Of a DNA stretch of 46,017 nt, positions 1-46,017 are shown piece by piece (the stretch's first letter is position 1; each line of letters starts with the position of its first letter). The notes under the pieces are model-generated. The model did no database searches and was not told where the DNA came from. It saw only the letters and a program-made list of their open reading frames with translations. Source of the DNA: Planctomycetota bacterium (GTDB lineage Bacteria > Planctomycetota > Phycisphaerae > UBA1845). The translations under genes were made by a program, and so were the position numbers. Where the stretch lies: NCBI GenBank assembly GCA_024280855.1, contig JAJRPG010000052.1, positions 1 through 46,017 on the forward strand. Reading direction: 5' to 3'.

Positions 1-425
1 TCGATGGCTAAACATTCACGCGTGTACTCGTCCTCAAGAGTCAAAAACTTCAACGTACGCCCATCGACCGTCTGGTCACTGACAAAGTCATAGCACCACA
101 CATGGTTGATGCGCTCCGCGCGATGTCGCACACATCCGTTGCCACTATGGCCCAAACACCTTTTTTTTACGCTGTTTCCTTGGCACCTTCAACCCTTCCT
201 TCCGCCACAGACGATACACACGCTTGCGATTCACGCGAAAACCATCGTCACGCAACAACGCCCAAATACGACGATAGCCATAACGCGGATGACGCCGAAC
301 CAAGCTCAGCATCCGCTGCACCAATGTCTTCTCGTCGTCGCGCTCACGAATCACATACCGCTGCGTCGATCCGCGTCCCGAAGCTTGCGAATTATCTGCT
401 CAGGACTGTGTCGCTTACGTTTCAT
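1..425 (-). pseudogene. IS3-family transposase remnant (orfA start fused to orfB, frameshifted)
   Basis: Read on the minus strand, position 425 starts an orfA-like N-terminus (MKRKRHSPEQIIRKLRDAD) typical of IS3-group elements. After 19 residues the sequence jumps to the middle of orfB (RSTQRYVIRERDDEK, then the helix-turn-helix segment with RRHPRYGYRRIWALL), so most of orfA and the orfB start are deleted. A run of eight T on the plus strand at 171-178 breaks the frame; in the other frame the integrase core continues (CVRHRAERINHVWCYDFVSD, with the first catalytic Asp in the YDFVSD context) and runs off the window edge at base 1. The orfA piece itself stops at 351-353. This is a dead fragment. 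It lies 160 bp from an orphan promoter that matches those of the neighbouring giant genes, so it may mark where a third paralog was lost. Confidence 0.85.
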
Positions 426-585
426 TTCCAAGTCCTCCCTGCCCGATCAACGGGCGGATAGGACTCTAATAACAACTGGATCAGGTTTTGGGTAGCAGGC
501 CAATATGATCCTGAATAATGCAATGGCCTAGGCTGCGGAACTTAAATTCCACAACTGAGATCCTGCTTCGAACGTTCAAGGATCG

Positions 586-614
586 ATTGTATCGTTTCGA
601 CTTCGCCAATCCAA
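586..614 (-). promoter_or_regulatory. orphan sigma70-like promoter, copy of those of the two giant genes
   Basis: On the minus strand the sequence reads TTGGAT, 17 bp, TACAAT (-35 at 609-614, -10 at 586-591). The spacer shares TGGCGA and TCGAAACGA with the promoters at 6617-6645 and 15367-15395. About 25-50 bp further downstream the leader also resembles the other two (AATTCC, CAAC, TGA in the same order). No giant gene follows; the IS3 remnant does. Confidence 0.6.
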
Positions 615-663
615 TGGAATTTGATTCTCTTAATCAATAATCCACATAGTTATTAGTATTTTC

Positions 664-3600
664 CTACTCTCCCGTGAATAAACGTTGATATGCCGCATAA
701 TCTAATACATCAACATCACCATCGCTGTCGCTGTCGAACACCTGCAGGCAAGTATTTAAACATGCTGCCTCCATTACACTTGGTACCTCACTAGGTCCAG
801 CCAGGCATTCAATTAGTGCCGGTAGATCGTCACTACTTACACGCCCATCCCCAGTAATATCCCCAGCCTCCAATATCTGGCACTCATCAAGGACATTGTC
901 ATTATTACAATCCCCGCTAGTTCCAGATGTAATATCGCACGCGTCAGGCACACCGTTGCCGTTGCAGTCGCCGTTTGTGTGCAGAAGGACTGACACTTTA
1001 CTAGGGCCTGAATTCGCGGCAATGATGTCGAGATTGCCATCGCGGTCCAGATCGCCGATGGCTACATGCCTCGCAGTGCTAAGCGCGCCGAAGTTTACTT
1101 GGGGGGCAAACGTGCCATCACCTATTCCCAGCAAGAGTGAAGCTTTCCCGTCGCCTCTGTTCGCCACAACTAAATCGAGGATGCCATCGCCGTTTAGATC
1201 GCCGATGGCCACTGAAACGGGGCCGAAGCTAGCATCGTAATTAACAGCGGCACTGAAGGTGCCGTCTCCTACTCCCAGCAGGATCGAGGCGCTCCCGTTG
1301 TTGAAATTCGCGAGGGCCAAGTCTAGGTTACCGTCGCCATTCAGATCACCTATGGCCACGGAATGGGGAGAACCTCCCGCATCATAGTTGACTGCTGTAG
1401 CAAAAGTTCCGTCACCTATGCCCAGTAAAATTGAGACGACCACGTTACCGCTGTTCGCTACGGCTATGTCGAGGATAGCGTCACCGTTCAGATCACCAAT
1501 TGCCACTGAACGGGGAGTAACTGCCGCACTATAATTAATGCGTGTGGTAAAGGTGCCGTCGCCATTGCCCAACATAATTGAGACTTTATTGTTTCGAGCA
1601 TTCGCTATAATCAGATCGAGTGCGCTGTCGCCGTTAAGATCACCGATAGCCACGAAAATGACTCCGCGGTCCGCATTGTAATTAACCCGTGCGGCAAAGG
1701 TGCCATCGCCATTGCCCAAAAGTACAGATACATTGCCGTCGCTGTTATTCGCTACGGCAAGGTCGAGATTGTCGTCGCCGTTAAGATCGCCGATAGCTAC
1801 TGACGCGGGAACATCGCCTACGCTATAGTTGACCGCCGTTGCGAAGGTTCCGTCGCCATTGCCAAGCAAGACTGAGACGTTGTCACTGCTGCCATTTGCA
1901 ACTGCCAGATCGAGTGTACCATCGCCGTCCAGATCGCCGATGGCCACGAAAAAGGGAGCGCTACCCGCAATATAGTTGACTGTTGAATCAAACAACTCCG
2001 CCGGCACGTCGCACTCGTCAGGCATGGCGTTGCTGTTGCAGTCTTGGCTAGTTTCGGTGGTAAGATCGCATTCGTCTGGTACGCTATTGGTATTGCAGTC
2101 TAGGCTTGTCACGTCTGCAATATCGCAGATGTCTTGTACCCCGTTGTTGTTGCAATCACTGTTCGGCTCGCATTCGTCAGGCATGGCGTTGTTGTTGCAA
2201 TCCAGGCTGGTTACGGCTTCAATGTCGCAAATGTCCTGCACGCCGTTGGTGTTGCAGTCGTTGTATGGATCGCATTCATCGGGTACGCCATTGATATTAC
2301 AGTCCGAACTGGTGCCATTTGAAATCTCACACATATCAGGCACGCCATGGCCGTTACAGTCTTGGCTGTGCCCGGTATTGATGTCGCATTCATCCGGTAC
2401 GCCGTTAGCATTGCAGTCCAGGCTCGTTCCAGAAGTCAAGTCACATTCGTCTGGCACGCTGTTGCCGTTGCAATCGTCATTGGAATGCAGAAGAACAGAA
2501 ACGTTGTCGCTTTTGAAATTCGCAACTACTAGGTCAAGAGCACCGTTACTGTCTAGGTCGCCGATGGCTAAAGAAAGGGGAGCGTCGCCTACGTCGTGGT
2601 TGACACGCGTGGGGAAGGTACCATCACCATTGCCCAGTAGGACAGTGACGTTGTTGCTAGTCGCCGCCATTGGCAACTGGGAAGAACCATCTCCGTGGGA
2701 CACAGCCAGATCAAGGTTTCCGTCGCCGTTAAAATCGCGGGTGGCGACGAATATTGGACCGTCACCCGTATCATAGTTGACCCGCGTGGGGAAGGTTCCG
2801 TCACCTTGGCCGAACAAAATTGAGATGTTGGCGCCTAAGAAATTCGCAATAGTGAGATCGAGGGCACCGTCGTTGTTTAGATCACCGATGGCAACAGATC
2901 TAGGATTGAAGCCAACACTGTAATCGACCGCATTAGCTAAAGTTCCGTCGCCGTCACCCATCCATACTGAAATACTGGAGATGCTGACATTTGCGACGAC
3001 CAAATCTAGGGCACCATCACCATTCAGATCACCTGCAGCTACTGATTTTGTAAAGGAAAAAACACCCTCACTGTAGTTGACTGCTACCGCGAATGTGCCG
3101 TCGCCGTTGCCCATCAGAAGCGATATATTGGCGTGCCCGCTGTTGCTGTTTACTACGGCTAAATCGAGGGCGCCGTCATTATTCATGTCTACAATGATCA
3201 CAGAGCTAGGGCTAAAGCCCGCGCCGTAATTGACCCGTGTAGCGAAAGTGCCATCACCGTTGCCCAGCAAAATAGAGATGTTGCCGCTGTTAGAGTTCGC
3301 CACGGCTAGATCTAGATTCCCGTCGCTGTCCAGATCACCGATGGCTACAGAAACGGGAGCGCCACCAACACCAATGTTGAGCTGCGTAGCAAAGGTACCG
3401 TCACCATTACCTAGAAAGACTGAGACATTATTTTCGCGCACATTCGCAACGACTATATCGAGAGCTCCATCGAAGTCCAAATCACCGACTGCCACGGAGA
3501 TGGGACTGTCGCCCACTATGTAGTTAGTCGCCATTCCAAACAGCTCCACTGGCACTTCGCACTCGTCGGGAACACTGTTGTCGTTGCAATCCAAATCACA

Positions 3601-6393
3601 CTCATCCGGCACACTATTTCTGTTGCAGTCCAGGCTGTCTTCGGCGGCAAGATCGCAAATGTCCTGAACGCCGTTGCTATTACAATCATTATTTGGCTCG
3701 CATTCGTCCGGCATGTTATTGTTGTTACAATCAAGGCTTGTCCCGGAGGCTAGATCGCAAATGTCCTGCACACTGTTGCTGTTACAGTCGTTGTTAGGCT
3801 CACACTCGTCCGGCAAGCTGTTGTTGTTGCAGTCCTGGCTGGTCCCATCGATTAAATCACAGTCATCCGGTACGCCATTGCCGTTGCAATCGCCTACAGT
3901 ATGAAGCAGAATTGAGACGTTATCGCTCCAGTGATTGGCTACGGCTAGGTCGAGAGCACCGTCACCGTTTAGATCGCCGATGGACACGGATAAAGGGCCG
4001 TCATCTGCCACGTAGTTTACTGCTGCCGCAAAAGTACCATTACCAATGCCCAATAGCACCGAGACGGTGTCGCTATGGAGATTTGTTACGACCAAGTCAG
4101 CGATGCCGTCGAAATTTAGATCACCAATAACTGCTGAGCGAGGCGCATCGCCCGCGTTGAAATTGATACTCCCGTTAAAATCGCCGTCGCCCTTGCCCAG
4201 CAGAACAGAAACATTGTCGCTGCCTAGGTTTGCCACAGCGAGGTCTAGAAACCCGTCGTCGTTCAGGTCACCTATCGCTACGGAAATAGGATCCAATTCT
4301 GTATCATAGTTGATTGAAGATGCGAATGTGCCATCACCGTTGCCCAGTAGAATTGAAATATTATCGTCATAACCGTTGCTCACCACAAGGTCTACGACGC
4401 TGTCGCCATCCAGGTCACCGATAGCCACAGAAGTGGGGCCGTCACCTGTGCCATAGTTGACTGGATTGGCGAAAGTGCCATCGTCATGACCAAGTAGGAC
4501 TGAGACATTATCTCCATCAACATTAGCAATAGCGAGGTCAAGAGCGCCATCACCATTTAGATCAGCGATGGCAATGGAACTGGGCCTGTCACCCGCACCA
4601 TAGTAGACCGCAGCGCCGAAAGTGCCATCGCCTTGGCCCAGCAGGACTGAGACGATAGTTCCATTAACATTAGTAATAGCCATGTCGAGGGCGCCGTCGT
4701 TGTTAAGGTCGCCCATGGCCAAGGAAGTGGGGCTGCTACCTGCACTGTAGTTGACAGCTGTGGCAAACGTACCGTCTCCATTTCCCAGCAAGATTGATAC
4801 ATTGTTGCCGCTATTATTGGTGATAGCGAGATCAAGGGCGCCGTCGTCGTCAAGATCGCCTAAGGCTACGGAATTGGCACCAACGCCAGCATCATAATTG
4901 ACCGCCACCTCAAGCATTTCCACTGGCACGTCGCAAACGTCGGGCACACCGTTATCGTTGCAGTCGAGGCTGCTCCCGTCGTTGATGTCACACAAGTCGG
5001 GAACACCATTGCCGTTGCAGTCTAAGTCACATTCATCGGGCACACCATTACTGTTACAGTCTACGCTAGTCCCGACAGCAACATCGCAATCGTCCGGTAC
5101 GTTATTTTCATTACAATCCAAGCTGGTCTCTGCGGCGAGGTCGCACTCGTCCGGCACGCCGTTGCCGTTACAGTCAGGGCTTGTACCGTGTAGTGCGATG
5201 GCATCGATTTCTTCCCATGTCATTTGATTGTGACGAGTATCAATATAGACTTTTACCCCCTTGACCAGAAATCCCGTTAATGGCCATGTAACCAGGAAGT
5301 CAACCGGCGAGCCTGGCAAACTCGTATCCTCCCCAAACCAAACGGGGTGTAGATCATCATTCGAATCCACTACATCGACCCGAAACACCATGCCGTTGCC
5401 CCAAACCTCACGGATGGTAACGCCTGAAGCAAACACCTGTTTCGGAAAACCGACGGTTATATTCTCCAGAGAACCGTTTTGAGGCAACGGGGCCCAGGCC
5501 GTCTCTATATCTGTATAGATGAAAGTGTCAGGCATTCCTAGTGCTTGCGATGCGGACCAATCGGGGTCATCGAATTGTGAACTGAAGTCGATCACATAGG
5601 ATGCCCACTGACTGATCGAAATAACATTGGCCAGATCACACTCATCGACCACACCATCGCCGTTGCAATCCGGATCGCATTCGTCTGGTACGCCGTTGCT
5701 GTTGCAATCCTGGCTAGTTTCAGCAGTGATGTCACACTCGTCGGGTACGCCGTTTCCGTTGCAGTCTATATCGCACTCGTCGGGAACAAAGTTTGAATTG
5801 CAATCGTTGGAAACCAGTTCATCACTATCAAGTACCCCGCTATCATTGCAATCAGCAATCAAGGTCCACTCGATACGGACTGTATCGTTACCGCCTACTG
5901 TAGAATCAATGTCTACCCCGAGTCCTGTCCATGTTATGGAATGCAAATCAGTCGTGGCAATGCCCGCGCCAATTACCGTAACGTTGTCGATAAGGTCACC
6001 ACCAAGCGGTGCGAGATCTTTGATAATGAATAAGTGTTCTGTATAATGACTTGCATTAAAAGCCGAAAAATCGGCATTTAAAAACCCTCCAAATGTATGA
6101 CCTGGCGGAGTTGGCATAACACCTGACACGACCTCAATGTTCCTACCGCCAGAGAGTATCTTATCCTCAAAAGTGCTGGTCCCACAAAATTCGTGGGGCT
6201 GTCCGTTATCGAAACTACCTGAGGTCCAAGTGCCCCAGAGAGTTTGTCTGTCGCCAGGCACCTCGGCAAAACCGTTGACTTCGATCAAAGTGCCGCATGC
6301 GATTTGGGCTTTCGCCCTGCCTATATCCAGACTGGTGGCGCAGAGGATCGCGAAAACAATTATAGATTTATTGCTGGTATCTCTCCAGAACAT
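664..6393 (-). CDS. giant secreted FG-GAP/VCBS propeller protein with DCN calcium repeats and dockerin-like C-terminus (paralog 1)
   Basis: About 1909 residues. The start is ATG at 6393, because GGAAGGAG lies 5-6 bases upstream; a longer reading frame would begin inside that ribosome site. A Sec signal ends near residue 30 (AKAQ|IACGT). Next come a ~160-residue N-terminal domain shared with the neighbour, five DCNxNGVPDECD repeats and a discoidin-like domain (about 258-399). Three blocks of seven FG-GAP/VCBS blades follow (about 488-832, 945-1304, 1462-1807), each blade near 49 residues with VAIGDLNGDGxLDLAVAN and VSVLLGNGDGTF. Linkers of 5, 7 and 9 DCN repeats join them. The last ~70 residues carry two EF-hand-like loops (DITGDGRVSSDD and DSDSDGDVDVLD), a dockerin-like end. 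By family knowledge the DCN and FG-GAP loops bind calcium and the protein is exported. The ligand is unknown; adhesion or carbohydrate binding is an inference. Confidence 0.88.
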   Translation of the reverse strand: MFWRDTSNKSIIVFAILCATSLDIGRAKAQIACGTLIEVNGFAEVPGDRQTLWGTWTSGSFDNGQPHEFCGTSTFEDKILSGGRNIEVVSGVMPTPPGHTFGGFLNADFSAFNASHYTEHLFIIKDLAPLGGDLIDNVTVIGAGIATTDLHSITWTGLGVDIDSTVGGNDTVRIEWTLIADCNDSGVLDSDELVSNDCNSNFVPDECDIDCNGNGVPDECDITAETSQDCNSNGVPDECDPDCNGDGVVDECDLANVISISQWASYVIDFSSQFDDPDWSASQALGMPDTFIYTDIETAWAPLPQNGSLENITVGFPKQVFASGVTIREVWGNGMVFRVDVVDSNDDLHPVWFGEDTSLPGSPVDFLVTWPLTGFLVKGVKVYIDTRHNQMTWEEIDAIALHGTSPDCNGNGVPDECDLAAETSLDCNENNVPDDCDVAVGTSVDCNSNGVPDECDLDCNGNGVPDLCDINDGSSLDCNDNGVPDVCDVPVEMLEVAVNYDAGVGANSVALGDLDDDGALDLAITNNSGNNVSILLGNGDGTFATAVNYSAGSSPTSLAMGDLNNDGALDMAITNVNGTIVSVLLGQGDGTFGAAVYYGAGDRPSSIAIADLNGDGALDLAIANVDGDNVSVLLGHDDGTFANPVNYGTGDGPTSVAIGDLDGDSVVDLVVSNGYDDNISILLGNGDGTFASSINYDTELDPISVAIGDLNDDGFLDLAVANLGSDNVSVLLGKGDGDFNGSINFNAGDAPRSAVIGDLNFDGIADLVVTNLHSDTVSVLLGIGNGTFAAAVNYVADDGPLSVSIGDLNGDGALDLAVANHWSDNVSILLHTVGDCNGNGVPDDCDLIDGTSQDCNNNSLPDECEPNNDCNSNSVQDICDLASGTSLDCNNNNMPDECEPNNDCNSNGVQDICDLAAEDSLDCNRNSVPDECDLDCNDNSVPDECEVPVELFGMATNYIVGDSPISVAVGDLDFDGALDIVVANVRENNVSVFLGNGDGTFATQLNIGVGGAPVSVAIGDLDSDGNLDLAVANSNSGNISILLGNGDGTFATRVNYGAGFSPSSVIIVDMNNDGALDLAVVNSNSGHANISLLMGNGDGTFAVAVNYSEGVFSFTKSVAAGDLNGDGALDLVVANVSISSISVWMGDGDGTLANAVDYSVGFNPRSVAIGDLNNDGALDLTIANFLGANISILFGQGDGTFPTRVNYDTGDGPIFVATRDFNGDGNLDLAVSHGDGSSQLPMAATSNNVTVLLGNGDGTFPTRVNHDVGDAPLSLAIGDLDSNGALDLVVANFKSDNVSVLLHSNDDCNGNSVPDECDLTSGTSLDCNANGVPDECDINTGHSQDCNGHGVPDMCEISNGTSSDCNINGVPDECDPYNDCNTNGVQDICDIEAVTSLDCNNNAMPDECEPNSDCNNNGVQDICDIADVTSLDCNTNSVPDECDLTTETSQDCNSNAMPDECDVPAELFDSTVNYIAGSAPFFVAIGDLDGDGTLDLAVANGSSDNVSVLLGNGDGTFATAVNYSVGDVPASVAIGDLNGDDNLDLAVANNSDGNVSVLLGNGDGTFAARVNYNADRGVIFVAIGDLNGDSALDLIIANARNNKVSIMLGNGDGTFTTRINYSAAVTPRSVAIGDLNGDAILDIAVANSGNVVVSILLGIGDGTFATAVNYDAGGSPHSVAIGDLNGDGNLDLALANFNNGSASILLGVGDGTFSAAVNYDASFGPVSVAIGDLNGDGILDLVVANRGDGKASLLLGIGDGTFAPQVNFGALSTARHVAIGDLDRDGNLDIIAANSGPSKVSVLLHTNGDCNGNGVPDACDITSGTSGDCNNDNVLDECQILEAGDITGDGRVSSDDLPALIECLAGPSEVPSVMEAACLNTCLQVFDSDSDGDVDVLDYAAYQRLFTGE
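972..2007 (-). repeat. seven FG-GAP blades, propeller 3 of paralog 1
   Basis: Seven units between VPAELFDSTVNY and SVLLHTNGDCNGN, followed by two DCN repeats and the dockerin-like end. Confidence 0.8.
2480..3558 (-). repeat. seven FG-GAP blades, propeller 2 of paralog 1
   Basis: Seven units between VPVELFGMATNY and SVLLHSNDDCNGN. Blades 4 and 6 carry small insertions, the latter with a GDGSSQLPMAATSNN loop. Confidence 0.8.
3897..4929 (-). repeat. seven FG-GAP blades, propeller 1 of paralog 1
   Basis: Seven consecutive ~147 bp units, entered by VPVEMLEVAVNY and left by SILLHTVGDCNGNG. Seven blades is the closed number for an integrin-alpha-like propeller. Confidence 0.8.
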
Positions 6394-6408
6394 GGATACT
6401 CCTTCCAA

Positions 6409-6616
6409 AATGTATACTCACCGTATTCGTAGTTAAGCTTGCAGTCGCCCTAAAGAACTACTGGCTCAATGTCGACTAGAAAGCCACTACGATTACGAAA
6501 TTATAGGATCCGTGGTGGCAAGTAGTGCCAGCATCTCTGAACTGGGTCAATATCTTGGGCTAAGGAAGTAAAATCCCCCAAACGTGAATAGTGCCCCACA
6601 TGATCGTCTAAGGACG
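6409..6616. other. intergenic leader of paralog 1
   Basis: No gene is visible. This would be the ~220-base untranslated leader between the promoter at 6617-6645 and the ATG at 6393. Confidence 0.5.
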
Positions 6617-6645
6617 ATTATATCGTTTCGACACGGATTTTTCAA
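6617..6645 (-). promoter_or_regulatory. sigma70-like promoter of paralog 1
   Basis: TTGAAA (6640-6645), 17 bp, TATAAT (6617-6622) on the minus strand: one base from consensus at -35 and on consensus at -10. It lies about 225 bp before the gene start and matches two other copies in the window. Confidence 0.7.
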
Positions 6646-6719
6646 TGGTCTTTAAAAATAGTTGCCTACAATCGGTCATGTAAATCTTTTATTTTCAATT
6701 TAATACGGAGTCCAGAGAT

Positions 6720-9700
6720 CTATTCGCCGGTGAACGATCGTTGATATGCAGCATAATCTAATAAATCAACGTCACCATCGTTGTCGCTGTCGAACACAAT
6801 AAGGCAAGTACTTACACATGCGGCCTCCATTATCGTCGGTGCCGTGCTTGGTCCTTCGGCGCATTCAATCAGTGCCAGCAGATCTGCATTGCTAACACGA
6901 CCATCGCTCGAAAAATCATTACCCTCCCAGCCCTGGCACTCGTCGGGGATACTGTTGCTGTTGCAGTCCAGACTGGACCAAGCAGCGATGTCGCATTCGT
7001 CGGGTATGCCGTTGCCGTTGCAGTCGCCCACTGTATGCAACATGATCGAGATGTTGTCCCCGTACAGATCCCCCACGGCCATGTCGAGATTGCCGTCGCG
7101 GTCCAAATCTTCGATGAGCAATGACGAGGGACTGAATCCCAAATCGTAGTGCGTCGCATCTGCGAAAGTGCCATCTCCGTTGCCTAACAGGAATGAAACT
7201 GTGCGTCGGCTTGTAGTTGTCACGGCTAGATCGATTACACCGTCGCCATTCAAATCGCGGATGGCAACCCTAAAAGTACCGCCGCTCACAACGTAGTTAA
7301 CAGCCATACCAAAAGTACCGTCACCATTGCCCTCAAGTACCACGATGCCGCTCGTATTGCTAACAGCCATGACCAGGTCCAAGACATTGTCGCCATTTGT
7401 ATCTCCAATAGTCACGGTAGAAGCAGTGCCAGTTGAGTAAATCTCGACTGTGGGGAAGGTGCCGTCCCCTTTGCCTAACAGAACAGACACGTACGTGCCG
7501 CCGAGGACTGTAGCGGCCACGTCGAGTACCCCGTCGCCGTTCAGATCGCCGAGAGCTACAGATTTAGATCGGCTGCTAAAACGGTAGCTAACCTTAGATG
7601 AAAATGTGCCGTCGCCAATGCCCATTAGGACAGAGACGAAGTCATCATGAAAATTCGCCACAACCACATCCAAGACACTATCGCCATTCAGATCGCCGAT
7701 AGCTAAGGAATAGGGATTACTGCCTGCGCTGTAATGAACAGCTGCGTTGAAGCTGCCGTCGCCATTTCCCAACAGAATCGATACAGTGTAATCACTGAAA
7801 TTCGCAACAATCAAGTCGAAGTCACCATCGCCGTTTAGATCGCCAATGACCACGTCACGCGGTCCATCGCCAACACTATAGTTTACCGTTTGGGTAAATG
7901 TGCCGTCGCCTTGGCCCAGCAACACTGAGATGCTGTCGTCATCGATGTTCACAACAGCAAAATCGAGGAAGCCATCGGCATTTAGGTCGCCGATGGACAT
8001 TGAAAAAGGGCCGTCGCCCGCACCATAGCTAACCGCCACATCAAACAATTCCGCTGGTACGTCGCAGTCGTCGGGCACGCCATTGCTATTGCAGTCCAGA
8101 TCACACTCATCGGGAACTCGATTGCTATTGCAGTCTAGGCTCGTCCCGGATGTGATGTCGCAGTCGTCGGGTATATTGTTATTATTGCAGTCCAAATCAC
8201 ACTCGTCTGGCGTTTTGTTCTTGTTGCAGTCCTGACTCGTTCCAACAGCTATGTCACAGATGTCCTGAACACTGTTGCTATTGCAATCGTTATTCTGCTC
8301 ACACTCGTCAGGTATGCCGTTTGCATTGCAGTCTAGGCTAGTCCCAACGATTAGGTCGCACTCATCTGGCACGCCATTGCTATTGCAGTCAACGCTAAAT
8401 TCAGAGGCGATGTCGCAATCGTCCAATATGTTATTGCCATTGCAATCCAAGCTAGTACCAGTAGCGAAGTCACAATCGTCCGGAACGCCGTTGCCGTTGC
8501 AGTCACCTTCAGTGTGTAGTAGGACTGAGATGCTTGAAGATCCGCTACTCGCGCGATGCACTACGATTAAGTCGAACGCGCCGTTGCCGTTAAGATCACC
8601 GATAGCCACAGAAGAAGATCCGTAGCCCGTATTGTAATTGACAGAGGTATTGAATGTGCCGTCACTATTACCGAACAAGACTGAGACATTCGCATCGTTG
8701 TATTTCGCCACTGCCAAATCGAGGGCACCGTCGCCGTTCAGATCGCCGATAGCTACGGACCGAGGACGATAACCTGCTGCATAATTGACTGCTGCGGCAA
8801 AAGTGCCATCGCCCTTGCCTAGCGAGACTGAGACGGTATCGCCGTTTCCAAACGCCACGGCCAAGTCGAGATCGCCATCATCGTTTAGATCGTCGATGGC
8901 CATGGAAATGGGGCTGTAGCCAACAACGTGGTTAACCGCGGTTTTGAAAGTTCCATAGCCAGTGCCCAGCAGGACAGATGCATTATCACTACTGGAGTTA
9001 GCCACAACGAGGTCGAGATTGCAATCGCCATCCAGGTCGCCGATGACGACAGAATAGGGTCTATTGCCAACACTGTATGTCACTGCTGGAGCAAAGGTGC
9101 CATCGCCCATACCATGCAAGACGGAGACATTGTCGTCATCTAGGTTCGTGACAGCAAAGTCAAGTACGCCATCACCATTAAGATCACCGGAGGCTATAGA
9201 AAAAGGGTAATTGCCCACACTATAGTAAACTGCAGTAGCGAAAGTACCGTCACCGTTACCCAACAGAATTGCAACGTCGTCGTATGAGGGACCGGGGAAG
9301 GCTAAGTCGAGGGCTCCGTCGCCATTTACATCGCCGATGGCCACGGAATAGGTACTGCGGAGCACAGCGTATTCAACTGGGACGTTGAATGTTCCGTCGC
9401 CGTTTCCTATAAAGACTTGAATTGAGAAACCACTAGTAACAACGACTAGGTCTTCTGAGCCATCGCCATTTAGATCAGCGATGGCGGCAGCAGAGGCAGA
9501 GGAGTATGTTGCGAAATTAACCGCAGCATCAAACAACTCTACCGGAACGTCGCATTCATCAGGTACGCCATTTGTGTTACAGTCAATGCTGGTACCACTG
9601 TCGATGTCACATTCGTCGGGCAGTTCATTGCTGTTGCAATCCACGCTAGTCCCGGTGGTGAGGTCACAGTCGTCGGGAATGCTGTTGCCATTACAATCTG

Positions 9701-10334
9701 GATCGCATTCATCAGGCACGCCGTTACCATCGCAGTCTATACTGGTGGCGACGTTGATGTCGCAGTCGTCGGGTATGCTATTGCCATTGCAATCTGGATC
9801 GCACTCATCCGGTACGGCATTAGTGTTACAATCCGTGCTGGTGCCGGCCGCAAGATCACAAATGTCTTGCACACCATTGACGTTGCAGTCATCGCTTGGC
9901 TCGCACTCGTCCGGTATTCCGTTTGTATTACAATCTAGGCTTGTTCCGGTGGTAATGTCACACTCATCGGGCACACCGTTAGCGTTGCAGTCTGCGCTGT
10001 TTTCGGCATTTACGTCGCAAGTATCTGGAACGCTGTTGTTGTTACAATCTAGGCTAGTCCCAGTGGCAATGTCACATTCGTCTGGTACACTATTGCCGTT
10101 GCAGTCATCGTCTGTATGAAGAAAGACAGATACGTTGTCGTCGTTGCGAATTGCCACGACCAAGTCAATAGTGCCATCGCCATCCAAGTCGCTAATAGCC
10201 AAGGAAAAGGGTTCGTTACCCACACTATGGTTGACTGCTGTGGCGAAGGTTCCGTCGCCATTGCCCAGCAGGATTGAGATATTGAAGTCGTAACGATTCG
10301 TTACGACCAAGTCAAGATCACCATCACCGTTCAA
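6720..10334 (-). CDS. C-terminal part of giant FG-GAP/DCN protein (paralog 2, after frameshift)
   Basis: About 1205 codons, beginning inside the sixth blade of a propeller at MNGDGDLDLVVTN. It has no signal peptide or ribosome site and is the displaced continuation of the reading frame at 10373-15148. It holds the last two blades of propeller 3, eleven DCN repeats, propeller 4 (seven blades), nine DCN repeats, propeller 5 (seven blades), two DCN repeats and a dockerin-like end with EF-hand-like loops (SSDGRVSNADL and DSDNDGDVDLLD). The final ~60 residues are closely similar to the end of paralog 1 (LDYAAYQRSFTGE against LDYAAYQRLFTGE), which confirms the stop. If the frameshift is real this part is not translated as such; if it is a sequencing error it belongs to one ~2809-residue protein spanning 6720-15148. 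Confidence 0.8.
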   Translation of the reverse strand: MNGDGDLDLVVTNRYDFNISILLGNGDGTFATAVNHSVGNEPFSLAISDLDGDGTIDLVVAIRNDDNVSVFLHTDDDCNGNSVPDECDIATGTSLDCNNNSVPDTCDVNAENSADCNANGVPDECDITTGTSLDCNTNGIPDECEPSDDCNVNGVQDICDLAAGTSTDCNTNAVPDECDPDCNGNSIPDDCDINVATSIDCDGNGVPDECDPDCNGNSIPDDCDLTTGTSVDCNSNELPDECDIDSGTSIDCNTNGVPDECDVPVELFDAAVNFATYSSASAAAIADLNGDGSEDLVVVTSGFSIQVFIGNGDGTFNVPVEYAVLRSTYSVAIGDVNGDGALDLAFPGPSYDDVAILLGNGDGTFATAVYYSVGNYPFSIASGDLNGDGVLDFAVTNLDDDNVSVLHGMGDGTFAPAVTYSVGNRPYSVVIGDLDGDCNLDLVVANSSSDNASVLLGTGYGTFKTAVNHVVGYSPISMAIDDLNDDGDLDLAVAFGNGDTVSVSLGKGDGTFAAAVNYAAGYRPRSVAIGDLNGDGALDLAVAKYNDANVSVLFGNSDGTFNTSVNYNTGYGSSSVAIGDLNGNGAFDLIVVHRASSGSSSISVLLHTEGDCNGNGVPDDCDFATGTSLDCNGNNILDDCDIASEFSVDCNSNGVPDECDLIVGTSLDCNANGIPDECEQNNDCNSNSVQDICDIAVGTSQDCNKNKTPDECDLDCNNNNIPDDCDITSGTSLDCNSNRVPDECDLDCNSNGVPDDCDVPAELFDVAVSYGAGDGPFSMSIGDLNADGFLDFAVVNIDDDSISVLLGQGDGTFTQTVNYSVGDGPRDVVIGDLNGDGDFDLIVANFSDYTVSILLGNGDGSFNAAVHYSAGSNPYSLAIGDLNGDSVLDVVVANFHDDFVSVLMGIGDGTFSSKVSYRFSSRSKSVALGDLNGDGVLDVAATVLGGTYVSVLLGKGDGTFPTVEIYSTGTASTVTIGDTNGDNVLDLVMAVSNTSGIVVLEGNGDGTFGMAVNYVVSGGTFRVAIRDLNGDGVIDLAVTTTSRRTVSFLLGNGDGTFADATHYDLGFSPSSLLIEDLDRDGNLDMAVGDLYGDNISIMLHTVGDCNGNGIPDECDIAAWSSLDCNSNSIPDECQGWEGNDFSSDGRVSNADLLALIECAEGPSTAPTIMEAACVSTCLIVFDSDNDGDVDLLDYAAYQRSFTGE
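7027..8062 (-). repeat. seven FG-GAP blades, propeller 5 of paralog 2
   Basis: Seven units between VPAELFDVAVSY and SIMLHTVGDCNGN. Confidence 0.8.
8508..9550 (-). repeat. seven FG-GAP blades, propeller 4 of paralog 2
   Basis: Seven units between VPVELFDAAVNF and SVLLHTEGDCNGN. Confidence 0.8.
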
Positions 10335-11138
10335 ATCGCCGATGTCTAAAGCAAGGGGAGTGTCGCCTACATTTAATTAACCGCATTAGCAAAGGTGCCT
10401 TCACTATTTCCAAGTAAAACTGAGACATTAGAGTCGTCAGCATTCGCCACAGCCATGTCTTGAATGCCATCGCCGTTCAGGTCGTCGATAGACACGGATC
10501 TGGCACCATCGCCTGCACTATATTTGATTGCAATGGCGAAGGTGCCGTCGCCATTTCCATATAGGACTGAGATGTTTTCATCTCTGCCACTTGCGACGGC
10601 CAAGTCGAGGATACTATCGCCATTCAGATCTCTTATAGCAATTGAATTAGGAGATAAACCCGTATTGAAAAATACTGCCTGTTCGAACGTACCATCGCCG
10701 ATGCCCAACAGAACTGAGATGCCTCCGTTGTTACGGTGTGTCACCGACAAGTCGAGGGCGCCGTCGCTGTTTAGATCGCCGATGGCCAGATAATCAGGCA
10801 GGTTACCCGCTACGTAGTTGACCGCGCTAGATAAGGTGCCGTCGCCGTTACCCAGCAATACCGAAATGCCGTCCAGGTCTGATACAGCTAGATCGAGCAC
10901 ACCGTCACCGTTAAGATCGCCGGTAGCTGTTGATAAGGAATAACTTACTGTTGCGTAGTTGACAGCGGCGGCGAACGTGCCGTCACCGTTGCCTGGCAGG
11001 ACTGATACAGTTTTGCTGTTGTCGTTCACCACAACTAGGTCGCGAGCGCCATCACCAGTAAGGTCGGCGATAACAACGAATCTGGGAAAAAAACCTGTAC
11101 TGTAGTTGGTCGCGGAATCAAACAGCTCCGCCGGAACG
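10108..11138 (-). repeat. seven FG-GAP blades, propeller 3 of paralog 2 (frameshifted)
   Basis: Five blades lie in the upstream frame and two in the downstream frame. Repairing the base at 10371-10380 gives seven, as in all other blocks. Confidence 0.8.
10371..10380 (-). other. one-base frameshift splitting paralog 2
   Basis: Reading on the minus strand, the blade should continue as Asn-Tyr-Asn-Val-Gly-Asp, but AAT TAA AT GTA GGC is present where AAT TAT AAT GTA GGC is expected. Restoring one base joins the two frames without gap and completes the seven-blade count of propeller 3. Confidence 0.85.
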
Positions 11139-14100
11139 TCACATTCGTCAGGCATTCCGTTGATGTTGCAGTCTAGGCTTACGCCGACATTGATGTCGCA
11201 TTCGTCCGGCACGTCATTACTGTTGCAATCGAGACTCGTCGCAATTGCAAGATCACAGATGTCCTGAACGCCGTTACTATTACAGTCGTCACTCGGCTCG
11301 CACTCGTCCGGCTCGTCATTATTGTTGCAATCTAGGCTAATCCCGCTCGCGAGATCACAGATGTCCTGAATGCTGTTGCTATTGCAATCATTGATTGGCT
11401 CGCACTCATCCGGAATATCGTTACTGTTGCAGTCCAGACTAAACACGGCAGTAAGATCGCAATCATCTGGTTTACCGTTACCATTGCAGTCTAGGCTCGT
11501 TCCCACGGCAATATCGCAAGCGTCCGGTATACCATTTCCGGTGCAGTCTGGATCACACTCGTCCAGCACTCCGTTACTGTTACAGTCGCCAACAGTATGG
11601 AGCAGGACAGAGACATTATTACTGTTAACATTTGCTATAACCAGATCAAGTGCGCTGTCGCCATTCAGATCGCCAATGGCCACAGAAAAGGGGCCGTCAT
11701 CTGCACCAAGGATGAATGCTGGCGCGAAGGTGCCATCACCAATGCCGAGCAGAACAGAAACATTGTCGTCGTTTAAGTTTGCCACGGCTAGGTCGAGGTT
11801 GCCATCGCCGTTGAGATCGCCAATGGCTGCGGATTCTGGACCATCGCCCACATTATAGTTAACTCTCGCCTTAAAGCTGCCATCACCATTACCTAGCATC
11901 ACAGAAACATTATTGTCAATGAAATGCGCAATAGCTAGATCGAGATAGCCATCGCTATTCAGATCGCCCATAACCAGTGAAATGGGAGCGTCACCTACAA
12001 TGTAGTTGATCGGCGCGGCGAAGGTGCCGTCACCGTTACCCATTAACACCGAAATATTATCATCGACGTTATTCACCAATCCCAAGTCTAGAACGCCGTC
12101 GCCATTTAGATCGCCAATGGCTATGGACCCGGGGCCGTCACCAACATCGTAATTAACGCGCCGAGCAAAAGTACCATTGCCGGTACCCAGCAGAACTGCA
12201 ATGTTGTCGCTACTGTTGTTCGCAACAATGTCAAGGGTGCCATCACCATTCAGATCGCCAATGGCAACATATATGGGAACGCCATTCACTTCGTAGTTGA
12301 CCTCATCCGCGAAAGTTCCATCTCCATTGCCTAGCAGAACAGAGACTCTTGCGATGCTGATACTTGCCACTGCCAGATCAAGCACGCCGTCGCCATTCAG
12401 ATCGCCAATGGCAACGGAAAAATGACGAACACCATCAGCGTAGTTGACTGCTGTTGCGACAGTTCCGTCGCCATTTCCAAGAAGGACTGATATGTTACTG
12501 CCGAAATTATTTGCTACGACTACGTCGAGGTTGCCGTCACTATTTAGATCGCCGGTGGCCACTGACCTGGGATTGAAAACTGTCGCATAGTTGACTGCCA
12601 CATCAAACAAGTTCAATGGCAATTCACATTCATCTGGCACGCCATTCTCATTGCAATCGGTGCTGGTATCGTTGGCAATATCACACTTGTCAGACACGCC
12701 ATTGCTGTTGCAGTCTTGGCTCGATTCGCATTCATCTGGCATGCTGTTGTTGTTGCAATCAAGGCTGGTCCCATTAGCAATATCGCATATGTCCGACACG
12801 AGGTTCCCGTTACAGTCGTCAATCGGCTCGCACTCATCAGGTATACTGTTATTATTGCAGTCTAGACTGGTCCCGGAAGCAATATCAATAAGGTCCGACA
12901 CACTATTATTGTTACAGTCCGGCTCGCACTCGTCTGGCATGCCGTTGTTGTTAATGTCCGCACTCGTCTCGGTGGCAATGTCACAATCATCCGGCACGTC
13001 GTTAGCATTACAGTCCGAACTCGTCCCGCTAGCAATATCGCAGATGTCCTGCACACTGTTACCATTGCAGTCGTTGCTCGATTCGCAATCGTCAGGCAGA
13101 TCGTTATTATTGCAGTCTTGGCTTGTTCCAACGACGATGTCGCATGAGTCAGGCACACTGTTACCGTTACAGTCCTGATCACACTCATCTGGCACACCGT
13201 TGCCGTTACAATCTATGCTTGTCGCAGTGATTATATCGCAATCGTCAGGCACGCTGTTCCCATTGCAATCTAGACTATTCCCGACATTTATATCACACTC
13301 ATCAGGCACGTCGTTGCCGTTGCAATCTAAACTATTACCGACATCAATATCGCAATCGTCAGGCACGACGTTACCGTTACAGTCGTTGTTCGGCTCGCAC
13401 TCGTCCGGTACATCGTTACCGTTACAGTCCGCACTAGCTCCTTCTGTGATGTCGCACTCGTCTAATATACCGTTGTTGTTGCAGTCGCCGTCAGAGCGCA
13501 GAAGAACTGAGAAGTTATTGCTGTTGACATTTGCCACGACGAGGTCGAGGGCGATGTCGCCATTCAAATCACCGATAGCTAGGGATATAGGACTATCGCC
13601 CACGTCAAAGTTAGTCATGGCGGCAAATGAACCGTCGCCATTGCCGGGTAGGACTGAGATGTTGTCACCCGCACTGTTAACTACGACTAAGTCAGGTATG
13701 CCGTCTTCTGTCAAATCGTCGATGGCCAGTGCTCCGGGACTGCTACCCACGCCGTAATTAACCGGCAAGGGGAATGTGCCGTCGCCGTTGCCTAGTAGGA
13801 CTGATATAACGTTACCGGAGTTGTTAGCAGCGGCTAAGTCGAGGACGCTGTCATTGTTCATATCACCGATGGCAACGAAAACGGGGCCACTCCCCACAAA
13901 ATAGCTCACCGCTGGAGAAAAGGTGCCATCGCCGTTACCCAACAGGACAAAAACGCTACCGAAAAAATTGTTGTCCACTGCCAGGTCGAGCGCACCATCA
14001 TTGTTCAAATCGCCCATAGCCACGGACCGAGGCCCCAGCCCAGCGCCGTACTTAACAGATATAGAGAAGGTGCCATCGCCGTTGCCAAGCAGGACTGACA

Positions 14101-15148
14101 CGTTGACATCATCACTGTTCGCGACGGCCAGGTCGAGCGCATTGTCGCCGTCCAGATCACCGATCACCACTGAACTAGGCCCCAGCCCTGTACGGTAACT
14201 TACCTCTGCGGAGAAGTTACCATCGCCGTTGCCCAATAAAACCGAGATATTTTGGCTACTGTAATTCGCCACAGCGAGATCGAGTGCGCCGTCGCCATTC
14301 AAATCACCAATGGCCACTGAAACGGGCGCATTATTAGTATCGAATTTAACCGCTGTACTGAAAGTACCGACGCCGTTTCCCAGCATGACTGAAACGTTGT
14401 TGTCGGCACCATTCGCTACAACCATGTCGAGGAATCCATCACCGTTCAGATCGCCTAGCGCCACGGATTTGGGATCAACCGCATCATAATTTACAGCTAT
14501 GTCAAATAGGCCCGTGGGTTCTTCACAATCGTCAGGTACGCCGTTGGCATTGCAATCGTTATTGACTAGTTCGTCGTTATCAGGCACGCCGTTGGCATTG
14601 CAGTCGCTGCTCTGAGTCCACTCAATCCGCACCAAGCTATTACCGCCCACTGCCGAATCAATGTCAGCTCCCAATCCATTCCATGTGATGGATTGGTAAT
14701 CGGTCGTGGCAAAGCCAGCGCCAAATACTGAGACTGTGTCGATAAGGTCACCTCCGGGTGGATTGAGACCTACAATCGTAAAAGTATGGTTCGTGTAGAA
14801 GCTGGCATCAAACGCCGAGAAGTCCATTTCAAAGAACCCCGCGAACGTATGACCCTGTGGAGTCGGTAAGACTCCGGACGCAACCTCGATTTTCTTACCG
14901 CCAAATATTACTTGGTCCTCGTAGGTACTCGTTCCGCAAAATGAATGCAGCATTCCGTTGTCAAAGCCAGCCCTGGAACCCCAGATCGTTTGCCTGACGC
15001 CCGGCTCCTCGGCAGAACCGATGATGTCGACCAAAGTGCCGCAAGCCACTTGTGCGTTTGCCCTGTCTGGTCCTATCCCAGAAACAGACAAAATCACGAC
15101 AACGGTGATAAGCGTACTTAGCTTGCGGTAGCGGTCTTGGCTGAACAC
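10373..15148 (-). CDS. N-terminal part of giant secreted FG-GAP/DCN protein (paralog 2)
   Basis: The likely start is GTG at 15148: GAAGGGGAA lies just upstream at the same spacing as in paralog 1, and the protein then begins with the matching signal peptide (ending ANAQ|VACGTL). An earlier frame start at 15259 is probably too long. After a ~160-residue domain homologous to paralog 1 come two DCN repeats, propeller 1 (seven blades), about seventeen DCN repeats, propeller 2 (seven blades), nine DCN repeats, then the first five blades of propeller 3 before a stop created by the frameshift at 10371-10380. Unlike paralog 1 it has no discoidin-like domain. It is exported by inference; calcium binding is inferred from the acidic DxNxDG and DCN loops. 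About 1591 residues as read, 2809 if the frame is repaired. Confidence 0.85.
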   Translation of the reverse strand: MFSQDRYRKLSTLITVVVILSVSGIGPDRANAQVACGTLVDIIGSAEEPGVRQTIWGSRAGFDNGMLHSFCGTSTYEDQVIFGGKKIEVASGVLPTPQGHTFAGFFEMDFSAFDASFYTNHTFTIVGLNPPGGDLIDTVSVFGAGFATTDYQSITWNGLGADIDSAVGGNSLVRIEWTQSSDCNANGVPDNDELVNNDCNANGVPDDCEEPTGLFDIAVNYDAVDPKSVALGDLNGDGFLDMVVANGADNNVSVMLGNGVGTFSTAVKFDTNNAPVSVAIGDLNGDGALDLAVANYSSQNISVLLGNGDGNFSAEVSYRTGLGPSSVVIGDLDGDNALDLAVANSDDVNVSVLLGNGDGTFSISVKYGAGLGPRSVAMGDLNNDGALDLAVDNNFFGSVFVLLGNGDGTFSPAVSYFVGSGPVFVAIGDMNNDSVLDLAAANNSGNVISVLLGNGDGTFPLPVNYGVGSSPGALAIDDLTEDGIPDLVVVNSAGDNISVLPGNGDGSFAAMTNFDVGDSPISLAIGDLNGDIALDLVVANVNSNNFSVLLRSDGDCNNNGILDECDITEGASADCNGNDVPDECEPNNDCNGNVVPDDCDIDVGNSLDCNGNDVPDECDINVGNSLDCNGNSVPDDCDIITATSIDCNGNGVPDECDQDCNGNSVPDSCDIVVGTSQDCNNNDLPDDCESSNDCNGNSVQDICDIASGTSSDCNANDVPDDCDIATETSADINNNGMPDECEPDCNNNSVSDLIDIASGTSLDCNNNSIPDECEPIDDCNGNLVSDICDIANGTSLDCNNNSMPDECESSQDCNSNGVSDKCDIANDTSTDCNENGVPDECELPLNLFDVAVNYATVFNPRSVATGDLNSDGNLDVVVANNFGSNISVLLGNGDGTVATAVNYADGVRHFSVAIGDLNGDGVLDLAVASISIARVSVLLGNGDGTFADEVNYEVNGVPIYVAIGDLNGDGTLDIVANNSSDNIAVLLGTGNGTFARRVNYDVGDGPGSIAIGDLNGDGVLDLGLVNNVDDNISVLMGNGDGTFAAPINYIVGDAPISLVMGDLNSDGYLDLAIAHFIDNNVSVMLGNGDGSFKARVNYNVGDGPESAAIGDLNGDGNLDLAVANLNDDNVSVLLGIGDGTFAPAFILGADDGPFSVAIGDLNGDSALDLVIANVNSNNVSVLLHTVGDCNSNGVLDECDPDCTGNGIPDACDIAVGTSLDCNGNGKPDDCDLTAVFSLDCNSNDIPDECEPINDCNSNSIQDICDLASGISLDCNNNDEPDECEPSDDCNSNGVQDICDLAIATSLDCNSNDVPDECDINVGVSLDCNINGMPDECDVPAELFDSATNYSTGFFPRFVVIADLTGDGARDLVVVNDNSKTVSVLPGNGDGTFAAAVNYATVSYSLSTATGDLNGDGVLDLAVSDLDGISVLLGNGDGTLSSAVNYVAGNLPDYLAIGDLNSDGALDLSVTHRNNGGISVLLGIGDGTFEQAVFFNTGLSPNSIAIRDLNGDSILDLAVASGRDENISVLYGNGDGTFAIAIKYSAGDGARSVSIDDLNGDGIQDMAVANADDSNVSVLLGNSEGTFANAVN
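11590..12622 (-). repeat. seven FG-GAP blades, propeller 2 of paralog 2
   Basis: Seven units between LPLNLFDVAVNY and SVLLHTVGDCNSN. Confidence 0.8.
12623..13489 (-). repeat. longest DCN calcium-repeat linker (about 17 repeats)
   Basis: Run of DCNxNxVPDECD units with occasional GTSLD spacers, TSP3-like. One unit has lost its first Cys (DINNNGMPDEC). Confidence 0.75.
13490..14520 (-). repeat. seven FG-GAP blades, propeller 1 of paralog 2
   Basis: Seven units between EPTGLFDIAVNY and SVLLRSDGDCNNN. Confidence 0.8.
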
Positions 15149-15366
15149 AGATTCCCCTTCAATAATTTCAACTGCTGCGTCTGTATCTAATCCCACTGTC
15201 GCCCAAAGAGCTTCGGGCGTCTCGTCGGCGAAAACTCCACCGCGATTTTGAGAGTACATGCTTCAGACCGGCACGCGAGGCCGCCCCAATCCTGACTGGC
15301 GCAATAGCAGGGCGGAGAAAATGAAATTCCTCAACATGAACCCTGCCCCGATCGATCTTTGGAGCA

Positions 15367-15395
15367 ATTGTAGCAATTCGAGGTCGCCAATTCAA
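15367..15395 (-). promoter_or_regulatory. sigma70-like promoter of paralog 2
   Basis: TTGAAT (15390-15395), 17 bp, TACAAT (15367-15372) on the minus strand, about 220 bp before the GTG start. Shares TGGCGA and a central TCGAA with the promoter copies at 586-614 and 6617-6645. Confidence 0.65.
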
Positions 15396-15399
15396 GGGT

Positions 15400-15784
15400 C
15401 TGCAAAGATATTAATCTCTAATCGAACATGTTATCGGCCTATCCCATAGTAACCATGTTGGTTTGATCGCTTGAAATCAGTGATACCGAGCTGCTCAGTA
15501 CGATATAGATAAGCACTAATCAACCTTGCATTGAGCTGGACCATATAACAGCCTGTCCCTCATGGCTGAAGATTGCGACCGCCGCCATGCGACTGCGGCG
15601 AACTAAAATCCCCTTGCGATTATGGAGGCACTCCCACGAAGTAAGTGTCACTACTTAGACACTTTTCAGAGATGCAGGCCTGTTAACAATCATCCAATTA
15701 AACAGCACACACAAATTCGATGCAAGTCAAAAAGTATTTATTAGAACATGAGTACATTACCAGTTGGCAATTCAGTCGTTCCCT
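15400..15784. other. intergenic region
   Basis: No gene is supported. A perfect 7-bp stem (AAGTGTC, 8-nt loop, GACACTT, then TTTTC) at 15643-15664 could be a weak hairpin or terminator on the plus strand. Confidence 0.4.
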
Positions 15785-15897
15785 GTCACTCGCTGACAGC
15801 AATGCCAAAACGTCCATCAAGAATAGACAATAATTCGCATTGTATTCATCGCAACAGTCGGTATACATGAGTGGACAATGAAATTAGGAGTGTATGC

Positions 15898-15914
15898 ATG
15901 TGCCACAACGAGGC
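15898..15914 (+). promoter_or_regulatory. conserved GTGCC/GGCAC hairpin upstream of methyltransferase remnant
   Basis: GTGCC ACAACGA GGCAC. The other module copy has GTGCCA AAGCG TGGCAC at the corresponding place (near 36402-36418), with sequence changes that keep the pairing. A regulatory RNA hairpin or operator is inferred. Confidence 0.4.
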
Positions 15915-15979
15915 ACCACTTTATCATCAAACATAAGACCGGGACCAGCTCGGCACTCATGCGACAAGGAGGTCATGCC

Positions 15980-16246
15980 ATGAAGATTGAGCTACGCCCG
16001 CTATCCAAGATTAAGCCATACGATAACAACCCCCGCACTAACGATGCCGCTGTCAGCGCAGTAGCCGAATCGATCCGGCAGTTCGGATTCCGCCAACCGG
16101 TTGTCGTTGATACTAACGGCGTAATCGCCGTGGGGCATACACGATGAAAAATGGAACTTGACCCGCCCTACTGCGATGTAATCGTGCAGCGGTGGGAACA
16201 GTTCACTGGCCAGAAAGCCAAGCGCAAACATGGTGGCACTGCATAA
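15980..16246 (+). pseudogene. ParB-domain DNA methyltransferase remnant (internal deletion)
   Basis: Start ATG 15980 has AAGGAGG upstream. The first 56 codons match the ParB-like N-terminus of the intact gene at 36482 (MKIELRPLSKIKPYDNNPR through VGHTR). A TGA then follows, and the same frame resumes with the last ~30 codons of the full protein (DPPYCDVIVQRWEQFTGQKA to the stop at 16246). About 360 codons are missing, including the catalytic DPPY and the AdoMet-binding FxGxG region; the DPPY seen here is a chance DAPY-to-DPPY difference in the C-terminal tail. It keeps the canonical ParB glycine (GHTR) that the longer copy has lost. It cannot encode a working methyltransferase. Confidence 0.85.
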
Positions 16247-16292
16247 TATGCATAGTGTTTTAATTGAAAATAGGTTTGGTTCCTTTGCGGAC

Positions 16293-16373
16293 ATGTGCCC
16301 CGCGCGGGGCTGGCTATCGAGCAACTTTTATATACAAGATGGCGTTTTTTGGCGAGTAAGTAAGAATCACTGA
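16293..16373 (+). CDS. conserved 26-residue small ORF between methyltransferase and terS (copy 1)
   Basis: ATG at 16293, stop at 16371-16373. The sequence RGWLSSNFYIQDGVFWRVS is identical in the copy at 37866, and the DNA is almost unchanged over about 65 bp, better conserved than the flanking genes. There is no good ribosome site and no recognised family. It could be a tiny phage gene, but a conserved RNA or packaging (cos/pac-like) site just before terS would explain the DNA-level conservation equally well. Confidence 0.35.
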   Translation: MCPARGWLSSNFYIQDGVFWRVSKNH

Positions 16374-16453
16374 ACTAAAGATGTATATCCCTTTATTTAT
16401 AGTGTTACGATTCAAAATATGACATCAAAAGCCATGGAAGCCAAGTAAGCGAA

Positions 16454-17119
16454 ATGCCCAAAAACCGTACATCCCGTCCCCGTCAAGCTAAGCCCACTGA
16501 TGTAGGATCTTCCATCGATCATGCCGTATTGGCCAAGGCCTATCGTAAGGTCATGGATGGTCAGTCGTTGACAAGGGTTGAACGTGAAGTCCTCAAACGA
16601 CATGAAAAACAAAAAGAAGAGCGACTTCGCTGGCAATATTATCATGCTATCCCACAAAAGCATTGGCGGCAGATGTCCGGTAGGCAGACAAAGGTGATTA
16701 ATGACCAAGCCACTCGCTATGGCATTCCGTTCGGAGGCGCTTCGATTGATTTACCCAACGTAGTCAAAGCTCTACATGATTTCCTGGCTGACAACGCCCA
16801 GCTGTTGGCACGTGAAGCAGATGGCATGCTTGTAGGCGCTAGCAGCCCCGCTCTTGAACGATACCGTGAAGAACGCGAGGCATTAGCAAGGCTCGACCGA
16901 TTGGAGCGTGAAGGGTATCTACTGCCTCGTGACGAAGTTCGTGAAGCACTAGGACGCATAGCTGTTATCCTCCGTGAGGCTAGTGATACATTATTGCGTC
17001 AATTCGGTGACTCAGCTGCCCAGATCATGCATGAAGCGCTCGACGATGCCCATCGCGATATGCAATCCTACTTTGGCCAAGATGAGGATCATGCCACAGA
17101 TGTATCAGACGCGCCGTGA
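16454..17119 (+). CDS. phage terminase small subunit-like protein (copy 1)
   Basis: 221 residues, mostly charged and predicted helical. It is about 88% similar in sequence to the copy at 38027-38686 and sits directly before a terminase large subunit start, overlapping it by ATGTATCAGACG (terL ATG at 17100, this stop at 17117-17119). The role in DNA recognition for packaging is inferred from position and size; I see no diagnostic motif beyond a basic N-terminus and a central segment (QMSGRQTKVINDQATRYGIP) that could be a DNA-binding helix pair. The frame is intact although its partner terL is destroyed, so it is probably not functional in packaging. Confidence 0.6.
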   Translation: MPKNRTSRPRQAKPTDVGSSIDHAVLAKAYRKVMDGQSLTRVEREVLKRHEKQKEERLRWQYYHAIPQKHWRQMSGRQTKVINDQATRYGIPFGGASIDLPNVVKALHDFLADNAQLLAREADGMLVGASSPALERYREEREALARLDRLEREGYLLPRDEVREALGRIAVILREASDTLLRQFGDSAAQIMHEALDDAHRDMQSYFGQDEDHATDVSDAP

Positions 17120-17303
17120 TCTTGAATCGTTCCTAGCTAAGGCTAGGCCTAGACCATTGCGTTCCATGCGCGTCTTTGCAGAAGAAGAGATTGTTATTCC
17201 AGACGGTCCTTATGCAGGTCGTCGATTTAGATGTTCACGTCAGCCATATACTGGCTTGTGGTTCGACCAAGTGGATTCCACTCAATGGTCACGGTGGGGA
17301 TGA
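17100..17303 (+). pseudogene. terminase large subunit (GpA family) 5' fragment
   Basis: The first ~65 codons match the intact TerL at 38667 almost exactly (MYQTRRDLESFLAKARPRP and TGLWFDQVDS). Homology stops abruptly after CAATGGTCACGGTG at 17296, before the Walker A motif, and the frame ends in TGA at 17301-17303. The foreign sequence that follows is a restriction-enzyme gene, so this is a precise recombination or insertion junction. Confidence 0.85.
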
Positions 17304-19520
17304 TTAACGAGGTCCGCCGCCGTGTGAATCTATGGCGTCAATCCACCAACACTAACGAATGGCAGGTCACACCGGAAACAGCGCGACTGCTTCAACACTG
17401 GCGGCATCACAATTTCAGCAGCTTGCGTCCATTTTTCTGTCAAATAGAAGCCGTCGAAATAGCTACCTGGCTCACCGAAGTTGCGCCTAAGCAAGGCAAG
17501 GAAGTCCGAGCTGTCCTTGATAGCTTGTCAGCAGCCAGTGAGGAAGCCAACCCTGGGCTAGCTCGATTTGCACTTAAGCTAGCCACCGGAGCTGGCAAGA
17601 CAACGGTCATGGCCATGATGATCGCTTGGCAAACCATCAACGCTGTGCGACGACCCAACAGTAAGAAGTTCACAAGGGGCTTCCTGGTTGTCGCTCCAGG
17701 CATCACCATCAAGGATCGCCTTCGTGTCTTGCAACCCAACGACCCGGACAGCTACTACCAGTCACGTGAACTTGTCCCAGGTGACATGCTCGCTGACCTC
17801 GACAGAGCCAAAATCGTCATCACCAACTACCACGCCTTCAAGTTGCGCGAAACAATGACACTATCGAAGGGTGGCCGATCACTACTGCAGGGCCGTGGCG
17901 AGGAGATAAAGACCCTTGAGACTGAAGGGCAAATGCTCCAGCGCGTCATGCCAGACCTTATGGGCATGAAGAATGTTCTCATCCTCAACGACGAGGCCCA
18001 TCACTGTTATCGTGAGAAGCCCACTGGTAACGACGATGAAGGCGAATTGAAAGGCGATGATCGGAAGACGGCTGAGAAGAACCGCGAGGCCGCACGTGTT
18101 TGGATCTCTGGCCTTGAAACGGTTAGCAGCAAGCTTGGTGTGAACCGTATTTTCGATCTATCAGCTACACCATTTTTCCTAAGTGGTTCGGGCTATGCAG
18201 AAGGGACACTGTTCCCATGGACCGCGACTGATTTTTCATTGATGGATGCCATTGAGTGCGGCATCGTCAAACTCCCACGTGTTCCCGTGGCCGACAATAT
18301 CCCTGGCAGCGACATGCCAAAGTTCCGTGAGCTTTGGAAGCATATCGCCAGTAAGATGCCTAAGAAAGGTCGTGGCAAAGGCGCTGCACTCGATCCGCTC
18401 AGCATTCCGGTAGAACTGCAGACAGCACTTGAAGCGTTATATGGCCATTACGAAAAAACCTACAACCTGTGGCAAGAAGAAGGCATTAGTGTCCCGCCTT
18501 GCTTCATACTTGTTTGCAACAATACGTCAACGTCAAAACTCATTTACGACTACATCTCCGGCTTCCACCGCGATAATGATGACGGCTCGTCCACGCTGGA
18601 AAACGGTAGGCTCAAGTTGTTCCGTAATTTTAATGAACACGGCGATCCATTTCCTATGCCCCGTACCCTCTTGATTGATAGCGAGCAGTTGGAATCTGGT
18701 GACGCGCTCGATAAGAACTTTCGCATTGCCGCTTCCGACGAAATCGAACGCTTCCGTCGTGAAATCATTGAACGTACCGGAGACCGTCAAAAGGCTGAAA
18801 AAATCACCGACCAAGAGCTAGTGCGTGAAGTGATGAACACGGTAGGCAAAAAAGACAGGCTTGGCGGAGCCATCCGTTGCGTCGTGTCCGTGTCCATGCT
18901 GACTGAAGGATGGGATGCTAACAACGTTACCCATATCCTCGGTGTTCGCGCGTTCGGTACACAGCTACTCTGCGAGCAGGTCATCGGTAGAGCCCTGCGA
19001 CGTAATTCATATGACCTGAACGAAGAAGGCCTATTCAATGTTGAATATGCCGATGTCTTAGGTATCCCCTTTGACTTCACTGCCAAGCCGGTCGTCTCAT
19101 CCCCACAGCCGCCGCGTGAAACCGTGCATGTTAAAGCCATGCGGCCTGAGCGTGACGAACTAGAGATCGAGTTCCCTCGCGTAGAAGGCTATCGTGTCCA
19201 GCTGCCCGAGGAACGGCTCACAGCGGAGTTCAACGACGACTCAACGTTAGAGCTGACGCCCGACATCGTAGGACCATCAATTACGCACAACTCAGGAATC
19301 ATCGGTGAAGCTGTTGATTTGAATCTTATCCACACGGGTGACTTACGCCGGTCGACGCTTCTATTTCATCTCACCCAGCGATTGCTTTACACAAAGTGGC
19401 GTGATCCTGGAGAGGAACCCAAGCTGTTTTTGTTTGGACAATTAAAACGCATCACACGACAATGGCTCGACAACCACCTCGTTTGCAAGGGTAAAACGTA
19501 CCCTGCACAACTCCAACTGG
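17300..19520 (+). pseudogene. type III-like restriction subunit (DEAD/DEAH helicase), both ends truncated
   Basis: The frame can start at ATG 17300, overlapping the terL stop as ATGA. Homology to the BPTD_3080-like restriction helicase family begins at once (INEVRRRVNLWRQ), so the usual N-terminal ~150 residues are missing. Superfamily 2 motifs are present: Walker A ATGAGKT (residues 95-101), DEAH in ILNDEAHHCY, SATPFF, and motif VI (VIGRALRR). The recognisable protein ends near 19505 ([10 protein letters not shown]); after this the frame runs on to 19639 as unrelated codons out of frame with mod. The family's C-terminal PD-(D/E)xK nuclease region is absent, so DNA cleavage is not expected even if ATPase activity remains. 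Family placement is from recognition of motifs. Confidence 0.75.
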
Positions 19521-19529
19521 ACCAACCGC

Positions 19530-21609
19530 ATGATCCTCGGCGACAGCCTACAAGTCATGGCCTCACTCGCCGAACGCGAAGGCCTTCGCAGCATGGTGCA
19601 GTGCATTTACCTCGACCCGCCATACGGCATCAAGTTTAACTCGAATTTTCAGTGGTCAACGACCAGCCGCGACGTGAAGGATGGCAAGACCGACCACATT
19701 ACGCGCGAGCCTGAGCAGGTCAAAGCCTTCCGCGACACTTGGCGCGACGGTATTCACTCGTACCTCACCTACCTGCGGGATCGCCTTACCGTCGCCCGCG
19801 ATCTCCTCGCCGAATCCGGCTCCATTTTTGTGCAAATCGGCGATGAGTACGTCCACCGCGTTCGGGCACTGATGGATGAGGTGTTGGAGTTGACCAGTTC
19901 CGTGCAGAACTCAAGTCCAAGACTACAGGAGGTCACAGCAGCGAGTATGTGGCATCTGTATTTGACAGTATTCTATGGTATGGGAAGAGTAATGACACCA
20001 AGTTTCGTCGTCTTTACTTAGAACGCACTCCAGGCGAAGAAGGGGCGACACAATACAAATGTGGCGAGACAGAATCGGGCGAGCGCATGTCGCTAGCACG
20101 TCTCGCGTGATCTAGCGATGTGTGTTGATGGCAACAGACCCTGGTGACCTCGTATTGGACCCGACTTGCGTCTCTGGTACCACAGCATTCGTGGCTGAAC
20201 AATGGGGTCGTCGCTGGATCACGATTGATACATCCCGAGTTTCGCTTGCCCTTGCTCGCGCTCGCGCCATGGGTGCCCGCTTCCTGTTCTATATGCTCTC
20301 AGACTCAAAGGAAGGCGTCGAAAAGGAAGCCGATGTTAATTGCAGCGAACTCCCCGATGACCACGTCAGACGATATTACGAGGGAGATATCCGTCAGGGT
20401 TTCGTCTATAAGCGCGTACCACACTTAACCGCCGGCTCAATCGCCAACAACTCCGAGATCGACGTGATCTGGGACAAGTTTCAAGAAACCCTCGAACCGC
20501 TCCGTGAGAAACTCAACAAGTCCCTCAAAGAAAAATGGGAAGAGTGGGAGATTCCACGCGAGGCCAACGAGAAGTGGTCAGCAGCGGCGAAGAAACTCCA
20601 CGCTGAATGGTGGGAGCAGCGCATCGCCCGGCAGAAGGAGATCGACGCATCCATCGCAGCTAAGGCTGACTATGAATACCTCTACGACAAACCCTATGAA
20701 GATAAGAAAAAGGTGCGTGTCGCTGGGCCATTCACTGTCGAGAGCTTGTCACCTCACCGCGTGTTGACGGTTGACGCCGACGACGAGCTGATCGACCCCA
20801 TGCAATCGCCAAGTAGAACGGACGACCACGCCGACTTCGCCCAGATGATTATGGAGAACCTCAAGACCTCCGGTGTGCAGCAATCTCATAAGGAAAACAA
20901 AATCACGTTTTCCTCGATCGCACCCTGGCCCGGTCACTTCATCTGCGCAGAAGCGTGTTATGTTGAGGGTGAAACCGACGACGGCAAAGAAAAACGTGCT
21001 GGCGTCTTCATCGGCCCTGAGTTCGGTACGGTGACTCGGCAGGATTTGGTCGTCGCAGCCCGTGAGGCCGGCGACGCTGATTTTGATTTGGTCATAGCCT
21101 GCGCGTTCAACTACGAGGCCCACGCTTCGGAGTTCACCAAGCTCGGCCGCATACCCGTACTAAAGGCTAGGATGAACGCCGACCTGCACATGGCTGACGA
21201 TCTGAAGAACACCTGCAAGGGCAACCTGTTCGTCATCTTCGGTGAGCCGGACATCGAAAATACGGATGTTGCGGACGGGCAGATTCAGGTGCAGATCAAG
21301 GGCGTGGACGTGTTCAAGCCGCAGACCGGCGAGGTAGAATCCGGCGAGCCAGACGGCATAGCCCTCTGGTTCATCGACACGGACTACAACGAAGAAAGCT
21401 TCTTCGTCCGCCACGCATACTTCCTCGGCGCGAACGACCCCTATAAATCGCTAAAGACAACGCTCAAAGCCGAGATCAACGAAGACGCCTGGGCCACACT
21501 AAACAGCGACACGTCCCGGCCATTTGATAAGCCAAAGAATGGCCGCATTGCGGTAAAGGTAATTAATCATCTCGGCGATGAGGTGATGAAAGTTTTTCGG
21601 GTGGAATGA
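19530..21609 (+). pseudogene. type III-like DNA adenine methyltransferase, broken in three pieces
   Basis: The order res then mod is direct here. The mod part begins at [12 protein letters not shown] (an ATG at 19530), lacking its N-terminus. The catalytic DPPY is in [10 protein letters not shown]. Near 19884 one T is missing (GTGTTGGA for GTGTTTGGA); in the shifted frame the protein continues ([20 protein letters not shown]) to a stop at 20108-20110. A deletion then leads to the AdoMet-binding half from 20122 (MATDPGDLVLDPTC), read openly to 21609. The motif is DPTCVSGTTAF where DPTCGSGTTAF is usual, so a conserved glycine is also changed. The remaining C-terminal ~480 residues (including a long charged helical part) are intact. 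Non-functional as methyltransferase. Confidence 0.8.
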
Positions 21610-21896
21610 TCATGACTACGCATCAGCGACCAAGTAGTAAGAGTGTAACCGTCTTATCACTAATCGCAGAAGGTTATAGCTACAGTCAAATTGTAGATGG
21701 TCATCCCGATATTACATATCTAGATGTATTTGGCGCAGCGGAAGAGGCGTTGAGAATAATTGAATCACCCTCAGACTATCATGAACGGATGGAGCGTATC
21801 AAGAAAATATATCCAAACGCTTATCAAAAATGGACTGAAGAAAATGACGCCTCACTTACCGCCTTGCATGGGGGGGGGCGAGCGCAATGCTGTTGA
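21606..21896 (+). pseudogene. DUF433-like small protein, 3' truncated by IS4 element
   Basis: The ATG at 21606 overlaps the mod stop (ATGA), suggesting translational coupling in the restriction island. Residues 14-50 (SVTVLSLIAEGYSYSQIV, then HPDITYLDVFGAAEEAL) resemble DUF433-type winged helix proteins, known as antitoxins or accessory genes beside such methyltransferases. The next segment (KWTEENDASLTALH) looks like the start of a second helix-turn-helix that in relatives continues. Here it hits a run of nine G at 21870-21878 and the IS4 left end at 21884, giving a false tail RAQCC. The function is inferred only. Confidence 0.55.
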
Positions 21897-21964
21897 CTTA
21901 AGCGGGCACTGTTTTGGAGGTTGGTCTTGGCGAAGAATTCGGGGTGATTGGGTTGCTTTTGTGG

Positions 21965-21993
21965 TTGTATCGAGAAGAAAAAACCGCTATAAT
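21965..21993 (+). promoter_or_regulatory. transposase promoter inside IS4 element
   Basis: TTGTAT (21965-21970), 17 bp, TATAAT (21988-21993), about 80 bp before the start region of the transposase. Confidence 0.5.
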
Positions 21994-22087
21994 ACATGCA
22001 TGAAACGTGCTACGAGACATGTTGGGAGCGGACGAAAAAAGGTGCAAAAAGTTTCACAAAAGGAGATAGCCATGGCACAGAACATGC

Positions 22088-23398
22088 GTGAAATTTGCGG
22101 GCCAAACCACCGGATTTCTTGAAAATATTCTTACTTTCTTTTCCAGCGGCATCAGCCCTGATCCCCAACAAAATCCAAAGCATTTCAATCGCAAACGCAA
22201 GCTGACTTTCGAACGGCTGGTGGTCTTCATCCTTCATATCGTCTCCGGGGACACCAAGGGAATCGACATCAAGAGCGGACTGCTGTTCAGGATGGCCCGT
22301 CAAAGTGGCCTGTGGACAGACGCCCAGCCGGCTACTCGATCAGCCGTCACCAAGGCCCGAAAGAAGCTCCACTGGAAGGTATTTGAATGCGTTTTCAAGC
22401 GTGTCGTTGACCTGGCGCGGCAACATTGGCCAGAAAATGACAAGTATCTCTGGCACGGCCTGTCCGTCTTCGCCGTGGACGGATCGAAGTTCACACTGCC
22501 TGCTTCCGACGAGATTCGCGCTTACTTTGATCCCGACTCCGGCCTGCACAACAGTGGCAAAGGACACTATCCCCAGGCTCTGGTCTCAACGGCCTTCGAC
22601 GTATTTAGAAGGATACCAGTGGCGCGTACCGTGATGCCCAACAATGCTTCTGAGCGAAAGGAAGCCATGGTCATGTTGACGGGCATGCCCCGCGGCGTGG
22701 TAATCTTCGACCGTGGCTACCCGAGTTATGAGTTCATCCTCTATCTGATGGAGAACTATGCCGGTCATTTTCTGTTCCGGTGCCCCTCCCGTGGCACCTT
22801 CCCAGCCGTCGTGAGTTTTTTGGCTTCCGAGGCCGATGACGGCATCATCGAAATCGCGCCATCGGATACCTACCGGTCCCAACAACCTGCCGCAGCGCGG
22901 AGGGAACTCACCTCACTCACTGTTCGTGTGGTTCGCGTCATCCTCCCCAACGGCGAGCCGGCTGTCTATCTCACCGATCTATTGGACTCCGCGACATTCT
23001 CGTGCGAGGAAATTGCCAACCTTTACCGCCGTCGCTGGGAAGTGGAAACCCACTATAGAGACGAAAAGGTCCATTTGAATATCGAGACATTCCACACGCG
23101 TAGCGTCAATGGCATTCACCAGGAGTTGTTCGCGGTGGCTATTATGACGGTCATCGCTCGAACGTTGATGGTTCTTTCGATGGCGCTGGCATCCGACGAG
23201 AAAAACGACGAGGAAGAACTCGCGGCTGCCGTACAGGAGTCACCAACGCAATCGCGTCGCACCAAGCCGGAGCCTCAGTTTAAGCATGCCATCATGGCGC
23301 TAGGCCAGGAGGTTGCGATGCTGGTGGCCGATGATCCGTTGCGAGCCTTGGAACAGTTTACCGAGCTGCTGAAGCAGATCGGAAAAGTCAAATACTAG
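22088..23398 (+). CDS. IS4-family transposase
   Basis: 436 residues from GTG 22088. The DDE catalytic set is complete: Asp131 in AVDGSKF, Asp208 in IFDRGY, and the IS4 signature Y-(2)-R-(3)-E-(6)-K with Tyr313, Arg316, Glu320 and Lys327. The GTG has no good ribosome site. A better site (AAAGGAGATAGCC) precedes ATG 22072, whose frame reads MAQNMREICG and then leaves the transposase frame at GGG (22099-22101); removing one G would join MAQNMREICGQTTGF to the main frame. So the natural start is probably 22072, with a one-base insertion present. Activity is uncertain; the catalytic core itself looks intact. Confidence 0.88.
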   Translation: MKFAGQTTGFLENILTFFSSGISPDPQQNPKHFNRKRKLTFERLVVFILHIVSGDTKGIDIKSGLLFRMARQSGLWTDAQPATRSAVTKARKKLHWKVFECVFKRVVDLARQHWPENDKYLWHGLSVFAVDGSKFTLPASDEIRAYFDPDSGLHNSGKGHYPQALVSTAFDVFRRIPVARTVMPNNASERKEAMVMLTGMPRGVVIFDRGYPSYEFILYLMENYAGHFLFRCPSRGTFPAVVSFLASEADDGIIEIAPSDTYRSQQPAAARRELTSLTVRVVRVILPNGEPAVYLTDLLDSATFSCEEIANLYRRRWEVETHYRDEKVHLNIETFHTRSVNGIHQELFAVAIMTVIARTLMVLSMALASDEKNDEEELAAAVQESPTQSRRTKPEPQFKHAIMALGQEVAMLVADDPLRALEQFTELLKQIGKVKY

Positions 23399-23508
23399 CG
23401 TCCCAAGCATCCACGACCGTCAGCACCGCGGGTCTCCAAGCGAAAGATTAACAAGTGGATCAAAGGAAGGGCGGATAGAATGACGGTTGCTTAAGTCAAC
23501 AGCATTGC

Positions 23509-23621
23509 CAGCGGACGGGCACCCTCCGGCAAAGGTCAAACCAAGCAAGAGTCCAAGAAACCGAATCATGCTGAAGGGTGTTGAGCGCATACGTAATCTA
23601 TCATTGAATAATGGCCGCATG
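23509..23621. other. short intergenic spacer after IS4
   Basis: No gene or clear terminator is visible. Confidence 0.4.
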
Positions 23622-25599
23622 TCATGCCGAGTGTCGTTCAGGTCGGTTCGCTCGACGTACCTTCGTAGTGACGAGGCCGAGGAGGAGGAACGGCACCATG
23701 CCAAGAATACCTGCTCCGCAGAGCCCCATCGGCACGGCGGCCGGTACGATAGCTTCCGCAAGCTCGTCGGCCATCTCCGGTTCAGTTTGAGGGTCGCCTT
23801 CCTGGTCGGTAGTCGGCGCTTCGGCCGTCGCACGATCCGGGAAGAGCGCCATGGGCAACGGCCCCTGCACGTGAATTCGCGATACAGGGGTACCATCCAC
23901 CCCCGGAAAGAGAGCGCGTGGGATACAGAATCCCAGCCCGAATTCGGCGCTGTTGATGTATATATCGCGGAGGAGAAGCAAGCCGAGCGGCACGTCCTCA
24001 GCGATGCGCGCGGTCAGCGCGACACCCAAGCCGTCGCCGAACGGCCCAACAAAATCGTCGCGGAATCGGCTGCGAAACTCCTCTTCGATTAAGCCCGGCG
24101 TAAAGAGGCCCGACTCGGCGACAACGGACGTGAAGCCGTAGGTGAACTCGATTCGGTCTCTCTCTTGAATGACGCGAAGATTCCCAACGAACTTGATCGT
24201 GGCCGTGAAGCCGCTACCTTCGGCCTCGAAGTTCTGACTCACCTGGAGTTGTCCGGCACCGAACTCGTAGTCGCGATAGAGTATGGACATGTCGTTTAGT
24301 TTTTTAATGTCATCGCGACCGGCCAGATCCGCGTCGATCGCGGCGTTCACGTCGGCAGTCAGGTCTGCCAGCTCGATTGTGCCATACATCGGAATCGAGT
24401 CACCTGAACAGTCGATCTCGCGGCCGGGCGTGACGGAGGCAGGTACTGAGACCGTGTCGATTACACGACCGGTCTCTACTTCAGTCGCCTGGATTGTGAC
24501 CAACACCGGACCGAGAAGTGCCTGATTGCGGCCCCTGAGCACCAGCTCGGATCGCGGATCGGGCTGGTTGAGGAAGTCACGTATCACGACCTGCCCGAAG
24601 ATCTCCTCGGGCTGCACAACTGCGATCACGATGTCATCTCGTCCGGCGAGACTTCCAGGAAAAGTCTCCTCGAGCGCGATGGGGATTGTGATGCCATTGG
24701 TTCCACGGGGAATCACAAGCGGGCCGCCGGGGAGTGAGAGTTGCCCCGCCGTTGCCACACGACGCACGGTAATCGTGTCTGTGCCAATGTTGTCGGCAAA
24801 ATCCTCGGCCGTAAAGATGATCGTGTTCTCACCCGCCGTCAGAGGGCCGGTGTTGAACGGGCCGATCGTGTGAACGGGTCCATCGCCAAACGACAGAGCG
24901 AACGTGTTGGTCCCGGCCGAATTGCTTATGGTCAACGATGCGGAACGGAGCTTGCGATCTTCTACGACTTCTACAGCGAGAATAAAGAACTCGCCAGCAA
25001 TGTTGGCGCCATCGGTTGGCTGAAGAATCGATACGATCGGCGCGGTGGTATCGGGCGGCGGCTGGGAGCCGACCACTTCGAACTCGAGGTCGTCGATCAC
25101 TTCCACATAGGCACCAAAGTATTCGAGTTCGACGCGCACGATGGTTGGATCAGGCACCTCGACCAACAGCACAGTCGTCGCGGCTGCGGGGCCGGGACCA
25201 ATCGCAATCGGGCTTACGATGTCCACCAAGTTGTCGGCGGCATCATACGCGCGGAACTCGGCTTGCACGGGTGCGGCGGAACTGTGATCCAGGCCTGCGG
25301 CAAGGCGAACAAATCGTTGCGGCTCGGAGAACACGATAGTAAGGGGTTGGTTGTTGAACTCTTTGTCCGGATCGACATTGGACAATGCTTGCGTACCGGA
25401 TGCAGATGTGAGAACAGGAGTCACGATACGCGGCGTGCCGGGGAATTCGACGCCGGGGAATTGATCGAAGACTATGGTGCCGACAACTGAATCTTCAAAG
25501 TCAATCTCGGCTGCACGGGCAACCGATACCACGCCAATGGCGTGAATTGCGAGGAATAAGGTCAACCGAGAGCCGGATCCAGCGATTCACATTCGTCAT
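23622..25599 (-). CDS. secreted Ig-like protein with C-terminal membrane/sorting anchor
   Basis: The continuous frame starts at TTG 25565, but a strong site (AAGGAG, 7 bases) precedes ATG 25599, whose first 11 codons (MTNVNRWIRLS) would supply the missing charged start of the signal peptide. An extra G near 25566 separates the two frames. The signal core LFLAIHAIGVVSVARA ends before AEIDFEDS. Residues ~1-190 after it form a beta-rich domain beginning DFEDSVVGTIVFDQFPGV, as in many exported planctomycete proteins. Then comes an Ig-like segment (DTTAPIVSILQPTDGANI). The C-terminus has VPMGLCGAGILGMVPFLLLGL followed by KVRRANR, the hydrophobic-plus-basic form of a PEP-CTERM-like anchor. No enzyme motif is seen. 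It is probably a cell-envelope protein of unknown role. Confidence 0.7.
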
Positions 25600-25612
25600 A
25601 AGATGTCTCCTT

Positions 25613-25629
25613 AGCCACAAACTGTGGCT
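25613..25629 (-). promoter_or_regulatory. leader hairpin before ribosome site
   Basis: Perfect 7-bp stem AGCCACA/TGTGGCT with a 3-nt loop, directly upstream of the AAGGAG of the gene starting at 25599. It could act as a terminator for the upstream lipoprotein transcript or modulate the leader. Confidence 0.35.
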
Positions 25630-25898
25630 TCCTTCTGTTTCGCCCAGCCAACTACGACGCTGCGCGACGTGGAATCAACTCGCAAACACTCTGCCTGCAC
25701 TCTTCAGAATGGCCGATGCTCCTCTTAATCACAGCTGAAACCTGCACGGCTAACGCCCTCAGGAGCAATCCTTCAATGACATCAGGCGCAGTAACAACTC
25801 AGAGGGAGCTTTCAGGAAGCACTGCCTTGATCCGCGTCCCCGCAAATCCCAGTCAGCAGCAACCTTGGGCCTACACAATGCCATGCCATGGCGATTTC
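25630..25898. other. intergenic region
   Basis: No gene is supported. Nothing distinctive beyond the adjacent hairpin at 25613-25629. Confidence 0.4.
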
Positions 25899-28541
25899 TC
25901 ATGGCAGGGTCGTCCGCATCTCCCAGAGAATGTCAATCGCGTAATGACCGCCTCCCAATTCGAACTCACGCCGCTCTCTAAATCCGATTACGAGGGAAGG
26001 GTCCTCAAAAAACGCGGGTTCAAAGCACCGATTGATCACGCAATCCTCTCCGCTTGGACACGCACCCGGATTACACTCGGCAGCGAGCGGCTCCTCGCTT
26101 ACCCGGTAATCCACGAATGGGTGGATTAGGCGTGCAGGAAGCTCGCCCTCGCTTGGGCCGTCCGGAAGCGCCGGCAAAGCTCCAAAAAGGCGTGGCACCG
26201 TAAGGAAGTCGGGGGAGTGGGAAGCTGCAGTGCGTTCATCAAAATTAAGGGATATTGCGGTAAAGGTTGACGTACCTAATAGGTCGTCCTCGCCCAAGGA
26301 AGCCATGATGGGGCCCCAAATCGCAAGTGCGCCGGCCGTTCCGAGTGCCGTCGTCCACAATGCGGCTCCGCCCGTTAGGTAGATAATCGCCGCCGCACCC
26401 ACAATCACTGCGGCTCCGGCCAGAAACCCTCCGAGGAAACCGTCATCCTCTGCTACGACGAGGATGTAGAGCACCTGATTTTCGAAGGTAAGATTACCCA
26501 CGGTCGATAGCACTTGAATCTCGGTCTTTCGGTCACCTGAATCGTAGCCGCTGCCCTGCCAAGCATCGAGGCTCTCATCGAGTTTTGAAGCGATATCCGC
26601 ATCCACTCCGGGAGGCAATGCATCCGGAAAACCAGCGAGCATCAACATCGGTTCGTCAGAGCCTAGGAAGTCCGCGCCGGTCTCTTCTAGACACTGGACC
26701 GCCTGAAGTGTCGCCGTAAACTCGTACCTCGGCTCCTCATCTAAGACATACACGATTATGTCTAATGGCGTGACCGCAACATCGTCTTCTCGTCTCATTA
26801 GCGTTTCGGAGCCAAACCATTCGGGAGTTTCCCCACATATGGGCACCTCACCAGGGAGATGTCGGCAGTCCTCGAATTTACGCGGCGGCGTTCCCCAGGT
26901 TGCGGCACATTCTGCACCATCCTCAGGGCATGTTCCCACTGGCAGCGTGCAATCCCGAACTGTGCCAACCGGAGCATTGTTTGGACTCGAGCCGGGATAG
27001 CAGACATGAAGGACACGGGCATCAGCGTCGTCGAGTGCATCCGCTTGCGTGAAAAAGTTGCCGTTGTGATTGTACATCCGCAGCTTGTAGAAATGGCCTT
27101 CATCAGCTACCACGCGGAAATGCGCAAGATTGTGCGTCGGGTTGGCCGGCGTCGGAACCGGACAGGCATCCGCACCGGTCGTCGGCTCTTTAGCGTCGAC
27201 GAAGCTGACGATTGACGTGGCCTCAGTTCCGTCGCCGGGAAACAGTGGCGTGAAAACCAGCCTCGCCTCGTCGATGTCCCAGAAGTTGTACCCCCGAAGC
27301 ACGACGTCGTGTTCCTTCTGTAAGACGGGGTAAGCTATACATGAAGCCGGTGACGCGAACCCGAACACGGTACCGCACACATATCCTTTGTTCGCGTCAC
27401 ACTGGGAGCCTCCACTTGTACAGGGGATGCCTGTTGACGCACCATATGGCGAAATGCCATCGCCGGGGGGAACCGTGTCGGTAGCCTGCAAGCTCGGGTG
27501 CCTTGCCGATACGAACTCCCCTTCGACGCCGAGAACTACGGGACTTGCGTCTGCAGCAACAACATCACCCCCGAATTCCGGGTCGCTACTCGAAATCAAG
27601 GTCCGCGAACTCACCGTGATGGCACGATCGGCGATAGTACCATCGCCGTACGTAAAGTTGCCAGAGCAGTACTCTGCACGAAGGCGTGGCATCAATCGAT
27701 GGCTCCTGAGAACCGATTTTGAGATAGCGTCCCAGTTCGGCGCTCCGGTCGAAACAGGGTCGTATTTCCCAAATCGTCCGAGCAAATTCAAGCGAGTCGC
27801 AACCGGGATCGCATCGAGCGTGCCTCCGAGCTGTTGAAGTTCCGCTCTGACTTCTAGTGAGAGGCCCGCGATATAGCCCGACAATGCCGTCTCAACGCGA
27901 CCCTCGACAGTCCCACCTGCGAGACGATCTAAGGTGCGAAAATAATTAAACGTAAAAACTGCGGCCGAGGCCCGTGCTGCAGGATCTTCGATGCTTTCAA
28001 GCCTTGTAACAACTCGCTCGGCACGTGTCTCAGCGTCTGGTAGGCCTTCAACAATGACCGTGACACTATCGGTGCTTTGCGCTTGTCCGTTGTCTACCGT
28101 TAACTGGAAAACCAACATGTCGCTCACATCCGGCGTCTCGAATCCTGCAATGGCTGAATCAGCCTGCACGAGAGCGACAGGGGTTCCCGAGATTTGCGTC
28201 CACAAGAAATCTAAACTATTGCCATCCGGATCAAAGCTGGCGGAGCCATCGAGCTGGACCGAATCACCTGTCGTCGTTTGGTCTTCGCCAGCATCTGCAA
28301 CTGGATCGTCATCGATGTTTGCAACTGGGTCGTCATCGGTGTTTGTAACTGGGTCGTCATCGATGTTTGTAACTGGATCGTCATCGATGCTTCTACCTGG
28401 ATCGTCATCGATGTTTATAACTGGATCGTTATCGATGTCTGGAACTGGATCGGTCGTACAGCCGAACCCGAGGGCCAACATGAGCATTAGTGCTCCAGAC
28501 ATGGCCCATATACGAACATTCAGTGCCTGTGAACAGGACAT
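25899..28541 (-). CDS. PKD-domain lipoprotein with acidic tandem-repeat stalk
   Basis: The start chosen is ATG 28541, because GGAGGT lies 6 bases before it (a second ATG at 28547 touches the site; an upstream frame to 28670 has no site). The signal MSCSQALNVRIWAMSGALML leads to a lipobox LGFGC, so lipidation at Cys28 is predicted. Residues ~30-85 are six or seven copies of DPVxNIDD, then a PKD-like domain (VADAGEDQTTTGDSVQLDG to VTVIVE). A long middle part has paired cysteines. Near residue 730-775 lies a hydrophobic Gly/Ala stretch (FLAGAAVIVGAAAIIYLTGG) that may cross or insert in a membrane. The end has CNPGACPSGEDCVINRCF, a small disulfide motif. The function is unknown. It is probably an envelope protein; no catalytic residues are recognised. 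Confidence 0.75.
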   Translation of the reverse strand: MSCSQALNVRIWAMSGALMLMLALGFGCTTDPVPDIDNDPVINIDDDPGRSIDDDPVTNIDDDPVTNTDDDPVANIDDDPVADAGEDQTTTGDSVQLDGSASFDPDGNSLDFLWTQISGTPVALVQADSAIAGFETPDVSDMLVFQLTVDNGQAQSTDSVTVIVEGLPDAETRAERVVTRLESIEDPAARASAAVFTFNYFRTLDRLAGGTVEGRVETALSGYIAGLSLEVRAELQQLGGTLDAIPVATRLNLLGRFGKYDPVSTGAPNWDAISKSVLRSHRLMPRLRAEYCSGNFTYGDGTIADRAITVSSRTLISSSDPEFGGDVVAADASPVVLGVEGEFVSARHPSLQATDTVPPGDGISPYGASTGIPCTSGGSQCDANKGYVCGTVFGFASPASCIAYPVLQKEHDVVLRGYNFWDIDEARLVFTPLFPGDGTEATSIVSFVDAKEPTTGADACPVPTPANPTHNLAHFRVVADEGHFYKLRMYNHNGNFFTQADALDDADARVLHVCYPGSSPNNAPVGTVRDCTLPVGTCPEDGAECAATWGTPPRKFEDCRHLPGEVPICGETPEWFGSETLMRREDDVAVTPLDIIVYVLDEEPRYEFTATLQAVQCLEETGADFLGSDEPMLMLAGFPDALPPGVDADIASKLDESLDAWQGSGYDSGDRKTEIQVLSTVGNLTFENQVLYILVVAEDDGFLGGFLAGAAVIVGAAAIIYLTGGAALWTTALGTAGALAIWGPIMASLGEDDLLGTSTFTAISLNFDERTAASHSPDFLTVPRLFGALPALPDGPSEGELPARLIHPFVDYRVSEEPLAAECNPGACPSGEDCVINRCFEPAFFEDPSLVIGFRERREFELGGGHYAIDILWEMRTTLP
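28299..28453 (-). repeat. 24-bp tandem repeat, 6.5 copies, coding DPVxNIDD
   Basis: Unit AACTGGATCGTCATCGATGT plus 4 bases, starting at 28299 and repeating with period 24 and few changes. It is in frame (8 residues) and would alter the acidic stalk length without frameshift. Confidence 0.85.
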
Positions 28542-28547
28542 TTTCAT

Positions 28548-28812
28548 ACCTCCAAAGCGAAACGTTCTTGAATCTGTCTCCAGGCAGATCCCGGGATCCA
28601 GCTTACTGGTTGCCCCGTAACTCGTGTCTGTTACATGAAGGGCGTGAGTTAACACAAATGACTCACTCAAATAATAAATATTCTTTATTCCCTCTGCTGA
28701 GACCGCGGGTGCTGATCTTGGGCACTGTCGCCCCTACGGTGACGTACTCCCCGTTTTTCGTTCCATGCCCAGCGTCTAGAATTCCGGGGCGGATTATGAA
28801 ATCCAAGGGTGT
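28548..28812. other. intergenic region
   Basis: Leader of the lipoprotein gene and sequence beyond. No gene is recognised. Confidence 0.4.
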
Positions 28813-29040
28813 TCACACAGACTTAGCCACCGGGTGCCGCTTGTGGAGGTTGAAATTCTCATCGATCGATGCCGGCGGGAAAGCAGCAGGGCTGTAATTC
28901 AGCGGCGCCGTAGCAAATGGCTGAGACGAAAACACGGTGCCAAACTCCGCGAAGTCCTTCATGACGACATCTTGGTCGTCGTCGAAATCGAATACCTCGT
29001 ATGGTGTCTTTATTCGACCGAGGTCGAAACCCCCACGGCA
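28813..29040 (-). pseudogene. dockerin-like C-terminal remnant
   Basis: One minus-strand frame reads TPYEVFDFDDDQDVVMKDFA and then EFGTVFSS before running to a stop at 28813-28815. The DFDDDQDVVMKDFAEF segment has the shape of the planctomycete dockerin half-repeat (compare DFDADWDVDLGDFADF at 43056). No start, signal or upstream domain remains. It is probably the tail of a lost secreted protein; the match rests on about 16 residues. Confidence 0.4.
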
Positions 29041-29202
29041 ACGCCGTTTTTAGAGATCTCGTAGTGTCCAATTATTCAAATGCCGCGACTAAACACTCAA
29101 TTCCACGCGTCGATCGTCCGGCTAGATTGCCTATGTATACGCAACTCTAGACCTGTCGCGCATCGCCTGACTTGTTTGTTAAAATTCAATACGGCGGTAT
29201 AG

Positions 29203-29372
29203 TCAAGCAACGTTGCGATAATAGTATCGGAGTACGCCGCCGAGCCGCTCACGACACGCATCATGGCCGTCCAACGACCCGACCTCAGTTGATGGTTGAA
29301 TCAATCGATTATCAAGCCCCTTGTGATTTCGCTCGTGATGATAGTATTCAAGGAATTCGTTGACCGTTCGTC
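29203..29372 (-). pseudogene. integrase-core transposase C-terminal fragment
   Basis: The frame reads VNEFLEYYHHERNHKGLDN, then CRERLGGVLRYYYRNVA to a stop. This is the typical end of an rve-type (IS3/IS481-like) transposase found in planctomycetes, where the conserved YHxERNHQGL helix follows the catalytic Glu. Only the last ~56 residues remain, with no inverted repeats. Confidence 0.7.
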
Positions 29373-29515
29373 GTCGTAGTGTCAAGTGTCCAGGCACGCT
29401 TACATTGCCGTTGGAGACGCAGAATATGTGATTTTATCACGGCAAATACACACCAAAGTGTTCATTTATTCGATTTTACATGCAGAAACGACAAGTTGTA
29501 AGTCATTGCCCCCCA

Positions 29516-30584
29516 CTATTTATGCGCGTTTGAATATTTGGACACTACGGGATCGTAAGCAGTGACTTCGCCTCTGACATTCGCCTTAACTAGCATTCCG
29601 CCGCCGACAATGGCTGGCGATCCGTGATTGACTGGAGAGTCTCCGCAATCGCCTCCGTAGACTTTCTTAAACCACATGAGCTCCAAGTTCGGCTCGTTAA
29701 ATCTGTACGCCGTCAGACAAAAGCCGTTGAGCGAAATTACGATTGGGCCACCGCTTCCTACTATATTCTCTGAAGACACGATCGCCAGCGTCGGATCCGG
29801 TGGTGGAAGAAATTCGACGGAACCATCGAATTCTATTTTGAAGTTATCCCAACACGCGGCGGAGTCGGCGACGACCAACACTGTGAGGCAGTCGAGGTAG
29901 ATGTTACCAATGCCAGTGATTAGTGACCCAAAGAAGTCAACAATCGAGGAATTACTGCATAGTGGAGTGCATGGCTCCGCGCCTTCGTTAGTGACGAGGT
30001 TCCCGTCGAAGTCGAACACTCCGATCCGAAAAGGAACGTACAAAAACACGAAATCACCAACAACCCTTGGGGATGAAGTTGTTCTCCGTCCCTCTTCGAT
30101 AGCAGGAACGACCCACATTCGTGCCCCGTCTGAAGAAACTCTGGCCAACGAAGATTCCAATTCCGATTCGGATATGTTTGACGGGTCGGACGGATGTGTG
30201 ACTACGACAAAGATGCTCCCGTCGTCCGCCACTGCGGGCGTACTTAAAATAATCCCTCCGTCGAAGAAAACCGTTCGCCACTTTTCGTTACCGTCGGGGT
30301 CGAGCGCGACTAACTCGCCATTATGTGTTCCGACGTAGATAGTCCCGTCCGGGCCGATGACTGGGGAACTAGTTCCAAAGAAAGAAGTCCCGACCTCAGT
30401 ATCCCGTTTTAGAAGAGGCGGTACCGCTAACTCTGCATCAACTGCGATGAACCCTTCACCAGAGAAGCCAGATTGAAATTGGGACCATGTTTGCAAAATT
30501 TGGATGGTTTCGCCGCTATCATTTCCGCAGCCTGGGTAAAAAAGTAGCGGCAACAAAACTAAGGTGGATGCTAACCATTAGCAT
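29516..30584 (-). CDS. exported PQQ-like beta-propeller protein
   Basis: The continuous frame begins at TTG 30556, but the signal region lies in another frame starting at ATG 30584 (MLMVSIHLSFVAATF). A six-A run at 30538-30543 (plus strand) is one base too long to join it to YPGCGNDSGE. With repair this is a ~353-residue protein with a lipoprotein-like start ending at PGC, although the -3 residue is not the usual Leu. Propeller blades are recognisable: SSPVIGPDGTIYVGTHNGEL then ALDPDGNEKWR, STPAVADDGSIFVVV, and SSPRVVGDFVFLYVP. The family is an eight-bladed PQQ-like or outer-membrane assembly-type fold, but here without enzyme motifs. It ends HGSPAIVGGGMLVKANVRGE with an AYDP turn, again a blade. 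Possible surface or scaffold role; unknown. Confidence 0.65.
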
Positions 30585-30838
30585 GGCATTCTTTTTGTAT
30601 ATCTTGACATAAGTCCCAATTCCTTTTGCGTAATGTAAGTTGATCCGGTCCAACCAGCCCAACAGGCCGTTAAGTCGTGATCTGACCTCCTGGTTTAGGT
30701 CCATCGCTAGTGTCCCTAGTTATAAAGGCGATAATGTACACGGACTGCTAACGCACTTTTTTTGTTTTTTTGTTTCTCGACCCTATACTGAGGTTGCCGG
30801 GGTGGGTTTCCGAGTCGTTGCCCCGGGGAGCAGCCCTT
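30585..30838. other. divergent intergenic region
   Basis: Separates the PQQ-like gene from the ECF operon. A weak promoter for the plus strand may be TTGTTT (30762-30767), 16 bp, TATACT (30784-30789). T-rich tract at 30758-30775. Confidence 0.4.
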
Positions 30839-31462
30839 ATGAATCCTGATGACACCGAGCTAATTGACCTGGCTGTAGCGGGAGACCGAACGGCCCTTAG
30901 TTCCTTGCTGGAGTACTACGGTCCGATAGTCACCCGGCAAGTTGATGGCCGGATCGGGAGGCGCTGGCAAGGGATGCTCGAAGCGGACGACGTGATGCAA
31001 GTCACATATCTTGAAGCGTTCCTGCAAATCGATCGGCTCGCAGGACGCGACGGGGCTACGTTTGAGGGATGGGTTGCCCGGATTGCTGACCACAACCTGC
31101 GCGACGCCATTCGAGAACTTCGGGCCAAGAAACGACCCGACCCCACACGGCGTATCAGGTCGGTCTCCGGAGGAGACTCATCATTGACTTTATTAAACCT
31201 GCTCGGTGTCACATACTCCACACCCAGCCAGCACGCGGCACGCGACGAGTATGGTAGCACAATTGATTCCGCGCTCTCAAAACTTCCCGAGGACTACCGG
31301 ACAGTGGTGAAGCTTTACGATCTCGAGAGTAAGACAGCGGAAGAAGTCGCAAACGCTATGAAAAGATCGATCGGGGCGGTCTACATGCTACGAATGCGCG
31401 CGCATGATCTACTGAAGGGCCTACTTGGTCCAGCCTCGGATTTTTTTAGCGATAGCGCGTGA
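30839..31462 (+). CDS. ECF-type RNA polymerase sigma factor
   Basis: 207 residues. Start ATG 30839, since GGGGAG lies about 9 bases upstream and the domain starts there; an earlier in-frame start at 30770 is not needed. Region 2 covers about residues 8-80 (LIDLAVAGDRTAL, then EADDVMQVTYLEAF, the core polymerase-binding helix). Region 4 covers about 145-195 (ALSKLPEDYRTVV and KTAEEVANAMKRSIGAVYML, a helix-turn-helix for -35 recognition). This is the planctomycete ECF class usually encoded beside a Ser/Thr kinase, and such a kinase follows after 50 bp, so signal transfer from kinase to sigma factor is inferred. No anti-sigma gene is seen. Confidence 0.9.
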   Translation: MNPDDTELIDLAVAGDRTALSSLLEYYGPIVTRQVDGRIGRRWQGMLEADDVMQVTYLEAFLQIDRLAGRDGATFEGWVARIADHNLRDAIRELRAKKRPDPTRRIRSVSGGDSSLTLLNLLGVTYSTPSQHAARDEYGSTIDSALSKLPEDYRTVVKLYDLESKTAEEVANAMKRSIGAVYMLRMRAHDLLKGLLGPASDFFSDSA

Positions 31463-31512
31463 TAACGGCAACCCATTTTTCGCCCAGACACTGGAGACTA
31501 TGAGGTAAAGTC

Positions 31513-34026
31513 ATGAAGCCTAATCCCATTGACGAGCAGGATCTTGTTAATCGACATCACGAGCTGATCGCTAGTGCGTCGCGCCAGGTCGAGGAAGTCC
31601 GCGCCAACATGATTCACGAAACCTCCGGTTCTTCGATACCGTTCGATGAGAGTGTGATGGTTGGTTACGAACGACTGCGCGAGATTCACCGCGGGGGTCA
31701 GGGCGTCGTGTATCAGGCGATCCAAAAGTCCACCAGCCGCAAGGTGGCAATCAAAGTCATCAAGAAAGGCCCCAATGCTAGCGACATGGACCGAACCCGC
31801 TTTGAACTTGAGGTGAAAATACTCGGGCAACTGCGCCACCCCAACATCGTCGCGATTCACGACAGCGGCTCGGCTGGCGGACATTTTTTCTATGTGATGG
31901 ACTACATTCACGGTCAGCCACTGGACATTTTCATGGCTGGATGTAAGCGATCAGTCCGCGCGACGTTTCGTGTTTTCGAGAAGATTTGCAGTGCCGTTAA
32001 CGCTGCCCATTTACATGGCGTGATCCATCGAGATCTAAAACCCGGGAACATCCGCGTTGACGAACACGGTGAGCCCCACGTACTCGACTTCGGATTGGCC
32101 AAAGTGTCTGTTGGCGAGGAAACCGGGATTCCGCGTCAAGCGACCATGACAGTGACGGGGCAATTCGTGGGCTCACTACCTTGGGCGAGCCCGGAACAAG
32201 TCGAAGGGCCAGCGCACGGCGTAGATCTCCGCACTGATGTTTATTCACTCGGCGTAATTCTTTTTCATATGCTGACAGGGCGGTTCCCGTATGATGTTGC
32301 GGTCAATATTCGACACGTCGTGGACAATATCCTTACCGCCGAATCACCGAAACCCAGTATGATGCGTCGTGAAATTAACGATGAGGTCGATACGATCGTT
32401 CTAAAATGTCTGAACAAGGGTCCGGAGCGCCGATACCAGACAGCCGGAGAGGTCGCCCGAGACATCCGTAACTATCTCGCCGGTGAGCCGATCGAGGCCA
32501 AGCGCGACAGCGCCTGGTATGTGCTAAGGAAAACTGCGCAGCGACATCGTTTCGCTGCTTCGCTCATTACCAGCGCCTTCGTGTTGGTCATTTGTTCAAT
32601 TGTTGCGATGGTCGTTGTGAACCGCCGCGAATCACGACTCCGCGCTGAGGCACAACAGCAGACGAGCATTGCTCGTGCCGTCAATGAGTTTCTAAACGTC
32701 GATATACTTGGGGCTGCATCGCCTAAAGAGCAGGGACGCGACGTTAGCGTACGCGAGGCGCTCGATGTTGCAGCCTCTCGCGTCGATGAACGCTTCGAGG
32801 AATTCCCGCTGGTGCGCGCTGCGATTCATGAAACCATCGGAAACACCTACATGGATCTTGGAGAGTGGTCGGTCGCGGAGCAACACGCGAGCAAAGCATT
32901 GGAACTGCGACGCAACCTACTAGGCGAAAAACATCCCGACACCTTACGTTCCATGAACCTCGCCGGACGCCTTTTCAGACGGTTGGGCAGGTACGTGGAA
33001 GCGGAAACTTTGCTCACCGAGATGGTCGAGTCCGCGAAACGTATGTTGCAACCGGACGCGGAACTGATGACAATGGGCATGAACAACCTAGCTGTTCTTT
33101 ATGGTGAGCTGGGGCGCATAAACGACGCATTCGACGTCAACAGTGAGGTTCTCGCAATACGGCGACGAACACTTGGTCCAGAGCATCCCGAAACACTCAC
33201 TTCGATGAACAACGAGGCGTACTACCACGCGCAAGCTGGTCGAACGCAAGACGCCGTGCGCGGATATGAAGAAGTTCTCGAAATTCGTCGCCGCGTACTA
33301 GGAGAGGGACACCCACACACCTTAATCACGATGGGCAATCTTGCCGGCAGGTACGCGTATCTAAAACGATACGGTGAAGCGGAAGCTCTCTTGAGATCCC
33401 AACTGGAACTCGTTCGCCGCGTAGAAGGTGATCGTCACCCTGGTGTCGTCGATGCGTTACGGTTTCTCGCCGGGATCGCACGAGATCAGGGGCGATTCAG
33501 CGAAGCTGAAGCATTAATCACCGAAATAAGTAGCATCCAGCGCCACAATACCGGCGAAGAACATGCCGACATGGCCGAATCCCATGTGGCTTTCGGTGAA
33601 CTCTACGCTAAGCAAAAGCGCTACGATGAAGCAGAGATGTGGTACAAGAAAGGAATCGTGCTTAGAAGGAAGACCTTAGGGCCTGCACATCCTTCGACGC
33701 TCGACGTCATCATAAAATTGGCAGACCTGTACGTCGCTTGGCAGCGCTATGATATCGCTGCTTCTACGCTAGAGGCAACTATTCCTGACATTCGAGCCCG
33801 CGGAATCGACGGCTCGAACAAGGGAATCGCGGCGATGAGCGCGTTGTGCCGAGTGTACACAGCGCAGGGTCGCAGAGACGATGCGATTGAGGTTTTATTA
33901 GAGGCTCAGGAACTCGTAAACGACGTGTTCGACAAGGATCACCCGCTTACCCAAAAAATCTCGGGACAATTAAAGTTGTCCCGTGAAGAAAAGCCTCGAT
34001 CACTCACGCCTGACACGAATCATTAA
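31513..34026 (+). CDS. membrane Ser/Thr protein kinase with TPR domain
   Basis: 837 residues; GAGGTAAAG lies just before ATG 31513. Kinase domain about 50-315: Gly loop RGGQGVVYQ, Lys81 in VAIKVIKK, catalytic loop HRDLKPGN (Asp174), DFG at 192-194, SPEQ activation-segment end, so it should be active. One membrane helix lies near 347-370 (FAASLITSAFVLVICSIVAM). The C-terminal ~460 residues are tandem TPR units of the kinesin light chain type (LGEKHPDTLRSMNLAG, then LGPEHPETLTSMNNEA, LGEGHPHTLITMGNLA). The classic planctomycete layout puts the kinase inside and the TPR part on the other side of the membrane. It follows the ECF sigma gene and is likely its partner. Phosphorylation targets are not visible from sequence. 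Confidence 0.92.
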   Translation: MKPNPIDEQDLVNRHHELIASASRQVEEVRANMIHETSGSSIPFDESVMVGYERLREIHRGGQGVVYQAIQKSTSRKVAIKVIKKGPNASDMDRTRFELEVKILGQLRHPNIVAIHDSGSAGGHFFYVMDYIHGQPLDIFMAGCKRSVRATFRVFEKICSAVNAAHLHGVIHRDLKPGNIRVDEHGEPHVLDFGLAKVSVGEETGIPRQATMTVTGQFVGSLPWASPEQVEGPAHGVDLRTDVYSLGVILFHMLTGRFPYDVAVNIRHVVDNILTAESPKPSMMRREINDEVDTIVLKCLNKGPERRYQTAGEVARDIRNYLAGEPIEAKRDSAWYVLRKTAQRHRFAASLITSAFVLVICSIVAMVVVNRRESRLRAEAQQQTSIARAVNEFLNVDILGAASPKEQGRDVSVREALDVAASRVDERFEEFPLVRAAIHETIGNTYMDLGEWSVAEQHASKALELRRNLLGEKHPDTLRSMNLAGRLFRRLGRYVEAETLLTEMVESAKRMLQPDAELMTMGMNNLAVLYGELGRINDAFDVNSEVLAIRRRTLGPEHPETLTSMNNEAYYHAQAGRTQDAVRGYEEVLEIRRRVLGEGHPHTLITMGNLAGRYAYLKRYGEAEALLRSQLELVRRVEGDRHPGVVDALRFLAGIARDQGRFSEAEALITEISSIQRHNTGEEHADMAESHVAFGELYAKQKRYDEAEMWYKKGIVLRRKTLGPAHPSTLDVIIKLADLYVAWQRYDIAASTLEATIPDIRARGIDGSNKGIAAMSALCRVYTAQGRRDDAIEVLLEAQELVNDVFDKDHPLTQKISGQLKLSREEKPRSLTPDTNH

Positions 34027-34264
34027 AGCTGTCCCCGTGTGGTGTCTTTGTTCGGCTGGCCCCCAGCGAATTCGCCAAAGAAGGCCAGAAATCAATGACC
34101 AAAGAAAATCCCGACTTTCTCGTTACGCTGGTACAGAAATGGGGAGCGGGTCAACTGACCTGAATATTAACTCTGGTACTGGCCCGAAATATGGTAGTCA
34201 GGCCACGATCTCCATCGCTGTGGGTCTATAGATAGCCTAACGGACAATCGCCGAAAGAGTTCCG
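34027..34264. other. intergenic region with ~75-bp dispersed repeat
   Basis: No gene. Contains the plus-strand copy of an inverted repeat pair at 34124-34200. Confidence 0.5.
34124..34200 (+). repeat. dispersed repeat, copy 1 of inverted pair
   Basis: Core GGTACAGAAATGGGGAGCGG followed by gapped matches (GAATA, TTAACTC, GGTACTG, CCGAAATAT). The reverse complement lies at 35985-36061. The two are roughly 80% alike by eye. Confidence 0.65.
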
Positions 34265-34546
34265 TCAAACCGATGACAGCACCTCGAGCACTTCTTTCGC
34301 CTTTCGTTTCCGTGTCGCTTTCCAATCCGTACCGGCTTTATTTCGAGCACGGTCCGTAAGCCAAGCCGCCTCAGGCTGCTTGCCTTCGCCTACCCCCAAG
34401 CCCTTCTTGTTGGCGATTACCAATGCCTTAGCGAATTCTGCAAAAGTTGGGGCTTTGCCACTCGTCCAAAACTCTCGGGCGAGAATCCTGGCAATCGCTC
34501 CGTTCTTGAAGTCACCGTCTGTTAGTTTCTTAAACAGGTTGATCAT
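34265..34546 (-). CDS. hypothetical protein
   Basis: 93 residues from ATG 34546: MINLFKKLTDGDFKNGAIAR, then FTWTSG-like turns and a Lys/Arg-rich end (KAGTDWKATRKRKAKEVL). Upstream in the same frame the sequence continues as coherent protein (YYGWYDKTNKD) without ATG, while an overlapping frame has ATG 34597 with GGGAG before it, so a one-base frame break near the start is possible. It is basic and predicted helical, with no family recognised. It could be a small DNA-binding or phage-related protein. Nothing links it to its neighbours. Confidence 0.45.
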   Translation of the reverse strand: MINLFKKLTDGDFKNGAIARILAREFWTSGKAPTFAEFAKALVIANKKGLGVGEGKQPEAAWLTDRARNKAGTDWKATRKRKAKEVLEVLSSV

Positions 34547-34833
34547 GTCTTTGTTGGTCTTGTCGTACCAGCCATAATAGAGACGGTGTTCATGCCTTAC
34601 TCCCAGTTCCGTTACTTATGATGGACACTCCAAACCGGAACTCTAGTCCAAATCCTATATTCAAGGAATACGGAGGCTCATGGACGGACGCCGCACGTCT
34701 AGCGTGGTGGCGGTTAGCGAAGCTGTCTTCGACGATGTAATATGGTACCGTTGCTGCTCTAGTCGGAGCCAGTACGATCCGTGTACCTTGCGTTATACAG
34801 TTTCGATGCGAGCAAAGACAATGGGAGTATGCA

Positions 34834-35880
34834 ATGACTGCCGAAATGAATAAAAAAGCCGCGGATACGCTTGTGGACATGGCAAAGGCGTTCTTACGCG
34901 GGAACGTGCTCTGCGCTGTTGTGCGACTTGGGATTGCTGACGCACTGGAAAGCGGGGAGAAGAGTCTCGACGAACTGGCGACGGAAACCAAATCGGACTC
35001 AAGTTCGTTGAATCGCCTTCTGCGTGCCCTTACCAGTATGGGCGTTGTTGAAGAAGCCGCGCCGGGTCGTTTCACACTGACTTCATAAGGTGATCCTCTT
35101 AGAAGAAGTGCGTCAAACTCCATCTGGGCGTCGATCATCTTTTGGGCCGATCTGATTGCCGATTTCCTGGACGTATCTTCCAGAATGCGTGCGGGCCGGA
35201 GGTAATGCGGGCGCGTCCGGCGCAATGGAGAGCCTCGGAATCAAACCTCGATGGTTGATGGAACCAGACGCGCAGGCGATATTTCATAAGGTATTCGCCG
35301 AACTTACCGCCGCCGACATGGCACCAGTCGTAGCGGCTTACGATTTCTCCCGCTGTGGAGTCATCGCCGATCTTGGGGGTGCCGGCGGCGGTTTGATCTC
35401 AGCGATCTTAACCGCGAATCCACAGACCCGTGGTGTCCTTGTGGATAGGCAAGAAGCCGTAGATCGTGCCTCGGCGAGACTTAAGCTTGCCGATCTAGCA
35501 GAGCGCTGCCAGCTGGTAGTAGGTGACCTATTACAGGCGGTCCCCAGCGGCGCCGACGTCTACATCTTGAAAAACGTACTCCATGGATACGACGACAGCA
35601 CAGCCCTACGCGTTCTGCAGCAATGCCATACCGCGATGCAATCAGGCGCCCGGCTGCTCGTCATCGAGACCGTTGTGCCGGACAGAGTTGACCATCCGAC
35701 CCACGAGTCGAAGAAATGTTGATGAGCGACCTCAACATGCTTGTGGCGACCGGCGGGCGGGAGCGCAGTGCGACTGAATGGAAAAAATTGCTTGGGATGG
35801 CTGGAATAGAGCTGCAGCGGATTGCATCGGTCGAGGATTCCAGTATCTGCATTATCGAAGCCGTATCATCGGAATCCTGA
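34834..35880 (+). pseudogene. SAM-dependent O-methyltransferase, broken
   Basis: ATG 34834 follows GGGAG at 6 bases. The N-terminal dimerisation/winged-helix part (MAKAFLRGNVLCAVVRLGIA, then LDELATETKSD) ends with a TAA at 35086-35088. The same frame continues (SNSIWASIIFWADLIAD). Near 35164 one extra T shifts it to SWTYLPECVRAGGN and the AdoMet-binding domain, with the glycine-rich loop VIADLGGAGGG and the LLQAVPSGADVYILKNVLHGYDD-type segment (shown split). Near 35700 a second shift leads to the C-terminus (EEMLMSDLNMLVATGGRERS to the stop at 35880). The family matches caffeate/hydroxyneurosporene-type O-methyltransferases. One stop and two frame breaks make it non-functional if the sequence is right. 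Confidence 0.8.
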
Positions 35881-36286
35881 ATCTAGACGGGAAGCCACGT
35901 CCGAGATGCATGATTGCTCCATAGTAGGGCACATCGCCGTTCGCTTCGGCGCGATGCAAGTCCGCAACCGGTTGGGCTGCCCCCTATATTTCGGTTCAGT
36001 TCCGGAGTTAAGTATTCTGGCCAGTGTGACCCGCTCCCCATTTCTGTACCAGCTGTAGAGTGAGCATTCCGGCTCTGGGACGCCATCCGGCGGGCGGGAC
36101 GAAGCCTTGGATAAACCGCCGGGAAACCGCACGCCGGCGAGTGAGTAGCCATAAGCATTCAATAAGGCGACCAACAATCGTAGTAATGCAACAAACCATT
36201 CAACACGTTTTCGAAGTACTAATACTGCTCGGTGAAATTCAAGGATATCCATTTCAACCACAATTAGGGTGACACAGTCCTCACCA
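35881..36286. other. intergenic region with repeat copy 2
   Basis: No gene supported. Holds the inverted repeat copy at 35985-36061. Confidence 0.5.
35985..36061 (-). repeat. dispersed repeat, copy 2 of inverted pair
   Basis: Reverse complement of the repeat at 34124-34200. The two face each other across 34200-35985, which contains the hypothetical gene and the broken methyltransferase. Confidence 0.65.
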
Positions 36287-36401
36287 GTCACTCACTGACA
36301 ACAACGCCAATACGTCCATCAAGCAGAAACAATAATTGGCATTGCATTTTACGCTGCGGCTTATATACATGAACGATATTATGACCATAGATTTCTATCT
36401 A

Positions 36402-36420
36402 GTGCCAAAGCGTGGCACTT
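36402..36420 (+). promoter_or_regulatory. conserved GTGCCA/TGGCAC hairpin before methyltransferase gene
   Basis: GTGCCA AAGCG TGGCAC, matching the GTGCC/GGCAC hairpin of the other module copy at 15898-15914. About 60 bp upstream of the ATG at 36482. Confidence 0.4.
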
Positions 36421-36481
36421 CTATGATAGCAAGCAATTAACCGAGGCCAACTCGGTACTCAATTGACAAGGAGGTCATGCC

Positions 36482-37819
36482 ATGAAGATCGAACTACGAC
36501 CACTAGCCAATATCAAGCCATACGATAACAACCCCCGCCTCAACGAGGCGGCGGTCAACGCCGTAGCTGAGTCGATCCGGCAATTTGGGTTCCGCCAGCC
36601 AGTGGTCGTTGATACAGACGGCGTCATCGTCGTCGAGCACACACGCTGGAAGGCAGCTCAACTACTTAACTTGAGTAAGGTGCCAGTACATGTGGCCTTG
36701 GACCTGTCTCCTGAGCAGATTCGGGCCTATCGCATCGCGGATAACAAAACAAACGAACTCGCCGAATGGAATTTTGAGCTGTTAACCATCGAGCTGGCCG
36801 AGCTTCAAGGCGCCGGCATCGACTGGTCATTACTTGGGTTCGATTCCAACGAACTCGCCACGCTACTTGATCCAGATGGCAAACAAGGTCTCACCGATCC
36901 GGACGATGTACCGTTACCACCAGACAAAGCTATCACGCAGCCAGGTGATCTGTGGACGCTTGGCAAGCATCGGCTCTTGTGTGGCGATAGTGCATCGCCA
37001 ATTGATGTGGATCGATTGTTAGATGGCCGGTCTATCCACTTAGTCAACACTGATCCGCCCTACAACGTAAAAGTAGAACCGCGAAGCAACAACGCCATCG
37101 CCGCCGCACAAGCATACAACGGCAAACAAGGCCTAAAGCATTATCAGTCGTTCGACCTTCACCGTGCAAAAAAGAAGTCGCATCCTAAAAAGGCTACAGG
37201 GAACAAAAGGACATCTAAGAAGCTCCGCCCCAAAGATAGACCACTAGCCAACGACTTCCTCACCGATGATGCGTTTGAAAAACTATTACATGCGTGGTTC
37301 GGCAACATTGCACGCGTACTTATACCTGGTGGCTCGTTTTATATTTTGGGCGGCTATGCCAACTGTGCCAACTACCCACCAGTACTCAAAGCAAGCGAAC
37401 TGTACTTCTCGCAGGCTATCATATGGGTAAAAGAGCATCCCGTACTATCACGCAAAGACTTCATGTGTAACCACGAGTGGTGCTTCTACGGTTGGCGTGA
37501 AGGCGCAGCCCACCGTTTCCTTGGGCCTAACAATGCCACCGATGTTTGGTCCGTCAAAAAGGTCAATCCCAATGCGATGGTGCATCTTACAGAGAAGCCT
37601 GTTGAGTTAGCGGTGCGTGCCATGCAATACTCTTCATCACCTGGTGAAAACGTGTTGGACCTGTTCGGTGGTAGTGGCTCAACACTGATTGCTGCTGAGC
37701 AGACGGATCGATGCGCGTTGCTTATAGAGATTGATGCGCCTTATTGTGATGTGATCGTTGAGCGATGGGAACAGTTCACTGGCCAGAAAGCCAAGTGCAA
37801 GCATGGTGGCACTCAATAA
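36482..37819 (+). CDS. ParB-domain DNA methyltransferase (beta-class, phage type)
   Basis: 445 residues; AAGGAGG before ATG 36482. Residues 1-90 are a ParB/sulfiredoxin-like domain (LANIKPYDNNPR, SIRQFGFRQPVVVD). Its usual GHTR motif reads VEHTR: the glycine is Glu52. The methyltransferase part has DPPY (191-194) before the AdoMet loop LFGGSGSTL (395-401), the beta-class order, so N6-adenine or N4-cytosine methylation is expected. A central KKKSHPKKATGNKRTSKKL insertion is strongly basic. ParB-methyltransferase fusions are common in phages beside terminase genes, where they protect phage DNA from restriction. The context (small ORF, terS, terL follow) agrees. The target sequence cannot be read from the protein. 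Confidence 0.88.
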   Translation: MKIELRPLANIKPYDNNPRLNEAAVNAVAESIRQFGFRQPVVVDTDGVIVVEHTRWKAAQLLNLSKVPVHVALDLSPEQIRAYRIADNKTNELAEWNFELLTIELAELQGAGIDWSLLGFDSNELATLLDPDGKQGLTDPDDVPLPPDKAITQPGDLWTLGKHRLLCGDSASPIDVDRLLDGRSIHLVNTDPPYNVKVEPRSNNAIAAAQAYNGKQGLKHYQSFDLHRAKKKSHPKKATGNKRTSKKLRPKDRPLANDFLTDDAFEKLLHAWFGNIARVLIPGGSFYILGGYANCANYPPVLKASELYFSQAIIWVKEHPVLSRKDFMCNHEWCFYGWREGAAHRFLGPNNATDVWSVKKVNPNAMVHLTEKPVELAVRAMQYSSSPGENVLDLFGGSGSTLIAAEQTDRCALLIEIDAPYCDVIVERWEQFTGQKAKCKHGGTQ

Positions 37820-37865
37820 TCTACATGGTGATTTATTTGAAAAAGTGTTTGGTTCCTCTGTGGGC

Positions 37866-37961
37866 ATGTGCCCTATGCGGGGCTGGCTATCGAGCAACTT
37901 TTATATACAAGATGGCGTTTTTTGGCGAGTAAGTAAGAATCACCGAACAAAAGCTGAATAA
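37866..37961 (+). CDS. conserved 31-residue small ORF (copy 2)
   Basis: ATG 37866, stop at 37961. RGWLSSNFYIQDGVFWRVS is shared with the 26-residue copy at 16293; this one runs five residues further because TGA became CGA. Conservation is stronger at DNA level than in the neighbouring terS. Small gene or conserved untranslated element; unresolved. Confidence 0.35.
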   Translation: MCPMRGWLSSNFYIQDGVFWRVSKNHRTKAE

Positions 37962-38026
37962 CCCTTTATGTATAGTGTTTCGATTCTAAACATGACCTCA
38001 AAATCTATGGAAGCCAAGTAAGCGAA

Positions 38027-38686
38027 ATGCCCCGAAAAGGTCAATCTCGTCAAGTAAAACCCACCGATGTGGTGTCCACTATCGACAATGCCGCTGTTGG
38101 TCGAGCCTACCGTAAGGTCATGAATGGACAGTCGTTGACAAAGGTTGAACGTGAAGCACTCAAGCGACACGAAAAACATAAAGAAGAGAAACTTCGCTGG
38201 CAATACTATCATTCTATCCCTCAAAAGCATTGGCGGCAGATGTCTGGTAGGCAAACCAAGGTGATCAATGATCAAGCCACGCGCTATGGCATTCCGTTTG
38301 GCGGCGCTTCGATCGATCTACCCAACGTAATCAAAGCTCTGCATGATTTCCTAGCTGACAACGCTCAGCTGTTAGCACGCGAGGCTGATGGGATGCTAGT
38401 AGGCGTTAGCAGCCCCGCCCTTGAACGATACCGTGAAGAACGCGCAGCATTAGCTAGACTCGACCGATTGGAGCGCGAAGGCCATCTACTGCCTCGTGAC
38501 GAGGTTCGTGAAGCACTGGGCCGCATTGCTGTCATCCTCCGTAATGCTAGTGATACATTATCGCGTCAATTCGGTGACTCAGCTGCTCAGATCATGCATG
38601 AAGCGCTCGACGACGCCCAGCGCGATATGGAATCCTTCTTTGGCCAAGATGAGGATAACGTAACTGATGTATCAGACGCGCCGTGA
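38027..38686 (+). CDS. phage terminase small subunit-like protein (copy 2)
   Basis: 219 residues, paralogous to 16454-17119. Basic N-terminus, a conserved middle (KHWRQMSGRQTKVINDQATR), helical Arg/Glu-rich part (RYREERAALARLDRLEREG) and an acidic end. It overlaps terL by 20 bases (terL ATG 38667). The TerS assignment rests on position immediately before a GpA-type TerL and on size; a Nu1-like fold is possible but not shown. This copy is probably the functional one because its terL is complete. Confidence 0.65.
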   Translation: MPRKGQSRQVKPTDVVSTIDNAAVGRAYRKVMNGQSLTKVEREALKRHEKHKEEKLRWQYYHSIPQKHWRQMSGRQTKVINDQATRYGIPFGGASIDLPNVIKALHDFLADNAQLLAREADGMLVGVSSPALERYREERAALARLDRLEREGHLLPRDEVREALGRIAVILRNASDTLSRQFGDSAAQIMHEALDDAQRDMESFFGQDEDNVTDVSDAP

Positions 38687-40637
38687 TCTTGAATCCTTCC
38701 TAGCTAAGGCTAGACCTAGACCTTTGCGTAGTATGCGCGTCTTTGCAGAAGAAGAGATCGTCATACCTGATGGCCCTTATGCTGGTCGTCGATTTAGATG
38801 TTCACGCCAGCCATATACTGGCTTGTGGTTCGACCAGGTGGATTCCAATCAATGGTCACGGTGTGTCGCTACTGGTCCCACGCAGTCAGGTAAAACGCTC
38901 GCGTGCTTTGTGATCCCCCTACTCTATCATTTATTTGAAGTCGGTGAGACTGTGATTTGCGGTTTGCCTGATATGGATATGGCTGCCGACAAGTGGCGAG
39001 AAGATATTCTTCCAGCACTAGAACGATCTCGATACCGCAATCTACTCCCCAAACGAGGCGGCGGCAGTCGAGGTGGTAAAGTAGAGTCGCTTCAGTTTAC
39101 CAATGGCGCGACCTTAAAGTTCATGTCGGGTGGAGGTGGTGATAAAAGCCGTGCGGGCTTCACATCTCGCGTGGTAGCCATCACAGAGACGGATGGCATG
39201 GACCAATCGTCCATGACTAGCCGGGAGAGCGACAAGATCACGCAACTTGAGGCCCGTACGCGCGCCTATGGTAATCGCAAGCGTATATACATGGAGTGTA
39301 CGGTCAGCACTCAGCAAGGTCGTACATGGCAAGAATACAAAAAAGGCACGCGTAGCCGCATCGAATTACCTTGCCCGCACTGTGGTTGCTGGGTCGTACC
39401 CGAACGAGAACATCTAACCGGTTGGCAGGGCGCGAAGACGCAAGCACAAGCTCGCCAGGACGGCGCTTTCACTTGTCCACTATGTAGCGAAGTATGGAGC
39501 CACGATGATCGTATTTTAGCCAATCGTAATGGCCGTCTATTACACAATGACCAAACAATAGATGCCGATGGAAATGTGAATAGCCCCCCACCGCAAACAG
39601 ACACATTAGGTTTTCGGTGGTCGGCTATTAACAACCTATTCCTCGAAGCGGCAGACTTAGCCGCTGACGAATGGCGAGCGAGTCGTTCACCAGACGAGGA
39701 AAACGCTGAGCGCGAGTTAAGACAGTTTGTCTGGTGCATACCAATTGCACCGACCAAATGGTCTGAAACCTCATTAGAAGCCACTGAACTGGTGGCCCGG
39801 ATGATCAACTTACCTCGTGGAGTTGTACCTGAAGGTGCGCAGTACCTTACGGCTGCTATGGACCTCGGTAAGCATCTGGATCATTGGATCGTGGTCGCCT
39901 GGTTCCCTAATGCATCGTGCCACATTGTTGATTACGGACGCATCGAAGTGCCAAGTTATGATCTCGGCGTTGAACAGGCCAGCATGCTAGCCATGAAAGA
40001 GTTTCGGGCGATGGTCAATGAAGGCTGGCCGGTTGGTAATGCCGATGGTGAATTGATGATTCCAGGTTACGCCTGGATCGATGCGGGGTACATGACACCC
40101 GTGGTGTACTCATTCTGTAATGATTCAGATGAGAGGTATTTACCTGCCATTGGCCGAGGCGCAGCGCAACAACGTCATCAATGGTATAACCGCCCCACGA
40201 GTACCGGCGCTATCGTAAAACACGTTGGCGAAGGATTCCATATCAACATGCTTCCAGCCGAACGGCTATACCTTGTGGAAATTGACGCCGATCACTGGAA
40301 GACATGGGTCCATTTACGGCTAAGCACACCATTGGATAAGGCTGGGGCGATGACCTTGTTCCAGGCATCTCCACAGGAACATCTAGCCTTAGCCAAACAC
40401 TTAACGGCTGAAACTAAAACCGAACAATTCGTAACCGGTCGCAGAGTGGTCGTAAAATGGGAGCGACTACGACGACAGAATCATTGGTTCGATGCGTTAT
40501 ATAACGCTTGTGCTGCTGGACATCTGAATGGCGTGCGGCTTATAGCTGAGCAGCCGCAGATCGTTGAGAAGACAAGGATAGAAAGCCTCCCGCTAACCAC
40601 ACCGGATGGAAGGCCGTTCTCGTTTAGGGGGCGGTGA
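38667..40637 (+). CDS. phage terminase large subunit, GpA family
   Basis: 656 residues. Walker A GPTQSGKT at about residue 70; a Walker B-like segment VVAITETDGMD follows near 170, with Glu kept but the first acidic position replaced by Thr. Two CxxC pairs (CPHCGCW and CPLCSEVW, about 237-280) form the zinc-ribbon seen in lambda gpA relatives. The C-terminal nuclease half has AAMDLGKHLDHW and AWIDAGYMTPVV with acidic residues typical of RNase H-like nucleases. The role is ATP-driven DNA packaging into capsids. It stops 3 bases into a region where a portal gene lies on the opposite strand, so the normal phage gene order is broken here. Confidence 0.88.
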   Translation: MYQTRRDLESFLAKARPRPLRSMRVFAEEEIVIPDGPYAGRRFRCSRQPYTGLWFDQVDSNQWSRCVATGPTQSGKTLACFVIPLLYHLFEVGETVICGLPDMDMAADKWREDILPALERSRYRNLLPKRGGGSRGGKVESLQFTNGATLKFMSGGGGDKSRAGFTSRVVAITETDGMDQSSMTSRESDKITQLEARTRAYGNRKRIYMECTVSTQQGRTWQEYKKGTRSRIELPCPHCGCWVVPEREHLTGWQGAKTQAQARQDGAFTCPLCSEVWSHDDRILANRNGRLLHNDQTIDADGNVNSPPPQTDTLGFRWSAINNLFLEAADLAADEWRASRSPDEENAERELRQFVWCIPIAPTKWSETSLEATELVARMINLPRGVVPEGAQYLTAAMDLGKHLDHWIVVAWFPNASCHIVDYGRIEVPSYDLGVEQASMLAMKEFRAMVNEGWPVGNADGELMIPGYAWIDAGYMTPVVYSFCNDSDERYLPAIGRGAAQQRHQWYNRPTSTGAIVKHVGEGFHINMLPAERLYLVEIDADHWKTWVHLRLSTPLDKAGAMTLFQASPQEHLALAKHLTAETKTEQFVTGRRVVVKWERLRRQNHWFDALYNACAAGHLNGVRLIAEQPQIVEKTRIESLPLTTPDGRPFSFRGR

Positions 40638-40679
40638 GGAACGGCATCAGCTGAATTGAAGGCATAACTCAGTGACGGC

Positions 40680-41062
40680 GAAGGAAAGTCCATTTCCGCT
40701 GCGATGTCTCAAGCCTTGGGGTCTTTGGACCATTCTCGCCAATACTCTGTTATCAATGCGTTGATATCGTCGTCGCCGGTTTGCGGGTCCAGCGTGAAAC
40801 CATCTTGAACGACGTTAGTAGAATATCGATCGAGTGCCTGGCCAATGACCGCATCGTTGCGATCCATGTCACGAGCCACTTCCATCATGCGCTGGTAAGC
40901 GGCTTCGCTACGAAAATGAAAATCGACACCACTGCCCTACGGTGCAAGACCTGTGCGACGGCTACGCAAGCGACCTTCGGTGGCAGCGTTGTAAGAGCTA
41001 CGTGCGCCGCTCATCACTTCCGCGATGCTACCGAATTCGTGACTGTTACCGCGCCTTCGCAA
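40680..41062 (-). pseudogene. phage portal protein remnant (copy A)
   Basis: The minus-strand frame from about TTG 41062 reads RRRGNSHEFGSIAEVMSG, then SRRTGLAP-stop-GSGVDFHF, EVARDMDRNDAVIGQALD, and PQTGDDDINALITEYWREW, then a TGA within KDPKA-DIAAEM. It aligns with the portal N-terminus at 43885 (RRRIGLPSMGSGADFHY, ARDMVRNDSVIGPAIS) and with lambda-type portals. Two in-frame stops and loss of the 3' two-thirds make it dead. It faces the end of terL, tail to tail. Confidence 0.75.
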
Positions 41063-41064
41063 AG

Positions 41065-41373
41065 CTAACTCCTATTGTTCTCAAAGCTCACATACGACAC
41101 ATTCCCACTGCCGTCAGACCGCGATTCATTCGCGCTTAGCCATTGTTTGGCTTCTGTAAGCTGCTTCTCAATTTGACTGGGGTTCATTTCTAATTCGTCA
41201 CCGCCCACGCCACCTTGGCGGGTACGTTTGGAAAGTTTGACTAGAAGTATCCGGCAAGTCTACAAGAACGTCCTGGCCTTATCCACCGAACGAACGACGT
41301 CATAATCGCTCGAATGGTAATAAGCGTTCAAGACTTCTTTATGACTGCTATAAGTACCAAGTGCCGTGGCCAC
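41065..41373 (-). pseudogene. phage connector-like protein remnant (copy A)
   Basis: GTG 41373 begins VATALGTYSSHKEVLNAYYH, then SVDKARTFL and a stop; further pieces in other frames (LPDTSSQTFQTYPPR, then GGVGGDELEMNPSQIEKQL) rejoin the pattern of the intact homolog at 43882-44193 (YSSAEDVEAA, SVAKAKAF, GGGAAGERLEVQAEQFQQ). The total length of 309 bp matches 312 bp there, so it is the same gene with compensating frame breaks. It stops just before the portal remnant, as in the other pair. Confidence 0.6.
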
Positions 41374-41601
41374 GATCGCTTTAATACTACATGGGTAATC
41401 GAAGTGTTAATAGCGTCCGACGCGCTTGAACGTCGGGCGCGTCGCAAATTGTGTTAAAGTTGAGTGCCAGTCATTATGGCACTCAACTCAATCTTATTGT
41501 GCAATTCAATGGATTTCACTTTATTTAACTTTCTGCTGAATATACAATTTGGATGCTTCAAATCCAGTATCTGGGAAACGTCGGACAGATGGAGAAAGAG
41601 C
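41374..41601. other. intergenic region with strong hairpin
   Basis: Contains a GACGCGC/GCGCGTC stem near 41418-41444 and the perfect 11-bp palindrome at 41458-41488. Confidence 0.5.
41458..41488 (+). promoter_or_regulatory. 11-bp perfect stem-loop
   Basis: AGTTGAGTGCC, 9-nt loop, GGCACTCAACT. It lies 114 bp before the ATG at 41602. It could be a leader hairpin, a terminator for transcription entering from the left, or an operator. Its GTGCC/GGCAC core recurs in the hairpins before both methyltransferase genes. Confidence 0.55.
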
Positions 41602-42672
41602 ATGAAATCGTCACTATACAAAATACTTGGTGTTGGAATCAGCCTCGCATGGACGAGCATGGGTACTGTAATGCCTGCACATGCATTGGACATTCCCGTA
41701 ATGGTAGACGTGGTGCCTCCCGGTGGTGGGCCGGCTGCGCCCCAAACCATCGGGACCATTGTAGTTAGCACTGGTGCAGCGGGCGCTCCGCCCCTGACAG
41801 GCAGCTTTACTTTAGCTGCCCAATACGATTGGCTCGACGATTGGTACGATTTCCGGTGGATAAATCTAGTGACGGCGGGTCCATCACCAGGAGGACCGTT
41901 GCCCGCGATCGATCCGCAGATCGGGCAGATCGCCCCCGGACAACTACCGAATAATCTCGGCGATGACCGGCCGTACTACTTCAACGAGGGGAATTGGACA
42001 GCGAACAATCCCGCTGGAACTCATGTGGAACGTACTGGGACTATATTCACTGATGCTAAAGGAGGCCACCCAAATGAAACTGTAATTACCTTTAATACCT
42101 ACTTGGTGGCTGACGACGTTACGGCCGGAGGCTTTCCCAACCAGCAGTTCTGCATCCTCGCGGGTTTTTCCTGGACGTACAATCAGAACACACAACCGGC
42201 GAATCCGCCTGCGATCGTCATCGGTGCGCTGATCCCACTACCTGGCACCTCAGTCGCTGATATTACGACAGCGCTGGCTAACGCGGCAGGAGCAGGAGGA
42301 GGGGGTGTATTCCCATCCCCAGTCGGCGCAATCCCAGCGGGTGACGCTTGGGAGCCAATTACCGGATGCACACTCTCGAATTGTTGCGGCAATAATGTCC
42401 GGGAGGGAGGAGAGGAATGCGACGGGGCGGACGACGCTGCATGTGTCGCGCAATGCCAGGCCGATTGCACTTGCCCGCCTCCAGCTGGTTGCGGGGACGG
42501 AAACTGCGGCGGTGGGGAGAACTGCTTCACCTGTCCGAGCGACTGCGGTGTGTGCCCCGATCCGTGCCCAGCGATGTCCACGTGGGGGGCTGTCGTGCTG
42601 ACATGCTTGATTCTTACGGCCGCGACCATAATGCTGAGGAAACAGCAGAGGGAAACCCGGTATGAGGGGTGA
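41602..42672 (+). CDS. exported protein with IPTL-CTERM-like C-terminal anchor
   Basis: 356 residues. Start ATG 41602 after GGAGAAAGAG; an upstream in-frame start (41464) lies inside the hairpin. Signal peptide MKSSLYKILGVGISLAWTSM leads to PAHALD. The mature protein starts with a ~220-residue beta-type domain (IGTIVVSTGAAGAPPLTGSF, then FTLAAQYDWLDDWYDF, GNWTANNPAGTHVERT) of unknown family. A Cys-rich segment follows (about 265-320, CCGNNVREGGEECDGADD, CGDGNCGGGENCFTCPSDCG), as in many myxobacterial and planctomycete surface proteins. The end is CPAMSTWGAVVLTCLILTAA and RKQQR, an IPTL/PEP-CTERM-like sorting anchor (motif, hydrophobic helix, basic tail). Cell-envelope location is inferred; activity unknown. 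Confidence 0.78.
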   Translation: MKSSLYKILGVGISLAWTSMGTVMPAHALDIPVMVDVVPPGGGPAAPQTIGTIVVSTGAAGAPPLTGSFTLAAQYDWLDDWYDFRWINLVTAGPSPGGPLPAIDPQIGQIAPGQLPNNLGDDRPYYFNEGNWTANNPAGTHVERTGTIFTDAKGGHPNETVITFNTYLVADDVTAGGFPNQQFCILAGFSWTYNQNTQPANPPAIVIGALIPLPGTSVADITTALANAAGAGGGGVFPSPVGAIPAGDAWEPITGCTLSNCCGNNVREGGEECDGADDAACVAQCQADCTCPPPAGCGDGNCGGGENCFTCPSDCGVCPDPCPAMSTWGAVVLTCLILTAATIMLRKQQRETRYEG

Positions 42673-42991
42673 ATGCCGGTTACTCCTGAGTAGATTATCG
42701 CGCGTCGTCTCGATACTAACCCAACTAAGAATGCGTATTTCAGCATCAATTATGGCCTGCGCGACATAAAGCAATAACTTATCCTTTACTTCGCTACTTT
42801 CTGATACTGCCATCATAAAACGATATGTTTTTAGCGTATTGTGTCTTTACTGATTGATTGTGCAAATGTCCACGAGCCGTTCTGCCAAGGAATAAAAGCA
42901 CAAAATAACATACAGATAAAAAACCTAGCCGAACAACAGCCTGTTTGATATACCAGATGAAACAGTTGAGCTGTTGGACTTTCAAATATGA
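42673..42991. other. intergenic region
   Basis: AT-rich, no gene or obvious hairpin terminator seen. Confidence 0.4.
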
Positions 42992-43231
42992 TTGACGTGT
43001 TATCGTGTCCTCACAGCAGCCCCCTTCGCAGCTGTGCACCAGTCGGGCATACCCGACGATTTCGACGCAGACTGGGACGTAGACTTAGGCGACTTCGCCG
43101 ATTTTGAGTTCTGCCATCGCGACCCACCTGGTTTCCTGTTTCCGTGTTTGATGAAGTTCGACCTCGACGGCAACGACCAGATTGACATCAATGACTACGC
43201 GGAGTTTCAGCAATCGATGTTGGGGCCGTAA
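42992..43231 (+). pseudogene. orphan dockerin-like C-terminus
   Basis: The frame from TTG 42992 holds only a dockerin-like pair: DFDADWDVDLGDFADFEFC and FDLDGNDQIDINDYAEFQQ, separated by HRDPPGFLFPC and ending MLGP at 43231. Two calcium-loop patterns (D-x-D-x-D-x-D-x-x-D) are complete. There is no signal peptide or other domain, so this is the tail of a secreted protein whose body was lost, probably when the adjacent phage fragment (43238 onward, opposite strand) was brought in; only 6 bp separate the two stops. Confidence 0.65.
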
Positions 43232-43237
43232 ACGGTT

Positions 43238-43885
43238 TCATTCCGCGTCTAGTACCGGAATCTTCACCATCTGGTCATTGCGAGGCTGGTTTCTGTAGGG
43301 TTCGATGTCTTCCTTAGTGAACCAGTATTCCTTACGCTCGCGGGCGTCGGTCATCAGGATGCCATGCACCACATTTTTCTTAGTGTGGGGCGAGCGCAGG
43401 CGATGTCCTTCAAGCATCTGCAATCTTTTATTGGTGTCCTTACCCACAAAAATGACGTCGCCGTCAATCAGTATGTGGCGCAGCGCTAATCGTTCCATGT
43501 CATTAAACGTGCGCTCTCGCTGATCGTCGCATTGGTTCGGGTCACCGCTCCAATCAATCCAGCGGGCCTTGAGTTAATCGTCCAGCTCTTTATCGCCGGT
43601 ATCGGGATTGAGTTGCATCCCGCCTTGAATCGTGTTGAGACACACCGTGCTAATGGCCGGACCGATCACCGAATCATTACGAACCATATCGCGTGCCATT
43701 TCGATTAGTCGCAGATATTCGCTTTCGTTTTTGTAATGAAAATCAGCACCACTACCCATGGATGGCAGACCGATTCGACGTCGCATGAACCGAGACGATT
43801 TGGTTGCGTCGTAATCAGCTCGCATCTGGCCCAGGCCCTCAGCGACTTTACCCACTTCGAAATGTCGGGGACGGTATCCGCTCAT
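43238..43885 (-). pseudogene. phage portal protein remnant (copy B)
   Basis: ATG 43885 overlaps the connector stop as ATGA. The frame reads MSGYRPRHFEVGKVAEGLGQ, RRRIGLPSMGSGADFHY, ARDMVRNDSVIGPAI to a TAA at 43574-43576, and the same frame goes on (LKARWIDWSGDPNQCDDQRE, RLALRHILIDGDVIFVGK, MLEGHRLRSPHTKKN) to KIPVLDAE and a stop at 43238. It matches the N-terminal ~215 residues of a lambda-type portal; the remaining half or more is missing. One nonsense codon plus 3' truncation. By family, portals form the dodecameric ring through which terminase packages DNA. Confidence 0.78.
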
Positions 43886-44193
43886 CGTTCGAAGTCCCTA
43901 AAATCGACGTGAGTTACGCCCGTACCGTCGTTACTAGGCGAATCGTTAGCGGTAATAAAACCCTGAGCCGCTTGATATACTTGTTGGAATTGTTCGGCTT
44001 GAACCTCGAGCCGCTCGCCGGCGGCGCCGCCGCCGCTCTGACCCACCTTAGCTGTCCAGGTCAGCCAATGCACATAAGCCGTACAAAACGCCTTGGCCTT
44101 GGCCACACTGCCAGCTTCAAGAAAGTCAGCGTTATCGCGCAACGCAGCTTCAACATCTTCAGCGGACGAATATTGTGATAAGTCGCTAGCCAT
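43882..44193 (-). CDS. phage connector-like small protein (copy B)
   Basis: 103 residues; the start is ATG 44193 (MASDLSQYSSAEDVEAALRD), because the longer frame to 44373 is low-quality sequence without homology to copy A. Features: helical N-terminus, SVAKAKAFCTAYVHWLTW, Gly/Ala linker GGGAAGERLEVQAEQFQQ, and an acidic, aromatic end THVDFRDFER. It sits directly before and overlaps a portal gene, as small head-tail joining or portal-associated proteins do. Copy A at 41065-41373 has the same pattern. This is the only intact gene of that phage fragment. The specific function is inferred from position. Confidence 0.6.
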   Translation of the reverse strand: MASDLSQYSSAEDVEAALRDNADFLEAGSVAKAKAFCTAYVHWLTWTAKVGQSGGGAAGERLEVQAEQFQQVYQAAQGFITANDSPSNDGTGVTHVDFRDFER

Positions 44194-44227
44194 AAGCCAG
44201 CGATTTAGCGCTACACCGCACAACACC

Positions 44228-44275
44228 ACAACACCCAACCGAACCAACCGAACTCGGTTTTCTCGGTTGGGCAGC
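44228..44275. repeat. inverted repeat hairpin
   Basis: CCCAACCGA and TCGGTTGGG pair around an interior with a second AACCGA/TCGGTT pairing. May end or separate transcripts between the SEFIR gene and the phage remnant. Confidence 0.4.
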
Positions 44276-44376
44276 AAGCTGCCAATTAACCGGCCAAGCC
44301 GTGAGGGCGGCTCCGCCGACCTATGTGGAATGGCACTGCAACGAGAAATTATCGAATATCGACAATTCAACAATCC

Positions 44377-44403
44377 GTCATTCCTGCGAAGGCGGGAATC
44401 CAG
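44377..44403 (-). repeat. REP-like palindrome
   Basis: GTCATTCCTGCGAAGGCGGG followed by AATCCAG. This resembles the widespread GTCATTCCCGCGAAAGCGGG element of many bacteria. It lies 19 bp after the SEFIR gene stop and could also act as its transcript end. Confidence 0.6.
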
Positions 44404-44421
44404 AACTGTGATTGGTTGATG

Positions 44422-45882
44422 TTATCTATTTGTACACAATTCGTCGTAACCTATTTGGCTCTTTATACATATGCCGTGAAACCCAAGCCGTGGAATCTGG
44501 ATCCTACCTTCGTCAATTTTATCTAAAACCGGTAGAAAATCACCAACATCGTCTATTCCTAGAAGCGGTTTCATCTGTTCAAAATACTTATTCGACCGTG
44601 ATCTGCGGAAAATTTCGAAAGTACTGTCTCGATGGTCTGCATACAATAGAGTGTGAGGCCACCATGCATGATCATTTTGAAGCAAGCAGCGCATGTAAAT
44701 AACAAAATCGGCCTGCATCATATCTTCAAACCGAACACGAAGTCCCGTACAATTCTTTTTCAAAATATCTGCTCTCAAGTCAGTGCGTCCAAGTTCAAGA
44801 CGCTTGTTTCGATGATCTAGCGTTGCTAGATATTGTGAAAATATGCAGAAAGTTGTCATGGCATTATGACCGTACTGCGACTGTCCTCGTAGGTAGTACT
44901 CCGTTCTCAGAAGGTAACCAGCTGCTTCAAAACTATTATGCCGTATCAATGTGGCTATGCAATATAGAAATAACTCATGAATGATGTATTTGAAATTGTC
45001 AAAATCACATTGATTGTAACTGCCCTCGGTACATCGTTCCATGTAAGGGTAGACATTCTCGAAAAAACGATGCATATCCTCCGGCATACAGTCTTTCTGT
45101 CTGTATTTAGCGATCGCCTCAATCAAAACAACAAATTCGTTGCGGTATGGTACAAAATTTTCGATGCTAACTACTACAGCGTCATCAAATTCATTACCAT
45201 CGTGAGTAATCCGCTTTTTTTCTAGCTCGGCGGCGAGGGTTTCAAAATAATCTTCGACCAGTGCTTGCGCGTTGCCAGTGTTATTTTTTACTGCTTCCAA
45301 TGCGCGTCGTTGATACATGCTAGTTGTTAGCGACACCTCGCCACTGCTATCATTGAGGTAAGTGGGCATCGACCCAATTTCAGGCTTAATGTTTAGAGGC
45401 TTGTTGTACACCCAACGAAGTAGCTTTTCGAGGTTTTTCGTATACTTGCTTTCGTCACAGAAATCCAAGCATATCTTCGACTTAAAATAAGTCGGGAGAC
45501 AAAGTTGTCCACCATCATCGCGTTCTGTAACCACTGCAACAAATTTTACTTGCTCATTCTTATTATAAATATCTGGTGTTATGATCTGCGTTTCTGAGCC
45601 TACCCCTCCAACCCTGTTATTTGCTTTTTCTACATACAACTTATCACAGATCATGATGACTTTCGAGACTTCAGAATCGTTGACCATTCGTTCCATGTAC
45701 TTATAGACGTCTTGTCCTTCCTTCAAATCCCATTTGTCGTATAACACATCAACACCAGAGTTCACTAGCTCAGTAGCGAGATTGAACACCCAATCTTCGT
45801 GATCAGGATATGTCCAACTGTAAGAAATAAACAGTTTAGGTGGTTTAATTTTTTCAGATTCATCTATCAAATTGTCATTCAT
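44422..45882 (-). CDS. SEFIR-domain protein, candidate antiphage effector
   Basis: 486 residues from ATG 45882; the longer frame to 46002 would read into an insertion-sequence end, so it is less likely. Residues ~16-160 form a SEFIR (TIR-related) domain: LFISYSW at 17-23, YDKWDLKEGQD at 48-58, MICDKLYVEKA, GGVGSETQI with Glu97 as a candidate catalytic acid, FVAVVTERDDGG, and YFKSKICLDF. The other ~320 residues are mostly helical with no recognised family (possible sensor part). SEFIR proteins are known as single-gene defence systems that deplete NAD+ on phage infection; applying this here is an inference. It stands alone next to phage remnants, and an IS element lies only about 14 bp upstream, so its own promoter may be gone. 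Confidence 0.75.
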   Translation of the reverse strand: MNDNLIDESEKIKPPKLFISYSWTYPDHEDWVFNLATELVNSGVDVLYDKWDLKEGQDVYKYMERMVNDSEVSKVIMICDKLYVEKANNRVGGVGSETQIITPDIYNKNEQVKFVAVVTERDDGGQLCLPTYFKSKICLDFCDESKYTKNLEKLLRWVYNKPLNIKPEIGSMPTYLNDSSGEVSLTTSMYQRRALEAVKNNTGNAQALVEDYFETLAAELEKKRITHDGNEFDDAVVVSIENFVPYRNEFVVLIEAIAKYRQKDCMPEDMHRFFENVYPYMERCTEGSYNQCDFDNFKYIIHELFLYCIATLIRHNSFEAAGYLLRTEYYLRGQSQYGHNAMTTFCIFSQYLATLDHRNKRLELGRTDLRADILKKNCTGLRVRFEDMMQADFVIYMRCLLQNDHAWWPHTLLYADHRDSTFEIFRRSRSNKYFEQMKPLLGIDDVGDFLPVLDKIDEGRIQIPRLGFHGICIKSQIGYDELCTNR

Positions 45883-45895
45883 GACGTCAGTCCCG

Positions 45896-45920
45896 TAGCA
45901 GCCTGTTGAAGAACTCTTTG
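45896..45920 (+). repeat. probable left end of an insertion sequence
   Basis: Reads TAGCAGCCTGTTGAAGAACT, like the terminal repeats of IS1182/ISNCY-type elements. It is 69 bp before the transposase start and 14 bp from the SEFIR start. The partner end is outside the window. Confidence 0.5.
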
Positions 45921-45988
45921 GCAATTGTGTTATAATGTTAGAGTCGCGTGATTGAGGAGTAGGATTGAACTCAAGGATGAGGTAATTC

Positions 45989-46017
45989 ATGGCGTTGGGC
46001 AAGCGTAAACGTGAGCA
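45989..46017 (+). CDS. transposase, N-terminus only (runs off window)
   Basis: ATG 45989 after AAGGATGAGGT; the nine readable codons give MALGKRKRE, the usual start of an IS1182-like transposase family common in planctomycetes and other environmental bacteria. A TATAAT lies at 45930-45935. The call rests on nine residues and the matching upstream IS end. Confidence 0.55.

Follow-up and report, generated by a model that had tools for sequence, protein, structure and literature searches.

Giant, probably secreted planctomycete proteins carrying strings of seven-bladed FG-GAP propellers

Here, we describe two paralogous genes of a planctomycete, A and B, whose products are giant bacterial proteins, probably secreted, with three and five blocks of exactly seven FG-GAP blades. 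The explanation that we favor overall, and consider probable, is that both are secreted, Ca2+-dependent multivalent binders in which rings closed at seven blades are clipped into a disulfide ladder. The window, i.e., the whole stretch of DNA analysed, comprises 46,017 nucleotides (GCA_024280855.1, contig JAJRPG010000052.1, positions 1 to 46,017 of the forward strand), and both genes lie on its minus strand.

Paralog A (664..6408) encodes 1914 aa arranged as an N-terminal domain, cysteine-motif repeats, an extra Cys-free domain, three propellers, and a dockerin-like end. Paralog B (6720..15259) encodes five propellers, with a frame change that divides it into the segments 10373-15259 and 6720-10376; position 15148, the limit given in the preliminary description, is a GTG inside the first of these frames, which reaches an ATG at 15259. 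The N-terminal domain of A (5857..6306, minus strand) has no match in Pfam or NCBIfam scans and recurs in B (14615-15052, 66% identity) and in the ortholog of a genome of the same genus, G002 (65%). It is followed by the motifs that precede block 1 (4906..5856, minus strand), interrupted by the Cys-free domain of ∼150 aa, whose borders were drawn by eye. The C-terminal dockerin type I-like domain of A (688..867, minus strand) scores 30.8 bits against Pfam Dockerin_1 when the last 104 aa are searched alone and 18.4 bits in the whole protein (cut-off 22.9). It is absent among the 22 dockerin matches of the genome search; the same genome contains two cohesin matches. FG-GAP_3 of Pfam matches the three frames with 452.6, 367.2, and 313.4 bits (cut-off 26.9).

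Blade counts and closure of the ring

Blades were counted with an HMM of our own, trained on the 56 units, all of which score between 50 and 85 bits. The HMM finds blocks of 7, 7, and 7 blades in the ORF 664-6408, of 7, 7, and 5 in the ORF 10373-15259, and of 2, 7, and 7 in the reading frame that stays open between 10376 and 6720, all on the minus strand. The third block of B thus appears as 5+2 across the frame break near 10373-10376, counted as two pieces with the frames neither joined nor mended. With this proviso, the count in the preliminary description, seven blades in every block, three plus five blocks and 56 blades in total, is confirmed. On the minus strand, blocks 1 to 3 of A occupy 3904..4905, 2485..3540, and 979..1992. 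In B, blocks 1 and 2 occupy 13499..14506 and 11600..12607, the first five blades of block 3 lie ahead of the frame break at 10394..11122 and its last two in the second frame at 10116..10376, and blocks 4 and 5 follow at 8517..9533 and 7038..8045, again on the minus strand. Within blocks, core-to-core spacing is 47-59 residues, mostly 49, and a Ca2+-type loop, D-x-[DNT]-x-[DN], is present by its core pattern in 56/56 blades. The VPxELFD entry and SVLLHTxGDCNGNG exit described for each block hold as a type of signature and not as fixed strings: entries include VPVEMLE (A.1), EPTGLFD (B.1), and LPLNLFD (B.2), and exits include SILLHT, SVLLHS, SVLLRS, SVFLHT, and SIMLHT.

Structure prediction of single blocks had been proposed as a check, and we applied it to A.3. 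The AlphaFold model closes at seven, with 28 strands (7 x 4) and a pLDDT of 87-98 (ten-residue means across residues 161-500). Residues 162-510 of the model superimpose on the propeller of integrin alpha-IIb (PDB 9e8a, 3nid) with a Z score of 35.2 and an rmsd of 2.4 Å over 323 residues, and the alignment runs from model residue 162 and integrin residue 1 onward, covering the whole propeller. These data support the idea that a block forms a closed propeller of the integrin type with seven blades, a prediction made for one block; the earlier proposal of closed integrin-like rings is supported for A.3 by model and structural match and, in the remaining seven blocks, by the number of blades. At the level of sequence, the block A.3 had no match among solved structures at 0.001, and a stretch of part blade and part linker gave weak rows only, mostly integrin alpha-V, with a best E of 0.05.

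Blocks begin with an outer strand and finish without it, as read from the sequence. In bacterial integrin-type propellers, an N-terminal strand closes blade seven, according to Chouhan et al. 2011 (PMC3192720). The entry strand of A and B (ELFD..VNY) would replace the N-terminal strand of integrin that completes blade seven.

Linkers and their cysteines

The blocks are separated by tandem copies of an EF-loop-like motif of 12 residues with two cysteines, Cys2 and Cys11. In A, the linkers on the minus strand between blocks 1 and 2 (3541..3903) and blocks 2 and 3 (1993..2484) hold 7 motifs with 14 Cys and 9 motifs with 18 Cys, respectively. In B, also on the minus strand, linker 1-2 (12608..13498) holds 17 motifs with 32 Cys, and at one place in it Cys2(i) and Cys11(i+1) are both lost; linker 2-3 (11123..11599) holds 9 with 18 Cys, linker 3-4 (9534..10115) 11 with 22 Cys, and linker 4-5 (8046..8516) 9 with 18 Cys. 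The repeat occurs in 94 of the 114 genomes of the order. It matches nothing in Pfam or NCBIfam, pure linker matches no PDB sequence at E 10, and a search of PubMed Central for its sequence letters found no paper that is relevant by title, absence there not being proof of absence in print.

Several lines of evidence point to a disulfide that joins Cys2 of one motif to Cys11 of the next, a conclusion drawn from patterns of cysteine loss in sequences. First, these two cysteines tend to disappear together. In the first set of sequences, on which the ladder hypothesis was formed, both are lost 8 times and a single one 3+1 times; in newly fetched regions, our second set, the counts are 23 and 2+2; and in other families of the phylum, the third set, 21 and 20+0. 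The 31 co-losses of the first two sets come from 15 proteins, one of which contributes 10 events, and 29 of them are at 13-residue spacing. Second, cysteines that would lack a partner at the ends of the chain are often missing: in closed frames, the first motif lacks Cys11 in 32/57 cases and Cys2 in 2/57, while the last motif lacks Cys2 in 36/61 and Cys11 in 0/61. Spurious motifs were ruled out as the source of these missing cysteines, given that shuffled flanks yielded a one-cysteine motif in 1/1560 trials and that the losses are one-sided. Third, none of the 23 propeller insertions (from 15 frames; 7 insertions from the window) lacks either flanking cysteine (Fisher p 1.5e-7 and 5e-7 vs the ends). 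Fourth, the preceding Cys2 is lost at 6/21 inserts with an odd number of cysteines vs 3/88 with an even number, and the parity of tail cysteines is as predicted in 45/61 cases; upstream parity gave no significant signal (33/57, p 0.42). Against the ladder stand the 20 losses of Cys2 alone in the third set, 11 pairs of neighbouring motifs in that set both without Cys2, and 4 cases in the second set in which Cys11(i) and Cys2(i+1) are missing together.

We suggest that consecutive motifs are bonded from Cys2(i) to Cys11(i+1), forming a ladder, and that each ring is inserted into the spacer that separates two motifs; the rung across the insertion would then staple the adjacent ends of the ring. 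Because flanking cysteines are kept at 23/23 insertions while an unpaired end cysteine is lost about half the time, each ring seems to be stapled between two ladder rungs. Alternatively, the proteins could be beads on a string, with closed seven-bladed rings in series and linker cysteines pairing only within their own linker or motif. The number of motifs per linker is indeed free (7, 9, 17, 9, 11, 9), as for a spacer, and linkers are without defined structure in the AlphaFold model, where pLDDT is <50 over most of their length and the model therefore supports no linker fold. However, the flanking cysteines are retained at every one of the 23 propeller insertions, although their counterparts are missing from over half of the closed protein ends. 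Moreover, co-loss within one motif was 0 in all three sets, a figure that is under-counted because the motif caller favors motifs that retain a cysteine. We therefore regard the beads-on-a-string arrangement as possible but doubtful. Of the beads on calcium-stiffened DCN linkers suggested previously, the EF-loop-like motifs exist, but their pLDDT is low and calcium stiffening is an interpretation; judging from the cysteines, the rings may be clipped into a disulfide ladder and not strung one after another as simple beads.

Constancy of the number seven

Mean blade identity is 0.509 within a block (168 pairs) vs 0.504 between blades of another block and another position (1176 pairs), i.e., the blades are well diverged. 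Inner blades (positions 2-6) are without positional identity, 456/500 permutations reaching the observed value, while blades 1 and 7 retain it across blocks; the seventh blade of A.1 and that of block 1 of the G002 ortholog are 83% identical. The longest exact direct DNA repeat within 664-15259 is 24 nt. Together with the lost identity of inner positions, this indicates that the constant seven is not a remnant of blades copied recently: the repeat length rules out recent tandem duplication as well as gene conversion and makes a collapsed assembly unlikely as the source of the constant count, and whole-block copying with inner positions kept was not seen in the blade comparisons.

Of the 159 distinct, uncut arrays in the surveyed relatives, 137 have a blade number divisible by seven (92 with 7, 44 with 14, and 1 with 21 blades) and 22 do not; 3 arrays have 6 blades, 2 have 8, 2 have 13, and none has 15. 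Arrays of 5, 10-12, 16, and 17 blades also occur, and one relative (L057) has a 3-blade array between linkers of the same type. The homolog count that had been set as a check thus comes out largely in favor of seven, with exceptions such as 3, 5, 6, and 8; because these are real, the seven-blade rule is strong and not absolute. In the VIA list for a 14-blade relative, some rows span 12..355 and others 9..711.

We consider it probable, as part of the overall explanation, that ring closure holds the number at seven and leaves the number of blocks and the length of the linkers free. The earlier suggestion of selection for closed rings is supported insofar as blades diverge at constant count and as proteins have 3 (A), 5 (B), or 2 (G002) blocks of seven blades each; shared ancestry may also contribute. 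Under the ancestry account, one seven-blade block was copied whole and its count is under no continuing selection, which would fit the positional identity of blades 1 and 7 across blocks and the dominance of 7 and 14 among the groups sampled. Yet blades are ∼51% identical, inner positions are mixed, and 0/8 blocks gained or lost a blade, and in relatives multiples of seven outnumber the other sizes. Mere inheritance is, therefore, unlikely in our view.

Similarly, we find it improbable that the genes of these strings are in decay. A frame break occurs in B, the G002 ortholog has an in-frame stop inside a block, and G001, of the same genus, has no match at 1e-40. However, one interruption was seen per gene, and apart from it the blades and cysteine motifs are intact for thousands of bases; A is uninterrupted; and assembly error is a possible source of the breaks. 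Arrays that stay open or polymerise instead of closing at seven, to which the 22 arrays of other sizes might speak, are highly improbable given that the A.3 model and its integrin match span the whole ring and given the count pattern in relatives.

Known systems and a proposed architecture

The ring itself is not new. Chouhan et al. describe bacterial FG-GAP proteins with 7 or 14 repeats, proposed to be tandem seven-bladed propellers and known since 2011; those proteins have one or two closely spaced rings, whereas A and B have three and five with long two-cysteine repeats between them (PMC3192720). A and B also resemble the VCBS/FG-GAP superfamily, whose DxDxDG-type blades are amplified from single blades (PMC8023676, PMC9218822). 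Highly repetitive VCBS propellers are described there with diverse blade numbers and a median of 6 (PMC9218822), in contrast to A and B, whose divergent blades always number seven in a block. Integrin alpha-IIb shares the whole seven-bladed fold at ∼18% identity, but A and B are bacterial and carry several rings per chain; calf/thigh or other integrin domains were not listed in Pfam/NCBIfam scans of A and B. Thrombospondin type 3 repeats are tandem, Ca2+-binding repeats with disulfides, one of which, C856-C876, spans ∼20 residues (PMC6526912). The linker of A and B differs in having two Cys per 12-residue motif and rings inserted between motifs. It has no match in Pfam or among PDB sequences; TSP_3 and related models were absent among Pfam/NCBIfam matches to E 10 of one 297-aa linker, a search in which HMMER filters drop weak matches.

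While this kind of propeller is known, its apparent clipping into a disulfide-linked repeat rope of the calcium-binding type looks new. We suggest, as an evenly balanced proposition, that A and B represent a new extracellular architecture: an EF-loop-like rope with a continuous, overlapping disulfide ladder, in which spacers hold whole domains, seven-bladed propellers and others, that are covalently stapled at their base and hang as pendants, the ladder continuing past each of them. Judging from their families, the rings might have glycans or surface proteins as targets, and the dockerin-like end might serve to anchor the rope. The seven-blade rule offers a natural case in which a fold fixes the copy number of a repeat but lets its sequence, the number of blocks, and the length of linkers drift. 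Should the ladder prove true, one scaffold would be common to many giant proteins in this lineage of planctomycetes, and cysteine parity could help to predict sites of domain insertion. A disulfide-and-calcium rope with pendant binding rings may also be a template for multivalent display.

Predicted closed rings of seven blades

The genome (4.56 Mb in 112 contigs, the window being contig 76) encodes two giant proteins on the minus strand, paralog A (664–6408) and paralog B (6720–15259), the N-terminal domains of which are 66% identical and both of which start with a hydrophobic signal-like stretch, as judged by eye. The preliminary description had counted eight groups of seven FG-GAP blades, and an HMM built from the 56 blade units bears this out: it finds [7,7,7] in A and, in two frames, [7,7,5] and [2,7,7] in B, the third block of B spanning a frame break so that its blades are counted in two pieces (5 + 2). 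An Asp-rich core is present in every blade. The frame change in B lies at 10373–10376, where a stop ends the first frame and the second can be read upstream as far as 10376; it is either a true mutation or an assembly error. The second block of a same-genus ortholog (L042, G002:C55) has an in-frame TAA at 9521–9523, between blades 3 and 4, and the third genus member, G001, gave no match at 1e-40.

Block A.3 was modeled with its linkers and the C-terminal end using AlphaFold (41 aligned sequences; disulfides and Ca2+ not supplied). The ring, at pLDDT 87–98 (ten-residue means, residues 161–500), has 28 strands, four in each of seven groups, and is thus predicted to close at seven blades, as had been proposed. 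In VIA-align, the whole integrin alpha-IIb propeller was placed on residues 162–510 of the model (Z 35.2, rmsd 2.4 Å, 323 residues) with other integrins close behind, while leptospiral Lp49 and the streptogramin and virginiamycin B lyases lay at most 1.5 Z units off the top (33.7–33.8). Because these other compact propellers score nearly as high, the match says more about ring size and fold than about kinship. The blocks open with ELFD..VNY, which would be blade seven's outer strand, and stop after the third strand (SVLLHT). In integrins, blade seven is completed by an N-terminal strand, as described in PMC3192720; judging from the block starts and ends, the layout here appears to be alike, with the would-be outer blade-seven strand on the N-terminal side. 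L105, a relative with 14 blades from a Terriglobia genome, is predicted to have 56 strands (mean pLDDT 89), and the structure matches listed span 272 to 348 residues, i.e., the size of one ring.

Mean blade identity is 0.509 within blocks, 0.521 between blades at the same position and 0.504 otherwise. The same-position value was reached in 0 of 500 permutations over all positions and in 456 of 500 restricted to blades 2–6; because blades 2–6 alone show no positional signal, it is carried by blades 1 and 7. Compared with the G002 ortholog, block A.1 has an identity of 0.658 when the blades are aligned in register, against 0.603 when they are not; blade 7 alone stands out (0.83). The number of blocks varies (3 in A, 5 in B, 2 in G002), as do linker motif numbers (7, 9, 17, 9, 11, 9), while the blade number per block is constant. 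Possibly, seven was inherited from an old seven-blade block. Alternatively, and this is what we infer, ring closure fixes the blade count while other features drift.

Multiples of seven among relatives

The survey took in 80 named loci spread over many phyla, the best of at least 294. Of their 105 uncut arrays with at least four blades, 93 have a multiple of seven (73 of 7, 19 of 14 and 1 of 21). Under a common quality filter (mean of at least 20 bits; arrays below four blades dropped), the fractions are 93/105 for the named loci, 35/42 for loci of the window's family and 10/13 for linker-plus-blade matches in the class; the own-genome tally repeats an array already in the family tally. Among the 159 arrays left after deduplication, 137 have a blade count divisible by seven (7 in 92 arrays, 14 in 44 and 21 in one), with arrays of related genomes not being independent. 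The 22 others have 5 (four arrays), 6 (three), 8 (two), 10 (three), 11 (one), 12 (four), 13 (two), 16 (two) or 17 blades (one). Thus, the expectation that homologs would keep to seven describes most distinct arrays, but variable counts also occur. The filter removes weak own-genome arrays, including three of 7 (L083, L085 and L086), as well as partial ones of 4–5 blades (L082, L084 and L088). The survey loci were found by seven-blade queries, which biases them toward similar arrays; however, this bias alone cannot yield 14 over 13 or 15.

Non-seven arrays that look complete include those with 10 (L062), 12 (L065), 13 (L112) and 5 (L144) blades and one of three blades in L057, flanked by linkers of the window's kind. 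The arrays of L106 and L055 look truncated. L210 has arrays of 6 and 6 with a 101-residue gap, in which there could be room for two degenerate blades. A Verrucomicrobia protein (L133, 4727–9598) has 21 consecutive blades (3 × seven).

Bacterial proteins with 7 and 14 FG-GAP repeats were read as single and tandem seven-bladed propellers in 2011 (PMC3192720). By contrast to the bacterial proteins in the sections of that study considered here, A and B have three and five rings per chain, set in cysteine-motif linkers. Multi-ring chains are not unique to the window because an Ignavibacteria protein (L153, 2081–12784) has five separate seven-blade blocks and a Magnetococcales protein (L091, 1749–7667) has four, the fourth near the contig end; both have at most one cysteine motif and no motif strings.

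Linker motifs and a putative disulfide ladder

The linker unit is a 12-residue motif with the consensus D-C-N-x-N-G-x-P-D-E-C-D, a pattern that we take to resemble an EF-hand loop. In the window, motifs are spaced by 13, 15 or 19 residues and nearly always have two cysteines (Cys2 and Cys11), and the blocks are cysteine-free except for one Cys in block 4 of B. Searches with a 297-aa linker gave a sole, chance-like row in Pfam (E 0.43), no match in NCBIfam and none among PDB sequences at E 10. At E 1e-20, 94 of 114 genomes of the order contain the repeat, as do 35 of 294 genomes sampled across the phylum. Blades mostly do not accompany it: arrays of at least four blades occur in 3 of the 30 linker loci, each a few kb long, and the window's own locus is one of these 3. 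Within the class, 12 of 298 genomes have linker joined to blade. Between-ring motif counts are all odd in the genus (7, 9, 17, 9, 11, 9; 9 in G002), a pattern absent in G074. Within 4906–5856 (minus strand), and in G002 too, an extra Cys-free domain of ~150 aa without a Pfam or NCBIfam match lies among the linker motifs of A, with Cys2 retained on one side and Cys11 on the other.

Several lines of evidence suggest that Cys2 of motif i pairs with Cys11 of motif i+1, forming a ladder of disulfides. First, these cysteines tend to be lost together. In one B linker, a motif without the first cysteine is followed by one without the second. Among 578 motifs, Cys2(i) and Cys11(i+1) are jointly lost seven times, and neighbouring motifs show a single lone loss. 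With a relaxed caller, both are lost 8 times in a first set (47 proteins, 734 motifs; lone losses 3 and 1) and 23 times in a second set of newly fetched order regions (38 proteins, 634 motifs; lone losses 2 and 2). For the other pairings tested in these two sets, joint loss was nil, bar 4 of Cys11(i)/Cys2(i+1) in the second, with within-motif loss being under-counted since the caller favours motifs retaining a cysteine. The 31 joint losses are spread over 15 proteins, one with 10 events, and 29 occur at 13-residue spacing. In a third set, comprising 27 proteins (634 motifs) from other families within the phylum, joint loss occurs 21 times, Cys11(i+1) is never lost alone, Cys2(i) is lost alone 20 times and two adjacent motifs both lack Cys2 11 times; a second, one-cysteine motif type is therefore probable there. 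In one protein (L246), eight joints spaced by 12 residues have neither Cys2(i) nor Cys11(i+1), and these are perhaps hinges that lack a rung.

Second, the only cysteines that a ladder would leave without a partner are those at its two ends, Cys11 in the first motif and Cys2 in the last one. In closed frames, the first motif lacks Cys11 in 32/57 cases and Cys2 in 2/57, and the last lacks Cys2 in 36/61 and Cys11 in 0/61; in the third set, the values are 10/19 for first-motif Cys11 and 20/22 for last-motif Cys2. In non-end motifs, the corresponding cysteine is missing in 2 to 8 percent. Spurious motif matches as the cause of the end losses were ruled out (1 in 1560 shuffled flanks).

Third, both flanking cysteines are retained around 99 of 109 inserts of at least 40 residues and around all 23 inserts with at least five blades (p 1.5e-7 and 5e-7 versus protein ends). 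These 23 inserts, seven of which lie in the window, come from 15 frames and are not independent. The preceding Cys2 is lost in 6/21 cases when the cysteine count of the insert is odd and in 3/88 when it is even; in the third set, both flanking cysteines are kept in 28/32 even and 2/6 odd inserts. Cysteine parity after the last motif is as a ladder predicts in 45/61 cases (p 8e-4; third set 16/22), and head parity does not fit the prediction (33/57, p 0.42). On the simplest reading, the ladder would continue past an inserted domain and staple its base. Because AlphaFold left most of the linker in the A.3 model at pLDDT <50, we infer the ladder and any linker stiffness from sequence.

Genomic neighbourhood and probable function of the rings

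The part of the window at 16454–46017 is a mixed stretch with a ResIII helicase, two DNA methylase genes, a DDE transposase, phage terminase gpA, a TIR/SEFIR protein and a kinase with TPR, and is like a mobile or defence-like stretch. Taken by itself, the C-terminal end of A matches Dockerin_1 at 30.8 bits, but it scores 18.4 bits in the whole protein, where it is not a match; searches of the genome gave 22 matches to dockerin and 2 to cohesin, the window's own end not being among the 22. By analogy to VCBS-type lectins and integrins, as treated in PMC8023676 and PMC9218822, glycans or surface proteins are the most likely ligands of the rings.
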